A stretch of DNA of 64,000 bases from positions 310,001 to 374,000 of the forward strand of contig NZ_QLTT01000005.1 in NCBI RefSeq assembly GCF_003269295.1, in the 5' to 3' direction. The notes beneath the pieces were generated by a model. That model made no database searches and was not told where the DNA came from. It saw only the letters and a program-made list of their open reading frames with translations. The position numbers and the translations under genes are program-made. Origin of the DNA: Lentzea atacamensis (GTDB taxonomy: Bacteria; Actinomycetota; Actinomycetes; Mycobacteriales; Pseudonocardiaceae). Shown here in pieces: positions 1 through 64,000 of the stretch. How positions within the stretch are numbered: position 1 is the stretch's first letter; every line of letters starts with the position of its first letter.

Positions 1-1
1 C

Positions 2-218
2 GCCGACTTCTACGAGCCCGAGGGCCTGCCACGCCTCGCCGACCTGCTCCGTCCCGGCGGAGTGTTCGCGCCGTGGTCCAACGGCCCCGCCCGACGACGA
101 GTTCACCGCCACCCTCTCGCCGGTCTTCACCGAAGCCCGCGCTGAGATCGTCGGCTTCCCCAATCCGTCGCAGGACAACGACTCCACGAACACCGTCTAC
201 CTCGCGAAACTCGGTTGA
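2..218 (+). pseudogene. Spermidine synthase-like protein, C-terminal part, frameshifted (5' end outside window)
   Basis: Only the last 70 or so residues are present. The first frame reads ADFYEPEGLPRLADLLRPGG followed by VFAPWSN. The frame then changes between positions 83 and 93, and the second frame reads DDEFTATLSPVFTEAR and ends NTVYLAKLG at the TGA of 216-218. The layout (loss of frame after a GGVFxxWSN strand, then an FPNPxQD and TNTVYLA end) matches the C-terminal Rossmann half of fused or short spermidine synthase-like methyltransferases of actinobacteria. One extra base restores the reading, so this is either a real frameshift or a base-calling error in a CG-rich run. The upstream part cannot be judged. 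Confidence 0.5.
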
Positions 219-277
219 TCGTCTCCGAACCGCCTGCCAGAGTCGCAGACCGACCCCAGCGCGCCGAGGAGACGAGC

Positions 278-913
278 ATGTCAACAGCCGACCGTCTGCC
301 CGATGTCTCCCGTCCGGATGCCGGGCTGGCCGTGATCAGCCCTATGTACGTCGGCGGGTCGCAGCAGCAGAGCACGGTGGCCGACGAGGCGCTGGCGAGG
401 TGGACGCGAACGCCGGCACCGCAAGGGCTGGTGTCGTTGAACGTGTTCACAAGCCTCGACAACGAAGCACTACTGGCCTACGCGCAATGGACCGACGACG
501 ACGAGTACTCCGCCTACATCCGCACAGCGGCGCGCGGGCCACTGGACCTGGTCGACGCGGTCCGCTACCGGCTGTTCCGCAGCATGAGCGACGCCGCCGG
601 CGAACCGGGCTGCGTCATCACCGCCACGTTCGACGTGGACGGCCCCGAGCGGCAGCGGCACATCGTGGACGCGCTCGCCGACGCCGCGTCCCGCGCCGAC
701 CCGTTCCCCGGCGCGCTGGCCGCGCACTTCCACCTCAGCGTGGACGGCACCCGCGTGCTCAACTACGCCGAGTGGACCTCGTTGGAGGCGCACGACCGCG
801 CGGTGGACAACGCGGAACTCGACGAGATCTACCGCATCAGCCTGGAGACCCCCGGCGTGCGCGCCACCCGCGGCCGCGCCTACCGCCTCCATGGAGCGCT
901 GCACACGAGCTGA
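278..913 (+). CDS. Tandem antibiotic-biosynthesis-monooxygenase (ABM) domain protein
   Basis: A 211-residue protein with two dimeric alpha/beta-barrel (ABM-like) repeats, roughly residues 15-105 and 110-205. Each repeat carries a strand ending in W/EWT (YAQWTDDDEY and NYAEWTSLEA) and a preceding TFDV or NVFTS strand. ABM proteins are small cofactor-free monooxygenases or heme-degrading enzymes acting in the cytoplasm; the substrate cannot be told here. The ATG at 278 is chosen because GAGGA lies 7 bp upstream. A longer in-frame reading from 215 would overlap the upstream gene end and has no ribosome site. The gene stands alone, convergent with the TetR gene. Confidence 0.75.
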   Translation: MSTADRLPDVSRPDAGLAVISPMYVGGSQQQSTVADEALARWTRTPAPQGLVSLNVFTSLDNEALLAYAQWTDDDEYSAYIRTAARGPLDLVDAVRYRLFRSMSDAAGEPGCVITATFDVDGPERQRHIVDALADAASRADPFPGALAAHFHLSVDGTRVLNYAEWTSLEAHDRAVDNAELDEIYRISLETPGVRATRGRAYRLHGALHTS

Positions 914-1071
914 CCAGAGTGCTCAGGACCGGCCGAACATCAGGCCGGGGTGCCTGTCCAGGACACGCTGCCAGCTCGCGGGTGAGATAGCCGGATGCGG
1001 CATAGGCGGACAACCCCGGGGACCAGGCGAGCAACGCGACGGCGGCCAGTCCGGGATCCCAGGCCCTGCCC

Positions 1072-1761
1072 CTACGGCGCGGCGAGGGTGAGACTGTCCG
1101 GAACCGCGTCGAACGCTTCCTCGACACGATGGATGAGAACCTTGCTGCCGCCGGGCCCTTTCCAGCGGCCCAGCTTCTCCATCGGTGACGGCCCGTCATA
1201 ACCGCGCCCGGAGATCCAGTTCTTGACGGCGCAACGCCATGCGGCCAAGGACAACTCACCCAGCAGCCGCACCCTCACGTCCTGCCGGCTGTCGACACCG
1301 AGCTTCGTCTCCAACTCCGCGACGAGCCTGGATTGGACGGTCACCGAGTGCAGCAGACTGCGGTCCCACAGCACGGGCGTGCGGGCGATGAGACCGCGGG
1401 TGGCGAGGAAACTGCGGTCCCACTCCTCACCGAGCCCGGTGACGGCGGCGACCAACGCCTGCTTCAGGAAGTCCAGCACGGGACCGTGGAGCTCGCGTGC
1501 GGCGACCTCAGCGACATAGGCGTCCCACAGCTCCAGCTCCGCGGCCATCGCGACGTCCTCTTTGGACTGGAACATGCGGAAGAACGTGCGCTTGGAGACC
1601 TCCACCTCCTCGACCAGCTCGTCGAGGGTGGTTTCGTGGAATCCCCTGTCCAGGAACAACCGCAACGCGGTATCCGCCAGAGCCCGGCGAGTCCGCAACT
1701 TCTTGCGCTCGCGCAGGGGCAACGCCCGATCACCCGAGACGGCACCCGGCATGGTGGTCAT
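1072..1761 (-). CDS. TetR/AcrR family transcriptional regulator
   Basis: A 229-residue repressor-type regulator. Residues 15-65 form the N-terminal helix-turn-helix (RERKKLRTRRALADTALRLF, then TTLDELVEEVEVSKRTFFRMF), followed by an all-helical ligand-binding domain. It is transcribed divergently from the MFS transporter at 1864, the usual arrangement for local control of an efflux pump by its substrate. The shared 100-bp gap holds several dyads (see operator entry). ATG at 1761 or 1752 are both possible; a TTG at 1791 would lie inside the operator region and is less likely. The effector ligand is unknown. Confidence 0.88.
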   Translation of the reverse strand: MTTMPGAVSGDRALPLRERKKLRTRRALADTALRLFLDRGFHETTLDELVEEVEVSKRTFFRMFQSKEDVAMAAELELWDAYVAEVAARELHGPVLDFLKQALVAAVTGLGEEWDRSFLATRGLIARTPVLWDRSLLHSVTVQSRLVAELETKLGVDSRQDVRVRLLGELSLAAWRCAVKNWISGRGYDGPSPMEKLGRWKGPGGSKVLIHRVEEAFDAVPDSLTLAAP

Positions 1762-1787
1762 CGCCGGAGTGTAGCCGCCATCTAGAA

Positions 1788-1842
1788 GCAATTGCCACTA
1801 GAGCGATAGTGCCCCTCTCTGTAATCTGCCACTGAGGGGCAG
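1788..1842. promoter_or_regulatory. Operator cluster between tetR-like gene and MFS gene
   Basis: Visible dyads are CACTA-gagcga-TAGTG (1796-1811), TGCCCCTC (1810-1817) facing GAGGGGCA (1834-1841), and the palindrome GCAATTGC (1788-1795). TGCCACT is also repeated directly at 1793-1799 and 1827-1833. The 16-bp CACTA dyad has the size and form of a TetR-family operator. Binding of the adjacent regulator here is inferred from position. Confidence 0.6.
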
Positions 1843-1863
1843 TTTAAGTCGAGGGGGCGGGTC

Positions 1864-3066
1864 GTGGCGAAGTCCGTGCGCAGTCCGATGGTGCTGGCGG
1901 TACTGCTGGCCGGATCCACATTGGGGGTGATGGGAGGCGCCATCCTGGTCTCGGTGCTCGAGGTGATACGCGGCGAGTTCGCGGTCAGCGGCACCGCGGC
2001 GGGGTTCATCCTCACCGCACACGGGCTGGCGATCGCGCTGTCGAGCCCGCTGATGGGAAGGCTGGTGGACAGGTGGGGCATCCGCCCACCGCTGATCGGC
2101 GGGCTGGTGGTCTACGCGCTCGCCGGGGGCGCGGGACTGGTCGTGACGTCCTATCCGGCATTGATCGTGAGCCGACTGGTGTTCGGGGTCGGCGCGGCGG
2201 CGGTGTTCACCTGCACGACCGTCGCGCTGCTCGCCTTCTTCCAGGGGGCGGAGCGAGATCGGGTGATGGGCTGGCGGTCCACCGCGACCAGCGTCGGCGG
2301 GCTGGTGTGGCCCCTGCTGGGCGGAGTGCTCGGCGGGCTGTCCTGGCACGCCACGTTCGGCATCTACCTCGTCGGCATTCCACTCGCACTGGCCGCGATG
2401 TGGTCACTGCCGAACACCACCCCGCCCGACCGGCACAACCAGACCGGGGCGATCCTGCTGCTGCGGCAACGACCGGCGCTACTGGGCTGGTACGCGATGT
2501 GGATCGTGATCGCCGTCCAGATGTACGTGCTGGCGATCTTCCTGCCCCAGCACTTGGCGCGGCTCGGCATCCACGCCCCCGTGCTGGTAGCGATCTACGC
2601 AGTCGTCGGCCCTTCGATCACCACCAGCCTGATCGGACTGGTCTACGGCCGCCTGCGGGCACGGTTCGGCTACACAACCCTACTGCGGGTGGCGTTCGCC
2701 GCCTCCCTCGCCGGGTTCCTGCTCTACGCCACCGTCACCCAGCCCGTCCTCCTGCTGCTCGCGCCCGCGCTGTTCGGCGTGGGCAACGGCATCCTGTTCC
2801 CCATCGCCACCGTTCTGGTCGACCAAGCAGCCGGCGCCGAGCACCGCGGCCGCGCCGCGTCGCTGTCCGGGACCGCGATCTTCTCAGGCCAGTTCATGTC
2901 CCCTCTACTGTTCGGCCCCCTCATCGCCGCCACGTCCACCACCACCGGTTTCCTGGTCGCCGCCACGATCTCCGCCACCCTGCTCGTGATCGTTGTGGTT
3001 GGGCGTGTTGGAAAACATCGCCTGGACGAGGAAGACCGCGCCGGAGCACTCAACTCGGTTGGGTAA
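1864..3066 (+). CDS. Major facilitator superfamily transporter
   Basis: A 400-residue membrane protein with about 12 hydrophobic segments. It has the MFS loop motif between TM2 and TM3 (LMGRLVDRWGIRPPLIGG) and a related motif in the second half (RLRARFGYTTLLR). The family exports drugs or small metabolites by proton antiport across the cytoplasmic membrane. The GTG start at 1864 follows a GAGGGGG ribosome site. Its divergent TetR neighbour suggests substrate-induced expression. Length is normal for a DHA1-type exporter. The substrate is not predictable. Confidence 0.88.
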   Translation: MAKSVRSPMVLAVLLAGSTLGVMGGAILVSVLEVIRGEFAVSGTAAGFILTAHGLAIALSSPLMGRLVDRWGIRPPLIGGLVVYALAGGAGLVVTSYPALIVSRLVFGVGAAAVFTCTTVALLAFFQGAERDRVMGWRSTATSVGGLVWPLLGGVLGGLSWHATFGIYLVGIPLALAAMWSLPNTTPPDRHNQTGAILLLRQRPALLGWYAMWIVIAVQMYVLAIFLPQHLARLGIHAPVLVAIYAVVGPSITTSLIGLVYGRLRARFGYTTLLRVAFAASLAGFLLYATVTQPVLLLLAPALFGVGNGILFPIATVLVDQAAGAEHRGRAASLSGTAIFSGQFMSPLLFGPLIAATSTTTGFLVAATISATLLVIVVVGRVGKHRLDEEDRAGALNSVG

Positions 3067-3399
3067 CAAGCACCAACGCTCTCCCTCATCATCGACATGG
3101 CCCGCTACCGCGGGCATCCGACTGCCGCGCGGTGCTCGCAGTCGTCTATGACCCCGAGGCACACATCTCGAATCCCAGCGGGCTAGCACGATCCCGCGTC
3201 ATCCAGCGGGAGCGTCCCGCTGCGCCTGGCGGTCGCGCGATAGCGGCTTGCCCGGAGCTGCGATCATGGTCGGCAGGACTGCCTGGGGGGGGTTGGTGTG
3301 GGGATTCAGGGGTGCTCGACCGCAGGCTGTGCGAACGCGGCGGTGTTCAAATCGAGAACCAAGCGAACGGTCACCATCCACGCATCAGTCCGCTGACGT

Positions 3400-3690
3400 A
3401 TCTCCAGAACGGCTGCCCACTTCACCCAACCAAAACGGACAAACGCTGGCTGGCCGACACGCTGCCGGAGATCGCCTCGCAGTGGCACCCGAGCCTCAAC
3501 GGCAAGCTGATATCTCAGACCGTGGTGTGGGACTCGAAGCGCACGGTGTGGTGGCGACCGACTGCTACTGCCCGCGTCACGTCCTGCAGAACCCCCGATT
3601 GCGAGCCCGATACGGGCCCGAGATCCCCGACCTGCGACGACACCGGATGGCACGGAACAATAGGCTGCACCTCTGCTTCATGGACTTGAG
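3400..3690 (+). pseudogene. Treble-clef zinc-ribbon domain fragment (decayed)
   Basis: One frame reads LPEIASQWHPSLNGKL, then SKRTVWWRP. This is the start of the repeat found in probable zinc-ribbon proteins (pattern P-ELA-xxWHPxxNG-xL...KVWW-C). The expected continuation (C-x2-GH-W, then CPxC) is not in that frame. A neighbouring frame gives CYCPRHVLQNPRLRARYG, so frameshifts have broken the unit. Proteins with this repeat are often cargo of integrated elements and restriction loci. No start codon or ribosome site belongs to the fragment. Confidence 0.5.
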
Positions 3691-3746
3691 GTGCGGAAAC
3701 AGCACCCGCTGGCATCACCCGACACCTCCGTCAGGGTCGACCCGAG

Positions 3747-3797
3747 GACTCTTAATCAGCGGGTCCGGGGTTCGAGTCCCTGGCGGCGTACTCCGGA
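3747..3797 (+). repeat. Truncated second copy of tRNA-Lys(CTT): att-like direct repeat
   Basis: These 51 bp are identical to 11926-11976. Positions 3747-3790 equal the tRNA from the anticodon stem through the CTT anticodon, variable loop and T arm to the discriminator base A; the next 7 bp are tRNA trailer. The 5' half (acceptor 5' strand and D arm) is absent, so no functional tRNA can be made. A fragment running from anticodon loop to 3' end is the usual core of tyrosine-recombinase attachment sites in tRNA genes. The strand is the same as the intact gene. Confidence 0.8.
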
Positions 3798-3800
3798 GAA

Positions 3801-3832
3801 GCAGGTCGAGATTCGTCTCGACCTGCTTTTTT
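3801..3832 (+). terminator. Rho-independent terminator behind truncated tRNA copy
   Basis: A 10-bp perfect stem (GCAGGTCGAG / CTCGACCTGC) with loop ATTCGT is followed by six T. The intact tRNA has the same hairpin, but with an A-T pair and a U-G pair where this one has C-G and T-A. The stem is thus kept by paired changes, so the two copies diverged some time ago. Confidence 0.85.
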
Positions 3833-3886
3833 GCATTCTGCATACTCATCCTCATTCGCCTGCTGGCCGAGAAATGACTGATGGCC

Positions 3887-3916
3887 GGCCACCGCGGTAG
3901 CTGGCCACCGCGGTGG
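3887..3916. repeat. Short CG-rich direct repeat and palindrome
   Basis: GGCCACCGCGGT occurs at 3887-3898 and again at 3903-3914 (16-bp period), and CCACCGCGGTGG (3905-3916) is a perfect palindrome. It lies just past the stop of the sigma/partner remnant on the other strand and could be its old terminator or a recombination scar. No function is claimed. Confidence 0.4.
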
Positions 3917-3935
3917 CTGGCCATCACGAACCTCG

Positions 3936-4293
3936 TCACCACTTGTCGGAGGTGACGATCGCCTTCAGCTGGTCGAGGGCCAGCGGCGACTGCGGCGAGT
4001 AGATCCGACCGCCCGGCGACTCGATCGCAGCACCCGACGGGTCCTCCTGGTTGCTGACGCGTAGGAGGACGACCGTCCCGTCGGGCCGCTGGAGGCACGC
4101 CATGTACGACACCGCGCCGGGCGCCAGCCGCACGGTCTCGGTCGCCAGCTGGGAGCCGTCGGGCAGCGTGCTGACAAGACAGGCCCAGCACATCACTCAC
4201 CAGCTCCTCGGCCAGCCACGTCCGGCAGGTCAGGACCGTGGTGAACCGCATCAGCGCGGGACGCTGCCTTGCCACGTACTCAGCGAACTCCAC
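3936..4293 (-). pseudogene. Deletion fusion: SigE-family sigma factor N-terminus joined to its membrane partner C-terminus
   Basis: On the minus strand a GTG at 4293 with GGGAG 6 bp upstream begins VEFAEYVARQRPALMRF, then LAEELVSDVL. This is the first helix pair of a SigE-family ECF sigma factor. After about 35 codons, near 4190, the sigma frame ends in unrelated residues. A second frame continues to the stop at 3936 with RPDGTVVLLRV and PLALDQLKAIVTSDKW. That tail resembles the end of the sigma-partner protein at 10189-11022 (HADGTVVFVM, then MTDQQLAALAVDPRL). The simplest reading is one deletion removing the rest of the sigma gene and the first two thirds of its neighbour. Confidence 0.65.
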
Positions 4294-4466
4294 CGGCAAC
4301 TCCCGATCATCAACTCGACCTCGATTTCGCACCCCCAATGGAGAAGTGACCTCTAACGTTGCATCCGATCTCTCAACAGCCCGAGCAGACTGAGCTGTGA
4401 CGACACCGACGCTGATCCTCATCGGACAGTTCGAACCGGACCTCGCAGAGGAAGTGGAGACGACGA

Positions 4467-5687
4467 TTGGTATCGCCGCCCGATGAGCTGAGCTACCGGT
4501 CGGTGCTGCGACTGCCGGACGTCGGCAGGCTCGTGACCGCGTCCACGGTCTCCCGGCTGGCCGAGCAGACCTTCGCACTGGCGATCGTGCTCTACACGCT
4601 CGAACGGTTCCACTCGCCCGCGCTGGCCGGTGTCGTCGCGTTCATCGCGATGGCGCCGGGTCTGGTGCTGAGCCCGATCGCCGGCGCCGTGCTGGACCGG
4701 CTCGGCGCCGCCCGTGCGATCACGGTCGACCTGCTGGCGAGCGCGGTGCTGGTGTTCGCCCTCGTCGTCGCCGACCGAACGCACTTCACCAGTTCGTGGC
4801 TGCTGATCGTCGTCGCGGGCCTGTACTCGTTGACGAGCCCGCTGCACCTGGCCGGCGTGCGCACGCTGCTCCCCCGGCTCGTGCCCGCGCACGCGCTGCC
4901 TCGCGTGAACGCCTTGGACACCAGCACGTTCGCCGTGGTGGACGTGCTCGGGCCGGTGCTCGCGGGCGGGCTGTTCGCGTTGACCGGGTCGTGGGTGACG
5001 CTGGCGCTCATCGGCGGGCTGTACGTCGTGGCCGCCGTCCTGCTGGTCCCGCTGGCGCTGCGGACAGCGGAACAGCGCGCCGAACGCCCGCACCTGCTGC
5101 GGGAAGCCGCTTCCGGTCTCGGCTATCTGCTGCGCCACCCGACTTTGCGCGCGCTGGCCGGGTCCTACTCGCTGTACCAGGTGAGCTGGGGCGTGCTGGT
5201 GGTCGCGGTGCCGGTCACCGTGCAGCGCGAGCTCGCCACCGCCGACGCCGCCGAGGTGGGCACCGGCCTGCTGTGGGCTCTGGTCGGGGTGACCGCCGTC
5301 GTGGGTGCGTTGTTCGTCGGGCGGCTCGAGAGCACGAACCGCGAACGCGGCTGGATCATGGCGGGCACCCTCGGCACCGCTGTCGCCGTCTTCCCGATCG
5401 CCGGGCTCGGCGGCCTGGTGTGGCTCGCGGTGGGACTGGCGCTGGTGGGTCTGCTGTCCGGACTGGTGGACGTCGGCACGCTGACCCTGCGCCAGCGCCG
5501 CACCGACCCCGAGCAGCTGGGCCGGGTGCTGGCGACGTCCATCAGCGCCAACATGTCCGGCCTGCCGCTCGGGTCGCTGATCGGCGGTCTGGTGCTGGCC
5601 TGGTCGGTGCCGGCCGCGTTCGCCGTCGGTGCCGCCGCGGCCGCCTGCTCGGCACTGGTGGCGCTCCTGATCTCCCGGTCCAGCTGA
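4467..5687 (+). CDS. MFS transporter, EntS/macrolide-efflux type
   Basis: A 406-residue protein with 12 predicted membrane segments. The TM2-TM3 loop IAGAVLDRLGAARAITVDLL and the acidic residue in AGVRTLLPRLVPAHALPRVN are typical of the MFS_3 group (EntS, MefA-like exporters). The start is taken as TTG 4467, preceded by GAGGAAGTGGAG; no better start lies nearby. It is an exporter in the cytoplasmic membrane, with unknown substrate. No regulator adjoins it. It ends 14 bp from the convergent reductase gene. Confidence 0.85.
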   Translation: MVSPPDELSYRSVLRLPDVGRLVTASTVSRLAEQTFALAIVLYTLERFHSPALAGVVAFIAMAPGLVLSPIAGAVLDRLGAARAITVDLLASAVLVFALVVADRTHFTSSWLLIVVAGLYSLTSPLHLAGVRTLLPRLVPAHALPRVNALDTSTFAVVDVLGPVLAGGLFALTGSWVTLALIGGLYVVAAVLLVPLALRTAEQRAERPHLLREAASGLGYLLRHPTLRALAGSYSLYQVSWGVLVVAVPVTVQRELATADAAEVGTGLLWALVGVTAVVGALFVGRLESTNRERGWIMAGTLGTAVAVFPIAGLGGLVWLAVGLALVGLLSGLVDVGTLTLRQRRTDPEQLGRVLATSISANMSGLPLGSLIGGLVLAWSVPAAFAVGAAAAACSALVALLISRSS

Positions 5688-5701
5688 GGCCACGGCCTTC
5701 G

Positions 5702-6265
5702 TCAGCTCGGCACCACGCGATACCGCACGTGCGTGACCGCCGGTGAGGACACCGAGAACTCCTGCTCCAGCGCCACGGACACGCCGTCGAACAGCCGCGC
5801 GCCGGCGCCGAGCAGCAGCGGCACCAGGTTGAGCTGCACGTGGTCGAGCAGCCCTGCCCGCAGGACCGCCCTGCTGGTCTCGGCTCCCATCACGATCACG
5901 TCCCTGCCGCCGGCAACCTCCACGGCCTGCCGCACGGCGGCGGCCACGTCGGTGACGAACGTGAAGGAGGCCGAGCGGGCGGGCAACGGAGGTCGTCCGG
6001 TGCGGGTGAGCACGAACGTCGGTACTGGGTAGGGCGTGTCCTCCCAGTGCGGCAGGCCCAGCTCGAACGTGTGGCGGCCGCAGACGACCGCACCCGCCGA
6101 CGCCGTCATCCAGGCGGCGACCTCCTGGTCGATCGGTGCGGGCGCGCCGAACATCCAGGAGTGCAGCGCCTCGCCGCCCTCCCCCATCGGGTTCTCCATC
6201 GAGACGTTCGGTCCGGTGACGTAGCCGTCGAGAGAGATGCTCTTGTGCACGATGACGTTTCCCAT
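5702..6265 (-). CDS. Dihydrofolate reductase family protein (RibD C-terminal fold)
   Basis: 187 residues, normal for this family. The N-terminus VIVHKSISLDGYVTGPN and the later DVIVMGAETSRAVLRAGLLD and LNLVPLLLGAGARLF are the core motifs of RibD_C/DHFR-like NADPH-dependent reductases. These proteins are common as single genes in actinobacteria, often near antibiotic-resistance or stress genes, and their substrates are mostly unknown. The ATG at 6265 is the natural start. The gene is co-directional with the S8 peptidase but separated by 63 bp. Confidence 0.85.
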   Translation of the reverse strand: MGNVIVHKSISLDGYVTGPNVSMENPMGEGGEALHSWMFGAPAPIDQEVAAWMTASAGAVVCGRHTFELGLPHWEDTPYPVPTFVLTRTGRPPLPARSASFTFVTDVAAAVRQAVEVAGGRDVIVMGAETSRAVLRAGLLDHVQLNLVPLLLGAGARLFDGVSVALEQEFSVSSPAVTHVRYRVVPS

Positions 6266-6328
6266 GCACAGGCAGACCGGCGAGCGTCCGGAAACTCATC
6301 GGTGGACGCCCGCCGTTCCCCTGCTCGG

Positions 6329-9300
6329 TTACTTCAGGGCGTAGGCGCGGATGATGGTCTGGCTCTGCTTGTTCCCCTCGGCGTCGTGGACGGACGAGCG
6401 CAGCGAGACGAACTTCGCGCCGGCCGGGTGGCGGACCGTGACCGTCCACTGTGTACGGTCACGCTGGACCAGCGCCGGAGCCCAGGTCTTGCCGTCGTCG
6501 CAGGAGACGTCGACCGTCGGCTTGGAGATCTGGCCGGGGGTGGCGCTTCCGTTGCGCTGCACCGACATCGGGATCCGGAAGAACCTGCCGGCGGGTGCGG
6601 CGTTGCGGTCGTCGAGGTCCGGTGCGTACCGCACCCCGAGCAGCGGCAGGAGGGTTGCTTCGAGGGGCCGCTCACCGCGCTGCGAGGTGAACGTCCACTC
6701 CGCCTCGTACCGGGTGGTCAGACCCGCGTAGGTGGAGCGGTCCGCGGTGGTGCGGGCGGTGTACGCGGCCCGTTCCGGACCTACGTCGAACACGCCGTAG
6801 ACCGCCTGGTCGTTTTCGCCGATGACCTTGCCGTCGCGCAGCAGCTCCGTGCGACCGCGCATCGCCTGCGAGCTGTTGCGGCCGGGGTCCTGGTCGGCCA
6901 GCGGTGAGATCTGGAAGTGCAGCCGGTCCAGTCCCCGGAACGCCGTGGACCCGACCTCGCCGTCGAACAGGGACGGCCCGAACACGCCGCGGTTCCAGCG
7001 GACGGTCGTGGTCTTCCCGCGGGGGTAAACCACCGGCTTGACCTGCACGTGCTCGCCGAGCCACTGGTCGCCGACCACCTCGGTGAAGGTGCGGAAGGCC
7101 CACGGCACGTCCGGTGTGTAGTACTCGGTCAGGGTGCCGGGCAACGGGATGGCCACCAGGTCGCGGACACCGGTCGAGCCCGGTGTCGTGCTCGCGTGCT
7201 CGGACCGGACCTTCGCGAGGTCGCCCGTCCGATCGTGCCACCTCGGTGTCCTCGGGACGGCGTGGTCGGTGTGCTTCAGGTGGTACAGGTACGGGCTGCC
7301 GTCGAACGACCGTCCGTTCCACTTCGCCTTCGTGGTCTGCGTGGTGAAGGTGAACGCGTCGTGCCGGGTGGACGACGGTCGCACTGTCAGCCGCTGGAGC
7401 TCCTCTCCGAACGCCAGCACCGACTCCCCGGTGAACCCGTACTCGGTGTTGGTCGTGCGATGGAAGTCGAGCTGGGTGCGGACGTCCCGGGAGGACGGCT
7501 CGTCCACCGTGATCCCGACGGGCATCGCCTCGCGGGCGTCGAAGACCAGCGAAGTCTTCTTGCCCACCGTGAACGTCGGTTCGGCCATGTACGCCTTGCG
7601 CCCGGTGGCGGCGTCCCGGACGAAGCCGGTGTAGGTGTACTCGCCCGCGGGCAGCCGGACCGTGGTGGGCCCGGTGGCGAAGGCCTTGTAGACGTCCACC
7701 CGGCCGATCGGGACGAACCGGTAGCGGTAGTCGGTGCTGGGCGAGCCGTCGTGAGCGATGGCGGTGAGGTCGACGTCGTAGCTCTCGACCTCGCGATGCA
7801 CCGCGATCGGCGTGCGCACCGCGGTGGTGCCGGCCGTCGCGGTGATGACGCCCGAGACATCACCGGAAGGCCCGTTCACCGCGACGTCGGCGGTGACGGT
7901 GACGGTGGCCTGACCACCTGCCGGCACGGTCACCGTCGCCGGGGTGATCGTGAACATGCCCTGCGGTGCGGGAGAACCGTCCTGGTGCTTGACGTCGGCC
8001 GAGAGGCTGAAGGTGGCCGGTGCGGTGCCGTGGTTGGTGTAGGTGAGGGTCTTCTTGATCGCGGCCGTGTCCTGGTAGGGCCAGCGCACCTCGCCGAAGT
8101 TCAGGCTCGCGGGTGCGGCGGACGTGGTCGCGCCGACCGCTTTGCCGACGTCGACCCGGCCCGCGCCCTGCTGGTGGACCGTCAGTCCGGCCTTCGCGGT
8201 GGCGCTGCCCATCAGCGTGGACTTCAGCTGCTCCGCGGTCCAGCCCGGGTGCTGCCCGGCGAGGATCGCCGCCGCGCCCGCGACGTGCGGTGCCGCCATC
8301 GACGTGCCCGTCAGCGGCAGGTGGCTCTGGCCGGGCTGCCCGTTCACGCTGTGCGCGGCGCGGGCCGCGGTGATGTCGACGCCGGGCGCGGTGATGTCCG
8401 GTTTGACCGCACCGTCGCCGAACCGGGGACCCCGGCCGGAGAACTCGGCCAGGTTGTCCGAGCGGTCGACCGCTCCGACGGTCAGCGCCGCGTCCGCGGT
8501 GCCCGGCAGTCCGACGAAGCCCTGGTTGCCCGCGGCGATGACGAACAGCGTCCCGGTTTCGGCGGTGAGCCGGTTCACCGCCTGCGACAACGGATCCGTG
8601 CCGTCGCTCGGTTCGCCGCTCAGGCTCATGTTGACCACGTCGGCACCCTGGGCCGCCGCCCACTGCATGCCTTCGATGATCGTCGACACGTGGCCGACAC
8701 CGTCGTCGCCGAGCACCTTCCCGTTGAGGAGCCTGGTGTCCGGCGCGACTCCCCGGTACCGGGTGTGCTCGCTGGTGATGATCGACGCGACGTGCGTGCC
8801 GTGCCCGTGCCGGTCGTCCGGGTTGTCACCGCCGGTGAAGTCGCGGGCGTCCACCACCGCGCCGGCGAGGTCGGGGGGCGTGGCGTCGATCCCGGTGTCC
8901 AGCACCGCGACCTTGGTACCCGCACCGGTGTGGCCTGCCTGCCACGCGGCCGGGGCGCCGATCTGCGGCACCGAGTGCTCCAGAGCCACCCGGACCCGTC
9001 CGTCGAGCCACACGCGGTCCGCCTTCTGGGCCACCGGCCAGAACGCCGCCGAACGAGCCACGGAGACGGCCGTCGCCCCCATGGCGGGCAGTTCGCGCGT
9101 GACCTGGGCGGCGGCAGTGCTCGGCGCCGGTCCGGCGTGGTCGACGATCAGCGGCAGGCGGTCGGCAGAGGCGTCGTCGAACCCGGCGGCGATCAGGTCG
9201 GTGACGTTGAACAGCCGCGGGTCGAGAACCCCCTTCTGCAACAGTGCCTGCGCGTCCTCCGGGACGACGTTGAGGTCGCCGTGCTCGTCGGTGTAGGACT

Positions 9301-9517
9301 CGAACAGGAAGCGCTCACGGCCAGGAGCGGGCCGGACGTTCACCACCCGCTTGTCGCTGACGGTGATCTTGTCCCCGGTCAGCAGTGTCACGGTCGCACC
9401 GTTGGCACCGACCGGCGTGATCACGACCGGATCGGCGGCCGCGCTCGGTGCCGCCGACACCACCGTCCCCGCCAGCACGAGTGCCAGCAGCCCCGGCAAG
9501 GCTCGTCTGCTTCGCAT
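6329..9517 (-). CDS. Secreted S8 (subtilisin-like) serine peptidase, large form
   Basis: 1062 residues. ATG 9517 is chosen because GGAG precedes it and a Sec signal peptide follows (MRSRRALPGLLALVLAG, cleavage near residue 28). Residues 40-180 are a prodomain-like region. The catalytic domain has Asp207 (VAVLDTGID), His239 (HGHGTHVAS), oxyanion Asn331 (IAAGN) and Ser406 (GTSMAAPH). About 550 C-terminal residues form beta-rich domains ending in RAYALK. Two paralogues at 20163 and 23478 share the layout and tail. The enzyme should act outside the cell on proteins. It is divergent from a sigma-factor gene with which it shares a symmetric promoter region. Confidence 0.93.
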   Translation of the reverse strand: MRSRRALPGLLALVLAGTVVSAAPSAAADPVVITPVGANGATVTLLTGDKITVSDKRVVNVRPAPGRERFLFESYTDEHGDLNVVPEDAQALLQKGVLDPRLFNVTDLIAAGFDDASADRLPLIVDHAGPAPSTAAAQVTRELPAMGATAVSVARSAAFWPVAQKADRVWLDGRVRVALEHSVPQIGAPAAWQAGHTGAGTKVAVLDTGIDATPPDLAGAVVDARDFTGGDNPDDRHGHGTHVASIITSEHTRYRGVAPDTRLLNGKVLGDDGVGHVSTIIEGMQWAAAQGADVVNMSLSGEPSDGTDPLSQAVNRLTAETGTLFVIAAGNQGFVGLPGTADAALTVGAVDRSDNLAEFSGRGPRFGDGAVKPDITAPGVDITAARAAHSVNGQPGQSHLPLTGTSMAAPHVAGAAAILAGQHPGWTAEQLKSTLMGSATAKAGLTVHQQGAGRVDVGKAVGATTSAAPASLNFGEVRWPYQDTAAIKKTLTYTNHGTAPATFSLSADVKHQDGSPAPQGMFTITPATVTVPAGGQATVTVTADVAVNGPSGDVSGVITATAGTTAVRTPIAVHREVESYDVDLTAIAHDGSPSTDYRYRFVPIGRVDVYKAFATGPTTVRLPAGEYTYTGFVRDAATGRKAYMAEPTFTVGKKTSLVFDAREAMPVGITVDEPSSRDVRTQLDFHRTTNTEYGFTGESVLAFGEELQRLTVRPSSTRHDAFTFTTQTTKAKWNGRSFDGSPYLYHLKHTDHAVPRTPRWHDRTGDLAKVRSEHASTTPGSTGVRDLVAIPLPGTLTEYYTPDVPWAFRTFTEVVGDQWLGEHVQVKPVVYPRGKTTTVRWNRGVFGPSLFDGEVGSTAFRGLDRLHFQISPLADQDPGRNSSQAMRGRTELLRDGKVIGENDQAVYGVFDVGPERAAYTARTTADRSTYAGLTTRYEAEWTFTSQRGERPLEATLLPLLGVRYAPDLDDRNAAPAGRFFRIPMSVQRNGSATPGQISKPTVDVSCDDGKTWAPALVQRDRTQWTVTVRHPAGAKFVSLRSSVHDAEGNKQSQTIIRAYALK

Positions 9518-9563
9518 CAAACATCTCCACAAAGTTGTTGTCGTGGTTCGACTCGCGGACCAA

Positions 9564-9620
9564 GACACGCCATGTCCTCCTGACCGGGTTGCAACCTCCC
9601 GGTGAGGACATGGCGTGACT
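9564..9620. promoter_or_regulatory. Symmetric back-to-back promoter region of S8 peptidase and sigma factor
   Basis: A 14-bp perfect inverted repeat (9566-9579, CACGCCATGTCCTC; 9604-9617) flanks inner ACCGGG/CCCGGT arms and a central palindrome GGTTGCAACC (9587-9596). Read either way this gives GCAACC, a 17-bp spacer and CGTG: GCAACC 9591-9596 with CGTGAC 9614-9619 toward the sigma gene, and GCAACC 9592-9587 with CGTGTC 9569-9564 toward the peptidase. Two opposed ECF-type promoters sharing one -35 centre is the likely reading, probably recognised by the sigma factor encoded next to it. Confidence 0.6.
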
Positions 9621-9626
9621 AACCGC

Positions 9627-10145
9627 GTGAATGCCGGTGGGGAACGGACAAAGAACGAACGCGAGGACCGGTTCGCGGCGTACTTCGCCGCCAAATCGGG
9701 CGCGATGCGCGCGACCGCGTACCTGCTGTGCGGCGACTGGCACCGCGCGGAGGACCTCGTCCAGACCGCGTTCGTGAAGCTGTACCTGGTGTGGCACCGG
9801 GTCGGCCACGAGGAAAAGCTGGACTGCTACACGCGCCAGGTTCTGGTGCGGACCTTCCTGGACGAGAAGAGACGCGGGTTCTTCCGGCGCGAGCGGCCGA
9901 CCTCCGAGATCGGGGACCGCCCGCTGTCCGAACCGGACGACCACGTCGAGAACCGCGTTGTGCTGGTCGAGGCGCTCGCCGCGGTCGCGCCGCGGCAGAG
10001 GGCCGCTCTGGTGCTGCGGATCTGGGAGGACCTGTCCGTCGAGGACACCGCGAAGGCGATGGGCTGCAGCACGGGGACGGTCAAGAGCCAGCTGGCCCGC
10101 GGCCTCGCGACGATGCGCTCCCTCGTGCCGGTCAGCAGTGCGTGA
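9627..10145 (+). CDS. SigE-family ECF RNA polymerase sigma factor
   Basis: 172 residues from GTG 9627 (176 from GTG 9615). Region sigma2 spans about 10-75 (AAYFAAKSGAMRATAYLLCG, EDLVQTAFVKLY) and sigma4 about 110-165 (LAAVAPRQRAALVLRIW, then EDTAKAMGCSTGTVKSQLAR, an HTH). Such factors direct polymerase to stress or secretion regulons. If CGTGAC at 9614-9619 is the -10, transcription would begin near 9626, making GTG 9627 a leaderless start. GTG 9615 would then be inside the promoter. The downstream membrane protein is the likely cognate anti-sigma partner. Confidence 0.85.
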   Translation: MNAGGERTKNEREDRFAAYFAAKSGAMRATAYLLCGDWHRAEDLVQTAFVKLYLVWHRVGHEEKLDCYTRQVLVRTFLDEKRRGFFRRERPTSEIGDRPLSEPDDHVENRVVLVEALAAVAPRQRAALVLRIWEDLSVEDTAKAMGCSTGTVKSQLARGLATMRSLVPVSSA

Positions 10146-10188
10146 CCTCGTGAAACAGCTGGGTAGTGCGGAACAAGGAGCCCAAGAG

Positions 10189-11022
10189 ATGGATGAGCGT
10201 GAACTGCGGACAGCGATGGACGACGCCGTGGCGGTGGCGCCGCCGCCGATGACGGAAGGGCCCGTGCTGATGGCCGGTCGGCAAGCCCTCAAACGACGTC
10301 GTGCGCTGCGGGCGAGCACCGCGAGCGCGGCGGTGGTCGCGATCACGGCGGTCGGGGTGGCCGTGCTCGCTTCAGGCCAGGGCCACAACGGTTTCGCTCC
10401 GGTCGGCGCGAAGCCGTCGGCAGTGCCGGACACCGTTGCGTCGTCACCGACCGCACGTCCCGACGCGACGGCGACCTCCGGCCCGCACCACGACCGCGCC
10501 GCGGCACTGGCGGCCGCGCTGAGCGACCTGGCACCGGACGGGTTCGGGACACCGGACGACCTCAAGGGAACCGGCGACTTCGCCAACCGGCCGTTGAAGA
10601 GCCACAAGGCCATGTCGGCCGGCACGGTGAACGGCACCGAGCTGTGGCAGTACGCCGCGGGCACCCCGCTGACCAAGGGCGCGGCTGTCGGAGAGCTGGT
10701 CGCCACGGTTCACTCGCCGGGGTCGGCGACGACCGGGGAAGGCTGCGGGCTGAAGCCGACGGCGTGGGACTCCTCCCTCGCTCACTGCACCGAGGTGAAC
10801 GTCAGCGGCAAGACGGTCGCCGTCGCGTCCGTCACCTACCCGGCCGTGGACGGCCTGCCGCCCTCTCAGTGGGCCGGCTATCGCCACGCCGACGGCACCG
10901 TGGTGTTCGTCATGCAGTCCACCGGAATGGCCCGATCGGGCCGCCCCGCCCTGGCCGTGATGCCGATGACCGATCAGCAGCTGGCCGCCCTGGCCGTCGA
11001 TCCGCGCCTCAGTCCCCGGTGA
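10189..11022 (+). CDS. Membrane-anchored partner of SigE-family sigma factor (putative anti-sigma)
   Basis: 277 residues from ATG 10189, with AAGGAG 8 bp upstream. Residues 1-40 are cytoplasmic (MDERELRTAMDDAVAVAPPP), one transmembrane helix lies near 42-63 (AAVVAITAVGVAVL), and the rest is extracytoplasmic. That part has a Pro/Ala/Thr linker and a C-terminal domain with HADGTVVFVM and MTDQQLAALAVDPRL. The start lies 43 bp past the sigma stop, so they are co-transcribed. No zinc-binding HxxxCxxC anti-sigma motif is seen; the anti-sigma role rests on position and topology. A fragment of a related pair survives at 3936-4293. Confidence 0.6.
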   Translation: MDERELRTAMDDAVAVAPPPMTEGPVLMAGRQALKRRRALRASTASAAVVAITAVGVAVLASGQGHNGFAPVGAKPSAVPDTVASSPTARPDATATSGPHHDRAAALAAALSDLAPDGFGTPDDLKGTGDFANRPLKSHKAMSAGTVNGTELWQYAAGTPLTKGAAVGELVATVHSPGSATTGEGCGLKPTAWDSSLAHCTEVNVSGKTVAVASVTYPAVDGLPPSQWAGYRHADGTVVFVMQSTGMARSGRPALAVMPMTDQQLAALAVDPRLSPR

Positions 11023-11215
11023 GGAAGGCCACCGGCACCGCCGATCTGCGGCCCTCCCGCATGACGACGCGTTCGGAGCGGTAGCACCCTCCACTTCGGA
11101 CAGACCATCGCTGTGGCTCGCCGACACCACGGCGCCCGGCTGCTGGTGTCGTGAGTGCGCGGGAGCGGAGGAGGACCGCTTGTCTAGGCTGAGCCCTCGA
11201 AACCGAGGAGTGCTC

Positions 11216-11827
11216 ATGAAGCTCTACGCAGTCGCCGCCGTCGTCGACTCGGTCATGGCGGCCTTGCGCGGCACCGGAAGCGTGCGCAAGGTCACGAAAA
11301 CCGCGCTGATGCCCGCCCTCGCGCTGACCAGCCCGCCACGCGACCCTGGCATGACGGTGGGCCTGGCCGGATCCTGGGCCGGCGACGTGGCACTGCTCGG
11401 CGACTCCGACCGGGCGTTCCGAACCGGACTGTTCAGCTTCCTCGTGGCCCACGTCGGCTACACGGCCGCGCTGGCCCGCCGATCACAGCCCGGCTCACGC
11501 GGGGCGGTCCTGCCGATCGTCGCGGCCTCGGCTGCCGGGGCCGCGGTGTTCGCCCGCGCGGCCGGGCCGATGGGGCGACCGGTCGGCCTGTACGCACTGA
11601 CGCTCGGAACGATGGTCGCCGCCGCGTCGACGGTCCGCGGGCGTGGTGCGCGACGAGTTTTCGGTGGTGCGGCACTGTTCGCGGTGTCGGACGCGCTGCT
11701 CGGGGCGAGCCGGTTCGTCCTCGATGGACGGGCGGCGCGGGTCGCCTCGGCCGGTGTGATGCCCACCTACGCGGCCGCGCAGTGGCTGATCCACACCGGG
11801 TTCGAGCAGGAGGGCGACCCCGCCTGA
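11216..11827 (+). CDS. YhhN family membrane protein (lysoplasmalogenase-like)
   Basis: 203 residues, 7-8 hydrophobic helices. The family pattern is seen in KTALMPALALTSP, the polar GDVALLGD segment and FLVAHVGYTAALA. YhhN/TMEM86 proteins hydrolyse or bind lyso-ether lipids in the membrane; activity in actinobacteria is not established. ATG 11216 has CGAGGAG 5 bp upstream; an in-frame TTG at 11180 has none. It lies upstream of the tRNA gene. Confidence 0.8.
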   Translation: MKLYAVAAVVDSVMAALRGTGSVRKVTKTALMPALALTSPPRDPGMTVGLAGSWAGDVALLGDSDRAFRTGLFSFLVAHVGYTAALARRSQPGSRGAVLPIVAASAAGAAVFARAAGPMGRPVGLYALTLGTMVAAASTVRGRGARRVFGGAALFAVSDALLGASRFVLDGRAARVASAGVMPTYAAAQWLIHTGFEQEGDPA

Positions 11828-11895
11828 AAACCCGTTGGATGCCCTGTGCTAACGTTCTTGGTGTCGGAAAGAGCAAGGCTCCGGCACACAAACAA

Positions 11896-11969
11896 GCGCC
11901 GCTAGCTCAGTTGGTTAGAGCAGCTGACTCTTAATCAGCGGGTCCGGGGTTCGAGTCCCTGGCGGCGTA
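11896..11969 (+). tRNA. tRNA-Lys, anticodon CTT
   Basis: A full cloverleaf of 74 nt can be folded by eye: acceptor GCGCCGC / GCGGCGT (G1-U72 closing pair), TA at 8-9, a D arm GCTC-AGTTGGTTA-GAGC, an anticodon arm GCTGA-CTCTTAA-TCAGC with anticodon CTT, variable GGGTC, a T arm with TTCGAGT loop, and discriminator A. CCA is not encoded. It reads AAG codons. Its 3' half is duplicated at 3747-3790. Confidence 0.96.
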
Positions 11970-11979
11970 CTCCGGAAAA

Positions 11980-12010
11980 GCAGGTAGAGATTCGTCTCTG
12001 CCTGCTTTTT
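11980..12010 (+). terminator. Rho-independent terminator of tRNA-Lys
   Basis: A 10-bp stem GCAGGTAGAG / CTCTGCCTGC (one T-G pair), loop ATTCGT, then five T, beginning 10 bp after the tRNA. Confidence 0.85.
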
Positions 12011-12311
12011 CGCATTTCCGCCGCTTCCCGTCATCCCGAGGACGACGTCAACACCCGGCAAGCCTGGGCGGTGAGGTCGCCGAGCAAGCGGACGGCCTCT
12101 GCGAGTTCGGGCCCGATCTCCAGCTGGATCCACAGGTCCGACGGCGCGTCCCTCGTGTGGCTCGGCCGCGCCGCGGACGGCTCCCCCAGCCGCTTCGTCC
12201 TCGACTTCCAGGTGCCCGAGCTGGCCACCGCGGAACCGGGCTGACCTCGCGGTCAACGCGGTTCAGACGGGCGTCGAGCACCCGGCGGACCTCGATGGAC
12301 AAGGGAGAGCG
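12011..12311. other. Intergenic stretch with possible gene-end remnants
   Basis: No convincing gene. The plus frame ending at TGA 12242-12244 reads SDGASLVWLGRAADGSPSRF and on to LATAEPG, like the end of a protein without a start. The minus frame 12031-12228 (65 codons) ends ELAEAVRLLGDLTAQACRVL, a helix-like tail, but has no ribosome site. They overlap, so at most one is real. Either could be a scar beside the tRNA integration site. Confidence 0.35.
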
Positions 12312-12340
12312 TTGACTCTCACAGACAGATGGTCGACAAT
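12312..12340 (+). promoter_or_regulatory. Sigma70-type promoter with overlapping GTCGAC operator for the catabolic operon
   Basis: TTGACT (12312-12317), a 17-bp spacer and GACAAT (12335-12340) form a housekeeping-type promoter 39 bp before the first gene. The -10 is overlapped by GGTCGACAAT (12331-12340), which is almost the same as TGTCGACTAT (20099-20108) before the GntR gene. A repressor bound there would block the -10. Confidence 0.55.
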
Positions 12341-12378
12341 CGACAACCGACACGCCAGCACCAGCACTGGAGGACACC

Positions 12379-13059
12379 GTGGAGTTCGCGAGCAAGCCGA
12401 AGTTCGTCACGTTCGACATGAACGGGACGCTGATCCGCTTCCGCATCAACGACGTGATCCGTCAGGTCCTGGGCGACCGGCTCCCCGCCGAGCTCGCGGA
12501 CGAGTTCCTGCGGACGGGCAACGAGTTCCGGTACGACGAGACCCTGGGCGACTGGAAGCCGTTCCACCAGATCGTCGCCAACTCGCTGGAGCGCACCATG
12601 CGTCACTTCGGCCTGGAGTACCGCGCCGGTGACGGTGAGGCGGTGTACGAGCAGATCCCCACGTTCGGCCCCTACCCCGGTGTCACCGAGGCACTGCGGC
12701 GCCTGGCCGAGGAGTACCCGCTGGTCATCGTGACGAACACCGACGACGCCCACGCACCGAGCCTCGTGGAGAACCTCCAGGCTCCGTTCGAGGTCGTCAT
12801 CACCGCCGAGCAGATGCGCGCCTACAAGCCGCGGCTGCACGCGTTCCAGTACACGCTGGACAAGCTCGGCGCGACGCCCGACGAGATCGTGTGGGTCTCA
12901 GCGAGCCCGAAGTACGACCTCCGCTCCGCGACCGTCATGGGCTTCGAGAACAAGGTGTACATGGACCGCGGCTTCGAGCCGGACCACCCGTGGCTCGGCT
13001 GCAAGCGGATCACCGACATCGCCGACCTCCCCGTCCTCTTCGGTCTGCCGCGGCCTTGA
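12379..13059 (+). CDS. HAD superfamily hydrolase, haloacid-dehalogenase type II-like
   Basis: 226 residues. Motif I is FDMNGTL (nucleophile Asp; the usual second Asp is Asn here, as in type II dehalogenases where this site varies), motif II VTNTDDA, motif III KPRLHAF and motif IV SASPKYDLRSATVMG. These fit the L-2-haloacid dehalogenase branch, whose members hydrolyse a halide or another group from a small 2-substituted acid. GTG 12379 follows GGAGGA. It is the first gene of the operon, so the substrate is probably the imported compound or one of its breakdown products rather than a haloacid. Confidence 0.8.
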   Translation: MEFASKPKFVTFDMNGTLIRFRINDVIRQVLGDRLPAELADEFLRTGNEFRYDETLGDWKPFHQIVANSLERTMRHFGLEYRAGDGEAVYEQIPTFGPYPGVTEALRRLAEEYPLVIVTNTDDAHAPSLVENLQAPFEVVITAEQMRAYKPRLHAFQYTLDKLGATPDEIVWVSASPKYDLRSATVMGFENKVYMDRGFEPDHPWLGCKRITDIADLPVLFGLPRP

Positions 13060-13096
13060 GGCGCGGACGACCGATCGCAACGGCAGGAGGACAGCG

Positions 13097-14371
13097 ATGA
13101 AGTTCACCCCGTACTGGCTGGACACCGCTCCGCAGGGCCCTGACCGGTCGCGCACCGACATCGGCGGCCACGTCGACGTCGCGATCGTGGGAGCCGGCCT
13201 CACCGGCCTGTCAGCGGCACTGCACCTGGCCCGCAAGGGCGCCAACGTGCACGTCTTCGAGAAGGAGACGGTGGGCTGGGGTGCGTCGGGCCGCAACGGC
13301 GGGATGGCCACGACCGGTCTGTCGATCGGCTTCCGCGACGCGGTCAGCCGCTACGGGCTGGACATCGCGAAGGCGTACCTCCTGGCCTACCACAACGCGG
13401 TCGACACCGTGGAGAAGGTCATCAGCGACGAGGGCATCGACTGCGACTTCGCCCGCACCGGCAAGCTGAACCTCGCGTCGAGGCCCGCTCACCTCGACGG
13501 CATGCGCAAGACCGCCGAGATGCTGTCCGGGCTTGGTTTCGAGCACCGCCTGGTGGGCAGGAACGAACTCCGCGCGGAGATCGGCTCCGACAAGTTCCAC
13601 GGTGCGATGGTCGACGCCCGGAGTGCGGGGCTGCACGTCGGCAAGTTCACCAAGGGACTCGCCGAGGCGGCCGTGCGGGCGGGCGCCACGATCCACGAGA
13701 AGGCGCCGGTCGAGCAGTTCCGCGGGCTGGGCGGCACGAAGCACGAGCTGGTCACCGCGCGGGGCACCGTCCGTGCCGACCAGGTCCTCGTCGCCACCAG
13801 CGGCTACACCGGGCGGCCGTTCCGCTGGCAGCAGGTCAGGATCGCGCCCGTCGGCAGCTTCATCATCGTGACCGAGCCGCTGGGCGAGGACGCCTGCGAC
13901 GAGCTGCTGCCGACCCGGCGGATGGCGTCGACTTCCAAGAACCTGTTGAACTACTTCAGGATCACGCCGGACCACCGGCTGCTGTTCGGTGGTCGCGCCC
14001 GGTTCACCATGTCGAACCCGCAGTCGGACGAGAAGTGCGGGCGCATCCTGCAGCGGGGGATGACCGAGTTCTTCCCACAGCTCGCGAACGCGCGGGTGGA
14101 CTACTGCTGGGGCGGACTGGTCGACATGAGCATGGACCGCATGGTCCACGCCGGCGAGCGCGACGGACTGTTCTACTCGCTCGGCTACTCCGGCCACGGT
14201 GTCCAGATGGCCACGCACATGGGCAAGCAGATGGCCGAGTACCTGAACGGCACCGTGACCGCGAACCCGTGGCGTGACTTGAAGTTCAACCGGATCCCCG
14301 GCCACTTCGGCCCGCCCTGGTTCCTGCCTTTCGCGGGTGCCTTCTACAAGTTCAAGGATCTCGTGAAGTAG
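13097..14371 (+). CDS. FAD-dependent amine/amino-acid oxidoreductase (DAO family)
   Basis: 424 residues. The N-terminal Rossmann motif is VAIVGAGLTGLSAALHLA with the acidic ribose-binding E in HVFEKE, followed by GWGASGRNGGM (the FAD-binding loop of DadA, PuuB and sarcosine-oxidase relatives). The C-terminus has GLFYSLGYSGHGVQMATHMG. Closest in form are gamma-glutamylputrescine oxidases. It oxidises a C-N bond to an imine with FADH2 formation. AGGAGGAC lies 7 bp before ATG 13097. The operon also encodes RidA, which removes reactive imines or enamines, so the product is likely such an intermediate. Confidence 0.88.
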   Translation: MKFTPYWLDTAPQGPDRSRTDIGGHVDVAIVGAGLTGLSAALHLARKGANVHVFEKETVGWGASGRNGGMATTGLSIGFRDAVSRYGLDIAKAYLLAYHNAVDTVEKVISDEGIDCDFARTGKLNLASRPAHLDGMRKTAEMLSGLGFEHRLVGRNELRAEIGSDKFHGAMVDARSAGLHVGKFTKGLAEAAVRAGATIHEKAPVEQFRGLGGTKHELVTARGTVRADQVLVATSGYTGRPFRWQQVRIAPVGSFIIVTEPLGEDACDELLPTRRMASTSKNLLNYFRITPDHRLLFGGRARFTMSNPQSDEKCGRILQRGMTEFFPQLANARVDYCWGGLVDMSMDRMVHAGERDGLFYSLGYSGHGVQMATHMGKQMAEYLNGTVTANPWRDLKFNRIPGHFGPPWFLPFAGAFYKFKDLVK

Positions 14372-14427
14372 GCGTTCCGCCACGCCTCAAACCTGCGCAC
14401 CTTCCCAGTTGATGAAGGACGGCCACC

Positions 14428-15357
14428 ATGCGAGCCTCAACACCCTTGCGTGCCACGATCATCGCGACATCCCTGGCCTTCGCACTCGTCGCGTGCGGGT
14501 CGGTCGAAGCAACCCAGCCCGCCGGCTCCGACCAGGTCGAGCACACCGACGACATCTCGGTGGGCGTGCAGCCGGACCCGGCGGTGGTGAAGCTGCTGCC
14601 GGAAGCCGTGAAGGCCAAGGGCACGATCTCGGTGGCGATGGACCTGTCGAGTCCGCCCACCACGTTCATGGCGACGGACAACAAGACCCCGATCGGATTC
14701 AACCCGGACATGGCGCGGCTGATCGCGGCCAAGCTCGGGGTGAAGCTGCAGATCGACAACGTCAAGTTCGACACCATCATCCCCGGTCTGCAGGGCGGGC
14801 GGTTCGACTTCACCGCGACCACCATGGGCGCCACCGCGGAGCGGCTGAAGGTGCTCGACATGATCAACTACTTCCAGAACGGCACCGGGGTCGTCGTACC
14901 TCGCGGGAACCCGCAGAAGCTGACCGTCCACGACCTGTGCGGGCGCCGCGTCGGCGTGCAGTCCGGTACCACGGCGGAAATCAAGTGGCTGCCACAGCTG
15001 AGCGAGAAGGACTGCACGAGCCAGGGCAAGCAGGCCATCACCGGAGTGACCCTGCCGAGCGTCAACGACTCGCTGACCCAGCTCGCCTCCAAGCGCCTCG
15101 ACGCGGTGATGTACGACTTCACCTCGCTGTCGTGGGCGGCCAAGCGGCAGCCGAACGTGCTGGAGGTCCTGCCGGAGCGGGTGGTCTCCGCGAAGGTGAA
15201 CGTCGCACTGCCCAAGGGTTCCGCGCTGACCCCGGCCATCCAGGCGGCCGTGCAGGCCATCATCGACAGTCCCAAGTACGTCGAAGCCCTTGATCGCTGG
15301 GGCTTCCAGGGCCTCGGCATCGAGACCGCGGCGATGGCCGTTCCGCTGGGGCAGTGA
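14428..15357 (+). CDS. ABC transporter substrate-binding lipoprotein, polar amino-acid type
   Basis: 309 residues. The signal peptide ends in the lipobox ALVAC with Cys23 as lipidation site. The mature protein is a SBP_bac_3 domain: [17 protein letters not shown], then [20 protein letters not shown], then [15 protein letters not shown]. This clan binds polar amino acids, opines or related amines outside the membrane. The stop overlaps the permease start (TGATG), so translation is coupled. Confidence 0.9.
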
Positions 15358-16280
15358 TGTCGACGACCACGACCACTTCTCCGACCGGGAGCCGGCCGTT
15401 GCCGGGACTGCTGCCAGAGCACAAGAAGCGGATCACGCCGAAGCGTCCGCACGACTACCTCTGCTGGGCGGCCGCGATCGCGGTCGTCGCCGGCCTGGTC
15501 TACACGACGGTGACCAACGAGAACTACCAGTGGCCGGTGGTGTTCAGCTACTTCACCACTCGGTCCATTCTGGACGGTCTGCTCCTCACGCTGGTCCTGA
15601 CGGTGGTCAGCATGGGCCTGGGCACGCTGCTCGGGTTGCTGCTCGCGATCATGCGGATGTCGCACCAGCCCCCGATCTCCGGTCTGGCCGGGCTGTACAT
15701 CACGTTCTTCCGCGGCACACCGGTGCTGGTGCAGCTGATCTTCTGGTTCAACATCGCCGCGCTGTACCCGAACGTCTCCCTCGGCATCCCGTTCACCGAC
15801 ATCTCCACCCCGGTGGACGTCAACGCGCTGATGACCCCGCTGACCGCGGCCATCGTGGGCCTGACGCTGAACGAGGCCGCCTACATGGCGGAGATCATCC
15901 GCGGCGGCTTCGCGTCGGTGAGCCGGGGCCAGTACGAGGCCGCGGACTCGCTGGGAATGAGCGGTTTCACCAGGCTCCGCCACGTGATCATCCCGCAGAC
16001 CATGCCCGCGATCATCCCCGCCACCGGCAACCAGGTGATCGGCATGCTCAAGGGCACCTCGCTGGTCAGCGTCCTCGGCGTGGCCGAACTGCTCAACAGC
16101 GCGCAGTCCATCTACGCCCGCACCTACCAGACCATTCCGCTGCTGATCGTCGCCAGTCTCTGGTACCTGATCATGACCCTCGCGCTCAGCGTGCCGCAGT
16201 CCATGATCGAGCGCCGCTTCTCCCGCTCCACCCGCAGGCAGGCCGCGGTCGCCACCGCGACGAAGGAGTCGTTGCTGTGA
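15357..16280 (+). CDS. ABC transporter permease, polar amino-acid (HisM/GlnP) type
   Basis: 307 residues, with five or six membrane spans. The cytoplasmic EAA loop reads [21 protein letters not shown], which docks the ATPase. The N-terminal extension of about 45 residues (Thr/Ser-rich, then [12 protein letters not shown]) is longer than in E. coli HisM. One permease gene serves the system, presumably as a homodimer. ATG 15357 overlaps the previous stop. Its own stop overlaps GTG of the ATPase gene. Confidence 0.9.
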
Positions 16281-17044
16281 AAGCCGACGGAACGATCGTC
16301 GCCCGCAAGCTCTGCAAGAGCTTCGGCAGCCACCAGGTGCTGCGCGAGATCGACCTGACGGTGTCCGCCGGGGAGATCTCCTGCATCATCGGGCCCAGCG
16401 GATCCGGCAAGTCGACACTGCTCCGCTGCGTCAACGGCCTCGAAACCGTCGACCGCGGCGTGCTGCGGGTCAACGGCGAGGACTTCGGCTACGTCGAGAA
16501 GGACAACGCCTACCACGCCGTACGCCCGCAAAGGCTGACTGAGCAGCGTGCCCGCATCGGCATGGTCTTCCAGCAGTTCAACCTGTTCCCCAACATGACC
16601 GCGGAAAGCAACGTCATGTCCGGGCCCGTGCTGGTCAAGAAGACCGACCGCAGGACCGCCAGGGAACGGGCCCAGGAACTGCTGGCCCAGGTCGGCCTCA
16701 GCGGCTGCGGCCACAAGTACCCCGCCCAACTCTCCGGCGGCCAGCAGCAACGCGTCGCCATCGCCCGCGCCCTCGCCATGGACCCCAGCATCATGCTGTT
16801 CGACGAACCCACCAGCGCACTCGACCCCGAACTCGTCGGCGAAGTGCTTGGTGTGATGCGCGACCTGGCCCACAACGGCATGACCATGCTGCTGGTCACC
16901 CACGAGATGGGCTTCGCCCGCGACGTCGCCGACGAAGTGCTCTTCATGGACGACGGCATCGCGGTCGAACGCGGCGACGCACGGGAAGTGCTCGCCAACC
17001 CGAAGGAGAAGCGGACCCAGGAGTTCCTGGAAAGGGTGCTGTGA
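16277..17044 (+). CDS. ABC transporter ATP-binding protein, polar amino-acid type
   Basis: 255 residues. Walker A is [11 protein letters not shown], the Q-loop FQQFNLFP, the signature LSGGQQQR, Walker [14 protein letters not shown] and the H-loop LVTHEM. It powers import with the permease and the lipoprotein upstream. The GTG at 16277 forms a GTGA overlap with the permease stop. The insert [15 protein letters not shown] between Walker A and the Q-loop is slightly longer than in GlnQ. It again overlaps the next gene by 4 bp. Confidence 0.92.
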
Positions 17045-17538
17045 CGACGATCAATGCGACCGCGCGGGCTTCTGATCGGCTCGAGGCGCTCGGCCTGGAG
17101 CTTCCTGCCCTCGGCTTCGGCGCGAGCCCGTACTTCGTGAACCACCGGGCGGTGGACTCCGCCATCCACATCTCGGGCCAGCTGCCGTACCGCGACGGCG
17201 AGCTGATGGGCCAGGGCGTCGTCGGCAGGGACGTCGACGTGCCGACGGCGCGAGAACTCGCCCGCCAGACCGCGCTCAACGCGCTCGCGATCGCCGCGGA
17301 CGCGGTGGGAGATCTGGACCGGGTGCGGATCGTGCAGATGCTGGTGTTCGTGGCCAGCACGCCGGACCTGGGTGAGCAGTCGCGAGTCGCCGACGCGGCC
17401 AGTGAGCTCCTCGTCGAGGTACTGGGCGAGAACGGACGGCACGCACGCACCGCGATCGGTGTCGCCGGGCTGCCGCGCAACAGTCCCGTCGAGATCCAGA
17501 TGATCTGCACCGCGGTTCAGCACGAGGAAACACCGTGA
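17041..17538 (+). CDS. RidA family protein (enamine/imine deaminase)
   Basis: 165 residues with the YjgF/RidA fold: [31 protein letters not shown], and the active-site region [20 protein letters not shown] (Arg before the LP turn). RidA proteins hydrolyse reactive 2-aminoacrylate or imine intermediates released by PLP enzymes and amino-acid oxidases. Both enzyme kinds flank it here, which explains its place in the operon. GTG 17041 overlaps the ATPase stop; its stop overlaps the next start. Confidence 0.88.
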
Positions 17539-18641
17539 ACCGGCTCCAGCGAGCACTCGACGCGCTGAGCGAGCGGATCGACACCCCCGCGCCCATCGTG
17601 CTGGCCGACGTCATGCAGAACAACATCGAGCGCATGCAGGACTTCGCCGATCAGCGCGGTCTCGGCGTCAGGCCCCACGTCAAGACGCACAAGTGCGTGG
17701 AGATCGGCCGGCGCCAGGTCGCGGCGGGCGCGGCCGGGATCACCGCGGGCAACGTCGGTGAGGCCGAGGTCTTCGCCGCGGCGGGCTTCGAAGACATCTT
17801 CCTGGCCTATCCGGTCTGGCCGTCGGGAACGAAGGGCGCGCGGATCCGCCGGCTCGCGGAGTCCGCCCGGCTGCGGGTCGGCGTCGACAACGTGGCGGCG
17901 ATCGAGGCACTCGCCGACGCCATGGAAGGTGAACCGGACCGCCTGGAGGTCGTGATCGAGGTGGACTGCGGTGCCCGGCGTTCCGGGGCGCCGCCCGAGT
18001 TCGCGGGCGACCTCGCACTGGCCGCCCGCAGACGCGGCCTGGTGCCGGTGGGTGTCTTCACGTATCCGGGTCACGGCAGCTCAGGTCCGGACGCTCGCGT
18101 GCGCGCCGCGCGGGACCAGGATGCCGCTCTCGTCACCGCGGTGCGCTGCCTCGCCGCCGCCGGGATCACCGCGCAGGTGGTCAGCGCCGGCTCCACACCA
18201 ACGGTCGAGTTCACCACCAGCAGCGTGATCACCGAGATCCGTCCCGGCGAGTACGTCTTCTGCGACCTCAACAACACCCGGCTCGGCGCCTGCACGGACG
18301 ACCAGGTCGCGCTGTTCGTCGCCGCCACCGTGGTCAGCGACTGGTTTCCTGACCAGGTCATCGTCGACACCGGCACCAAAGCCCTCAGCCGGGAGGGCAG
18401 TCCGGAACGCGGCTACGGCGGTGTCGCCGGCACGAAGGCCGTGCTCGCCAAGCTCAACGAGTACCACGGATTCCTCGCGCTGCCCGGCGGCGAGTCCCGG
18501 CCCACCATCGGCGCCGTGCTCCCCGTGGTGCCGAACCACGTCTGCCCGGTCATCCTCAACTTCGAGGAGCTGATCGTCACCGACAGCACCGGCACGTCGC
18601 TGGAGCGGTGGCCGGTCGACGCTCGCGGCTTCCTCAGCTGA
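17535..18641 (+). CDS. PLP-dependent D-threonine aldolase / D-serine dehydratase-like enzyme
   Basis: 368 residues. The alanine-racemase-type N-terminal barrel carries the PLP lysine in PHVKTHK (near residue 52). The C-terminal D-serine-dehydratase-like domain has the metal-site residues of PNHVCP. Family members cleave or dehydrate D-3-hydroxy amino acids with a divalent metal. In this operon it probably acts on a D- or beta-hydroxy amino acid made from the imported compound. The start is GTG 17535 (GTGA overlap with the RidA stop). Confidence 0.85.
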
Positions 18642-18660
18642 CCTACAGGAGTTGCCCGAC

Positions 18661-19395
18661 ATGAGACTCGACAACGTCACGGCCCTGGTGACCGGCGCCG
18701 GCAGCGGCATCGGCGAGGCGGTGTGCTCCCACTTCCGCCGTGAGGGCGCACGACTGCTCCTCACCGGCCGCAGGGAGCGGCTCGGCAGCGCTCAGCCGGA
18801 CGACCTGTACGTCCCGGGCAACCTCAACGACGAGGCGTTCGTCGAAGCACTGGCTCGCCGGGCCGCCGAGTCGTTCGGCACCGTGGACGTCGTCGTACTC
18901 AACCACGGTCTGCAGGCGAGCAGTCCGCTCACCGAGATGTCCTATGAGGACGCGAGGAACGTGCTCGAGAGCAACCTGCTCAGCGCGTTCCTGGTGATGA
19001 AGCACTTCGCGCCGCTGATGCCCGCCGCGGGAGGCGCGTTCGTCTGCGTCAGCTCACGGCTCGGCATGGTCGGCAAGGCGGGGGAGGTCCTGTACTCCGC
19101 GGCCAAAGGCGGCCTCATCATGCTCGCCAAGGGTGCGGCGATCGAATGGGCCTCGCGCAACATCCGCGTCAACGTCGTCGCACCCGGCCTGACCGTCACG
19201 CCGATCATCGAGGCGTCGTTCCAGCGCAGTGCCGATCCCGAGGCCCACCGCCGCGAACGCGAGTCACAGATCCCGCTCCAGCGCCTCGCCACCCCGCAGG
19301 AGGTCGCCGACGCGGTCCTCTTCCTCGCGTCTGCGGAGTCGTCGTACGTCACCGGGGCGGTCCTGCCGGTCGACGGCGGGTACACCGCGTTCTGA
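18661..19395 (+). CDS. Short-chain dehydrogenase/reductase
   Basis: 244 residues. The cofactor motif is TGAGSGIG, the NHG element appears as LNHGLQ, and the catalytic Ser-Tyr-Lys are in CVSSRLG and YSAAKGG. The C-terminus [11 protein letters not shown] is classical. ATG 18661 has AGGAG 9 bp upstream; TTG 18652 is a less likely start. The gene closes the catabolic operon, where it may oxidise a hydroxy acid or aldehyde product with NAD(P). Confidence 0.88.
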
Positions 19396-19403
19396 GCATG
19401 GCC

Positions 19404-20075
19404 TCACGCCTGCCGGGGATGAACCTCCGCCTTGCCGCTGAGCCCCGTCTGGAAGTGGGCGGCCAGCTCCTCGCGGAACTCGTCGATGGAGCCCTCCAGC
19501 GCGACGGCGGCCAGCCGCTCGTGTTCGACGGCCAGATCGCGCGGGTCGCTGTAGGTCTGGTGATCGACGCTGAGGTAGAGACGCAGCTTGGTCTCCCAGC
19601 CGTGCCAGAGGTTCCGCAGAGCGCCGTTCCCCGAGAGGTCGTAGAAGAGCCGGTGGAAGCCGAGGTGCGCGTCGACGCTGGCAGGAATGTCGTTCTTCTC
19701 CAGGGCCGCGCGGAGATCCTCGGTGGTCTGGAGCAACCTCGACCGCTCGGAACCGCGCAGCGCCTCGAACGCGAGCTCGGCGGCGTACGGCTCGACGAGC
19801 AGGCGGATCGAGTCGATCTCGGCGACGTCCTGGGCGCTCACCTCGGCGACGAACGCACCGCGGTAGGGGATCTTCACGATGAGCCCCTCCTCCTCCAGCT
19901 TCGTGAGCGCTTCACGCAGCGGGGACCGGCTGATCCCGAGATCCGCGGCGATGTGCGCCTCACGCAGCTGCCCGCCAGGAGGCACGGTTCCGTCGAGAAT
20001 GGCGGCACGCAACACCCGGTAGACGCCGTCGGGCGTCGTCGTCCGGTCTTCGAGCCACTTGAACTTGCGGTCCAT
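19404..20075 (-). CDS. GntR family regulator, FCD (FadR) subfamily
   Basis: 223 residues from ATG 20075 (GGGAGG 8-9 bp upstream). The winged HTH is near residues 20-75 (GQLREAHIAADLGISRSPLR, EALTKLEEEGLI). The C-terminal FCD ligand domain has the metal-site pattern D/H: VDAHLGFHRLFYDLSGN and HWETK-like GWETKL with later VEHERL. The gene is convergent with the catabolic operon, ending 8 bp from the SDR stop. It probably represses both the operon and itself through the shared GTCGAC site, with an operon metabolite as inducer. Confidence 0.88.
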   Translation of the reverse strand: MDRKFKWLEDRTTTPDGVYRVLRAAILDGTVPPGGQLREAHIAADLGISRSPLREALTKLEEEGLIVKIPYRGAFVAEVSAQDVAEIDSIRLLVEPYAAELAFEALRGSERSRLLQTTEDLRAALEKNDIPASVDAHLGFHRLFYDLSGNGALRNLWHGWETKLRLYLSVDHQTYSDPRDLAVEHERLAAVALEGSIDEFREELAAHFQTGLSGKAEVHPRQA

Positions 20076-20098
20076 CCCCGCCGCCTCCCTCGGTCGTT

Positions 20099-20109
20099 TG
20101 TCGACTATA
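20099..20109. promoter_or_regulatory. Putative GntR operator/-10 before the gntR-like gene
   Basis: On the minus strand the -10-like TATAGT (20109-20104) runs directly into GTCGAC (20105-20100). The 10-mer TGTCGACTAT matches GGTCGACAAT at the promoter of the catabolic operon in 8 of 10 positions. The position over the -10 suits autorepression. Confidence 0.5.
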
Positions 20110-20122
20110 TACCGGGAGAGGA

Positions 20123-20156
20123 GTGGGGAGAGACCGGAGGACCGGTCCCTCCCCAC
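20123..20156 (-). terminator. Hairpin terminator after the second S8 peptidase gene
   Basis: A 15-bp stem (arms 20123-20137 and 20142-20156, one G-U pair) with loop of 4 lies 7 bp past the S8 stop and upstream of gntR. No T run follows, as is common in actinobacteria. Confidence 0.65.
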
Positions 20157-20162
20157 CTGGCG

Positions 20163-23100
20163 TCACTTCAGCGTGTACGCCTGGAGGATCGTCTGGTCGA
20201 CGGTCCCGTGCGCGTCACCGGCCTTCGCCTTGAACGACACCGACTTCGCGTTCTTCGGGTGCGGCAGCGCGAGCAGCCACTTGTTCCCCGCCTTGAACAC
20301 GAGCGTCCGCTGCCAGGTCTTGCCCTCGTCGAAGGAGACCTGGACCTCCGGCGTGCGGACGTCGGTGACGGCCCCGGCGCCGTTGCGCTGCACGGTCACC
20401 GGGATCGTGAGCACGCTGCCCGCCCGTGCCTGGTTGTGGTCGTCGAGCCTCGGCGCGAACCGCACCGCGAGCAGCGGCAGCTCCTTCGACCGGTCGCCCG
20501 GGACGGTCTCGGACGTGAACGTCCAGTCCGCCGTCACCTTCGACGACAGCGGCGCCCGGTTGCCCTCGGTGTGCAGCTGGTAGGTCGTCTTCGCCGCGGG
20601 TACCGGGGTGTACAGCTGGCCCGGCGTCGTGGACTCGGCGACGACCTTGCCGTTCGCGGTCAGCCTGGTGGTGCCGCTGCTGCTGCCGAAGTCGAACGTC
20701 GAGTGCTCGCCGGTGCCGTCCGCGAACAGCTGCGCGTTCAGGTACAGCTGGTCGCCCAGGCGCGAGCCCCACGACCCGGCCATCTCGCTCGGGAGCGCGG
20801 GGAAAGCCGGGCCGAACACGGCGGTGTTCCACTGCTCGGTGCTCCTTGCACCGCGCCGGAACGTCCTCGGGGTGGCGTCGTCGACGAAGGTCGGCTGCGA
20901 GTTCGGGTCGGTCACCTCGATCAGCCACCGGCTCCACGCCACTCCCGGCGTGTAGAACTCGGTCAGCCTGAACGGCAGCGGGCCCTGGACGCCGTTGTTG
21001 CGGCCACCCGTCGAGCCGGGGATGCGTGCCTTCATCGTGGCGTCGACCCTGGCCATGTCCCGTTCGCGATCGCTGTGCCTGATCGCGGCGGGCATCCGCT
21101 CCTTGCCCGCGGTCTGCGAGTGGAACTGGTACGGGCTGCCGTAGAAGCCGCCCTCGGCGTTCTTCTTGGCGAACACACTGCTCGCGGACCACTCGAAGCC
21201 CGAGGCCGACGTCGCGGACGGGTGGACGTGGAAACCCGTCCAGTCACGCATGCCCCAGCCACCGCCGAACCCGAACTCCGGGGTGCTCATCCGCACGGAC
21301 AACGACCCGCTGGCCTGTGAGGCCTCCTCGCGGTCGACGGTGATCGACGGCTGGGCCGCATTACGGGCGTCGAAGGTGACGGTCTTCTCACCGGTGACCT
21401 CAATGGACGGTTCGTACACCACGGTGAGCTTGCCGCGCGTGCCCGGATCCGTCCTGGTCGTCTCGAAGTAGGTGCTCATGAAGTACTTGCCCTTGGGCAA
21501 CCGGAGCTTCGCCGTGCCGGTCGGTGCCGCACCCTCGAGGACCGTGCTGGCGCCGGCGCCGATCAGCAGGTAACGCAACGCGTTGCCCGGCTTGCCGTCG
21601 TGGCCGACGTAGTTGAACGTGACGTCGTAGCTCTCCGGCTCCTTGTGCACGCCGATCGGCACGCGGGCGCCGTTGGAGGCGACGACCGCGGCGCCGTAGA
21701 AGCCGTCCGGACCGGCCACGCGGGTGTCGGCGGTGACCGTGGCCTCCGCGGTGCCGCCCGCCGGGACGGTCAGCTTCGCAGGGGACACGCTGAACATGCC
21801 GGTCGCCGGGGGTTTCTGCTCGGCGATGCTCAGGTCGAGCGTGAGCGGTTCGCTGCCGGTGTTGCGATAGGTGATCTTCTTGGTGATCGGCTGGTCGTCG
21901 TCGTGCGGCCAGCGCGCCGTGCCGAAGCTGACGCTGGCCGGCGTGGCGACCGGGCTCGAAATGACCGCGCGGGCCACGTCGACGCGTCCGGCGCCCTGGT
22001 CGAAGACACCGGAGTCGGCGTGGGGCTTGGCGCTGTTCATCAGCGTGGTCTTGATCTCCAGCGGAGACCACGCGGGGTTCTTCGCCGCGAGGATCGCCGC
22101 GGCGCCCGCGACGTGCGGTGCCGCCATCGACGTGCCGGACAGGGCGACGTGGCCTTCGCCGACCGGAGTTCCGATGACACCGTGCTTGGCCTTCGCCGCG
22201 ACGATGTCCACGCCGGGAGCGGTGATGTCCGGTTTGATGGCGCCGTCACCGATGCGCGGGCCACGGCTGGAGAAACCCGCCAGCCTGTCGTCGCGCTCGA
22301 CCGCGCCGACGGTCAGCGCGGCGTCGGCGGCCGCGGGTGAGGCGACCGGGCGGCCGGAGTTGCCCGCCGAGACCACGAACAACGCACCGTGCTCCGCGGT
22401 GAGCCGGTTGACGGCCTGCGACACGAGATCGGTGCCGTCGCTGGGGCTGTTGGTACCCAGGCTCATGTTGACGACCTCGGCCTTGGCCGCTGCCCATTCC
22501 ATGCCCTCGATGACGCCGGACTCGGTGCCGCTGCCGCTGTCGTCGAGCACTTTGCCGTTGACGAGCTTGGCGTCCGGTGCGATCCCCTTGTACTTGCCGT
22601 CACCGGTGATCGTCGAGGCGACGTGGGTGCCGTGGCCGAACTTGTCGTCGGTGGTGGCGGCCGGGGTGAAGTTCTTCTCCTCCACCACGGCGCCCTGCAG
22701 GTCGGGGTGCGTGGTGTCGATGCCGGTGTCGAGCACGGCGACCGTGACGCGGGAACCGGTGAAGCCCTGCTGCCAGGCCTGCGGTGCGCCGATCTGCGCG
22801 GCGCTGCGGTCAAGCGTGGCGGTGATCTTGCCGTCGAGCCACACCTTGGCCGCGCCGGTCGTCCGCGCCGCCGACCAGAAACCGCCCTTCTTGTCGGCGG
22901 TGACGGCGTGGGCGTTCACGCTGGGCAACGATCTCGCGCCGGCCGAGCGCAGGTCGGCGCCGCCCTGGACGATCAGCGGGATCGTGTCGCGGTTCGCGTC
23001 GTCGTAGCCGGAGCGCGCGAGCAGCGAGACGTCGAACAGCCGCCGGTCGAGCGTGCCCGCCGAGATCTGCGGCCGCACGTCGTCCGGGACGACGTGGAGG

Positions 23101-23339
23101 TCGCCCCGCTCGTCGGTGTAGTGGTGGAAGCGGACGTTCTCACGACCACTCGCGGCGCGGGTGCGCACCTCTCCGTTGGCCACGTGCACGAGGTCACCCG
23201 TGATCAGCGTGACCGTTGTCGTCAGACCACCCGCGTCGACTCGCTGCGATGCGCTGGTCTCCCCCATGGCCGGGGGCACGGCCGCCGTGGTGACACCCAC
23301 GGCGGCCGCGAGCCCGGCGGCGAGAATGGATTTCTTCAA
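20163..23339 (-). CDS. Secreted S8 serine peptidase, paralogue 2
   Basis: 1058 residues. The signal peptide is MKKSILAAGLAAAVGVTTAA with a cleavage site near 27. The catalytic residues are Asp204 (VAVLDTGID), His236 (GHGTHVAS), Asn327 (SAGNSG) and Ser404 (SGTSMAAPH). Residues 40-180 form the same prodomain as in paralogue 1 (VTLITGD, YTDERGDLHVVPDDV, LDRRLFDVSLL). The long C-terminal part ends in ILQAYTLK. GGGGAG precedes ATG 23339. It follows paralogue 3 in the same direction after 138 bp and has its own GCAAC element, so it can be expressed alone. Expected to work outside the cell. Confidence 0.93.
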   Translation of the reverse strand: MKKSILAAGLAAAVGVTTAAVPPAMGETSASQRVDAGGLTTTVTLITGDLVHVANGEVRTRAASGRENVRFHHYTDERGDLHVVPDDVRPQISAGTLDRRLFDVSLLARSGYDDANRDTIPLIVQGGADLRSAGARSLPSVNAHAVTADKKGGFWSAARTTGAAKVWLDGKITATLDRSAAQIGAPQAWQQGFTGSRVTVAVLDTGIDTTHPDLQGAVVEEKNFTPAATTDDKFGHGTHVASTITGDGKYKGIAPDAKLVNGKVLDDSGSGTESGVIEGMEWAAAKAEVVNMSLGTNSPSDGTDLVSQAVNRLTAEHGALFVVSAGNSGRPVASPAAADAALTVGAVERDDRLAGFSSRGPRIGDGAIKPDITAPGVDIVAAKAKHGVIGTPVGEGHVALSGTSMAAPHVAGAAAILAAKNPAWSPLEIKTTLMNSAKPHADSGVFDQGAGRVDVARAVISSPVATPASVSFGTARWPHDDDQPITKKITYRNTGSEPLTLDLSIAEQKPPATGMFSVSPAKLTVPAGGTAEATVTADTRVAGPDGFYGAAVVASNGARVPIGVHKEPESYDVTFNYVGHDGKPGNALRYLLIGAGASTVLEGAAPTGTAKLRLPKGKYFMSTYFETTRTDPGTRGKLTVVYEPSIEVTGEKTVTFDARNAAQPSITVDREEASQASGSLSVRMSTPEFGFGGGWGMRDWTGFHVHPSATSASGFEWSASSVFAKKNAEGGFYGSPYQFHSQTAGKERMPAAIRHSDRERDMARVDATMKARIPGSTGGRNNGVQGPLPFRLTEFYTPGVAWSRWLIEVTDPNSQPTFVDDATPRTFRRGARSTEQWNTAVFGPAFPALPSEMAGSWGSRLGDQLYLNAQLFADGTGEHSTFDFGSSSGTTRLTANGKVVAESTTPGQLYTPVPAAKTTYQLHTEGNRAPLSSKVTADWTFTSETVPGDRSKELPLLAVRFAPRLDDHNQARAGSVLTIPVTVQRNGAGAVTDVRTPEVQVSFDEGKTWQRTLVFKAGNKWLLALPHPKNAKSVSFKAKAGDAHGTVDQTILQAYTLK

Positions 23340-23405
23340 CGCGAACTCCCCTTGTTCGGCGTCAGAGAAGGCGATGTCGCCCTCCGTGACAGGAATACCG
23401 CAGAG

Positions 23406-23440
23406 AGTTGCGTCGTTGCCTCATTTCAGGGCATCTGCCC
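23406..23440 (-). promoter_or_regulatory. GCAAC element(s) and small hairpin before S8 paralogue 2
   Basis: On the minus strand GCAACG (23419-23414) and GCAACT (23411-23406) lie 75 and 67 bp before the start codon, the same distance as in the other two S8 genes (70 bp). GGGCA-TC-TGCCC (23429-23440) just upstream may terminate transcription from paralogue 3. No clear -10 partner is seen. Confidence 0.4.
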
Positions 23441-23477
23441 GAATGAAGCGTTGCCCCACCGATCCGGCCACATCGCA

Positions 23478-26400
23478 CTACTTCAGGCGATACGCGCGAA
23501 GAACCGTCTGGTCAACGGTGTTGCCCTCGCTGTCACGAGCGGCCACGCGCAACGACACGAACCCGCCCGCCTTCCCGCCAGCGGGGACGAGACCGGTGAC
23601 GGGCACCCAGGTGGTGCCGTCGTCGAACGAGGCGTGGGCGCGCAGCTCACGCACCACGGCCTTGCCCGCACCCGCCTGCCGTGCCGCGGTGAACTTCGCC
23701 GGCATCGGCAGGCCCGCCTTCCAGCTGTTGCGCCGGTCGAGCGGCAGCGCGTAGCCGATCTCGAGCAGCGGCAGCTTGCCGTCTGCCGGTGACGCGAACT
23801 CCCACGTCGTGCGCACGTCGGTCGACAGATCGACGAAGTTGCGGGTCGCGTGCAGGTCCAACGTGAAGCGGCCGTCCCTCTGGGGTGCGTAGAACCTGCT
23901 GTTGTAGAGGAAGTCCGTGCCGAGCGAGACGCCGTCGCGCTTGAGCTCCATGGAGAGGCTGCTGTTGCGCACCCTGCCCTCCACCGCCGTGGCAGTGCCG
24001 AACGGCGAGACGTGCGCCTCGACGAACGGGTACTGCCGGGAGACGCCGCCTCCGTTCGGCCACGGCGCGTCCGCCTTGCCGAGCCTCGGCGCGGCGACTC
24101 CGCGCAGGATCGAGCGCTCGTACCGGCGGCCCGGCTCGAACTTCTCCACACGCAGGTTCGCCCACGAGTGCGTCAGCGGGTCGACGTCCGCGCCGCTGAA
24201 ACGGCCGACGGCGCCCTCGTTGTACCAGCTGCCCGGCGAGAAGTGCTCGACGCGGGTGGCGGGTGCGCCGAGTGGTTCCTCTGCATAGAGCTCGGGGTTC
24301 ACCAAGCCGTCGACGACCGGGTAGTTCCGCGTGGTGACCGCGTTGTCCGCGCCGGAGGTGTGGTAGCGCGACTTCACCTCGGCGAGTGCGGAACGCTTTA
24401 CCGGGTAGGTCTTCCCGGCCGGTACCGCGCCCTTCTCGCCCTGGTGCACGGTGTACGACACCGGTGACGTCGTCTGCGCGCGAAGCGTCAGCCTCGCGGG
24501 CGTCTGGGGCGCGAAATGCTCGGCCAGCATGATCACCGGGAGCGCGGTGGGATCCCACCACGCCATCGGCGCCGGAGCCGCCCACAGCACCGCGGCCGCG
24601 CCGGCCTCCTTCAGCTGCCGGGCGACGGTGAACGCCTGCTCGTCGGCGGAACGCACCACCACCATCTTGCCGCGCACGTCACCGCTGTCGCGTTCCACGA
24701 CGTCGTACGTGTGGTCGCCCTGCGGCAGGTGCGGGCTGTCGTCGAAGTAGTTCACCGGGAACCCTCCGACGACCTCGATCTGCGGCTGGGCGGCGACGAG
24801 CACCGTGTCGTAGGCGAGCTCCGGCAGCGGCTCTCCGAACGACAGGCCGTAGACCGGCACCCGTCCGTCGATCCTGGACCAGATGGAGTCGCGGAAGGCG
24901 GGGTTCACCGGCACCTTCATGGTGGTCTGCCGGTAGAGCGGAGTGACGCGCTTGTCGTCGAGGTCGAACGCGATCGGCTTGGCCCGGCTCAGGTCCAGGT
25001 GCACCGCGACGTCCGACTTCGTCGACACCTTGCCCGCCACGTCGGTCACCGACTTCGGCGCGTACCACGTGCGGCTCTGCGTGCCCTCCGCGAACCGCGC
25101 CAGCACGGCGTAGTCCCCGACCGGCAGCCGCGTGGCCACCGAGCCGTCCTGACCGAGCTCCAGCACCGACGAGTCCTTCGTGGCGAGGTCGATCAGCACC
25201 ACCCAGCCGTTGCCGACCGGCTGGCCGTCACGCCCGGTGACCCGCAACGACAGCTCGTGGCGCTCCGGCTCGACGGCGCCGCCGACCGACGTGGTCAGCT
25301 CGACACCGGCGGCACTCGCCCGCAGGCGTCCGGAGAACGCGCCGAGACCCTTGCCGGGATCCAGCACGACCTCGACCGGTGCCGACCCGTGTGCCGGCAC
25401 GACGACCGATGGCGCCACGGTGAAGCGAGCACCCAGATCATGTTGCAGCGCAAGGGAAACAGGCTGGTCGCTGTCGTTGTGGTAGGTGACCGTCTTCGTG
25501 ATCGGCCCGGTGTGCGGCCAGTTCACCAGCCCGAACGACAGGCTGCCCGCGTCCGCCCGCACCTGCTGGGTCACCGCGCGGCCGACGTTCAGCAGACCCG
25601 TGCCACCGTCGTCGGGCGAGTACGCGAACGTGAACGGCTTCACCGTCGCCATCAGCCGCGCCTTCAGGTCCGCCGCGGTGATGGACGGGTTGCGCTGCAG
25701 CAGGATCGCGGCGGCACCCGCCACGTGCGGCGTCGCCATCGAGGTGCCGGACAGCCGCGCGTGCAGGTCGTCGACGGCGGTGTCCGCGAGCGTGCCGGCG
25801 GCTCGTGCCGCCGCGATCTCCTCGCCCGGCGCCGCGATGTCCGGCTTCATCGCCAGGTCGCGGACGCGCGGGCCGCGCGACGAGGACTCGTGGACCTCGC
25901 CGTGCTTCGTCAGGTTCGCCACCGCCAGCGCGGCGTCGGCCGCGGCAGGCGTGCTGACCTTCTGCCAGCCGCCGTAGTTGCCCGCCGCGATCACGAACAG
26001 CGCGCCCGTCTCGGCGGTGAGCTGGTTGACCTTGAGCGACAACGGGTCCGTGCCGTCGCTCTCCAGGCCGCCGAGGCTCACGTTGACCACCTTGGCGCCG
26101 ACCTCCCGCGTGGCCCACTCCATGCCCGCGATGATCGCGCTCTCGGTGCAACCGTCGATCTCGCACACGCGGCCGACCGCGAGCTTCGCGCCCTTGGCGA
26201 CGCCTCGGTACTTCTCACCGCGCCCGGCGATCGTGGACGCGACGTGCGTGCCGTGGCCGACGTTGTCCTGGATGCCCTGGCCCGAGAAGTCCTTCGCGAC
26301 CGCCACCGCGTCCTTGAGCTCGGGGTGCTGCTGGTCGTAGCCGGTGTCGAGCACCGCGACCGTGACGCCGGAGCCGTCGAACCCCGCCTCCCACGCCGAG

Positions 26401-26909
26401 GGCGCGCCCACCATCGGAACGCTCTGGTCCAGCGATACGCGCGCCTTGCCGTCGAGCCACAGCTTCCCAGCGCTGCGTGCACTCGCACGGCGCTGGGCCC
26501 ACTGCTGGGCTGCGTCCTTCTTCTGCACGACGCCCACCGCGCGGAAACCGTTGTTCAGCAGCGGGATGCGGTCGATCTTGTCGTCGGTGTACCCGTACGA
26601 GTGCAACGCGGTGATGTCGAAGAACCGCTTGTCGATGCGATCCTGCCCCACCGCACCGACAGCGTCAGCCGGCACCACGTACTGGTGACCGTTCTGGACG
26701 TACTGGGCGAACGACATCCCCGGCCGGCCCTCGACCCGGACCAGTTCGCCCTTCTCGTTCACCACGACCTCGTCACCGCTGATCAGCGTGATGACCTTGG
26801 TCGGTCCTGCCCCGGTTCCGGCGGATCCCGGTTCGGCCTGTGCGATCGCGGCGGGGCTGAGCAGCCCGGCGGCGAGCACGGCGACCGTCAAACAGCGTGC
26901 TGTGCGCAC
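23478..26909 (-). CDS. Secreted S8 serine peptidase, paralogue 3
   Basis: 1143 residues, the longest of the three. The start is GTG 26909 after GGGAGGA. The signal peptide is MRTARCLTVAVLAAGLLSPA. The catalytic residues are Asp188 (VAVLDTGYD), His219 (GHGTHVAS), Asn311 (IAAGN) and Ser390 (SGTSMATPH); two Cys in VCEIDGCTES could form a disulfide near the active site. The inter-domain region holds a PA-like stretch (VVVRSADEQAFTVARQLKEA, then AVLWAAP), which paralogues 1 and 2 lack. It ends VLRAYRLK. The enzyme should act outside the cell. Confidence 0.92.
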   Translation of the reverse strand: MRTARCLTVAVLAAGLLSPAAIAQAEPGSAGTGAGPTKVITLISGDEVVVNEKGELVRVEGRPGMSFAQYVQNGHQYVVPADAVGAVGQDRIDKRFFDITALHSYGYTDDKIDRIPLLNNGFRAVGVVQKKDAAQQWAQRRASARSAGKLWLDGKARVSLDQSVPMVGAPSAWEAGFDGSGVTVAVLDTGYDQQHPELKDAVAVAKDFSGQGIQDNVGHGTHVASTIAGRGEKYRGVAKGAKLAVGRVCEIDGCTESAIIAGMEWATREVGAKVVNVSLGGLESDGTDPLSLKVNQLTAETGALFVIAAGNYGGWQKVSTPAAADAALAVANLTKHGEVHESSSRGPRVRDLAMKPDIAAPGEEIAAARAAGTLADTAVDDLHARLSGTSMATPHVAGAAAILLQRNPSITAADLKARLMATVKPFTFAYSPDDGGTGLLNVGRAVTQQVRADAGSLSFGLVNWPHTGPITKTVTYHNDSDQPVSLALQHDLGARFTVAPSVVVPAHGSAPVEVVLDPGKGLGAFSGRLRASAAGVELTTSVGGAVEPERHELSLRVTGRDGQPVGNGWVVLIDLATKDSSVLELGQDGSVATRLPVGDYAVLARFAEGTQSRTWYAPKSVTDVAGKVSTKSDVAVHLDLSRAKPIAFDLDDKRVTPLYRQTTMKVPVNPAFRDSIWSRIDGRVPVYGLSFGEPLPELAYDTVLVAAQPQIEVVGGFPVNYFDDSPHLPQGDHTYDVVERDSGDVRGKMVVVRSADEQAFTVARQLKEAGAAAVLWAAPAPMAWWDPTALPVIMLAEHFAPQTPARLTLRAQTTSPVSYTVHQGEKGAVPAGKTYPVKRSALAEVKSRYHTSGADNAVTTRNYPVVDGLVNPELYAEEPLGAPATRVEHFSPGSWYNEGAVGRFSGADVDPLTHSWANLRVEKFEPGRRYERSILRGVAAPRLGKADAPWPNGGGVSRQYPFVEAHVSPFGTATAVEGRVRNSSLSMELKRDGVSLGTDFLYNSRFYAPQRDGRFTLDLHATRNFVDLSTDVRTTWEFASPADGKLPLLEIGYALPLDRRNSWKAGLPMPAKFTAARQAGAGKAVVRELRAHASFDDGTTWVPVTGLVPAGGKAGGFVSLRVAARDSEGNTVDQTVLRAYRLK

Positions 26910-26978
26910 GTGTCCTCCCAGATTGAATGAGACGGCGTCAGCCGCTCACTTCCTCGAAACCCCGAACGCGCGCCTGCG

Positions 26979-26984
26979 GGTTGC
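26979..26984 (-). promoter_or_regulatory. GCAACC -35-like element before S8 paralogue 3
   Basis: GCAACC on the minus strand begins exactly 70 bp from the start codon, as at paralogue 1. An A/T-rich patch (GATCAAAT) lies immediately upstream. The sequence 17 bp further on is GGTTTC, unlike the CGTG found at 9564-9619, so only the -35 half is shared. Confidence 0.45.
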
Positions 26985-27052
26985 ATTTGATCAAGCGTTA
27001 ACAGAACCAGGACGGTGGCTGTCCGCATGCGGTGCCAGGATCCGGCGCATGA

Positions 27053-27256
27053 TCGGACGCTGACACGACGCCCCCGGGCCGCCCCGGCGTGGCGTTCGCG
27101 CGGGTCAGCAGCTGGCAGCCGCCGGCGTGGCCGCAGGAGTCGGCGCATCTGCACCTCGACGTGCCGTCGACGACCTGGGCGCGCGCAGGCGGTGGCGAGC
27201 GGTTCCACGTCTGCGCGAACCCCGCCGGGCACCCGTTCTGCCTCGTGTCCTGGTAG
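27053..27256 (+). pseudogene. Glyoxalase/VOC domain protein, C-terminal remnant with internal deletion
   Basis: An open frame without start runs from 27053 to TAG 27254-27256. It contains SSWQPPAWPQESAHLHLDV, then ERFHVCANPAGHPFCLVSW. This is the last third of a VOC (glyoxalase-like) protein: the HLHLDV strand and the DPAGHPFCL ending are typical. The usual middle DDLxxAExxVLALGA is absent, the frame running from VPSTTWARA straight to GGGERFH. The N-terminal half is gone, so it cannot be functional. Confidence 0.65.
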
Positions 27257-27315
27257 CCACGCTCGCTTCATCGGGCGTGCACAGCCCTGTCGCCACGACG
27301 GGGCATACTGCGCAA

Positions 27316-28296
27316 ATGGCACTCCGGCAGGCGAGCGACTTCGCCCAGTTGTCCACCGAGATCAAGCAGGCGGGCCTGCTGGCTCGGCGTCGCGGCTATT
27401 ACTACGCCAGGATCACCGCGAACCTGGCGGTCTACGCGGGGGCCTGGGTGGCGTTCGCGCTGCTGGGTGACTCGTGGTGGCAACTGGCGGTGGCGGCCGT
27501 GCTGGCGGTCATGACGACGCAGATGGCGTTCATCGGGCACGACGCGGGGCACAAGCAGATCTTCACCTCCAGGAGGTGGAACGAGATCGCCGGGTACGTC
27601 CACAGTGGACTTACCGGGGTCAGCTACGACTGGTGGGTCGCCAAGCACAACCGCCACCACGCCAACCCGAACCACGAGGACGAGGACCCGGACGTCGACA
27701 TCTCGGTGCTGGCGTTCACGCAACGGCAGGCAGCGTCCAAGCGCGGGCCTCTGCGGTGGATCGCCTCGCACCAGGCGGTGTTGTTCTTCCCGTTGCTGCT
27801 GCTCGAAGGCTTTGCGCTGCACCTGCACTCGATCAGGCATTCGGGACGCGAACGTCCCCTGATGATCGCGCACGTCGTCGTGTACCTGGCCGTCGTGTTC
27901 TGGGTGCTCTCCCCCGTGTACGCGATCGCGTTCGTGGTGGTGCACCAGGGATTGTGGGGCTTCTACATGGGCTGCTCCTTCGCCCCCAACCACAAGGGCA
28001 TGCCGGTGCTGTCGGCCGGGCACACGCTCGACTTCCTGCGCAAGCAGGTGCTGACGTCGCGCAACATCCGCGGCGGCTGGTTCACCGACTTCCTGCTCGG
28101 CGGGCTGAACTACCAGATCGAGCACCACCTGTTCCCGAGCATGCCGCGGCCGCACCTGAAGCACGCGCAGCTGATCGTGAGCGAGTTCTGCCGGCAGCGC
28201 GGGATTTCCTACGCGCAGTGCGGGCTGTTCCGTTCGTACGGGTACGTGCTGCAACACCTGCACGAGATGAAATGTCCGAAACCGGACAAAGCCTGA
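27316..28296 (+). CDS. Membrane fatty-acid desaturase
   Basis: 326 residues with four or so membrane spans. The three histidine boxes of the di-iron site are HDAGH (near 75), HNRHH (near 113) and QIEHHLF (near 275), as in acyl-lipid or acyl-CoA desaturases of the DesA3/front-end type. It introduces a double bond in membrane lipid acyl chains with O2 and reduced ferredoxin or flavoprotein. ATG 27316 is preferred; in-frame starts further left run through the glyoxalase remnant. No clear ribosome site is present. No redox partner gene adjoins. Confidence 0.88.
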   Translation: MALRQASDFAQLSTEIKQAGLLARRRGYYYARITANLAVYAGAWVAFALLGDSWWQLAVAAVLAVMTTQMAFIGHDAGHKQIFTSRRWNEIAGYVHSGLTGVSYDWWVAKHNRHHANPNHEDEDPDVDISVLAFTQRQAASKRGPLRWIASHQAVLFFPLLLLEGFALHLHSIRHSGRERPLMIAHVVVYLAVVFWVLSPVYAIAFVVVHQGLWGFYMGCSFAPNHKGMPVLSAGHTLDFLRKQVLTSRNIRGGWFTDFLLGGLNYQIEHHLFPSMPRPHLKHAQLIVSEFCRQRGISYAQCGLFRSYGYVLQHLHEMKCPKPDKA

Positions 28297-28363
28297 CCAA
28301 ACAGCTCGTCCCCGGCGTGCGGCGCTGGTTTCCTCGGTGCAGACCGAACTGGGGGAACTTCAT

Positions 28364-30223
28364 ATGCGCAAACAACTCCTCGGCGTCCTCGCCGCAGGTG
28401 TGGCGTTGTCGATCGTCGCGGCGGGCCAGTCCGCCGCCGAGACGCCGCGGCTGAGCCAGCCCGACCCGATGCTCGCGTTCCTGCCGGCCGAGGCCCAGGT
28501 CGACTGGGCCGCCGTGCACCGCAACCGGGAAGCCCGCAAGCAGGCGCGCGCGACCGTGCGGAGCGCCGGCCAGCCGCTCGCGTACCACGAGAGGGAGACC
28601 GCGCAGGGCACCAACGACACGCCCGCGAAGGCCGAGCACGTAGCTGGGTTCGGCACCGGCAGGGGCAAGAACCCGAAGCTCGCGCTGACCGGTGACCTCG
28701 CGGCCGACCCGACGGTGCCCGCGGTGCCGCCGTTCGCCGAGACCAACGACGCGATCCCGCTCGGCAGCAACACCGGCGTACCCGCGCGCGGACGGGCTCT
28801 GCACACCAGCGGGACGATCGGTGACGGGCCGCACGGCAGCGGCGGTGACGGCACCGGTGACCACGACTTCTACCGGCTGACCGGCGGCGCGACCGGACTG
28901 GTCGCGACAGTCGAGACGCACACGCCGACCGGTGACCTGGACACGTTCCTCGCCGCCTACAGCGCGGACGGCCAGCTGCTCCTGCAGCACGACAACCTCG
29001 CGGGCACCACCGACAGCAGGCTGCAGGTCTTCGTGGCGCCGGGAACAGACGTCCACGTCATGGTCGCCGCGGCCGGGCCCGGTTCACTCCCGACCGACCC
29101 GATGAAGCCCGGCACCGGCAAGAGGGTCACCACCGAGGGCCCGTACGACCTCACCATCGCGACCGGAGACGGTCAGGTGGACAGGGACCACTTCTCCGTC
29201 GACCTGAAGGCCGGCGACGTGCTCGGCGCGTCGGCGGCGGGCAGGGCGACCAGGGTCGTGATCCACGACCCGGCAGGCCGCGAGGTCTTCGGTTCGTCGC
29301 AGGACTTCAGCTTCCTGTACTCCGACAACTCGCCGATGCCCGCCGGCGGCAACGCCGTCGCCGACTTCGTGGCGCCGAGGGACGGCCGCTACACCGTCGG
29401 CGTCGAGCACGGCGAGGGCCGCTACGACGTCACGGTCGAGGCCTACCGCCCCGGTTCGGAGCTCAACCCGCGGCCCGAGGTGCTGACGATCTTCCTCGAC
29501 TTCGACGGCGCGCGCGTCAACACCCGCATCTACGGGGCCGAGCCTGGCGGCAACCGGGATCTCTCGCCGCTCAGGAAGTTCCTGCCCGGCTGGGGACTCA
29601 CCGAAGCCGACGAGAACGCGGTGATCGACTCCGTGATCGCGTCCGTGCGCGAGAACATCGAGCACGACCTGGCCCACAAGGGCACCAACAGGCGGTTCGC
29701 CGTGCGGATCCTCAACAGCCGCGACCACGCCGATCCGTGGGGCCGGCCGAACGTCAGCAGGGTGGTCATCGGTGGCTCGATCGCCGAGTCCGGCATCCCC
29801 ACCGTCGGCATCGCGCAGTCGATCGACGCGGGCAACTTCGGCAAGGAGGAGACCTCGCTGGTGCTGCTGGACGTGCTCAGCTCACCCGCCGGCCAGTCAC
29901 GCACCTCGCTGAACACCTACATCACCCCGGCCAGCAACCGCACGGCGTTCATCGGCAGGGCGATCGGCAACATCACCGCCCACGAGGCGGGGCACATGTC
30001 GGGCAGCTGGCACCAGGACCAGTTCAACGCGCTCGACAGCATCATGGACCAGGGCGGCAACCCGAAGGGGATGTTCGGGGTCGGGCCGGACGGCATCGGC
30101 GGCACGGCTGACGACATCGACGTCGACTTCACCGAGGACGTGCTCAACCCCGGCGAGGGTTTCACCGGGATCGAGGACACCGTCAACCGCACCGCGTGGG
30201 CGTACACCAGAGGCGCCAACTGA
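28364..30223 (+). CDS. Secreted zinc metallopeptidase (HExxHxxGxxH) with PPC-like domains
   Basis: 619 residues. ATG 28364 follows GGGGGAAC. The signal peptide is MRKQLLGVLAAGVALSIVAA. Residues 140-360 hold two beta-sandwich segments of pre-peptidase type (GDHDFYRLTGGATGL, DTFLAAYSADGQLL; then DRDHFSVDLKAGDVL, GRYTVGVEHGEGRYDV). The zinc motif is at His540, Glu541, His544 and His550 (HEAGHMSGSWH), a metzincin-like site, followed by DSIMDQGG (Met-turn candidate). It should be an exported protease, matching the three S8 peptidases nearby. Confidence 0.82.
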   Translation: MRKQLLGVLAAGVALSIVAAGQSAAETPRLSQPDPMLAFLPAEAQVDWAAVHRNREARKQARATVRSAGQPLAYHERETAQGTNDTPAKAEHVAGFGTGRGKNPKLALTGDLAADPTVPAVPPFAETNDAIPLGSNTGVPARGRALHTSGTIGDGPHGSGGDGTGDHDFYRLTGGATGLVATVETHTPTGDLDTFLAAYSADGQLLLQHDNLAGTTDSRLQVFVAPGTDVHVMVAAAGPGSLPTDPMKPGTGKRVTTEGPYDLTIATGDGQVDRDHFSVDLKAGDVLGASAAGRATRVVIHDPAGREVFGSSQDFSFLYSDNSPMPAGGNAVADFVAPRDGRYTVGVEHGEGRYDVTVEAYRPGSELNPRPEVLTIFLDFDGARVNTRIYGAEPGGNRDLSPLRKFLPGWGLTEADENAVIDSVIASVRENIEHDLAHKGTNRRFAVRILNSRDHADPWGRPNVSRVVIGGSIAESGIPTVGIAQSIDAGNFGKEETSLVLLDVLSSPAGQSRTSLNTYITPASNRTAFIGRAIGNITAHEAGHMSGSWHQDQFNALDSIMDQGGNPKGMFGVGPDGIGGTADDIDVDFTEDVLNPGEGFTGIEDTVNRTAWAYTRGAN

Positions 30224-30274
30224 CGGTCCGATTCCCGCCAGAACCCATCTGAGCATTCCGCCAGGCTGGTCCAC

Positions 30275-30976
30275 ATGGGATCACTTGACGGAAAAGCAGT
30301 CCTGATCACGGGCGGCAGCCGCGGGATCGGGGCTGCTGTGGCGGAGAAGCTCGCCGCTCTGGGCGCGCGGGTCGCCGTGACGTACCAGAGCACCAAGCCG
30401 GACAACGTGTTCGCGCTCCAGGCGGACAGCGCCGACCCTGAAGCCGTTGTCACGGCGGTGGATGCGGCCGCGACAGAGTTCGGGCGGCTCGACGTGCTCG
30501 TCAACAACGCGGCGGTGTTCCAGGTGGGACCGCTGGAGGAGCTGGGGAAGGAAGAGTTCGACCACACGATGGCGGTGAACGTGCGCGCGCCGTATCTCGC
30601 GGCACGAGCGGCGGCGCGGCACATGCACGAGGGCGGGCGCATCATCAGCATCGGCAGCAATGTCGCTGTGTACGCACCGTTTCCCGGCTTCGCGCTCTAC
30701 TCGGCCAGCAAGACCGCGCTCATCGGCATGACGAAGGGTCTTGCGCGGGAGCTGGGGCCGCGAGGCATCACGGCGAACATCGTCAACCCCGGTCCTACCG
30801 ACACGGACATGAACCCGGCGGACGGGCCGATGGCGGAGACGATCAGCGGGCTGACCGCGCTGGGACGCTACGGGAAACCGGCGGAGATCGCCGAAGTGGT
30901 GGCGGCGCTGGCGGGCGATGCCGGTGCGTACGTCACCGGCGCCAGCATCAACGCTGACGGTGGATTCACCGTGTAG
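30275..30976 (+). CDS. Short-chain dehydrogenase/reductase
   Basis: 233 residues. TGGSRGIG binds NAD(P), NNAAV follows, and the catalytic Ser, Tyr and Lys lie in SIGSNVA and YSASKTA. The C-terminus is TGASINADGGFTV. It is of the 3-oxoacyl-ACP-reductase-like classical type. It stands alone; a strong bidirectional terminator follows. Substrate unknown. Confidence 0.88.
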   Translation: MGSLDGKAVLITGGSRGIGAAVAEKLAALGARVAVTYQSTKPDNVFALQADSADPEAVVTAVDAAATEFGRLDVLVNNAAVFQVGPLEELGKEEFDHTMAVNVRAPYLAARAAARHMHEGGRIISIGSNVAVYAPFPGFALYSASKTALIGMTKGLARELGPRGITANIVNPGPTDTDMNPADGPMAETISGLTALGRYGKPAEIAEVVAALAGDAGAYVTGASINADGGFTV

Positions 30977-30990
30977 AGCCGAGGTTCGCA

Positions 30991-31021
30991 GAGGCCGGGT
31001 GCCCGCGGTGCACCCGGCCTC
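30991..31021. terminator. Bidirectional terminator between convergent SDR and P450 genes
   Basis: A 12-bp perfect inverted repeat (arms 30991-31002 and 31010-31021) with a 7-nt loop sits 14 bp after the SDR stop and 4 bp from the P450 stop. Confidence 0.8.
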
Positions 31022-31024
31022 GTA

Positions 31025-32226
31025 CTACGCCCAGGTGACCGGCAGGGCGTGCACGCCGTAGATGTTCATGTCGGTCCTGAGCTTCACCTCACCGGCAGGA
31101 ACCGCGAGCCGAAGGCCCGGGAACCGGCGCAGCAGACCCTCGAACCCGGCGCGCATCTCGATGCGGGCCAGCTGCTGACCGAGGCACTGGTGGACGCCGT
31201 GCCCGAAGGACAGGTGCCCACGCGCGTTGCGGTGGATGTCCAGCGTGTCGGCGTTCTCGAACTTCCCGGAGTCGTGGTTGCCCGCCAGCAACGAGACGAT
31301 GACGGTCGATCCCTCGCGGATCGTGTGCCCGCCGAGCTCGATGTCCTCTGCCGCGTAACGGAAGAAGACGTCGGCGACGGCCAGGTAGCGCAGCAGTTCC
31401 TCGACGGCGTCCGGGACCAGTTCGGCGTTCGCCCGCAGTTCGGCCATCTGCTCGGGGTGCTCCAGCAGCGCGAAAGTACCCAGTGCCAGCATGTTCGCCG
31501 TCGTCTCGTGGCCGGCGAGCAGCAGCAGGAACGCCATGCCGGTGAGTTCCTCGATGCTGAGGTCCTCGTCTCGGGCCAGGTCGGACAGCAGGTCGTCGGC
31601 GGGTTCGGCGCGCTTGCCGGTGACGAGCTCGGCCAAGTACGTGTTCAACGCCATGTACGCGGCCATCTTGTCTTCCAGGTTCACGTCCCTCTCCATGAAC
31701 TTGGAGGAGTTGCTCTGGAACGTTTCCCGTCCTCGTAAGGAACTCCGAGCAGCTCGCAGATCACCAGCGACGGCACCGGCAGCGCGAACTCCCGCACCAG
31801 GTCGACCGGCGGCGTGAGCTTCGCCAGCTCGTCCAGCTGCCGTTCGGTGATCTCGATGATCCCCTCTTCCAGCGACTTCATCCGCTTGACGGTGAACGCG
31901 CCGGTCAGCTTGCGCCGCAACCGGGTGTGGTCCGGCGGGTCCATGCTGATGAACAGTCCCGGCACCTGCGGTGAGGGTTCGGTCTGCTCCGGCATGCCGG
32001 GCGTCGGGTACGGCACGTGCAGGATGCCGAGGTCCTGGCGGTTGCTGAACCTGGTGTCCGCCAGCACCTGCCGGACCTCGTCGTAGCCGGTGACGAGCCA
32101 GCCCTCGTGGCCGTCGGGGAAGAGCATCGGGCTGACCGGGCTGGTCCGGCGCAGCTCGGTGATCCTGCTGGGCGGGTCGAACGGGTTGACGTCGCGGTCC
32201 ATCGGAAGGCCTTGCACGGCAGTCAT
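31025..32226 (-). pseudogene. Cytochrome P450, interrupted by a one-base frameshift
   Basis: Start ATG 32226 with GGGGAG 8 bp upstream. The first frame gives the N-terminal half (DVNPFDPPSRITELRRTSPV, then ISMDPPDHTRLRRKL) up to LLGVPYED. It then fails near 31731, where GACGGGAAA needs one more base. The second frame gives ETFQSNSSKFMERDV, the I-helix LLAGHETTANML, ELLR (ExxR) and the heme loop FGHGVHQCLG. With one base added the protein is 400 residues, the normal length. Both halves are free of other damage, so the change is recent or an assembly error. It is the last gene of the ABC/DUF4097 operon. Confidence 0.85.
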
Positions 32227-32245
32227 CGAAAGTCTCCCCAGGGTT

Positions 32246-33028
32246 TCAGCGGGTGGATTCACGGTTGAAGAGCTTCTTGGACCACAGGTAGCCGCCGAAG
32301 CCGATGACGGCGCACCAGCCCAGCGCGATGTAGCCGCTGTTGCCGATCGGCGTGCCCATCAGCAGGCCGCGCAGCGCGTCGATGAACGGCGTGAACGGCT
32401 GGTACTCGGCGAACCAGCGCAGCACCGTGGGCATCGAGTCGGTCGGCACGAAACCGTTGCCGAAGAAGGGAAGCAGCATCAGCGGCAGGCCGATGTTGCT
32501 CGACCCCTCGACGGTCTTGCTCACCAGCCCGAACGCGGCGGAGAGCCAGATGAGTGCGAAAGCCATGGCCACCAGCAGACCCGCCACCGCGAGCCACTCG
32601 ACCACGCCCGCCTGCGACCGGAAACCGATCAGCACCGCGACACCGAAGACGAACGCCATGGCGAGGACCGTCTGGATCAGGCTGCCCACCACGTGTCCGG
32701 TGAGGACGGACACGCGAGCGATCGCCATGGTGCGGAAGCGATCGACGATTCCCTCGGTCATGTCCAACGCGATCGAGATGGTCGTCCCCTGCACCGCCGC
32801 GGTGATCGCGATCAGGATGATCGTCGGCGTGACGTAGTTCAGGTACTCCGCGCGCCCGCCGGAAGGTCCGCCGATGCCGGCGCCGAGCGTGCCGCCGAGG
32901 ACGTAGACGAACAGCAGCAGGAAGATCACCGGCATGAGCAGGAGCTGGAACGTCATCGACGGGTAGCGGATCATCCGCTTGAGGTTGCGGCGCACCATCG
33001 TCGCCGAGTCGCTCAGTGCGTGGGTCAT
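32246..33028 (-). CDS. ABC-2 type transporter permease (DrrB-like)
   Basis: 260 residues with six membrane helices. The end of the second helix region, TEGIVDRFRTMAIARVSVL, is the cytoplasmic coupling helix typical of DrrB, the daunorubicin exporter permease. The start ATG overlaps the ATPase stop by 4 bp, and the P450 start follows 19 bp after its stop. It forms the membrane part of an exporter for a hydrophobic compound, possibly the P450 product. Confidence 0.88.
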   Translation of the reverse strand: MTHALSDSATMVRRNLKRMIRYPSMTFQLLLMPVIFLLLFVYVLGGTLGAGIGGPSGGRAEYLNYVTPTIILIAITAAVQGTTISIALDMTEGIVDRFRTMAIARVSVLTGHVVGSLIQTVLAMAFVFGVAVLIGFRSQAGVVEWLAVAGLLVAMAFALIWLSAAFGLVSKTVEGSSNIGLPLMLLPFFGNGFVPTDSMPTVLRWFAEYQPFTPFIDALRGLLMGTPIGNSGYIALGWCAVIGFGGYLWSKKLFNRESTR

Positions 33029-33960
33029 GGGTGGGCCACCGTTTCGGGCTTGCCGGTGAGGGCGAGGAAGACGTCGTCGAGGTCAGGGGTGTGCATGCTG
33101 AGCGAGTCGACCAGGACCGAGTGCTCGTCGAGCCGGTCGAGCAGTGCCTTCAGCGCGCCGACGCTGCCGTCGTTCGGCACGCGCAACGCGAGCGCCTCAC
33201 CGTCACGGGAAGCGTTGCGCACGACCCGCGTGGCGGCTTCGAGGTCGCGGGGATCGCTGAACTGCAGGAGAACGTGTCCGCCGGGAATGCGGCGCTTGAG
33301 CTCGTCCGCGGTGCCCTCCGCGACGATCTTCCCGTGGTCCAGCACCGCGATCCGGTCGGCGAGCTCGTCGGCCTCGTCCAGGTACTGGGTGGTGAGGAAG
33401 ATCGTGACGCCACTGGCCACGAGCCGCCGCACGATGTCCCACATGGCGCGGCGGCTGCGCGGGTCGAGCCCGGTGGTCGGCTCGTCGAGGAAGATCACCT
33501 GCGGTGACCCGACCAGCGTCATCGCGAGGTCGAGCCGGCGCCGCATGCCACCGGAGTAGGAGGCCGCGGGCTTGTCGGCCGCGTCGGCGATGTCGAACTG
33601 TTCCAGCAGCTGCTCGACCTTGCGCTTGCCGTCGGTGCGGCCGAGGTGGTTCAGGTCGGCCATCAGCTTCAGGTTCTCCCTGCCGGTCAGCAGGTTGTCG
33701 ACGGCGGAGAACTGGCCGGTGACGCCGATCGCGGCGCGGACGGCCACGGGGTCACTCGCGACGTCGTGACCCGCGACCGACGCGCTGCCGCCGTCGGCCC
33801 CGATCAGCGTGGACAGGATCTTGACGGTGGTGGTCTTGCCGGCGCCGTTCGCGCCGAGCAACGAGAAGACGGTGCCGCGCGGAACGTTCAGGTCGACGCC
33901 CTTGAGCACGACGTGGTCGCCGTACGAGCGGCGCAGGCCGGCGGCCTTGATGGCGGTCAT
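33025..33960 (-). CDS. ABC transporter ATP-binding protein (DrrA-like)
   Basis: 311 residues. Walker A is LGANGAGKTTT, the signature YSGGMRRRLD, Walker B VIFLDEPTTGLDP and the H-loop region LTTQYLDEADELADR. The C-terminal 80 residues are the DrrA accessory domain (HVLLQFSDP, LDDVFLALTG). ATG 33960 has GAGGGGA 5 bp upstream. It pairs with the permease just downstream. The DUF4097 gene lies 10 bp upstream in the same operon. Confidence 0.9.
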   Translation of the reverse strand: MTAIKAAGLRRSYGDHVVLKGVDLNVPRGTVFSLLGANGAGKTTTVKILSTLIGADGGSASVAGHDVASDPVAVRAAIGVTGQFSAVDNLLTGRENLKLMADLNHLGRTDGKRKVEQLLEQFDIADAADKPAASYSGGMRRRLDLAMTLVGSPQVIFLDEPTTGLDPRSRRAMWDIVRRLVASGVTIFLTTQYLDEADELADRIAVLDHGKIVAEGTADELKRRIPGGHVLLQFSDPRDLEAATRVVRNASRDGEALALRVPNDGSVGALKALLDRLDEHSVLVDSLSMHTPDLDDVFLALTGKPETVAHP

Positions 33961-33970
33961 GGAGGTCCCC

Positions 33971-34813
33971 TCAGGCACGGCGGACGGTGATGTCGCCGAA
34001 GGTCGTGTGGGCGGTGACCTTGACGGTCTCCGCGGAGTTGCCCGGCCCGTCGCTGCCTTCCAGCGAGCTGTGCACGCGGCCGAACCCGGTCTTGACGTCG
34101 AGCCACGCGGCGGTGCCCTGGGCGATCCCGATCTCGAGGCTGCCCATCCCGGAGTTGAGCGTGGCGGTGTCGCGCACGACCTCGCCGACGGTGATGGATC
34201 CCAGGGCGGTCTTGGCGTCCACCAGCGCACCGACGTGTTCGGCGGTGATGTCGCCGTTGGCCGCGCGCACCCGCAGCTCACCCTCGACCGTGCCGATCTC
34301 GCTGCTGCCGTTGGAGTTCTTGACGGTCAGCGAACCGGCGACCGTGCCGACGCGGATGCTTCCGCTGCCGGTCTTGACCTCGGCGTTGCCCGTGACCGCG
34401 CCGACGCTGACCTGGCCGACACCCGTGTCCACCTTCAGCGGGCCGGTCCGGTCCACGTGGACGTTCCCCACCGACATGTCGACCTCGAGCTGGCCCAGCA
34501 CACCGGTGGTGGTGACGCCACCCGCCGTGACGTCGATGTCCACTTTGGACCCGATGGGGAGCTCGATCACCACGTCGATGGACCTGGTCTTCTTGGAGAA
34601 GTCGAAGGTGCGCTTCGGCCCGCGCACCATCAACGTGCCGTCGGTGCAGTCGACGCGGGTCTTCTGCGCGGCCTCGACGTCAGAGCTGTCCGACGGGTCG
34701 GAGGGCCGTACGTCGACCGTGGTGTCGGCGCGGTCGCTCGCATTGATCTGGACGTAACCCGCGTAGAAGTCGAGCAGGACGGAAATCGGTTCTGGCGTCT
34801 CGTATTTGGGCAT
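33971..34813 (-). CDS. DUF4097 (putative adhesin-like beta-solenoid) family protein
   Basis: 280 residues from ATG 34813 (GAGGGGA ribosome site). The sequence is a run of short beta repeats of about 19-20 residues (VSVGAVTGNAEVKTGSGSIR, then VGTVAGSLTVKNSNGSSEIG), forming a right-handed beta-helix. There is no signal peptide or membrane anchor, so it is probably cytoplasmic despite the adhesin label. In actinobacteria such genes commonly precede DrrAB-type ABC pairs, as here; a sensing or scaffold role is guessed but not shown. Confidence 0.8.
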   Translation of the reverse strand: MPKYETPEPISVLLDFYAGYVQINASDRADTTVDVRPSDPSDSSDVEAAQKTRVDCTDGTLMVRGPKRTFDFSKKTRSIDVVIELPIGSKVDIDVTAGGVTTTGVLGQLEVDMSVGNVHVDRTGPLKVDTGVGQVSVGAVTGNAEVKTGSGSIRVGTVAGSLTVKNSNGSSEIGTVEGELRVRAANGDITAEHVGALVDAKTALGSITVGEVVRDTATLNSGMGSLEIGIAQGTAAWLDVKTGFGRVHSSLEGSDGPGNSAETVKVTAHTTFGDITVRRA

Positions 34814-34883
34814 GGCTGTCCCCTCAGAAGGTGTCGGAAGAACATCCCCGCAGGTCACGCGGGGCGAAGTGAACGGGCTGGGA

Positions 34884-35399
34884 CTAGCGGACCCAGCCGA
34901 CGAAACGCTGCGAGGCAGGCACCCCGGGCGTTTCGGCCGGGGCGTCGCGCTTCGGTGCCAGCTGGGCCGACGCGGCACGCACCAGCCACGCGTTGACCGA
35001 GCGGCCCTCCTTGGCGGCGGCCTCGTCGATCGCGGTCTTGAGCTGTTCGGGCAGGCGGACGTTGATGCGCACGGTGGCGCCGTCCTCGAAGCCGGCCGCC
35101 ACGTCCTCGGCGGGTGCCGCGACGGGCTCCGGCGTGACGGCGGCCGGCTGCTCCACCGGCCGCCGAGTCACGACGAATTTGGGGTCCCTGCCCCGCAGCA
35201 GCACCTGCACCGAGTCCGGCGCCAGGTCCGCGGTGATCTCGTCGGCAGCGGCGGACAGCGCCTCGAGCAGCGCCAGCCGGATCGCCGACTCCATCGACAC
35301 GGTCAGCCTCTCGACCAGTGCGCTCGCTTCCTCACCGCCGGTCTCGACGGCGGTCAGCAGCTCGCGACCGAGCGAAGCCACGTACGGGGTCAGATCCAT
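34884..35399 (-). CDS. Ribbon-helix-helix (Arc/MetJ-type) regulator with N-terminal extension
   Basis: 171 residues. The C-terminal RHH domain is near residues 120-160 (VRINVRLPEQLKTAIDEAAA, then KEGRSVNAWLVRAASAQL). The N-terminal 70 residues are helical (LTPYVASLGRELLTAVETGG) and a Pro/Ala-rich linker joins them. It is a likely DNA-binding autoregulator of the DUF4097-ABC-P450 operon, 70 bp upstream of that gene. It may also be the start of the operon. TGGC-rich direct repeats lie just before its start. Confidence 0.75.
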   Translation of the reverse strand: MDLTPYVASLGRELLTAVETGGEEASALVERLTVSMESAIRLALLEALSAAADEITADLAPDSVQVLLRGRDPKFVVTRRPVEQPAAVTPEPVAAPAEDVAAGFEDGATVRINVRLPEQLKTAIDEAAAKEGRSVNAWLVRAASAQLAPKRDAPAETPGVPASQRFVGWVR

Positions 35400-35470
35400 G
35401 GCATCACTATGGCACACGGTGGCACCACCGGCAAGCAATTCTGGCTCAGCTTGGCATCACTTTGGCTCAG
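35399..35470. promoter_or_regulatory. TGGC-rich repeat block before the RHH regulator
   Basis: TGGCATCACT-A-TGGC (35399-35413) and TGGCATCACT-T-TGGC (35452-35466) are near-identical, with GGTGGCACC and CTGGCTCAG between them. Spaced short repeats of this kind are typical RHH operators. Binding is inferred. Confidence 0.5.
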
Positions 35471-35476
35471 TGCAGG

Positions 35477-36475
35477 TCAGAGCTTTGCATACACCTCGGC
35501 GACAGCACCGAACGCCGCCTTGGGCTCCCAGCGCAGATCGTCGTAGACCTTCACGATCCCGGGGCTCGCCAGGTCGAGGTCACGGCTCGGCTCGTCCGGC
35601 CGGTGCGGGTAGTTGCCGAGCGCGAACATGTACACGAACGCGCCGTCCACCCCCTCGGCCTCGAAGATCTCCAGCAGCTCACGCAGATACGCGGCCTGCT
35701 CGCCCTCGTCCCGGACGTACCCGTCCTTCACCCGCACCGGCAGCCCCGCCTCGTCGTGCTCGACGATCTCCATGCTGCGCGGCGCGACGGCACCGGAGCC
35801 ACGCCAGGCAGCTGTGCCGAACCCGGTGATCGCCACCGGCTTTCCCTGCGCCACGAGGCTTCGGACGCTCGCGGCGTACTGGTCGGCGACCTCGGCCGAC
35901 CGGATCAGCTCGAACGAGCTGATGTCGAACAGACTCCAGTCGATCCGCTCGAACGGGATGCAGGCGTAGGTGATCTTCCCGCCGAACTCCGCGCGAATCG
36001 CACTCACCGCCCCTGCCAGGAACTCGCCGAGCCGGGAGCTCGCCTCCTGCAGCCGTTCCGCCCGCCCGTCAGCCTGGCCGAACAGCCGGTTCACCCGGTC
36101 CATCACGTCGCCGCCGGGCAGGAACCCGTCGTTCATGATGCTCAGCTCGACGCCCGCGACGAACACGACCTCGGCGCCCTCGACCCGGATCCGCTCGGCC
36201 CTGCGCGCACAGTCGATGAACAACTCCAGGATCTCGGGCGGCGACAGCTCCAGCGGGTACGGCGAGAACCAGACTTCCAGCCCCAGCGAGGCCGCGATCC
36301 GCGCCGCCTCCTCCAGCCGTTCTGGTGAGCCGCCGACGAGCTGAACCGCGTTGCACTGCAGGTCGTCCCTGACGACCGTCAGGTCACTCCTGATCACGCC
36401 AGGATCGAACTTCTCCACGGAGATCTCGCCGTGCCGGACGAAACCGGTGTCGTACGCAATGCCCTTGGCACGCAT
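35477..36475 (-). CDS. Conserved TIM-barrel-like protein of unknown function
   Basis: 332 residues, no signal peptide. Pattern: RAKGIAYDTGF, CNAVQLVGGSPERLEEAARI, EVWFSPYPLEL, VVFVAGVELSIMNDGFLPG, GKITYACIPFERIDW, GKPVAITGFGTAAWRGS, GAFVYMFALGNYPHR. Strand-helix alternation and E/D at strand ends suggest a glycosidase-like (beta/alpha)8 barrel. Members are sometimes labelled abortive infection protein in databases, a name I cannot justify from sequence. AAGGGGA precedes ATG 36475. Function unknown. Confidence 0.65.
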   Translation of the reverse strand: MRAKGIAYDTGFVRHGEISVEKFDPGVIRSDLTVVRDDLQCNAVQLVGGSPERLEEAARIAASLGLEVWFSPYPLELSPPEILELFIDCARRAERIRVEGAEVVFVAGVELSIMNDGFLPGGDVMDRVNRLFGQADGRAERLQEASSRLGEFLAGAVSAIRAEFGGKITYACIPFERIDWSLFDISSFELIRSAEVADQYAASVRSLVAQGKPVAITGFGTAAWRGSGAVAPRSMEIVEHDEAGLPVRVKDGYVRDEGEQAAYLRELLEIFEAEGVDGAFVYMFALGNYPHRPDEPSRDLDLASPGIVKVYDDLRWEPKAAFGAVAEVYAKL

Positions 36476-36531
36476 GGACGTCCCCTTCCACTCTCGGTGT
36501 TTTCGAGACTAGAAGGTAAAAGTGCGCGCAC

Positions 36532-36555
36532 GCAAGTTTGCTTATGTGCAAGTTT
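36532..36555. promoter_or_regulatory. GCAAGTTT direct repeat before the TIM-barrel gene
   Basis: GCAAGTTT occurs at 36532-36539 and 36548-36555, 16 bp apart, in an A/T-rich patch about 60-80 bp upstream of ATG 36475. It could be an activator or repressor site; no adjacent regulator is evident. Confidence 0.3.
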
Positions 36556-36986
36556 CAGGTGGGCCAGACCAGCAACACCGGACAGGTCGCGTGATCGACG
36601 ACGAACCGGGTCGCCGGGCCGAGGCTGCGCGGTCCGGCGTGGCTGATGTCGCCATCCCTGCACAGCACGAGCAGCGAGGCACCCTCAGCCGCGGCAACGA
36701 CTTCGTGTTCCACCCGCCCCACCCGCGCGGACGTCGCACACGGCGAGCCGAGACGGGCGGCGGCCGCCTCCAGCAACTTGGCGGCGTGGTCAGCGGCCAG
36801 GTGGTCCAGCCGGCTGCCGGGGTCGCGCGACGGGGCGCGGCCGAAGAGCCCGGCGAACGCGCCGTGGGCGGCGCCTGGCACGTCGTGGTCGCTGACGTGC
36901 AGCAGCAGGAAGTCGGAGCCGTGCTCACGCGCCGCGTCGACGCAGGACTGCCAGGTGTCGTCGGCGATCCACACGACCACCGTCAT
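36555..36986 (-). CDS. Universal stress protein (UspA) domain protein
   Basis: 143 residues in an alpha/beta Rossmann-like UspA fold: VVVWIADDTWQSCVDAAREH, FLLLHVSDHD, then VVAAAEGASLLVLCRDGD and VVDHATCPVLLVWP. The usual ATP-binding G-2x-G-9x-G(S/T) is weak (GDISHAGPRSLGPATRF). The start ATG 36986 has GGAGG 6 bp upstream, just beyond the stop of the transporter gene, with which it forms a two-gene unit. Probably a cytoplasmic sensor or regulator of that transporter. Confidence 0.75.
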   Translation of the reverse strand: MTVVVWIADDTWQSCVDAAREHGSDFLLLHVSDHDVPGAAHGAFAGLFGRAPSRDPGSRLDHLAADHAAKLLEAAAARLGSPCATSARVGRVEHEVVAAAEGASLLVLCRDGDISHAGPRSLGPATRFVVDHATCPVLLVWPT

Positions 36987-36988
36987 GG

Positions 36989-38230
36989 TCATCCTCCGAT
37001 CACGTGCAGGGACGCCCACAGTGCCACGACCGAACCGGCCAGGGTGGCAGGCACGGCGAGCAGGCCCAGCCTGGTGAACTCCGGCAGGTTCACCTCGGTG
37101 TCGTGGTCGTGCACGATCCGCCGCCACAGCAACGTGGCCAGCGAGCCGGCGTAGGTCAGGTTCGGTCCGAGGTTCACGCCGAGCAGCACCGCCAGCACCG
37201 CGCCGGAACCGAACGGCACGACCAGCGGCAGCAGCACGAGCACCGCGGGCAGGTTGTTGATCACGTTGGCCAGCACGGCGGCGACCGCGGCCACCCCGAG
37301 CAACGCCACCAGCCCGTCGCCGCTCGGGATGACGATCCGCAGAACGTCGTCGAGACCGTTGTCGACCACCGCGCGCACCACGATGCCCAGCCCGAGCACG
37401 AAGGCGAGGAACGGCAGCGAAACGGCTTGCACCACCTTGGTCAGCGACGTGCGGCGCCGGGCCAGCGCACGCACCGCCATCGCCACCGCACCCGCGCAGG
37501 CAGCCCACGCCGGGTCGATCCCGGTGGCCGAGGCCACCACGAATCCGGCCAGCGTCAGCCCGACCGTGACGAGCGCGAAGACCGGCAGCTCACGTGCGGG
37601 AGCGGTGTCCGACGGATGCACCGGCGCGTCGAGATCGGTGCGGAAGAACCGCCGGAACACCACGTATTCGATGGCGATGGCGACCACCCACGGCAACGCC
37701 ATCAGCGCCGCGAACCGCGTGAAGCTCAGCCCGCTCGACGCGAACGCCAGCAGGTTCGTCAGGTTCGACACCGGCAGCAGCAGCGACGCGCTGTTCGACA
37801 GGTGGGTGCACGCGTACACGTGCGGCTTCGGCCGCACACCGAGCTGCGCCGCAGTCGCGAACACCACCGGCGTCAGCAGCACGACGGTCGCGTCCAGGCT
37901 GAGCACCGCCGTGATCACCGACGCCGTGACGAACACGCCGCCCAGCAACGTGCGCGGCCGCCCGCGGGAGGCGCGCGCCATCCAGGTGCCGCACGCGTGG
38001 AAGAGCCCTTCGTCGTCGCACAGCTGCGCCAGCACCAGGATCGCGGCCAGGAACCCGATCACCGGCCCCAGCCGCACCGCCTCGTCCGCCACGTGGTCGA
38101 CGGGCAACGCGCCGACCACCACGACGAGGACAGCCGCCGGCACCGCCACGGCCGCCTCGGGCCAGCCCCACGGCCGCACTACCGCACAGACCAGCACGGC
38201 CACCAGGAGCAAGATCGAAAGCGCCAGCAC
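36989..38230 (-). CDS. ArsB/NhaD-type (IT superfamily) membrane transporter
   Basis: 413 residues with about 11-12 membrane segments. The two halves carry the hairpin motifs ACTHLSNSASLLLPVSNLTN and NVINNLPAVLVLLPL, as in ArsB arsenite exporters, NhaD antiporters and SLC13 relatives. Substrate could be an oxyanion, Na+/H+ or a dicarboxylate. No arsR or arsC is nearby, which argues against a simple arsenite role. GTG 38230 is the start. The UspA gene follows directly. Confidence 0.82.
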   Translation of the reverse strand: MLALSILLLVAVLVCAVVRPWGWPEAAVAVPAAVLVVVVGALPVDHVADEAVRLGPVIGFLAAILVLAQLCDDEGLFHACGTWMARASRGRPRTLLGGVFVTASVITAVLSLDATVVLLTPVVFATAAQLGVRPKPHVYACTHLSNSASLLLPVSNLTNLLAFASSGLSFTRFAALMALPWVVAIAIEYVVFRRFFRTDLDAPVHPSDTAPARELPVFALVTVGLTLAGFVVASATGIDPAWAACAGAVAMAVRALARRRTSLTKVVQAVSLPFLAFVLGLGIVVRAVVDNGLDDVLRIVIPSGDGLVALLGVAAVAAVLANVINNLPAVLVLLPLVVPFGSGAVLAVLLGVNLGPNLTYAGSLATLLWRRIVHDHDTEVNLPEFTRLGLLAVPATLAGSVVALWASLHVIGG

Positions 38231-38297
38231 GGCCCAACGTTAAGCCCGTTCGGTGGATCACCGTAACTGAGGTTGCATCGGCAACGACTTGCCGAAC

Positions 38298-39125
38298 ATG
38301 AGGCGATTGGCAGTACTGCTGCTGGCACTTGTCCTGCTCTCTCCCACCCCGGCGTTCGCAGCCGACAACCCTCGAGCCACCCTCTCCTCCCCGAGCGAGG
38401 GGGTTTCCGTTCCGCTGAACGAACCGCTGCTCGTCATCGGCGACGCCCACAACGGCGAAGCGGGAGGCGTCATCCAGGTCGACGTCACCACGGACGACGG
38501 CGCCACCTGGACGTCCATCGACACGCAGTCCTACTGGTCGCTCGTGATCACGCCGACCACTCCGGGCCCGCTGACGATCAAGGCCCGCGCCCACACCGCG
38601 TCGACCGTCGGCCCGGTCCAGTCGTTGCGCACGATCCACGTCGGTGGCACGACGCTGCCACCGCTGTCCGGCGAGACCTTCCTCATGCTCCCGCGCACCC
38701 ACCAGCCGGTCGTGAAGGACATCGACGACCAGGCCGTCGAACTCGGCCTCCGCATCACCGTGGACCGCCCCGGATCACTGGTCGGCGTGCATCTGCGGCA
38801 CGGCAACTACACCGGCCCAGTGACCGCACGGGCGTGGTCTTCCAACGGCACGCTGCTGGCCGAACAAGCGGTCCCGGGCGCCGTGTACGGACAACGGGTC
38901 ACGTTCAACACGCCGGTTCCTGTCGCGCCGGGCAACGAGTACGTCGTCTCCTACTACACGCCGTCAGGTGGTTACGTCTCAACGGAAAACTACTTCACGG
39001 GCAACCTCGTGCAGACGCCGTTCCGCACGCCCGTGAACGCCGGCGTGTACCGCTACGGCGGCGGATTCCCCACGGACACGTGGAACTCCAGCAACTACTG
39101 GCTGATGCCGATCTTCCAGCCCTAG
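38298..39125 (+). CDS. Secreted DUF4082 domain protein
   Basis: 275 residues. The signal peptide is MRRLAVLLLALVLLSPTPAFA. Residues 25-110 form an Ig-like domain (ATLSSPSEGVSVPLNEPLLV). Residues 115-275 are DUF4082 (GETFLMLP, ELGLRITVDRPGSLVGVHLR, PVAPGNEYVVSYYTPSGGY, YRYGGGFPTDTWNSSNYWL). It is a predicted beta-sandwich found attached to carbohydrate-active enzymes. ATG 38298 is preferred over TTG 38289 by signal-peptide shape, though neither has a ribosome site. The final CTAG is shared with the stop of the convergent MarR gene. Confidence 0.8.
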   Translation: MRRLAVLLLALVLLSPTPAFAADNPRATLSSPSEGVSVPLNEPLLVIGDAHNGEAGGVIQVDVTTDDGATWTSIDTQSYWSLVITPTTPGPLTIKARAHTASTVGPVQSLRTIHVGGTTLPPLSGETFLMLPRTHQPVVKDIDDQAVELGLRITVDRPGSLVGVHLRHGNYTGPVTARAWSSNGTLLAEQAVPGAVYGQRVTFNTPVPVAPGNEYVVSYYTPSGGYVSTENYFTGNLVQTPFRTPVNAGVYRYGGGFPTDTWNSSNYWLMPIFQP

Positions 39126-39568
39126 TCGCCGGGAACCACCCGGCGCTTCAGCACCTTCTCGGTACCCCCGGTCGCGTCGAGCAGCCGGATCAGGGCTCGC
39201 TTCGCCACCTCGTCACCGGGCACGTCCAGCTCACGCCGAAGCCGGCGGCTGTCCTCGACCAGCCGCCGGCCCCGGCCGGTGAGCCGGGCGCGGCGCACCC
39301 TGCTGTCCGCGGGGTCCGGCACGCGTTCGACGTAGCCGAGGCGTTCCAGTTCGAGCAGCTGCTTCGAGGCGGCCTGCTGGGTGACGCCGAGCAGCTCCCC
39401 CAGTTCGGAGACCGTCGGCGCACCCTCGATCAGGTGCTGGATCACGTACCCGTGCGAGACGCGGACACCGGTGTGCCCGATCTCGTGCAGCCGCGCCAGG
39501 ATCGCGTCGTTCGCGGAGCTGCCCGCCAGATGGGCGAGGGTCGCGAGGTCGAGCCGCATCAGGTCCAC
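39122..39568 (-). CDS. MarR family transcriptional regulator
   Basis: 148 residues from GTG 39568 (AGGA 7 bp upstream); ATG 39559 is an alternative. The winged helix spans residues 45-115: PTVSELGELLGVTQQAASKQ, then LERLGYVERVPDPADSRVRR and ARLTGRG. It is divergent from the SnoaL-like gene and probably represses both through two ACAAC-N4-GTTGT sites in the 50-bp gap. The ligand is unknown. Confidence 0.86.
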   Translation of the reverse strand: MDLMRLDLATLAHLAGSSANDAILARLHEIGHTGVRVSHGYVIQHLIEGAPTVSELGELLGVTQQAASKQLLELERLGYVERVPDPADSRVRRARLTGRGRRLVEDSRRLRRELDVPGDEVAKRALIRLLDATGGTEKVLKRRVVPGD

Positions 39569-39583
39569 GGTCGCATCCTGACA

Positions 39584-39614
39584 TTGACAACCAAGGTTGT
39601 ACAACTATGGTTGT
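39584..39614. promoter_or_regulatory. Tandem MarR operators over the promoter of the SnoaL-like gene
   Basis: Two abutting 14-bp dyads, ACAACcaagGTTGT (39587-39600) and ACAACtatgGTTGT (39601-39614). They overlie TTGACA (39584-39589), a 16-bp spacer and TATGGT (39606-39611). A repressor filling both sites would cover the whole promoter. Confidence 0.75.
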
Positions 39615-39618
39615 GGAC

Positions 39619-39981
39619 ATGGACACCATCCACGCACTGCACCGAGCGCTCGAGGCAGGACAGTCCGGTGAGGAGCTGCGCCGGTTCTTCACCGCCGACG
39701 CCGTGACGGTCGAGCATCCCAACCTGATCAGGCCGACCGGCGCGCGAACACCCCTGGACAAGATGCTCACGGCCTCCGCGGCGGGCGTGGAGTTGTTGTC
39801 CAGCCAGAAGTACGACGTGCATTCGACCCTGCGCTCCGGCGACACCACGATCGTCCGGCTGACCTGGACCGGCGTGCTGCGGACGGGTAGCCAGCTCGTC
39901 GCCCACATCGCGCAGTTCGTCGAGACGCGCGACGGACTGATCAGCTCCATCGAGACGTTCGACTGCTACGAGCCGTTCTGA
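39619..39981 (+). CDS. SnoaL/NTF2-like small protein
   Basis: 120 residues from ATG 39619. The NTF2-like fold shows ALHRALEAGQSGEELRRFFT, VTVEHPNLIRPTGA, VRLTWTGVL and VAHIAQFVETRDGLISSIET, then CYEPF. Such proteins are small hydrolases, isomerases or binding proteins; function unknown. The promoter -10 (39606-39611) ends 7 bp before ATG 39619, so this is probably a leaderless start. The in-frame ATG 39607 lies inside the operator. Control by the divergent MarR protein is likely. Confidence 0.75.
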   Translation: MDTIHALHRALEAGQSGEELRRFFTADAVTVEHPNLIRPTGARTPLDKMLTASAAGVELLSSQKYDVHSTLRSGDTTIVRLTWTGVLRTGSQLVAHIAQFVETRDGLISSIETFDCYEPF

Positions 39982-40060
39982 GCCACATACCGCTCGCATA
40001 CCGGCCCTCATACCCCGGCGCTGTTGCCTGTCGTCGTTCCTCGACGAAGGGAGACCGCCG

Positions 40061-41017
40061 ATGACCGGCGAGAAGCAGTACAGCCGCCGTGCGATGGGCA
40101 AGCTGGCGGCGGGCGCCATCGCGGCGGCGGGCATGGCGTCGTTGCCGGGCCAGGCCTCGGCGGCACCGCACTACCGGGCGCACGGCCCGTTGCTCACCGA
40201 CGGCTACCAGACGTGGATCGACGCGATCAACAACCAGGCGGCCAACCTCGCCAAGGTCGTCACCGGCTGGGGCGTGCCGGGGCCCGGCCCGTGGGCGAAC
40301 TACCCCGACCACGTCTGGACCGCCGCCGGTGCGACGAACTTCCTCATCGTCCGCACGGTCACCGGTGACACCGACAACGTGATCGACCCGAACCGGGCGG
40401 TCGCCGAGATCCGCGACTCGCGCTTCTTCGAGTACAAGAGGATCCGCTCCGGCGCGGACAAGTGCATCATCGAGCTGGGCAACGAGCCGAACATCCGGGT
40501 GACCGACCCGTGGGTCTACGGCTACAACCTCAGCGTCACGATCGACCGCATCCGGGAGACGTTCCCGGGAGCCAAGATCTGCGGTACGGCGCTCTCGCCG
40601 AACAAGGGCACGAACCCCGACACGTGGTACGGCAACCCGAACTTCGTCGACGCCGTCAAGAAGTGCGACTTCGTGGGGGTGCACTTCTACAGCAACCCCG
40701 ACGACGGCAGCTTCACGCGCCAGGGCGACTGGAACGAGCTCACCTACGCCGAGACGCTGTCGCGGTGCGCCTCGAAGTGGCCGGGCAAGCCGGTGATCGC
40801 GACCGAGTACTCGATCAGGACCACCCGCCTCACCCCGTACCAGAAGGGCTACAAGTACGGGAACCTGATCCACTTCGACGACTCGGTGGCCACCAGCCTG
40901 TGGGGCGCCTGCTACTACCACGTGCAGACCAACCCCGCGGGCATCGACTTCCACGAGAACGTCGGTTCCGAGGGCGCCCGCGGCTACCGCAAACGCCTGA
41001 GCGAAGGTGGCCTCTGA
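40061..41017 (+). CDS. Tat-exported glycoside hydrolase-like protein (clan A barrel)
   Basis: 318 residues. The signal is of Tat type (YSRRAMGKLAAGAIAAAG). The mature part is a (beta/alpha)8 barrel with the clan-A acid/base motif ELGNEPN (Glu142) and a late strand VIATEYS whose Glu249 fits the nucleophile; VGVHFYSNPDD lies between. It is probably an exported glycosidase of unknown substrate. GAAGGGAG precedes ATG 40061. Four Cys (C135, C174, C202, C236 region) could form disulfides. Confidence 0.78.
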   Translation: MTGEKQYSRRAMGKLAAGAIAAAGMASLPGQASAAPHYRAHGPLLTDGYQTWIDAINNQAANLAKVVTGWGVPGPGPWANYPDHVWTAAGATNFLIVRTVTGDTDNVIDPNRAVAEIRDSRFFEYKRIRSGADKCIIELGNEPNIRVTDPWVYGYNLSVTIDRIRETFPGAKICGTALSPNKGTNPDTWYGNPNFVDAVKKCDFVGVHFYSNPDDGSFTRQGDWNELTYAETLSRCASKWPGKPVIATEYSIRTTRLTPYQKGYKYGNLIHFDDSVATSLWGACYYHVQTNPAGIDFHENVGSEGARGYRKRLSEGGL

Positions 41018-41051
41018 GGGAGACTGGAGGCCGATCTACCTGGGGGTTCAC

Positions 41052-41756
41052 GTGCAACGGCACATCAGATCGGTCGACGACGTCCTCGTTCTGCTAGACG
41101 GTCTCCTCGCTCCTGAGGCCGACCGCTGGACCGAGCGGGCGGGTGACTGGTGGGACGCCTTCTACGAGAACCGTGACCGCGATGTCCCGTTCTTCGTGGC
41201 CAAACCGGACGAGAACCTGGCCGGCTACCTGGACCGCGGGCTGATCAGGCCGGGCCGGGCGCTCGACGTGGGCTGCGGACCCGGCCGCAACGCGGTCTTC
41301 CTGGCGCGCAACGGGTTCCACGTCGACGCCGTGGACCTCTCCGCCACCGCCATCGCGTGGGCGTCGGAGCGCGGCGAGGGCCTGGACATCCGGTTCTGTC
41401 AGGGCGACGCGTTCGCCACCGAGGGCTCGTACGACCTGATCTACGACTCCGGCTGCTTCCACCACCTGCCACCGCACCGCCGGATCAGCTATCTCGCGTT
41501 GCTGGACCGGGCCCTCAGGCCCGGCGGGCACTTCGCGTTGACCTGCTTCACCGCCGAGGAGGGCACCGCCACGCCGGACGCCGAGCTGTACCGGCAGTCC
41601 GGTCTGAACGGCGGCGTCGGGTACCACCCCGACGACCTGCGGTGGATCTTCCAGGACCTCACGGAGGTCGAGCTGCGCCGGATGCGCGAGGGGCCCGCCT
41701 CGTCGCCCGTGTTCGGAAAGTCGTTCCTCTGGACGGCGTTGTTCAGAAAGGACTGA
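41052..41756 (+). CDS. SAM-dependent methyltransferase (class I)
   Basis: 234 residues from GTG 41052 (GGGGG 6 bp upstream). Motif I is ALDVGCGPGRNAVFLA, motif II VDAVDLSATAIAWA, then FCQGDAFATEGSYDLIYDSG and FHHLPPHRR with LRPGGHFALTCF. It is of the Methyltransf_25/TehB type that methylates small molecules. It starts 34 bp after the glycosidase-like gene and may be co-transcribed. Substrate unknown. Confidence 0.87.
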   Translation: MQRHIRSVDDVLVLLDGLLAPEADRWTERAGDWWDAFYENRDRDVPFFVAKPDENLAGYLDRGLIRPGRALDVGCGPGRNAVFLARNGFHVDAVDLSATAIAWASERGEGLDIRFCQGDAFATEGSYDLIYDSGCFHHLPPHRRISYLALLDRALRPGGHFALTCFTAEEGTATPDAELYRQSGLNGGVGYHPDDLRWIFQDLTEVELRRMREGPASSPVFGKSFLWTALFRKD

Positions 41757-41880
41757 CGCTCCCAGCGGACGCACGTGTCCGGCAGGCGGAAAAGCGGCGG
41801 AACGCCACCTGCGAAAGTAGGGACCACGCCCTGCTCCAGTAGGTGATCTGCGGCACCTACCCGGCAGTATCGTCACCCAC

Positions 41881-42699
41881 GTGAAGCGGGCAGAAGACCT
41901 CGCTCTGGTGCTCGCGGCAGCACCAGAGGTCTGGCGCGGCTTCACCCCGCCCGAGGTGGTAATCGCTTTCCTCGGTCTGTGCCTGCTCGCGGTCGCCGGA
42001 CTGGCCGGCCTCCACCTGGCGACCCGGCGCAGGCTGACGCGAGCCCTCGCCGAACGCGAACGCGAGCTCGCGGCCGAACAGGCCCGCGCCGACGAGCGCA
42101 CGAGGCTCGCCGCCGAGCTGCACGACGTCGTAACGCACCGCCTGAACCTGATGGTGCTGCACGCCGGTGCGTTGCGAGTGGCGGCCAAGGACGAGAACGC
42201 GCGCGGGGCCGCGGAAGAGCTCCGCACCGCGGGCCGTCAGGCGTTGGCGGAAATGCGCGACATGGTCGGTGTGCTCCGCTCCGGCCGCACCGCCCGCATC
42301 CCCGACGTGCTGCCCGACCGCCTGGCCAACCTGGTGGCCGACTCCGCCGCCACCGGCCTCGAGGTCACCCTGACCGAGCACGGTGACGCCGACATCGTCT
42401 CCCCCGCCGTGCGCCGCACGATGTACCGGGTGGTGCAGGAGTCGCTGACCAACGTGCACAAGCACGCGCCCGGCGCGCACACCGAGATCACCATCCACTG
42501 TGGACCGAGCACCGTCCGTGCCGTCATCCGCAACACCGCCCCGTCGTCCACACCGGACACAGCGCTGCCGCGCTCCGGTTCCGGTCTGCTGGGTCTGCGC
42601 GGTCGCGTGGAGATGGTCGGCGGCACCCTCACCGCGGGGCCGACGGACGACGGCGGCTTCCAGGTGGACGCGGTCCTGCCGGCGTTCGTGCCGACGTGA
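41881..42699 (+). CDS. NarL-family sensor histidine kinase, orphan
   Basis: 272 residues with a single N-terminal membrane helix (27-47) and almost no outside domain. The coiled linker RRRLTRALAERERELAAEQA leads to the H-box with His81 (AAELHDVVTHRLNLM). The N-box is ESLTNVHKHA and the G-box GSGLLGLRGRVEMVGG. HisKA_3/HATPase kinases normally lie beside a LuxR-type response regulator; none is found here, and its stop is adjacent to the convergent PucR gene. The sensing domain must be the membrane region itself or a partner. Confidence 0.85.
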   Translation: MKRAEDLALVLAAAPEVWRGFTPPEVVIAFLGLCLLAVAGLAGLHLATRRRLTRALAERERELAAEQARADERTRLAAELHDVVTHRLNLMVLHAGALRVAAKDENARGAAEELRTAGRQALAEMRDMVGVLRSGRTARIPDVLPDRLANLVADSAATGLEVTLTEHGDADIVSPAVRRTMYRVVQESLTNVHKHAPGAHTEITIHCGPSTVRAVIRNTAPSSTPDTALPRSGSGLLGLRGRVEMVGGTLTAGPTDDGGFQVDAVLPAFVPT

Positions 42700-44235
42700 T
42701 CACTCGTCGGACGCGCGCACGGCTCGGCAGGCGAGATGAACGGCCAGTCGCTCGTCCGGGTTCAGCAGACTGACGCCGAGGAGCTGTTCCGCCCGGTTGA
42801 TCCGCTGCGCCACCGTGTTCCGGTGCACCTTGAGCCGCACGGCCGCCGAGGACGTCACCGACTCCTCGTCCAGGTACACGGCGAGCGTCCGCAGCAGCTG
42901 CCCGTCCTCCACTCCGGCGAGCGGCTCCAAAAGCCGGGTCGCCTGCTCCACCAGCGCCGGCGTCTCCGCGGCCATCGACAGCAGCCGCCGCACGCCGAGC
43001 TCGTCGATGTGCACGACCTTCGCGGACCCGGTCATCGCCGCCGCCTCGCGCGCCTCTGCCAGCGTCCTGCCGACACCGGAAGAGCCGGGATGCGGACGGC
43101 CGACGCCGGCGACGAGGTTGCCGGGACCCAGCGCCTGGGCGAGCCTCGCCGTCAGCTCACGGTGCTGCGACTGCGGCGGCTCCGCGTCGTTGGTGAGCCA
43201 GAACGACCAGCCCTCCGCGCCTTCGACGAGCTGCCCGTGCAGGCCGCGCCGGGACAGCTCGACGCGCAGGCGTTCGGTGTGGGCGGCGTCGAAGCAGTTC
43301 GGTGACGGCGGGTTCGGCATCGCGTAGACGCCCGTGTGCCAGCCGTCAAGGCGCCATCCCGCGAGAACGGCCTGCTGCACCAGTTGCGGCGGCACGTCGT
43401 CACCCGCGGCGAGCAGCTCGGCCAGCAGCGAGCCGCGGGAACGGGCACGGCGTTCGGTCTCGAGGCGTTCGGCGGCCACCCAGTTGCCCAGCGCCCAGGA
43501 AGCGACCTGGCTGATCTGCTGGACGGTCTCGGCCCAGCGCTTGTTGCGGCCGCGGGTGTGCGCGACCAGCCACAGGTGGACGTGGCCGGTCCGGTCCGTC
43601 TCCACCGGCACGGCCACCGCGACGCCCTCCGGCATCTCGACGGTCGTGGCGACGGAGCCGGCCAGCAGGTCCCGCGGCAGGCCCGGCGGGGAGACGCCCT
43701 CGATCGCCGTGCCGTCGGCGCTCATCACGGCGCACGTCACGTGCAGCTCACCGGACAGGATCGTGATCACCGAGCGCGGATCCGGCTTGCTGCGGCCCAG
43801 GCGCGCGGTGACGGCGTTGAGCAGCCGAGCCGCGGCCACCTCTGGACGGCGCACGGCCGTGCGCACCGAGTCGGCGACCAGCAGCGGGTCGTCGGCCTTG
43901 GTCAGCAGCAGCGGCACGCCCAGCCGGTTGGCGAAGGAGATCGTCGCGGTGGAGGGAGACTGGTAGGAGCCGGTCGACGAGCGCACGAGCACGACGGCCC
44001 GCACGTCGGCGCTGTAGGCCCGGCGCAGCGCCACCTCGACGAGGTACGGCTGGTACCCGGTCAGGATCACCAGGTCGCCCGCCGAGCACGCCTCGACGGC
44101 CGTCATGTCCGCCGCCAGCCGCACGTCGGCGATCTCGGTGTCGACGCCGCGCTCGCCCGCCAGCAGGCACGCGTCGCCGAGCACGCCGATCTCCAGCACA
44201 TCGCGCACGGTCAGCGAGTCGGCGTCGTCGATCAC
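42700..44235 (-). CDS. PucR family transcriptional regulator
   Basis: 511 residues from GTG 44235 (GTGA overlap with the DUF917 stop). The N-terminal PucR domain is near 10-130 (LTVRDVLEIGVLGDACLLAG, DLVILTGYQPYLVEVALRRA). A GGDEF-like central region follows. The C-terminal PucR HTH spans 450-505 (LLRTLAVYLDEESVTSSAAV, KVHRNTVAQRINRAEQLLGV). PucR proteins activate purine or related nitrogen-compound catabolism. As the last gene of the permease/hydantoinase/DUF917 operon it is its likely regulator. Confidence 0.88.
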   Translation of the reverse strand: MIDDADSLTVRDVLEIGVLGDACLLAGERGVDTEIADVRLAADMTAVEACSAGDLVILTGYQPYLVEVALRRAYSADVRAVVLVRSSTGSYQSPSTATISFANRLGVPLLLTKADDPLLVADSVRTAVRRPEVAAARLLNAVTARLGRSKPDPRSVITILSGELHVTCAVMSADGTAIEGVSPPGLPRDLLAGSVATTVEMPEGVAVAVPVETDRTGHVHLWLVAHTRGRNKRWAETVQQISQVASWALGNWVAAERLETERRARSRGSLLAELLAAGDDVPPQLVQQAVLAGWRLDGWHTGVYAMPNPPSPNCFDAAHTERLRVELSRRGLHGQLVEGAEGWSFWLTNDAEPPQSQHRELTARLAQALGPGNLVAGVGRPHPGSSGVGRTLAEAREAAAMTGSAKVVHIDELGVRRLLSMAAETPALVEQATRLLEPLAGVEDGQLLRTLAVYLDEESVTSSAAVRLKVHRNTVAQRINRAEQLLGVSLLNPDERLAVHLACRAVRASDE

Positions 44236-45293
44236 GGAACGTCCCGGAACGGCACGTAGTCGAGGTCGTAGCCGAACGCACGCGGGTCGACGCGGCCGAG
44301 CATCTCCTGGCGCACCCACTGAGCGGGCGATGGGAGCGCTACCACATCCACGACGGCGCCGTACGTCAGCCGCTCCGTCGACACGGGCTTGCCGGACTCG
44401 GCGTCGAAGCAGCACAGCAGATCGGGCGTCGTCACGAGCGGCTCGCCGTCCGCGAGCGCGACGAGGTACTCCCCCTGCATCTCCAGCCGCACGTACGCAT
44501 CGTCGGTGTCCAGCCGCCGCAGCGCCACCGTTCCGCGAGGAAAGTCCCCAACGGACTCCCGCCAGACTTCGGCGACTTTCCCCCGCGTCACGCGGAAGCC
44601 ACCGGAGGCCTTCGCCCGTTCGTCGACCGGGACCGTGCGCTGGGACCAGATCTCACCCAGCTCCAGCGCCCGCGAGAGCGAGCCCGGAATGCCTGCTTTG
44701 AGGGCGTCCGCGAGTTTCAACGGCTTCGCGACCATCATCGCCCAGCCGCCGAAGTCGACCATCACCGTGCGGGCGAGCTTCTCGATGGCCGTCGCGTCGA
44801 GGACCGCACGGTTTCCGCCTGGTTCGGTGATGGCCAGCGGGGTGGTGGGCAGCCCGGCCGCGTCGTAGGTCGTCTGGTCGACGCGTGGGAACGCTCTCCC
44901 CATCCCGTCCACGTCGACGTACGGCAGCCCGAGCCGTGCCGCGAGGATCAGCGGCAGCAGCCCGTTGCACCCGCCGACCTCCCACCCGATGACAGCGGTC
45001 ACAGGGGTGGAGTCGTGCGCCTGCAACGCCTTCAGCGCTTCCTCCGCCTCCTGGCCGGACGGCAGCTTCTCGATCATCACGGTCGGCGCGCCGATCAGCC
45101 CGACCCGCGCGCCGTGTCCGTCCGGGTCGGCCTCTTCTGGCGAAAGCACCGTAACTGGACCACTTTGTCGCATTTCGTGCCGGAGCATGGCCGCGAAGGC
45201 GTGGGTCTCGTGCTCGCCACCTCCACCGCCGCTGCCGAGCACGACCACACCCAGGGCGAGCTGGTCGACCTCGTCGGGCTGGAGCAGGTGCAT
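44232..45293 (-). CDS. DUF917 family protein, copy 1
   Basis: 353 residues. The N-terminal glycine-rich loop is VVVLGSGGGGGEHETHAF, then LIGAPTVMIEKLPSGQEAEE, WEVGGCNGLLPLILAARLGL and VDVDGMGRAFPRVD. DUF917 proteins (S-methyl thiohydantoin desulfurase-like domain) occur beside hydantoinases and NCS1 permeases and are thought to act on hydantoin-like rings; the activity here is not known. ATG 45293 lacks a clear ribosome site. It lies 48 bp after copy 2, with about one third identity by eye, so the two may form a heteromer. Confidence 0.82.
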   Translation of the reverse strand: MHLLQPDEVDQLALGVVVLGSGGGGGEHETHAFAAMLRHEMRQSGPVTVLSPEEADPDGHGARVGLIGAPTVMIEKLPSGQEAEEALKALQAHDSTPVTAVIGWEVGGCNGLLPLILAARLGLPYVDVDGMGRAFPRVDQTTYDAAGLPTTPLAITEPGGNRAVLDATAIEKLARTVMVDFGGWAMMVAKPLKLADALKAGIPGSLSRALELGEIWSQRTVPVDERAKASGGFRVTRGKVAEVWRESVGDFPRGTVALRRLDTDDAYVRLEMQGEYLVALADGEPLVTTPDLLCCFDAESGKPVSTERLTYGAVVDVVALPSPAQWVRQEMLGRVDPRAFGYDLDYVPFRDVP

Positions 45294-45341
45294 GCGCGAG
45301 ACAGTAGTGCCGGGACCGGCCGGGCGAGAAGGATCGGCCTG

Positions 45342-46397
45342 CTACACGCCGATCGGCACGTACTCGTGCGAATAGCCGAACGCCGACGGCCCGACCAGGG
45401 CGAGGCCCTCCGGCGTGCGCCAGCGCGGGTGGCACGGCGCGCCGACGACCGTGATCCGCTGCCCGTACCGCAACCGCTCGGCCGGCACGGGTTCACCTTC
45501 GACGTCCAGCACGCAGATCAGGTCCGGCACGGAGGCGACGATCTCGCCGTCACGCGACGCGACGAGGTGCTCGTTCTGGAACGCGAGCAGGCAGCTCGTC
45601 CCGTCTCCCACCAGCCGCGCCTCACCCTTGGCGAACCCGGGATCCCTCGCGCGCATGACGTCGACGACCTTGCCCGCGAGCAACACCCGGCCGCCGAGGA
45701 ACGACGCGATGGCCTGGCACGGTTCCACGCGCTCCCGGCGGGCCTCCTCCACCAGCCGCCCGAGCCGCGACGCCAGCGTGAGCGTGCCGGGGATCGTGAT
45801 GTCGCGGGCCTGCCTGCCGGACATGGGAAAGCTGCTCAGCAACGCGGTGCAGCCCATGCGGATCGTGGCCGAGCGCGCGAGCCGTTCCGCCCAGTGGTTG
45901 TCGCTGACGTCGACGACGATCGCGTTGTCCTTCTCGTCGGCGACCACCAGCGGCTTGGCCAGCACACCGTCCAAAGTGCACACGACCATCTGCACCATCG
46001 GGAACGCGCGCCCCATGCAGTCCGCATCGAGCACCGGCAGGCCGAGCGACGCGGCCACGGGGAACGGCGCGAGCGAGTTCATCCCGCCGACCTCGATCGG
46101 CAGCACGTGCGTGATCGGGCGGCCGAGTTCCCGTTGCAGCATGAGGAAAGCCGTGACCGCTTCCTCACCGGCGGGCAGCTTCTCGATCATCACCGTCGGT
46201 GCGCCGATCATGCCGATGCCCGCGACCAGCGCGTCGTCCGGTACCTCGCGCAACTCGGCGACGAGCACCGGCCCGCACTCCAGCACGGCCTGCTCCGCGA
46301 CGAGCCTGCCGATGTACGGGTCACCACCGCCGCCCGCGCCGAGAATCGCTGCGCCGCGGGCGATGTGCCTCAGCTCCTCGGCGCCGATCTCACGCAC
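45342..46397 (-). CDS. DUF917 family protein, copy 2
   Basis: 351 residues from GTG 46397 (GAGGAGG upstream). It has the same landmarks as copy 1: AAILGAGGGGDPYIGRLVA, GMIGAPTVMIEKLPAGEEAV, IEVGGMNSLAPFPVAASLGL, DADCMGRAFPMVQM. The C-terminus has RYGQRITVVGAPCHPRWRTP. The start lies inside the last codons of the hydantoinase gene (8-bp overlap), so translation is coupled. The role is in the same pathway as HyuA-like protein. Confidence 0.82.
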   Translation of the reverse strand: MREIGAEELRHIARGAAILGAGGGGDPYIGRLVAEQAVLECGPVLVAELREVPDDALVAGIGMIGAPTVMIEKLPAGEEAVTAFLMLQRELGRPITHVLPIEVGGMNSLAPFPVAASLGLPVLDADCMGRAFPMVQMVVCTLDGVLAKPLVVADEKDNAIVVDVSDNHWAERLARSATIRMGCTALLSSFPMSGRQARDITIPGTLTLASRLGRLVEEARRERVEPCQAIASFLGGRVLLAGKVVDVMRARDPGFAKGEARLVGDGTSCLLAFQNEHLVASRDGEIVASVPDLICVLDVEGEPVPAERLRYGQRITVVGAPCHPRWRTPEGLALVGPSAFGYSHEYVPIGV

Positions 46398-47961
46398 GGC
46401 CCCTCCTCGGGGCCTCCTCCAGCACCAGGTCGCCCACGGCTCTCGCCCGCACCCGGCTCGCGTTGCCCGGCAGGTACGCCAGCGGGATCTCCTCGACCTC
46501 GACGATCCGCACGCTGCCGGCCTTCGCGCCCGCCGCGACAGCCTTGTCCACCGCCTCCTGACGTGCGGCGTCGAGCACCTCGTCACGCCGGTTCTGTTCG
46601 ATCGTGAAGACCCGGTCGACCTCACCGCCGACCTGCGCGATCGCGGCGCCGATGGCGTTGGCGAACGCGTGGTGCTCCGGCCGGATCATGTCCTTGACGC
46701 CCTCGATCTCGTCCGGCACCAGCACGCTGCCACCACCGACCAGCACGACGGGCAACGGCGCCGGGCACGTCCGCATGCGGTCGACGTGGGTGGCGATCTG
46801 GTCGCAGACGTGGTCGAGCACCGAGCTGACCAGCGTGCGGTCGAGGTTCTTGACGAGCGCCGCGTCTCCGATGTCGGCGAGGCCCGCCGCGACCGCGATG
46901 TCCGTGGCGGTGAGCGTGTCGCCGCCGAACACCAAAGCCTGCTCGCCCAACCGGAACCCGACGCTGTCCGGCCCGACCTCGAGACCGTTGGGCGTCTCGC
47001 GCACGACGCTGCCACCGCCGAGGCCGACCGACAGCACGTCGGGCATGCGGAAGTTCGTGCGCACCCCGCTGATCAGGACCTCGGACGACGCCTCGCGCGG
47101 GAAACCGTTGGTGAGCATGCCGACGTCGGTCGTCGTGCCGCCGACGTCGATCACCGCGCAGTCGTCCAGTCCGGACAGGAAAGCCCCGCCGCGCATGGAG
47201 TTCGTCGGTCCGGAGGAGAACGTGGCGACCGGGTAGCAGCGCGCGTACTCCAGGTCCATCAGCGTGCCGTCGTTCTGGCTCAGGTACAGCGGAGCCGCGA
47301 TGCCATGTGCCGTCAGCGAATCCGTGAGCCCGTCGGCGATCTGCTCGGCGAGCTCGCGCAGCGCGGCGTTGATGATCGTGGCGTTCTCCCGCTCCAGCAG
47401 GCCGAGCCGCCCGATCTCGTGCGAGAAGCTGACGAACAGGTCCGGCACCTCTGCCGTCAGGATCTCCGCCGCCTGGCGCTCGAAGTCGCCGTTGACCAAC
47501 GAGAACACCGAGGAGATGGCGACCGACCGCACGCCCCTCGCCGCGATGTCCCTGGCCACGCCGCGCAGCTCGTCCTCGTCGAGCGGCGAGATGACCCGTC
47601 CGTCGTACTCGTGGCCGCCGTGGCAGAGGTAGGAGTGCCCGCCGATGACCTGACGCAGCCGCTGCGGCCAGTCGACGAACGGCGGAAGTGCTTTGGTGGC
47701 GGGAAGTCCGAGCCGCACGGCCGCCGTCTGAGCCAGTCCCCTGCCCTCGACGACGGCGTTGACGAAGTGCGTCGTGCCGATCATGACCGCGCTGATGGCG
47801 ACCGGATCGAAGGAGTGCCCGGCCTGAAGCCCGCTGACGGCCTTGATGATCCCGGTCGTCACGTCGGCCGTCGTCGTGGTCTTGCACTCGGCGAGCACAC
47901 TCCGTCCCTCGACGAGGACGGCATCGGTGTTCGTGCCGCCGACGTCGATACCGATGTGCAT
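46390..47961 (-). CDS. Hydantoinase/oxoprolinase subunit A-like protein
   Basis: 523 residues from ATG 47961 (GAGGGG 10 bp upstream). The actin-like ATPase signatures are IGIDVGGTNTDAVLVE and IDVGGTTTDVGML; GTTHFVNAVVEGRGL and VVLVGGGSVLVP are also seen. HyuA/OplA proteins use ATP to open cyclic amides such as hydantoins or 5-oxoproline. At 523 residues it is shorter than HyuA (about 690) and of the type that pairs with DUF917 proteins. No HyuB gene is present, so the DUF917 proteins may replace it. Confidence 0.86.
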   Translation of the reverse strand: MHIGIDVGGTNTDAVLVEGRSVLAECKTTTTADVTTGIIKAVSGLQAGHSFDPVAISAVMIGTTHFVNAVVEGRGLAQTAAVRLGLPATKALPPFVDWPQRLRQVIGGHSYLCHGGHEYDGRVISPLDEDELRGVARDIAARGVRSVAISSVFSLVNGDFERQAAEILTAEVPDLFVSFSHEIGRLGLLERENATIINAALRELAEQIADGLTDSLTAHGIAAPLYLSQNDGTLMDLEYARCYPVATFSSGPTNSMRGGAFLSGLDDCAVIDVGGTTTDVGMLTNGFPREASSEVLISGVRTNFRMPDVLSVGLGGGSVVRETPNGLEVGPDSVGFRLGEQALVFGGDTLTATDIAVAAGLADIGDAALVKNLDRTLVSSVLDHVCDQIATHVDRMRTCPAPLPVVLVGGGSVLVPDEIEGVKDMIRPEHHAFANAIGAAIAQVGGEVDRVFTIEQNRRDEVLDAARQEAVDKAVAAGAKAGSVRIVEVEEIPLAYLPGNASRVRARAVGDLVLEEAPRRGRA

Positions 47962-47976
47962 GAACGAAACCACCCC

Positions 47977-49296
47977 TCAGGCGGCCGACGCTTCCCCGAC
48001 AACCTTACGGTTGGTGGCCCGCCGCGTCCTCATCCGCAACAGGTCGAGCCTGCCGGCTGAGACGTAGAGGGCGAACGCGAGCACGAGCGAGTTCACACTG
48101 GACTGCCCGAACGGCGACAGCTCGCCGAGCACTGCGGCGGCCGGCCAGATGACCACGGTGGCCGGCACCCACGAGGGCGCTGACCTGGGCACGAGCGGCC
48201 GCGTGGAGATGATCTCGTTCCGCCACCGCCGCACGACGTAGTACTCGGCGAGCATGATCCCGGTGACGGGCGGGAACACCACCCCGAGCAACACCAGGAA
48301 GTGGCTGAACTGGTGCACGATGCCCGTCGCGGCGAGAAAGCTCCCGGCGAACCCGACCATGACGGTCACCTGGGCCCTGCTGATCCGCACCGCGAACACG
48401 GCGTCGAAGAAGTTCACGAGCCCGAGAGAGGCCGAGTACAGGTTCCAGTCGTTGATCTTCAGCACGGCGGTGACGACCACCAGCGCCCCGATCCACCCGC
48501 TGGACGAGCTGATGACGCCCATGATGTCGGTGGTGCCGAGCCCGTGCGCGATGACCACACCGGCCAAGCTGATGACCCACTCACCGGCCGTGATGCCCAC
48601 AACCGTCTGCTTGACGACGTCCCACTCGTTGCGGTTGAAGCGAGTCATGTCCGGCGCGATGGCCGCACCGACGATGAAGCTGCCGGTCACCAGCGTCACC
48701 GCGGTCATCATGCCGATGGACGGCCCTGGCGCCGGGCTGCTGAGGGTGGCCCCGATGTCGTTGACGTTCGTCAGCACAAGCCACAGGAGAAGCAACAGAA
48801 ACGCCGGCACCGCCACGTACGCGGTCCACGCCATCCACCGCACCCCATAGGCGGCGATGACCGTGACGACGATGCCGAAGACGAGCGACCACACCGGTGT
48901 CGGCAACACCCCGCTGACGTCAGCGAGCGCCGCCCCCGCGAGCCCGGTCTGCACCCCGAACCACCCGGTGCAGGACAACGCGATGATGAGCCCGAGCATC
49001 GCACTTCCCGCGTGCCCGAACCCGGTCCAGCGCGTGAGGATCGCCGTCGACAACCCTTCCCGCTGCCCGATCACGCCCACCGCCACCGCGATGACGTTGA
49101 GCAGCACCGCCCCGATCGTGAGCGCCAGAAACGCGTCCCAGAACGTCATGCCGAAGCCGAGCGTCGCGCCCAGCAGCAACTGGCTCAGCGCGGTCGTCTG
49201 CCCGAAGCGCTGGGTCGCGACTGACAACCAAGGGTGCCGCGCCTGGTCAGGGACACGGCTGAGGGCCTGATCATCACGCCCGAGAAGAGCGGCCAC
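47977..49296 (-). CDS. NCS1 family nucleobase/hydantoin permease (CodB-like)
   Basis: 439 residues with 12 membrane segments. The N-terminal QTTALSQLLLGATLGFGMTF, then GHAGSAMLGLIIALSCTGWF (TM3 substrate site) and APDMTRFNRN (TM6 region) match cytosine/purine/hydantoin symporters. The start GTG 49296 has GGAGGGA 5 bp upstream. It is the first gene of the five-gene operon and defines the substrate class: a nucleobase, hydantoin or allantoin-like cyclic compound imported with Na+ or H+. Confidence 0.87.
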   Translation of the reverse strand: MAALLGRDDQALSRVPDQARHPWLSVATQRFGQTTALSQLLLGATLGFGMTFWDAFLALTIGAVLLNVIAVAVGVIGQREGLSTAILTRWTGFGHAGSAMLGLIIALSCTGWFGVQTGLAGAALADVSGVLPTPVWSLVFGIVVTVIAAYGVRWMAWTAYVAVPAFLLLLLWLVLTNVNDIGATLSSPAPGPSIGMMTAVTLVTGSFIVGAAIAPDMTRFNRNEWDVVKQTVVGITAGEWVISLAGVVIAHGLGTTDIMGVISSSSGWIGALVVVTAVLKINDWNLYSASLGLVNFFDAVFAVRISRAQVTVMVGFAGSFLAATGIVHQFSHFLVLLGVVFPPVTGIMLAEYYVVRRWRNEIISTRPLVPRSAPSWVPATVVIWPAAAVLGELSPFGQSSVNSLVLAFALYVSAGRLDLLRMRTRRATNRKVVGEASAA

Positions 49297-49411
49297 GATC
49301 GTCCCTCCGCCCTGTGATCGACAACTCGGACAGTAATGGCCGAGTCACGATCGGGCTACAGACAATGTGCACAGTCGGGCGAATCAACACCTTGCGATTC
49401 GCACAGGCCGC

Positions 49412-50023
49412 TCAATTCATGGCCAGTTTGATCCGCCTCCGAGCCACCAGCCGAGTGTGGTGCACATCCAGCCCAACCCCGAGCCCGGGCCGCCGCTCAA
49501 ACCGGTCGTAACTGCGGCTGAGCAGCCAATGCGCCGCCTCAGCCGTGATCGACTCCAGCCGAACCTGCCCCTTGAGCCGCTCCAGCGCCTCGTCCACCTG
49601 CCGACTGAGGAACGCGTGCCGAGTAAGCCCCCCGCTGATTTCGTCGATCATGAAAACCATCGCGTGCGGCTCATCCCCATACGCATAACTGCACAACAAC
49701 GCCAGATATCCGGCGTCGATCGACCGGTCACCGATCCAGCACTCCCCAAAGCGCAGCGCCCCCATGTCCCAAGGCGGCGCCCCCTGCTCCAACGCCGCCT
49801 CCTCGGCCCACCGCCCAGGCCTACCAGGCAACAAATGCCCCAACGCCGTCAACAGAGCCGCACTACGCCGGCTGGGCACCCCCCTGAGGTGGTGGACGAC
49901 CACCTCCCACAACTCCTCGTTGTCGGCAAAGGGCCCCACAAACGCACTGACCTGCAACTCGACCTCAAGCGGATCCGTCAGCTGCGGCAACGGCCGCCCG
50001 GCATCCACCACCGCCTGCTGCAT
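49412..50023 (-). CDS. Hypothetical protein
   Basis: 203 residues from ATG 50023 (GAGG 8 bp upstream). No known domain is recognised. The sequence is soluble and mostly helical: EVELQVSAFVGPFADNEELW, LRGVPSRRSAALLTALGHLL, FGECWIGDRSIDAGYLALLC, VFMIDEISGGLTRHAFLSRQ. Cys and Trp are few. It is co-directional with two small frameshifted genes just upstream. Confidence 0.6.
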   Translation of the reverse strand: MQQAVVDAGRPLPQLTDPLEVELQVSAFVGPFADNEELWEVVVHHLRGVPSRRSAALLTALGHLLPGRPGRWAEEAALEQGAPPWDMGALRFGECWIGDRSIDAGYLALLCSYAYGDEPHAMVFMIDEISGGLTRHAFLSRQVDEALERLKGQVRLESITAEAAHWLLSRSYDRFERRPGLGVGLDVHHTRLVARRRIKLAMN

Positions 50024-50054
50024 GGGGGTCAGCCTCGTCCGCACGCGCGGCAGG

Positions 50055-50305
50055 TTAGCCCGATCGGCGCAACACAACCCCGTCCTTGATCCACGCCACC
50101 ACGCGGATCACCCCATCGAGGTCACCGCACGCAGCCCGTCGACGTGCAACTCGCCAGGAATCTCGAACCGCACCCCGCCCTGCCCGGTGACCACCAGAGT
50201 CACCGGCGAGGCGAGCGCGTCGAGCACCACCGCCAGCTCCGCACCCCGAAACCGTTGCCAGTGCGGCGGCCAGTCCTCCGGCCATGCCCGTTCCGAAGCG
50301 AACAC
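50055..50305 (-). pseudogene. Small hypothetical gene, frameshifted
   Basis: The first frame from GTG 50305 reads FASERAWPEDWPPHWQRFRG, then LAVVLDALASPVTLVVTGQG and VDGLRAVT, and stops at 50108. The neighbouring frame continues DGVIRVVAWIKDGVVLRR to the stop at 50055. One missing base near 50125 joins them into about 83 residues. Function unknown. It overlaps nothing and starts right behind the gene upstream. Confidence 0.45.
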
Positions 50306-50307
50306 TG

Positions 50308-50525
50308 TTACCGCGGGTTTCCGGCGCCGAGAGCGGCTACCAGCGCGAGCACCTCGCGTCCGGGATCCGGTGCGTTCGCAGCCATTCCTCGCAGCGCGGC
50401 AGCCACGGGTAGACGGCTGTCAGTTGCGGTGACCGTTGTGCGATGGCGCGGACCAGGTTGTCGGTGAGCTTGAACAGTCCTGCCGTGTACTTGCTCTCGG
50501 GCAGCGCGAAACCCGCGAAGTTCAT
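50308..50525 (-). pseudogene. Small hypothetical gene, frameshifted
   Basis: From ATG 50525 the reading is MNFAGFALPESKYTAGLFKL, then TDNLVRAIAQRSPQLTAVYP and WLPRCEEWLRTHRIPD. One missing base near 50350 lets it continue EVLALVAALGAGNPR to TAA 50308-50310, giving about 72 residues. A single Cys and a helical pattern are seen; no family recognised. Divergent from the Wadjet operon with 130 bp between. Confidence 0.5.
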
Positions 50526-50657
50526 CCACAGTGGATACCAAAGCGAGCGACGGTTCGGCGGCGGCGCACGTGCTGCATGATCGCGAGCCGCTCACATCCC
50601 GGCGCTCCGGTGCTGTCGGCCTGATGGCCGCGCACTGCGTCACCCGAAGGAAGTACG

Positions 50658-52067
50658 GTGGGCCAGGTGACCACGTTTCCACGGGTGCCCGCGGACCTGT
50701 TCCGCTTCACCACAGCCGAGCACGCGGAGCTGCACACCGCAGTGCTGCGCGCATTCGGCGTGGCGAACGAGCGCCTGGAGACGTCACTGACCCTCGACGA
50801 CGTGCAGCTACGACTGAGGGACGTCGGCTGGTCCGAGCAGGTGACGGACGAAGACCTGACCAAGTCCCTCGCAGCTCTACGGCAGTGGGGCCTGATCGAA
50901 ACCGCTCAGCACCGGTACGGGCTGACGAAACACGGCGAAGCCGCGTACGCCGGCATCCAGCACGCCCTCGAGACCCTGACCAGCAGCGGCGCGCTGCAGA
51001 CCGCCGTGCTCGACGCGATCGCGGACCGGCTCGACGAGCTGAGCAAGCCGATGGACGACCGCCGCACCTTCACGGCGCTGCAGGAACTGGAAGGCCACGT
51101 GAAAGCGCTGCAGACGGGCACCACGAGGTTCAACAGCGAGCTGCAGCGGCTCTTGAAGGACGACCACGACCTCGCCACGTTCCAGGACGTCAAGCGCACC
51201 ACGATCACCTACCTGCGCGAATTCATCGCCGACCTGGACGCGCGCAAGCAGCAGATCCGCGAGAAGATCGACAACCTCGATCCCGTCAAACTGCACGAAA
51301 ACGCGCGAAACGGCGCCGACCTGTACCAGGACGACAACTGGCTGCAGAACCGGGCGAAAGCCTGGGACAGCCTCAAAGCCTGGTTCCACCACACACCTTC
51401 GAAGGCCGACGAGCTGCAGGACGTGGCGCGGAAGGCGATCGTGCAGCTCCTCCGCGTCCTCGACCGGATCAGTGAGCAGCGGAAGCGCCCGACCAACACC
51501 GCGGCCGACTTCAAGGCGCTGGCCAGGTGGTTCGCCAGAACCACCACCGAGGATGAGGCGCACGAGCTGTTCAACGCCGCGTTCGGGCTGTGGTCCGCGC
51601 GGCACGCCCACCTCGCGCACGCCGACGGTGAGCTGATCCCCAGCGCCGAGCCGTGGCACAACACGCCTCCGGTGAAGCTGTCGCCGCAGCTGCGGACGAC
51701 CGGCAAGCAGGAGCACATCGGCAGCACCGGCAAGATTCGCAACGTCGACGAGGTCCGCCGCAACCGCCGCCGGCAAGCGGAGAAGGAACGCGCGGAGCTC
51801 GAGCACGCGTGGCGCCAGATCCAGACCGACGGGCCGATCCGGATCTCCACCCTGACCAACCTCGACCACGACACCTTCCACCGGCTCATCGACCTGGTCG
51901 GGCGGGCGCTCGGCAGCGATCCGGACAGCACCGGCACGCGGACGGCCGGCACGACCGACGGGCGGATGCAGATCAACCTGCGCAACGCTCGTGGCTGGGC
52001 CACCATCACCACCCAGAAGGGCACGTTGAGCGGGCCCGACTACGTGATCGACGTGCAGAGCCGATGA
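50658..52067 (+). CDS. jetA: Wadjet type II subunit JetA (DUF2397, TIGR02677 family)
   Basis: 469 residues, all soluble. The N-terminal winged-helix region (HTAVLRAFGVANERLETSLT, LRQWGLIETAQHRYGLTKHG) and the central coiled part (ALQELEGHVKALQTGTTRFN, YLREFIADLDARKQQIREKI) match DUF2397, the kleisin-like subunit of type II Wadjet. Wadjet complexes recognise small circular DNA by loop extrusion and cut it. GTG 50658 follows AAGGAAG. Its stop overlaps the jetB start (ATGA), and the three genes form one operon. Confidence 0.88.
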   Translation: MGQVTTFPRVPADLFRFTTAEHAELHTAVLRAFGVANERLETSLTLDDVQLRLRDVGWSEQVTDEDLTKSLAALRQWGLIETAQHRYGLTKHGEAAYAGIQHALETLTSSGALQTAVLDAIADRLDELSKPMDDRRTFTALQELEGHVKALQTGTTRFNSELQRLLKDDHDLATFQDVKRTTITYLREFIADLDARKQQIREKIDNLDPVKLHENARNGADLYQDDNWLQNRAKAWDSLKAWFHHTPSKADELQDVARKAIVQLLRVLDRISEQRKRPTNTAADFKALARWFARTTTEDEAHELFNAAFGLWSARHAHLAHADGELIPSAEPWHNTPPVKLSPQLRTTGKQEHIGSTGKIRNVDEVRRNRRRQAEKERAELEHAWRQIQTDGPIRISTLTNLDHDTFHRLIDLVGRALGSDPDSTGTRTAGTTDGRMQINLRNARGWATITTQKGTLSGPDYVIDVQSR

Positions 52068-53149
52068 GCAGGACGGGGAACCAGCTCGCCCGGCTGGAGA
52101 GCGAGGAGGTGGCACGCGGTGTCCGGCTGCTGCTCGCTCGTCCGTTGCTGGCCGCCGTGCAGGATCCGGACGGGTTCGACCTCATCAGAAGGCGCCGCGA
52201 GCCGATCGTGAAGTGGTTCGACTACTACTGCGGCTGGCGTGTGCACGTTGAGCCACGCGCCGGCTATGCGCGGCTGTTCAAGACGACACAGCGGCCCGAT
52301 CGCACGCGTCCTGCGCCGAACTTCGACCGGCGGCGGTACATGCTCCTGTGCCTGACGTGCGCGGAGCTGCTGAGCGCACCCACCACGACAACCGAAGCGT
52401 TGGCAGACAAGGTGAAACAAGCCGTCAAGCTCGAAGAGCTGCCGTCCTTCGACCCGGACAGGCGCGCCGATCGGTCCGCGTTCGACGACGTGCTGGACTT
52501 CCTCGGGCAACTCGGGGCCGTCGAGATCAACGAGACGCACCTCCGCGCGGATCCGGTGATCATCACGCGGCTGCTCGCGGCGCCGGTCTCGCCGTCCATT
52601 GTGGACAGAGTCGAGGACCTCACGCACGAGAACCGGTACGAAAACGCTCATCGCAGCCTGTGGCAGCGGCACTCCACCATGCGCAGACTGATCGACGATC
52701 CCGTGGTGTACAAGGAAGATCTGACCGCAGGTCAGCTCGCGTTCCTCAGCTCACCCACCGGGCGCAAGATCGTCCAGACGGGTATCGGGCTCGCCGGGTG
52801 CACGTTGGAGGAACGTGCCGAGGGTTTTCTCGTGGTTGACGCCGACGCGGTCGCCACGGACACGAGGTTTCCGGACGACGACAGCCACGCGAAGGTCGCC
52901 GCGTTGTTGTTGCTCGACCGGTTGGCACGAGGTCCCGCACGGTTCGACGACCTGGTCGAAGAAGCACGCGAGCTGCTCACGAAGTTCCGCAACTGGGCCA
53001 AGGCCTACCAGTCGGACGGTGGCGCGGGCAGGCTCGCGGCGGACGGGGTCGCGTTGCTGGAGGCGTTCGGGCTGGCGCGCAACGAGAACGGCACCGTTCG
53101 GCGGCTGCCCGCGGCGGCCAGGTACGCGGTGGAGGAGCTGCATGACTGA
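52064..53149 (+). CDS. jetB: Wadjet type II subunit JetB (DUF2398, TIGR02678 family)
   Basis: 361 residues. The N-terminus LARLESEEVARGVRLLLARP is the family hallmark, followed by WFDYYCGWRVHVEPRAGYAR, LTCAELLSAPTTTTEALADK and ENAHRSLWQRHSTMRRLIDD. JetB is a winged-helix KITE-like subunit that bridges JetA and the SMC-like JetC. ATG 52064 overlaps the jetA stop by 4 bp, and its own end overlaps jetC by 8 bp, so the stoichiometry is likely set by translational coupling. Confidence 0.88.
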   Translation: MSRTGNQLARLESEEVARGVRLLLARPLLAAVQDPDGFDLIRRRREPIVKWFDYYCGWRVHVEPRAGYARLFKTTQRPDRTRPAPNFDRRRYMLLCLTCAELLSAPTTTTEALADKVKQAVKLEELPSFDPDRRADRSAFDDVLDFLGQLGAVEINETHLRADPVIITRLLAAPVSPSIVDRVEDLTHENRYENAHRSLWQRHSTMRRLIDDPVVYKEDLTAGQLAFLSSPTGRKIVQTGIGLAGCTLEERAEGFLVVDADAVATDTRFPDDDSHAKVAALLLLDRLARGPARFDDLVEEARELLTKFRNWAKAYQSDGGAGRLAADGVALLEAFGLARNENGTVRRLPAAARYAVEELHD

Positions 53150-56100
53150 CCGGTGGCAACCCAGTCGCGCCGGGATCATCAACGTCTGGCGCTACTACGA
53201 CGAGATCTTCACCTTCCACCAGGGCAGACTGCTGCTCAGGGGGCCCAACGGCACGGGCAAGTCGAAGGCGCTCGAGCTGCTGCTGCCGTACCTCTTCGAC
53301 GCGAACCTGCGCCCGCACCGGCTGTCGACGTTCGGCAGCGCGGACCGCACCATGCACTGGAACCTCATGGGCGAGGGCAACCAGGGCAGCACCCGCGTCG
53401 GCTACGTGTGGCTGGAGTTCCAGCACGGCGACGAGTGGTTCACGTGCGGCGCGCGGTTGCAGGCGACCACGAACACGTCCAACGTCACCGCCACGTACTT
53501 CACGACGTCCTTGCGCGTCGGCGACCTGGCGCTGGTGAACGAGGCCGGGCGGCCGTTGACCAAGACGGATCTCGTTGCGGCGATTGGCGAGCACGGCGTT
53601 GTGCACGCCTCACCGGCCGACTACCGGCACACGGTGCGGACGACGTTGTTCCCCGGCGTCACCGAGCAACGGTACGACTCGCTGATCACCGCGCTGCTGC
53701 AGCTGCGGACACCGAAGCTGTCCGAGCGGCTCGACCCGAGCGTGCTGTCCTCATTGCTGTCCAGGGCACTTCCGCCGCTGGACCAGTCGGATCTCACCGA
53801 GATCGCCGAGGGTTTCGAACGGCTCGACCGCCAGCGCGAGGAGCTGCGCAGGCTCGACGAGGAGATCATCACCGCCGAGCGTCTCGCGGAGATCCAGCGC
53901 ACCTACGCGCAACGCGTGCTGGGCGCGGCAGCACACGCGTTGTCGTCTTCTTCTGAGCGACTCGAAGACCTGACACGCGCCGCGCGGATGAGCGAACGGC
54001 GTTATCAGCGGCAGGTCACCCTGGCCGACGAGGCCTTCGAGCAACTGGCGGCGTTGGGGCGTGAGGCGAACGCGGTCGACGCGGAGATCGCCGGCATCTC
54101 CGACCTGCCCGCCTACCAGGAGGGCAAGCAGCTCGACCTGTTGCGGCAACAGCATTCCGCCGCGGTCCAACGTGCCGCCGAAGCGGCTGCACACGCCGCG
54201 AAACTGCGTGCGCGTGCCGTTGCGGACGAGGAACACGCCGCTCAGGCCAAGTCGGACGCGGCGGCACGCGCTGACGACGTGCGGCATTCGGCTCTCGAAG
54301 CCCGGGAAGCCGCCGAGCGCGCGGGTATGTCGTCGGTGTTCGAGGAGATCGACGCGACCACTGTAGACACAAAAACAGGCGCGCGGGCGAGCCGGCAGCT
54401 GCTCAGCGACGCCGTGGACGCCCGTTCCGCCGAGATCAGCGCGATCATGCGTGCCGTTGCCGTTCACGAGAGGGCCATCGACGCACGGGACGCCGCACGC
54501 CAACGGCTCGACGAAACGCACGAAGAGCTCGAACTGGCCACGGATGCCGAAGCGGCGGCGCAGCAGGCGTTCGAGCAAGCGTTTGCGAAGTTCGGGGCCG
54601 ACTTCGAGACGTGGGCGCACGGCTGCTCCGAGCTGCGCGTATCCGAGCACGGCGAGGTCTCCGAAGCCGCTGCCCTCGCGCGCGAGGAGTTCAGCGCGAT
54701 CGAGGCACGGCTGCACGAAACGCGCACGGCGTTGAACGGCCAACTCGCGCAGTACAACGCCATCCGCGAGAAGCTCGCCAATCAGGTCGACGTACCACCG
54801 CCCGCGCCGTACACCCGCGACGCCGCGTACCGCTCTTCTGCCGTGGGTGCTCCTCTGTGGCGCCTGGTGAACTTCCGTCCCGGCACGCCACCCGACGTGT
54901 GCGCCGCCGTCGAAGCCGCCCTGGAAGCCTCGGGACTGCTGGACGCGTGGCTCACGCCGGGCAACTCGTTCGGGCTCTCCGACCAGGACCGCTTCGCCGA
55001 ACCACTGCTGGCGGCACCCGCTCCCGGCACCACACTGCTCGAAGTACTGGTCACCGACGACGACCGCGCCCATCGGTTCTTGGAAGGCATCGCGTTCGGT
55101 GAAACCGCCACGGGTCACACGGCGGCCATCGGCGCGGACGGGACCTGGCGCCTGGCCAACGTCCACGGCAGCTGGACCAAGCCCTTCCCCACCTACATCG
55201 GCGCCGACTCCCGCCGACGCGCTCGGGCGGGCCGGATCGCCGAGCTCACCGGCCTGATCGAGCAGCTCGCCACCGACCTGGCCGGTGTCGACGCGGCGCT
55301 GTCGCAGATCGCCGTCCGCCGCGCGACCCTGGCCGGCGAGCTCGCCAGGCAGCCGTCGACCGACTCGGTCGAGATCGCGGAGGAACAACGCACCAAGGCG
55401 CAGTTGCGTTGCGCGGCAAGGAAAGACGCCGTCGCTTCCGCGACGCGCCAGGTGTCCGAGGCCGAGACCGCCGTGGCAGAGACGCTGCGGATGGTCAACG
55501 GCGAGGTCTCCGTGAACCCGCACGCTGTCGCCGCATTCCGCACCGCGGGCCACCGCTGGCTGGACGACCGTCACGACGCCTTCGCCGCGGAAGCCGCTGC
55601 TGCCGAAGCGATGAACCGGTCGTCGGTGAGCAACGCCCTGGCCGACGAAGCCGAGGAAGCCGCCTCCGCCCGCCAGCAGGAGGCAGCCGACGTCGCCATC
55701 ACCCTGGAGACCGTCGAACGTTCCGCGGGCTCCGAGTTCCATGCCCTCGACCAGCAGCTCATCACGTTGCGCGCCAAGGCCCTCGAACTGGCGGAGCAGC
55801 GCGAAACGTTGCAGGACAAGCAGACCTCTCTAGCGCGGACCCTCGGTACGTTGGAGGAGAAGCGCAAGGTCGACACATCGCGTGCCACAGAAGCCGCGGC
55901 CGTGCGGGACGCGGCCGAGGCCCGCTACCGCCACCTCACCAGTGGCCACCTGCCGGCCGACGCCGGCGACCTGCCAGAGGGCCCGGTGGACGCGCGGCTG
56001 ATCCGCGACGCCGAGACCCGCCTGGGTCTTGCCGTGCACCAGGCCCAACAACAACTGGCGGGCCGCATCGACCTGTCACTGGAACCCGACGACGATGTCG

Positions 56101-56939
56101 CTGTCCTGAGCGCAACCCTCGATGGCGCGCGCATGGGCGCACACGCGCTGCTGGTTGCGTTGCAGGCCGAACGCGACCGCATGCGCACACACATCACCGA
56201 CGCCGAACGCGACCTCTTCGACCAAACCCTCACCGGCGACACCCGAAGGCACATCGCCCAGCGCATCCAGGGCGCCGCCGAACTCGTCGACACGATGAAC
56301 CAACGCTTGGAGCGCGTCCAAACCGCGTCCGGCATCCGCGTGCAGCTCGTCTGGCAGGTGGATCCCCAACTGCCGCCCGGCACCCGCGAGGCCCGCGACC
56401 TGCTGCTGCGCTCAGACCTCGACGCCGAGGAACGCGCTGTGCTGCACCAGTTCTTCCGCGAGCGAGTGGAAGAGGCCCGCGCACACGACACCGCAACGGG
56501 CTGGGAACAACAACTCGCCCAGGTCCTGGACTACACGACGTGGCACCAGTTCGTCGTGAAGGTGGACCGCGGCGACGGCTGGGTCCCTGTCACGAAACGC
56601 GTCCACGGCGCGTTGTCCGGCGGTGAAAAGGCCATCGTGCTGCACCTGCCGTTGTTCGCCGCGGCGGCCGCGCACTACCAGGCGACGCCCACCGCACCTC
56701 GCCTGATCCTGCTGGACGAGGTCTTCGTCGGTGTCGACGCCACGAACCGCGGCCAGTTGCTGGAGCTGCTGGTCGCGTTCGATCTCGACCTCGTGCTCAC
56801 GTCGGACCACGAGTGGTGCGACTACCGGGAGCTGACCGGCATCGCGATCCACCAGCTCACCACGGGCACCGATGGCGACGACGCGGTGACGACGGTCCGC
56901 TTCACGTGGGACGGCCACAGCCTCAAGGCCGATGACTGA
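53142..56939 (+). CDS. jetC: Wadjet type II SMC-like ATPase JetC (TIGR02680 family)
   Basis: 1265 residues. Walker A is at 34-42 (GPNGTGKSKA). Two long coiled coils rich in Ala/Glu/Arg follow (about 240-580 and 780-1080) around a hinge-like segment (VGAPLWRLVNFRPGTPPDVC, near 640-760). The ABC signature LSGGEK is at 1158-1163 and Walker B ILLDEVFVGVD near 1189-1199. This is the motor that extrudes DNA in Wadjet. All ATPase motifs are intact. The end overlaps the convergent DUF6998 gene by 17 bp. No jetD follows. Confidence 0.9.
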   Translation: MTDRWQPSRAGIINVWRYYDEIFTFHQGRLLLRGPNGTGKSKALELLLPYLFDANLRPHRLSTFGSADRTMHWNLMGEGNQGSTRVGYVWLEFQHGDEWFTCGARLQATTNTSNVTATYFTTSLRVGDLALVNEAGRPLTKTDLVAAIGEHGVVHASPADYRHTVRTTLFPGVTEQRYDSLITALLQLRTPKLSERLDPSVLSSLLSRALPPLDQSDLTEIAEGFERLDRQREELRRLDEEIITAERLAEIQRTYAQRVLGAAAHALSSSSERLEDLTRAARMSERRYQRQVTLADEAFEQLAALGREANAVDAEIAGISDLPAYQEGKQLDLLRQQHSAAVQRAAEAAAHAAKLRARAVADEEHAAQAKSDAAARADDVRHSALEAREAAERAGMSSVFEEIDATTVDTKTGARASRQLLSDAVDARSAEISAIMRAVAVHERAIDARDAARQRLDETHEELELATDAEAAAQQAFEQAFAKFGADFETWAHGCSELRVSEHGEVSEAAALAREEFSAIEARLHETRTALNGQLAQYNAIREKLANQVDVPPPAPYTRDAAYRSSAVGAPLWRLVNFRPGTPPDVCAAVEAALEASGLLDAWLTPGNSFGLSDQDRFAEPLLAAPAPGTTLLEVLVTDDDRAHRFLEGIAFGETATGHTAAIGADGTWRLANVHGSWTKPFPTYIGADSRRRARAGRIAELTGLIEQLATDLAGVDAALSQIAVRRATLAGELARQPSTDSVEIAEEQRTKAQLRCAARKDAVASATRQVSEAETAVAETLRMVNGEVSVNPHAVAAFRTAGHRWLDDRHDAFAAEAAAAEAMNRSSVSNALADEAEEAASARQQEAADVAITLETVERSAGSEFHALDQQLITLRAKALELAEQRETLQDKQTSLARTLGTLEEKRKVDTSRATEAAAVRDAAEARYRHLTSGHLPADAGDLPEGPVDARLIRDAETRLGLAVHQAQQQLAGRIDLSLEPDDDVAVLSATLDGARMGAHALLVALQAERDRMRTHITDAERDLFDQTLTGDTRRHIAQRIQGAAELVDTMNQRLERVQTASGIRVQLVWQVDPQLPPGTREARDLLLRSDLDAEERAVLHQFFRERVEEARAHDTATGWEQQLAQVLDYTTWHQFVVKVDRGDGWVPVTKRVHGALSGGEKAIVLHLPLFAAAAAHYQATPTAPRLILLDEVFVGVDATNRGQLLELLVAFDLDLVLTSDHEWCDYRELTGIAIHQLTTGTDGDDAVTTVRFTWDGHSLKADD

Positions 56940-57444
56940 ACAACGCCAGGAGCTCCCGCTGCTCCAGGGTGAGGACGAAGGCCGGGTTGTGCCGCGGATA
57001 GACCTCCGCGGCCTCCCACACGTGCCCGCGCACGCTGGACGCCACACCGATCTTGCGTCCACGCGCCCGAAGATCGGCCACGACGGTCGCGGCGTCGAAC
57101 AGGTACACGGCGTCGATGGCCAACGGCCGCACCGCGCCGGGTGAGCTCTCCGCCGGCGCCTTCGGACCGGTCAGCACGAGGTAGCAGTCCGGCCCGTCCT
57201 CGCGCAGGTCCAGCAGGTTGTCCCGCTTCAGGTACCACCTGATGTTCACGGTCCGGCCGTCCGCGAACCGGCCGTCCACGCCCTTGGCCGTGGTTTGCTG
57301 CTCCAGCTCGATCCCGAAGATCCGGGCCGCGATCCAGTCGCCGAGGTGGCCGGGGAGCGCGGGGCGCCGGATGCACGCCGACAGCGCGGCGTCGATGCGG
57401 TTGCGCTCCCGGACCAGCTCGGCGACCTGTACCACTTCGTTCAC
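56923..57444 (-). CDS. DUF6998-like protein
   Basis: 173 residues from GTG 57444 (GGGAGG 6 bp upstream; GTGA overlap with the upstream exonuclease gene). The pattern RNRIDAALSACIRRPALPGH, LGDWIAARIFGIELEQQTTA, VDGRFADGRTVNIRWYLKRD, then LLDLREDGPDCYLVLTG resembles DUF6998 proteins. The D-(x)n-VNIRWYLK stretch recalls the core of PD-(D/E)xK nucleases, but the acidic pair is not clear. Function unknown. Its 3' end overlaps jetC on the other strand. Confidence 0.6.
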   Translation of the reverse strand: MNEVVQVAELVRERNRIDAALSACIRRPALPGHLGDWIAARIFGIELEQQTTAKGVDGRFADGRTVNIRWYLKRDNLLDLREDGPDCYLVLTGPKAPAESSPGAVRPLAIDAVYLFDAATVVADLRARGRKIGVASSVRGHVWEAAEVYPRHNPAFVLTLEQRELLALFSHRP

Positions 57445-58325
57445 GCGCGCCCTCCCGTGAGCTCACCGAGCAGTCCCGCGAACAGGTCCTCGGAGACGAT
57501 CGGAATGCCGTAGCTGCGAGCCTTGTCCGCCTTGCCCGACAAGGAATCCGGGTCCGCCGCGATCACCAGCGCCGTCTTCTTGGTGACCCCGCCCTTCACC
57601 GACGGACCGGCGGACAACGCCCGGCTCTCCCACACCTCGCGCGGCTCACGCATCTCACCGGTCAAGACCACGAGGTCCCCCAGCCGTGCAGTGCGGAGTG
57701 GGCGGTACCCATCGGCACGCCGGCCGGCGAGCAGCACGCGGCGAGCGAACGGAACGAAGCGCCGAGGTACCGGCCCGCGAGCTTCATCGTGCACAGCCCC
57801 GTCCGAGCAGCACTTCCTGGCGAAGCTGGTGCGGCTGCTGCCTCCCCGGGAGTTGGTCGATCGGCATCTCTCCGTGGAGGAGCAGGAGGACCTGCTCGAC
57901 GTCGCTCGTGCGCTCGGCCTGGGGCTGCTGGAGGTTCTGGGCCTGCACCGCGAGTACCTCACCGCGCTGGGCGAGGCCGCTCGGGAGGACGGGGTGGTGA
58001 CGGCCGACGAGGAGGCCGATCTGCGGCTGGTCGCGTCGCTGCTCGGGGTGGACGTGGTGCCGCGGCGCTCCGTCCGGCTGTCGAGCCGTGCGGCGAGCTC
58101 ACCGGCGATGCCCGCGAAGTCGGGGGCGCGACGGGCTTCCGCGGCGCTGATGCCGTGCACGTGCTGGGCGCCCAGGTCGCGTCGCGGGTTGACCAGCGGG
58201 CACCACTCGTCGGTGCGGCGGCCGGGCACGTCCACGTGGACCACGGCGACCTCGATCACCCGATGGTGGTGGCCCGGTGAGAGTCCGGTGGTTTCCACGT
58301 CGACGACCGCATAGCCGTTGCTCAT
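57441..58325 (-). pseudogene. DEDD exonuclease-TerB-BRCT protein, internally rearranged
   Basis: The minus strand begins with an intact ExoI motif (YAVVDVETTGLSPGHHHRVI, HVHGISAAEARRAPDFAGIA) up to LAARLDS near 58080. Positions 57806-58069 then carry, on the plus strand, HFLAKLVRLLPPRELVDRHL, EEQEDLLDVARALGLGLLEV and EADLRLVASLLGVDVV. That is the TerB-like helical domain normally found between exonuclease and BRCT. The minus strand resumes with GLCTMKLAGRYLGASFRSLA and GTAHSALH (57800-57680), then, in another frame, the BRCT end GDLVVLTGEMREPREVWESR to 57441. The ExoII region (VAHNxxFD) is missing. The gene cannot make the normal enzyme. Confidence 0.75.
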
Positions 58326-58357
58326 GCCGGGGGTGTCGTTCGGACCCGTGCTTTCTG

Positions 58358-60631
58358 TTATCTGTTGTCATCCGAAAGGATTAACGCGAGCTCGCCGCGG
58401 GTGGCGATGCCGAGCTTCGCGTAGGCGTTCGACAGGTGGTTGTCCACGGTGCGCGCGGAGATCACCAGCAACGAGGCGATCTCCTTGTTCGTCAGGCCAC
58501 GTGCGGCCAGCACGGCGATTTCGCGCTCGCGACGGGTGAGCGGTGTCGCGGTCATCAGCGCCAACGCCGGAGTGCGCGCGCCCTCGCAGAAGCGCATCAG
58601 ACGTCCGAACAACGCGCGATTGCCCGACTCCGCGGCCGCTTCCGCCGCGAGCAGCATGTAGCCGCCCTCCTCGAACCGCGCGGCGACCTCCATCAACGCG
58701 TCGGAGTCGTTGCGCACCAACGCATCCGCGTGCGCGAAGAACACCGGCTCGAGCAAGCCGGTGTTCGAAGAAGCAAGCTCCCCCAACCGTTCCACAGCAT
58801 CAGCCGCGTGCCCCAGCCGTACAGCCTCGTGCAACAACAGCGCCTCAACAGCGAACTCACCGTGCGCACGAGCGTCCGCCGCCGCCTCGAACGGTGACGC
58901 GCCACCCGCCCAGATGCGAGCGAGCCACAGCCCGAACCGGTAGGGCCGCTGCCCCTTCGGCACCAGCTTCTCCGCCTCGGCCAACACCGAGCGCGCGTCA
59001 TTGCCCAGCAACGCCTCCACGTGTGCGAGTTCGCACAACTGCGCGAACGGCCGGACAGGCCGTGCCTCGCGCAGCAACCGCCGAGCCTCCAAGAGCCGTC
59101 CACCTGCGCGTGCCAGGCCGGCCAGCGACACCGTCCAGAGGGTCCGCATGGAATCCCACTCGGCCTTCTCCCGATGCGCTTGTACGGCAAGACGTTCCGC
59201 ATTGGCCAGATCGCCGTGCATGGAGTACACGAACACTTCGGCGAACACCGTCGTCTCGAACCCCAGCCCGACGCTGGGATCGAGCGAAATGACCGGGAAC
59301 GGCCCCACGTAGCGGCCCTGCACCGCGTCGGCCAACGCGAGGATCGCGGCCTCGTCCGGCGAGTCGTACGACAACAGCGCACGGACCTCGTCGTACTTAC
59401 CCGCGTCGAACAGCAGCACCGACTGTGCGACGTGGTCCTCGAGCAGCGCCGCCGCTTCCTCGCTGCGTCCGAGGCCCCATCCGAGGTTCAGGGCACGCAT
59501 CGTGCGCACCTCGATCGGGTCGTCATCGGTCGCGACCATCGCGAAGACCTCTTCTGCCTCCTCACCACGATCGGTGAAGATCAGCACCTCGGCCAGCAAC
59601 CGTCCGGCCTCCACACCACCACCGACGGCCCATGCGGCGCGTGCGAGTCGTTCCGCCAGTGCCACACCACCCGTCGCAGTGGCCAAACGCCCGGCCCTCA
59701 GCAGCTCCGCCGGGTCGTCCGCCGTACCGCTGTCCAGCCGCAACACGGCTACGCGCAACGGATCGTCCAGCACCGAAGCCAGATAGCGCTGATGGTTGCG
59801 CTTGCGCAGAGGAGGACACTGCGCGCGCAACACCTCGCCGTACAACGGATGCGCGAGCCTCAAACCGTCATCAGAAACGGTGACAAGCCCGTCCAACGCC
59901 TCGGAAGCCCCCAGGTCCAGCGGCTCACCGAAAGCGAGCAGCTCCAGCACCCGGCGTTCGTCGGCGGGCACCGCGGCGAGGTGCGCCTCGATCAGCTCCA
60001 CCAGCCGCGGCGACAGCGGCAACGGCCCGTCCAACGACCAGACACCGCCGTGCGACGTCCACTGCGCCGCGAAGTGCATCTCCCGCAGCAGCAACATGTT
60101 GCCGGCCGACGCGGTCCACAACCGGTCGGCCGTAGCGCTGTCGACCGGACCACCGAGCACGGTCTCCAGCACTTCGACCACTGCACTTCGCCCGAGCGGC
60201 TCGAGCTCGATGCGCGGCAGCAGTTCATCCTTCCACAGCGCCACAACGGGATCCGGCGCAAGCTCGCCCGAACGCAGTGTCGCCACCACCACGGCCTCGC
60301 GATGCTGCACGAGCATGTGCAGCAGGCCTGCTGATGCGTCATCGAGCAGATGCACGTCATCGACCACGACGACGCGACCGGCAACAGCCGTCCGTGCGGC
60401 GGTCAGCATCGCCAACGGCGAGGGGTCCACCGACGGCAAGAAGGGTGCCATGACGCCGAGCGGAATCGCCGACATCGCGGACGTCGCGCGCAACCGGACG
60501 TCGCACGCCACCTCGTCCAACAGCCGCGTCTTGCCCACACCGGCAGGTCCAGCCACGATCATCCCGCCGCCCCGCACCGCCCGCCGGACCGCGGCGAGCT
60601 CGGCGTCCCGCCCCACGAACGGCCACCCCAT
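58358..60631 (-). CDS. Large ATPase/LuxR-type transcriptional regulator (LAL-like)
   Basis: 757 residues. Residues 5-35 carry FVGRDAELAAVRRAVR and Walker A AGPAGVGKTRLL (Lys34); Walker B is VVVVDDVHLLDD. A long helical TPR-like middle follows. The C-terminal LuxR HTH is LTRREREIAVLAARGLTNKE, IASLLVISARTVDNHLSNAY. LAL regulators activate neighbouring pathways, often secondary metabolism, after binding a ligand. It is divergent from a P450 with 84 bp between, the probable target. Confidence 0.88.
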   Translation of the reverse strand: MGWPFVGRDAELAAVRRAVRGGGMIVAGPAGVGKTRLLDEVACDVRLRATSAMSAIPLGVMAPFLPSVDPSPLAMLTAARTAVAGRVVVVDDVHLLDDASAGLLHMLVQHREAVVVATLRSGELAPDPVVALWKDELLPRIELEPLGRSAVVEVLETVLGGPVDSATADRLWTASAGNMLLLREMHFAAQWTSHGGVWSLDGPLPLSPRLVELIEAHLAAVPADERRVLELLAFGEPLDLGASEALDGLVTVSDDGLRLAHPLYGEVLRAQCPPLRKRNHQRYLASVLDDPLRVAVLRLDSGTADDPAELLRAGRLATATGGVALAERLARAAWAVGGGVEAGRLLAEVLIFTDRGEEAEEVFAMVATDDDPIEVRTMRALNLGWGLGRSEEAAALLEDHVAQSVLLFDAGKYDEVRALLSYDSPDEAAILALADAVQGRYVGPFPVISLDPSVGLGFETTVFAEVFVYSMHGDLANAERLAVQAHREKAEWDSMRTLWTVSLAGLARAGGRLLEARRLLREARPVRPFAQLCELAHVEALLGNDARSVLAEAEKLVPKGQRPYRFGLWLARIWAGGASPFEAAADARAHGEFAVEALLLHEAVRLGHAADAVERLGELASSNTGLLEPVFFAHADALVRNDSDALMEVAARFEEGGYMLLAAEAAAESGNRALFGRLMRFCEGARTPALALMTATPLTRREREIAVLAARGLTNKEIASLLVISARTVDNHLSNAYAKLGIATRGELALILSDDNR

Positions 60632-60715
60632 GCCGTCAGGCTAGGGGATCGGGGCGGTGAAGATGGGTGATCGCCTACTCAGGCCTTCGACCAGCGCAAA
60701 CACCACCATGAGCGC

Positions 60716-61768
60716 ATGAGCTTCTTCGCAGATCCGACCCCGTACTTCGACCAGTGGCGCGAGCAGGGGCCCGCGCTGATCGATTCTCCGGACGGCCAGA
60801 AGACGTGGATGATCAGCCGCTACGACGACGTCGTGCAGGCGCTGAGCCACCCCGGCCTCAGCAGCGCCATCGTCCCTGGCGGCATGCTGAACCACACCGA
60901 CCCACCGGAGCACACGCAGCTGCGCAAGCCCATCGCGCGCGCGTTCTCCACACGGCGTATGGAGGCGCTACGGCCGCGCATCGAGCGGATCACCAACGAC
61001 CTGCTCGACGCGTGGGAGACCGAAGAAGAGGTCGACGTGATCGACACCTTCGCGTATCCGCTGCCGATCACGGTCATCTGTGAACTGATGGGTGTGCCCG
61101 AAAGTGACAGAAGCGAGGTCCGCACGCTCACCTCCGAGCTGATGGCCCCGGACACCATGGTCGAGGCCTACGGCAAGTTCGCGCTGTACGTGCAGCGCCT
61201 CCTGGAGGCCAAGGAGCCCGGTGACGACGTCATCACCGAGCTCCGCGACGAACCGAACCTCGTGCAGAACCTCGTGTTGCTCATCACAGCCGGGCACGAG
61301 ACGACGGTGCAGCTCATCGGCAACGGTCTGCTCGCGCTGCTGCGCGATCCCGTCATGAAGCAGAGGTTGATCGACGACCCGATCCTCATTCCGGACGCCG
61401 TCGACGAGCTTCTGCGCCACGACGGCCCGCTGGCGCTGGGGGTGTCTCGGATCGCCACGTCCGACGTGGTCATCGGAGGGGTCACGATTCCGCAGTCCTC
61501 GCAGGTCACCGTCTCACTTGGGGCGGCGAACCGGGATCGGACCCGGTACCCGGATCCGGACGCGTTGCAGCTGGGCCGAGACCCACACGTCTCGTTCGGG
61601 CACGGGATCCACTACTGCGTGGGAGCGCGGCTGGCTCGCATGGAGGGCGAGATCGCGTTCGGAACACTTCTGCGGCGTTTCCCGGAACTCGCGCTCGCCG
61701 CTGAGCCCGAGTGGCGGGAGGCATTCATCCGAGGCTTGGCGTCATTTCGCGTGCGACCGAAGCCCTGA
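60716..61768 (+). CDS. Cytochrome P450, compact
   Basis: 350 residues, about 50 shorter than usual. All key motifs are present: HTDPPEHTQLRK (C helix), the I helix LLITAGHETTVQL, ExxR in DELLRHDGP, and the heme loop FGHGIHYCVGARLA with Cys. The savings are in loops: the B-C region (SSAIVPGGMLNHT) and the F-G to I connection (EAKEPGDDVITELRDEPNLV). ATG 60716 is the only reasonable start. Substrate unknown; redox partners not nearby. Probably under control of the divergent LuxR-type regulator. Confidence 0.87.
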   Translation: MSFFADPTPYFDQWREQGPALIDSPDGQKTWMISRYDDVVQALSHPGLSSAIVPGGMLNHTDPPEHTQLRKPIARAFSTRRMEALRPRIERITNDLLDAWETEEEVDVIDTFAYPLPITVICELMGVPESDRSEVRTLTSELMAPDTMVEAYGKFALYVQRLLEAKEPGDDVITELRDEPNLVQNLVLLITAGHETTVQLIGNGLLALLRDPVMKQRLIDDPILIPDAVDELLRHDGPLALGVSRIATSDVVIGGVTIPQSSQVTVSLGAANRDRTRYPDPDALQLGRDPHVSFGHGIHYCVGARLARMEGEIAFGTLLRRFPELALAAEPEWREAFIRGLASFRVRPKP

Positions 61769-62009
61769 CGGCTGCTCTGGCAGCCGGCAGGTCGTCGACC
61801 GCGTAAATCTCCGGACAGGAGGCGATGACGAGATCCTTTTCTGACGCAACAGTCAGCAAAGAAACTTTCTCGGTCAACGACTTGGCTTGCCGGACAACTC
61901 CCTTGGCATCGACGCGGATCAACGTGACCCACGTCTCTGACCAGGGAAAGTCCGCGACGGCGCTGGATTTACGCAGGCCTTCCACATCGAACTCGGCAAA
62001 TCTGGGCAT
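61725..62009 (-). CDS. Small hypothetical protein
   Basis: 94 residues. No family recognised. The sequence has AEFDVEGLRKSSAVADFPWS, WVTLIRVDAKGVVRQAKSLT and VIASCPEIYAVDDLPAARAA. Codon use is less GC-biased than the neighbours. GGAGG sits only 1 bp before the ATG, unusually close. The end overlaps the convergent P450 by 44 bp. Confidence 0.5.
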   Translation of the reverse strand: MPRFAEFDVEGLRKSSAVADFPWSETWVTLIRVDAKGVVRQAKSLTEKVSLLTVASEKDLVIASCPEIYAVDDLPAARAAVRASVAREMTPSLG

Positions 62010-62057
62010 GCCTCCAAGATAACGAGTGAAGGTTGCGGAAAGTCAAAGATCACCCTT

Positions 62058-62996
62058 TCACCGCAATGCCGCCAGCAGATGAGACAGGTTGACACCAACG
62101 GCGTCCGCCAACCGGCGCACGACTTCCGGAGCGGGTGCCAGCGGGTGGGTGTCACGGGTGGCCGGCAGGCCTTCACCGCCGGAAAACTTCGATTGCGGGG
62201 TGACCGGCGCGAGGATCGGGTAGACGCGCCAGCGCGGCACCTTCGAGTCCGCCATGGCGAGCGTGTTCTCGTGCCACAGCATCACGGCGGATTGGCGTTC
62301 GTTGCGCGCGAGCACGCACCCGTAGCCCGTGAGGGTGATCGCGCGTGCGGCCGCCCGGACGGGGTTGCGGAAGTCGCCGTCCACCACCCACACGCCGTTC
62401 ATGACCTCGGCGTTGAGACCTTCCGCCTCCAGCGCGGCGAGGGTCTCGGCGTGCTGGTCGTCCGCGGCGGCCGTGGCCAGTTCGACCACCTCCTGCACCT
62501 CGGAGGCCGTCACGACGCGTGCACCGGCCTCCGTGGAGGCGTGCAGGAGGCGTTCGACGTGCCGGTCCTCCGCGTAGGCCGCCCACTCCTGGGCCTTCTC
62601 CCACGCCGCACGTGCGATGACGTCCGCCTCGGAACCACCGCGCAGCCGTGCGTCCTGCAACAGCTGTGCGAGCACCACGGCGATGACAGAGCTCAACAGG
62701 CCGTCGTCACGTGACTCGTCGCCTTCGGGCACGAGAGTGCCCACCAGGTCACGCAGGTCCGCGCGCCAGCTCTCGTCGCCCGCCCACACGCCGATGGCGA
62801 GCAGGTTCAGGTAGTGGTCCGCGATGGCCATCCGCACGAGCAACGGCTGAGAGCCCGCCTCCCGCGCGTCACGCCGTGCGGTCGCCTTCATCTGCGGCCG
62901 CTCCGCGGGATCGACCACGCTCACGCGGATCTTGTCGAGTTCGTCGAGGAAGTCGTCCCACCGGTTCTCCGAAAACCGGGCGAAGACGTCGTCCAC
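62058..62996 (-). CDS. Hypothetical protein coupled to FolP-like gene
   Basis: 312 residues from GTG 62996 with GGAGG 7 bp upstream, the start lying 1 bp past the FolP-like stop. No known domain is clear. Helical N-terminal half (VFARFSENRWDDFLDELDKI, EWAAYAEDRHVERLLHASTE). The second half has VMNGVWVVDGDFRNPVRAAA, YGCVLARNERQSAVMLWHEN and VVRRLADAVGVNLSHLLAAL. No signal peptide. Probably cytoplasmic; the tight coupling suggests a shared process with the FolP-like protein. Confidence 0.65.
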   Translation of the reverse strand: MDDVFARFSENRWDDFLDELDKIRVSVVDPAERPQMKATARRDAREAGSQPLLVRMAIADHYLNLLAIGVWAGDESWRADLRDLVGTLVPEGDESRDDGLLSSVIAVVLAQLLQDARLRGGSEADVIARAAWEKAQEWAAYAEDRHVERLLHASTEAGARVVTASEVQEVVELATAAADDQHAETLAALEAEGLNAEVMNGVWVVDGDFRNPVRAAARAITLTGYGCVLARNERQSAVMLWHENTLAMADSKVPRWRVYPILAPVTPQSKFSGGEGLPATRDTHPLAPAPEVVRRLADAVGVNLSHLLAALR

Positions 62997-62997
62997 C

Positions 62998-63834
62998 TCA
63001 TACCTCCAGCTCAAGTCGAGCGACGGACTCGAGTACTCGTCTTGTGCGCGCCACTTCGTGCGCACGGAACACCGCGGCGCCCGCCACCGCCGCGATCGCA
63101 GTCGCGACGAGGGTGCCCTCGACGCGCTCGTGCAGTTCCACGCCGAGGGTCTCCCCGACGAAGTCCTTGTTGGACAACGCCATCAGCACCGGCCACCCGG
63201 TCGCCACCAGCTCGTCCGTGTGCCGCACCAGCGCCAGGCTGTGCCATGTGTTCTTGCCGAAGTCGTGTGTGGGGTCGATCAGCACGCTCTTGCGCGGCAC
63301 ACCGAGCGCGACCACTCGCTCAGCGTGCGCGGTCGTCTCCGCGATGACGTCCGCCACGAGGTCCGGATAGCTCACCCTATGCGGGCGCGTCCTGGGCTTC
63401 ACACCGCCCGTGTGCGAGCAGACGTACCCGGCGCCGTACTCCGCGGCGACCTCGGCCAGCCCGGGGTCCGCGCCCGCCCACGTGTCGTTGAGCAGGTCGG
63501 CACCGGCCTCGCAGGCGAGCCTGCCGACGTCCGCCCGCCACGTGTCGCTGCTGATGACCAGGTCCGGATAGGCCTCGCGCACGCGGGCGATGAACGGCAC
63601 GACGCGGCGCGCTTCCTCGCCGGAGTCGACGACGTCGCCGGGGCCCGCCTTCACGCCACCGATGTCGACGATGTCCGCGCCCTCCTCCACGACGCGGTGC
63701 ACGGCCTCCATCGCCACGTTCTCGGCGTAGTTGGCGCCCTTGTCGTAGAAGGAGTCCGGGGTGCGGTTGATGATCGCCATCACCAGCGCGCGGTCACGGA
63801 CGACGGTCCGGCCGCGGAACTGGAGCTCGATCAC
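62998..63834 (-). CDS. Dihydropteroate synthase-like protein (FolP paralogue)
   Basis: 278 residues in a TIM-barrel pterin-binding fold: VMAIINRTPDSFYDKGANYA (canonical NVTPDSFSDGG is altered), DIVDIGGVKAGPGD, LVISSDTWRADV, GADLLNDTWAG, LIDPTHDFGKN, LMALSNKDFVGETLG. The canonical SxKSFIG and C-terminal RVHDV elements are changed (SNKDFVG; FRAHEV). It resembles the FolP2 paralogue of mycobacteria, which is not thought to be the main folate enzyme. Start GTG 63834. No folate genes lie nearby. Confidence 0.8.
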   Translation of the reverse strand: MIELQFRGRTVVRDRALVMAIINRTPDSFYDKGANYAENVAMEAVHRVVEEGADIVDIGGVKAGPGDVVDSGEEARRVVPFIARVREAYPDLVISSDTWRADVGRLACEAGADLLNDTWAGADPGLAEVAAEYGAGYVCSHTGGVKPRTRPHRVSYPDLVADVIAETTAHAERVVALGVPRKSVLIDPTHDFGKNTWHSLALVRHTDELVATGWPVLMALSNKDFVGETLGVELHERVEGTLVATAIAAVAGAAVFRAHEVARTRRVLESVARLELEV

Positions 63835-63896
63835 ATCCCGTGTCTACCAGGTGGTCCCCGGCCTTGGCACATGGCGGAGGTCTCATACTGCCTCGC

Positions 63897-64000
63897 GTGG
63901 AACTGGTGAAAGCGGTCGACGCACTTTGGCAGCGGGGCTGGCTGCCGTACGACGTTCGCGAGATGGTGTCGCGTTCACTCGATGAGTCGGCCACCTCTCT
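63897..64000 (+). CDS. DUF2786-like protein, 5' end only (runs off window)
   Basis: 34 codons from GTG 63897 read VELVKAVDALWQRGWLPYDV then REMVSRSLDESATS. The W-x2-GW-P-D segment is typical of the N-terminal arm of DUF2786 proteins, which are found near zinc-binding and folate-like genes. It is divergent from the FolP-like gene with 62 bp between. GCGGAGG lies 17 bp upstream, rather far, so GTG 63906 or a leaderless start are also possible. Confidence 0.5.
   Translation, partial: MELVKAVDALWQRGWLPYDVREMVSRSLDESATS

What the first reader, a model, noticed from the sequence alone, without database searches (positions are those of the whole stretch)
50658..57444. Type II Wadjet operon jetABC without the nuclease jetD
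JetA (DUF2397), JetB (DUF2398) and JetC are intact, coupled by 4- and 8-bp overlaps, and all ATPase motifs of JetC are present. In known type II loci a DUF2399 gene (JetD, TOPRIM nuclease) follows jetC. Here jetC ends by overlapping a convergent DUF6998-like gene and no JetD-like sequence is seen on either strand within the window. Either JetD is encoded elsewhere, another nuclease is used (the DUF6998-like protein is a candidate by position), or the complex has a non-cutting, condensin-like role.
Basis: partly seen in the sequence, partly recalled or inferred. Interest (0 to 1): 0.8.

Follow-up and report, generated by a model that had tools for sequence, protein, structure and literature searches.

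The report
Wadjet motor that lost its nuclease
A soil bacterium carries an intact DNA-looping machine from an anti-plasmid system whose DNA-cutting part is missing, and relatives show that this disarming happened more than once, which suggests the machine was taken over for a job that needs no cutting.

Summary
jetA, jetB and jetC (type II Wadjet) are intact at 50658-56939. No JetD lies in the window and none survives after jetC.

The genome is a Lentzea, and the same jetABC is in 23 of 24 Lentzea genomes. Its sister clade has jetD right after jetC, so the loss is old.

Loss recurs: seven Amycolatopsis (five with no DUF2399 in the genome) and one Streptomyces. Of 191 family genomes with a strong JetC, 46 have no detected DUF2399.

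D-less clades keep the ATPase motifs, have the lowest JetC dN/dS and highest JetA/JetC ratios of 11 clades, an excess of broken conserved JetA/JetB columns (one D-bearing exception), and more conserved flanks than most D-bearing clades.

The DUF6998-like neighbour has a PvuII-like fold, but its active site is degenerate in 17 of 18 copies and it is missing in 4 of 23 loci.

Best reading: a disarmed JetABC working as a non-cutting, loop-extruding, condensin-like complex, parallel to MksBEF. The function is inferred; use of another JetD in trans is not excluded.

The parts
50658..52067 (+). jetA2: DUF2397 kleisin subunit, 469 aa
   Evidence: TIGR02677 348 bits, PF09660 366 bits, PADLOC JetA2 660 bits; best fold match of a low-confidence model (pLDDT 70, pTM 0.39) is Neobacillus vireti Wadjet-II JetA 9qe0, E 1.7e-14, TM-score 0.30
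50901..50921 (+). shortened wing of the JetA N-terminal winged helix: a 16-residue stretch present in D-bearing JetA, and in the Amycolatopsis D-less JetA, is missing here
   Evidence: alignment; strands 80-83 and 86-89 in the model; coordinates
52064..53149 (+). jetB2: DUF2398 KITE-type subunit, 361 aa, 4-bp overlap with jetA
   Evidence: TIGR02678 232 bits, PF09661 262 bits
53142..56939 (+). jetC2: SMC-like ATPase, 1265 aa, 8-bp overlap with jetB
   Evidence: TIGR02680 957 bits, PADLOC JetC2 1211 bits; 9qe0 JetC 1.6e-74
53241..53264 (+). JetC Walker A GPNGTGKS
   Evidence: pattern present in 31 of 31 rows without JetD
56613..56627 (+). JetC ABC signature LSGGE
   Evidence: 31 of 31 rows without JetD
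56703..56723 (+). JetC Walker B LILLDEV
   Evidence: 31 of 31 rows without JetD
56923..57444 (-). DUF6998-like protein, 173 aa, convergent; PvuII/Eco15I-like PD-(D/E)XK fold with degenerate active site (D57, N67, R69). Neighbour, probably not part of the complex
   Evidence: PF22522 25.5 bits, below its 27-bit cut-off; model pLDDT 73 and Foldseek; motif count; presence

Best explanation
This is a type II Wadjet motor (JetA kleisin, JetB KITE, JetC SMC ATPase) that lost its own jetD before Lentzea diversified and has been kept as a stable chromosomal gene cluster. It most likely assembles as a JetABC complex and uses ATP to extrude DNA loops, as other JetABC and MukBEF/MksBEF complexes do, but with no cutting step: a condensin-like or DNA-organising complex derived from a plasmid-defence machine, by the same route proposed for MksBEF. 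Shown here: intact genes, absence of JetD from the locus, repeated loss on the tree, purifying selection, rate shift, conserved downstream flanks. Inferred: complex assembly, loop extrusion, lack of cutting, chromosomal role.
For: Presence in 23 of 24 Lentzea genomes, with jetC2 a single open frame in 22 of 23. A sister clade with jetD downstream. A neighbouring canonical operon A1B1C1D1 is complete in only 4 of 23, D1 is truncated or frameshifted in 3 and fragmentary in 2, while A2B2C2 stays. Separate D-less clade in Amycolatopsis and a separate Streptomyces cavernae case. ATPase motifs in 31 of 31 rows without JetD. JetC dN/dS 0.184 and 0.171 in the two D-less clades against 0.215-0.349 in nine D-bearing clades; JetA/JetC ratio 1.61 and 0.99 against 0.43-0.70. 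Conserved columns broken by substitution concentrate in JetA+JetB over JetC (odds 3.1, p 0.0016 Lentzea; 3.1, p 0.046 Amycolatopsis; 2.5, p 0.001 S. cavernae; uncorrected), against no significant excess in 14 of 15 D-bearing groups; the same three hold at a looser conservation threshold. JetA and JetB are where published type I work puts JetD/MksG contacts (PMC10586767 and PMC10123090, passages). Downstream flank sharing 0.56 (Lentzea) and 0.49 (Amycolatopsis) against 0.00-0.06 in 7 of 8 D-bearing clades. Precedent: P. [quoted passage not shown]
Against: No experiment. Other JetD-type proteins exist in the genome. One D-bearing row (L067) shows the same JetA/JetB excess (odds 4.3, p 0.0004). 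JetC2 too lacks stretches of up to 19 residues, so shortening is not confined to JetA/JetB. Lentzea upstream flanks are variable (0.17), and Actinomadura D-bearing loci share downstream flanks (0.47). JetC2 and C6-JetD distances among 10 Lentzea genomes correlate only weakly (Mantel rho 0.32, p 0.12; JetA2 rho 0.02), so strict vertical inheritance is not shown. jetC2 is split into two frames in G272. The Amycolatopsis D-less JetA keeps the wing that Lentzea lost, so the lost segments are not shared. One D-less locus (L035) has a DUF222/HNH-domain protein downstream of jetC.
Confidence: 0.62

Rival explanations
1. Trans-arming: JetA2B2C2 still cuts plasmids by borrowing a JetD from another jet cluster of the same genome (the neighbouring D1 in some species; here the type I JetD on C15, the JetD_C protein on C10, or the degenerate C6 protein).
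For: The genome holds two JetD_C-type proteins with both acidic TOPRIM motifs; D1 sits directly upstream of jetA2 with both TOPRIM motifs in 4 species and as a truncated or frameshifted remnant that keeps both motifs in 3.
Against: 14 of 23 loci have no D1 and 5 more have only truncated, frameshifted or fragmentary D1; the remaining JetDs belong to other clusters; the C6 protein has lost the TOPRIM Glu; JetA2/JetB2 show loss of constraint; 6 of the 9 genomes of the other loci without JetD have no DUF2399 match at all. JetD_C-type proteins were not searched for in those 9 genomes.
Confidence: 0.12
2. Nuclease-free plasmid restriction: JetA2B2C2 still recognises circular DNA but compacts or silences it instead of cutting, as proposed for Smc5/6 on extrachromosomal DNA.
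For: Size and shape sensing is attributed to JetABC, and the review describes Smc5/6 compaction of circular DNA (PMC10586767, passages); the motor is intact.
Against: Conserved downstream flanks, near-universal presence in the genus and tightened JetC constraint look more like a housekeeping role than an arms race.
Confidence: 0.17
3. The convergent DUF6998-like PD-(D/E)XK protein is the replacement nuclease.
For: Restriction-endonuclease fold (Foldseek 1.6e-4 to the Eco15I N-terminal domain; PvuII TM-score up to 0.59 by target length at E about 0.01); next to jetC in 19 of 23 loci; D-D-K site intact in the early-branching G266 copy.
Against: Site degenerate in 17 of 18 full-length copies, gene absent in 4 loci, truncated in 1, convergent, dN/dS 0.39; phmmer found no relative of it in the Amycolatopsis D-less loci.
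Confidence: 0.05
4. Decaying remnant: a defence operon that lost its nuclease and is on its way out.
For: D is gone; jetC2 is frame-split in G272; all three proteins lack stretches found in D-bearing relatives.
Against: jetC2 open in 22 of 23 loci, dN/dS 0.18-0.30, ATPase motifs in 31 of 31 rows; the neighbouring complete operon decays instead.
Confidence: 0.04

Closest known systems
Type II Wadjet (JetABCD; TIGR02677-02680; Neobacillus vireti nvJET, PDB 9qe0/9qe1)
   Same: JetA, JetB and JetC match by profile, and JetA and JetC match 9qe0 chains by sequence; same A-B-C order and coupling
   Different: no JetD; all three proteins shorter than D-bearing relatives, with a 16-residue wing lost in JetA; conserved downstream flanks where most D-bearing clades have none
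[quoted passage not shown]
   Same: same three-subunit logic without nuclease; works like the role proposed here
   Different: belongs to another branch of the family (recalled, not tested here); no chromosome role shown for the Lentzea complex
Type I Wadjet / MksBEFG (C. glutamicum) / EptABCD (M. smegmatis)
   Same: SMC-kleisin-KITE motor; the nuclease is the part that cuts
   Different: MksG/JetD is present; in C. glutamicum its deletion impairs plasmid control like that of mksB or mksF (PMC10123090, passages)

Membership tests
Type II Wadjet defence system (JetABCD) | JetA DUF2397/TIGR02677 | tested here: met
   348 bits, cut-off 166
Type II Wadjet defence system (JetABCD) | JetB DUF2398/TIGR02678 | tested here: met
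   232 bits, cut-off 125
Type II Wadjet defence system (JetABCD) | JetC TIGR02680 with ABC ATPase motifs | tested here: met
   957 bits, cut-off 463; motifs
Type II Wadjet defence system (JetABCD) | JetD TOPRIM nuclease (DUF3323+DUF2399/TIGR02679) in the operon | tested here: not met
   absent from window and locus; the only genome DUF2399 is degenerate and in another cluster
Type II Wadjet defence system (JetABCD) | restricts plasmids by cleavage | not testable with these tools
   needs experiment
MksBEF-type condensin | SMC, kleisin and KITE genes without nuclease gene | tested here: met
MksBEF-type condensin | role in chromosome organisation or segregation | not testable with these tools
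   needs experiment; constraint and flank conservation are only suggestive
MksBEF-type condensin | phylogenetic membership of the MksB branch | not tested
   JetC scores best as PADLOC JetC2, far above JetC1; no MksB sequences were aligned
PD-(D/E)XK nuclease (DUF6998-like neighbour) | fold | tested here: met
   model pLDDT 73, pTM 0.70; Eco15I/NhoI/PvuII are the top matches
PD-(D/E)XK nuclease (DUF6998-like neighbour) | D...(D/E)-x-K catalytic residues | tested here: not met
   window D57-N67-R69; intact in 1 of 18 full-length copies; residues placed by the recalled PvuII spacing, not by superposition

The most novel reading that the evidence does not exclude
Type II Wadjet has been disarmed several times independently in actinobacteria, by jetD deletion, by loss of the TOPRIM Glu, or by loss of the whole TOPRIM domain, and the leftover JetABC has become a conserved chromosomal SMC complex: repeated, traceable evolution of a condensin from an immune system.
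Probability: 0.5. Interest if true: 0.8.

Novelty: new variant of a known kind. Interest (0 to 1): 0.66.

Why it matters
It has been proposed that MukBEF and MksBEF condensins descend from Wadjet by loss of the nuclease (PMC10586767, passages); that step is presumably old and hard to study (my inference). Here the same step appears to have happened several times and recently enough to leave D-bearing sister loci, truncated D genes, a probable deletion relic and measurable changes of selection. That makes the question of how a DNA-cutting immune machine becomes a chromosome organiser directly testable with pairs of close relatives. It also warns that jetABC without jetD should not be counted as anti-plasmid defence without a test.

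Tried and rejected
Assembly error: rejected (same layout in relatives; 632-kb contig). A jetD remnant after jetC: the tblastn hit at 56707-57015 is jetC's 3' end in another frame. DUF6998-like protein as nuclease: fold yes, active site no.

A shared replacement gene beside all D-less loci: not found. Gene calls around the seven Amycolatopsis jetABC give, upstream, a small conserved gene that looks like a lipoprotein in 7 of 7 and one that looks like methionine sulfoxide reductase (both names recalled from the sequence, no family search). Downstream, a family search of six of the seven loci gave a SARP-type regulator in five and a DUF222/HNH-domain protein in one, L035; S. cavernae L066 gave no family. 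The HNH protein was not followed up. The region upstream of Lentzea jetA2 is variable: A1B1C1D1, one or two large P-loop proteins in 5 loci, or genes that look ESX-like (recalled) in several, so there is no constant partner there.

The distance comparison for vertical inheritance was weak. JetC relatives occur on 27 of 72,556 plasmid records, all below 60% identity; their D state was not examined. The VIA-align library was not available. Three papers looked for by identifier, the type II structure paper among them, were not held.

Literature: 10 searches. In these I saw no report of type II jetABC without jetD. [quoted passage not shown] Passages of PMC10586767, PMC10123090, PMC12287153, PMC10482375, PMC7485682 and PMC12647877 were read; other papers were seen as search listings only.

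Limits of the counts: one search kept the best 80 of 113 matches; sampled 297 genomes of a larger family, and one search scored at most 12 first-look candidates a genome. The first dN/dS scripts used untrimmed open frames, on trimmed columns and leaving out pairs with dS under 0.05 or over 1.5, replaces them for JetA/B/C. In one search, L052 was in no group. The named loci and the G genomes overlap (for example L248 equals L035 and L261 equals L039).
Full report
WHAT IS THERE. The window comes from a Lentzea genome (9.3 Mb, 32 contigs; window at C5:310001-374000; nearest relatives are Lentzea, 82-92% identical in JetC). JetA, JetB and JetC are complete, translationally coupled and above the curated cut-offs. 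No JetD lies in the window, and none was left behind after jetC: the only strong tblastn trace is jetC's own 3' end in another frame.

THE REST OF THE GENOME. The only DUF2399 in the genome is on C6. It follows a second JetA, a JetB-like gene and a JetC, so it belongs to another type II-like cluster; the JetA and the DUF2399 of this cluster are found in 24 of 24 Lentzea genomes. In the window genome its TOPRIM Glu is Arg and its second Asp is Thr. In the 20 of 24 genomes whose copy I read, the Glu is Arg in 19 and His in G007. Two more four-gene clusters carry JetD_C-type proteins with both acidic motifs (ENR...GDIDADG and ENK...CDLDADG): a type I JetABCD on C15, and on C10 a cluster of which PADLOC recognises only the JetD, weakly. 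So 'a jetD exists elsewhere' is literally true, but each candidate has its own partners.

THE LOSS IS OLD AND SPECIFIC. The window-type jetA2B2C2 is in 23 of 24 Lentzea genomes (not G193). Mapping the 23 loci: a complete canonical operon A1B1C1D1 sits directly upstream in 4 (G007, G123, G182, G230); D1 is truncated or frameshifted in 3 (G213, G286, G290); only fragments remain in 2 (G204, G272); there is no trace in 14, the window included. jetC2 is one open frame in 22 of 23. D1 is of the class found behind canonical JetC in other genera, so it is not A2B2C2's own D. In the JetC tree (77 of 78 rows) the 22 window-type rows form one clade (SH-aLRT 100). Its sister clade (Actinophytocola xanthii, two Saccharopolyspora) has jetD directly after jetC, in L025 split into two frames. 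The window lineage therefore lost its own D before Lentzea diversified.

IT RECURS. Among the 77 loci (best 80 of 113 matches kept), 21 are window-type and 56 are other. Of the 56, 47 have a JetD (28 after jetC, 19 before jetA) and 9 do not. The 9 are seven Amycolatopsis that form one clade (SH-aLRT 100), one Streptomyces cavernae, and L072, where the contig ends about 0.6 kb after jetC, so its state is open. In 6 of these 9 genomes no DUF2399 match exists: five of the seven Amycolatopsis and S. cavernae. The other two Amycolatopsis and L072's genome have one outside the locus. In a sample of 297 family genomes, 191 outside Lentzea have a strong TIGR02680 match (E up to 1e-80), and 46 of these 191 have no DUF2399 match. 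I fetched 16 loci from 15 of those 46 genomes, plus one locus from G022, which does have a DUF2399: all 17 show JetA, JetB and JetC by profile. Eight are the Amycolatopsis-like D-less form, two of them identical to loci. L259 keeps only two weak D pieces upstream of jetA (profile positions 10-44 and 378-424 of 427), probably a deletion relic. In the C6-like class three have no D, and four (G022 among them) have a D whose profile match stops at position 112-236 of 427, short of the TOPRIM. L260 has only a weak match. The tree of 104 rows needs at least five changes between nuclease-bearing and nuclease-less states; its deepest joins are long branches and not reliable.

SELECTION. ATPase motifs are present in 31 of 31 rows without JetD (22 window-type, 7 Amycolatopsis, L066, L072). 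On trimmed codon alignments, JetC dN/dS is 0.184 (Lentzea) and 0.171 (Amycolatopsis D-less), below all nine D-bearing clades (0.215-0.349; four of these rest on three pairs or fewer). The JetA/JetC ratio is 1.61 and 0.99, above all nine (0.43-0.70). Columns conserved in D-bearing loci are broken by substitution more often in JetA+JetB than in JetC in Lentzea (odds 3.11, p 0.0016), Amycolatopsis D-less (3.10, p 0.046) and S. cavernae (2.47, p 0.001), without correction for multiple tests. Fifteen D-bearing groups were tested; one, L067, shows the same excess (4.26, p 0.0004) and 14 do not. At a looser conservation threshold the three D-less groups (odds 1.6-2.2, p 0.006-0.037) and L067 (1.9, p 0.012) again stand out. 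The Lentzea JetA lacks a conserved 16-residue stretch in the wing of the N-terminal winged helix; JetB lacks 7-, 13- and 8-residue stretches, and JetC 14- and 19-residue ones, so shortening is not limited to JetA/JetB. The Amycolatopsis D-less JetA keeps the wing. Published passages place nuclease contacts on the kleisin (MksG-MksF, PMC10123090) and, among others, on the JetB N-terminus (PMC10586767). These are type I data; applying them to type II is inference. The pattern fits release from JetD binding with a motor under tightened constraint.

PLACE ON THE CHROMOSOME. Mean share of flank genes (within 5 kb) with a same-side homologue in clade mates: Lentzea (20 of the 21 window-type loci) 0.17 upstream and 0.56 downstream; Amycolatopsis D-less 0.46 and 0.49. 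Eight D-bearing clades: 0.00-0.24 upstream; 0.00-0.06 downstream in seven and 0.47 in Actinomadura. D-less loci thus keep at least one flank, and most D-bearing clades keep neither. An independent test of vertical descent (JetC2 distances against C6-JetD distances in 10 of the 24 genomes) was weak (rho 0.32, Mantel p 0.12; JetA2 rho 0.02). JetC relatives also occur on 27 plasmid records, all under 60% identity.

THE DUF6998-LIKE NEIGHBOUR. But the D-x9-(D/E)-x-K site (spacing recalled from PvuII) reads D-N-R in the window and is intact (D-D-K) in 1 of 18 full-length copies. The gene is missing in 4 of 23 loci and truncated in one. Its median dN/dS (0.39) is the highest of eight genes compared on untrimmed frames. 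It is not a good replacement for JetD.

MECHANISM. Type I and type II JetABC are purified as complexes apart from JetD (PMC12647877, methods passages), and plasmid cutting is described as extrusion by JetABC followed by JetD activation. Removing D leaves the motor. [quoted passage not shown] aeruginosa chromosome (PMC7485682, passages). Everything after 'intact motor, no nuclease in the locus, conserved' is inference.

VERDICT. Real, conserved and recurrent; a nuclease-less variant of type II Wadjet that fails one defining feature of the defence system (JetD) and matches the architecture, though not yet the shown function, of a condensin.

Noticed in passing
G000:C6:44903-52941 (locus L174, 6760-14945): A second type II-like jet cluster, its JetA and DUF2399 found in 24 of 24 Lentzea genomes, has a JetD whose TOPRIM Glu is Arg and second Asp is Thr. 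In some other genera of the family the same class has Ser, Ala, Thr or Arg for the Glu, in others it keeps the Glu, and some have a TOPRIM-less D or no D.
   Followed up: partly
L193, L194, L199, L201 (Lentzea G123, G007, G182, G230): Tandem A1B1C1D1-A2B2C2: two type II jet operons in a row, the first canonical, the second without D.
   Followed up: yes
57441-58325 (minus strand): The DEDDh exonuclease/BRCT gene next to the DUF6998-like gene is 294 aa here against a 396-residue open frame in L201. Its ends match but its middle does not match in frame, and part of it matches on the other strand, so it looks rearranged.
   Followed up: partly
upstream of jetA2 in L168, L169, L190, L191, L197: One (L169, L197) or two (L168, L190, L191) proteins of about 620-650 residues with a P-loop lie upstream of jetA2 in 5 of 23 Lentzea loci; they look like a helicase with a nuclease-like N-terminus (family recalled, not tested).
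   Followed up: no
L214 (G000:C10:220000-236000), 7902-14743 minus strand: A four-gene cluster with a JetD_C-type protein and a 1022-aa protein with only weak SMC-like hits; the two further genes match no PADLOC family. Possibly an undescribed Wadjet type.
   Followed up: no
L259 (G260) 4476-4954: Upstream of jetA only two weak JetD pieces remain (profile positions 10-44 and 378-424 of 427): probably a recent deletion.
   Followed up: no
L035 12380-13669 (plus strand): A DUF222/HNH-domain protein lies downstream of the D-less jetC in one Amycolatopsis, where five other scanned loci have a SARP-type regulator.
   Followed up: no
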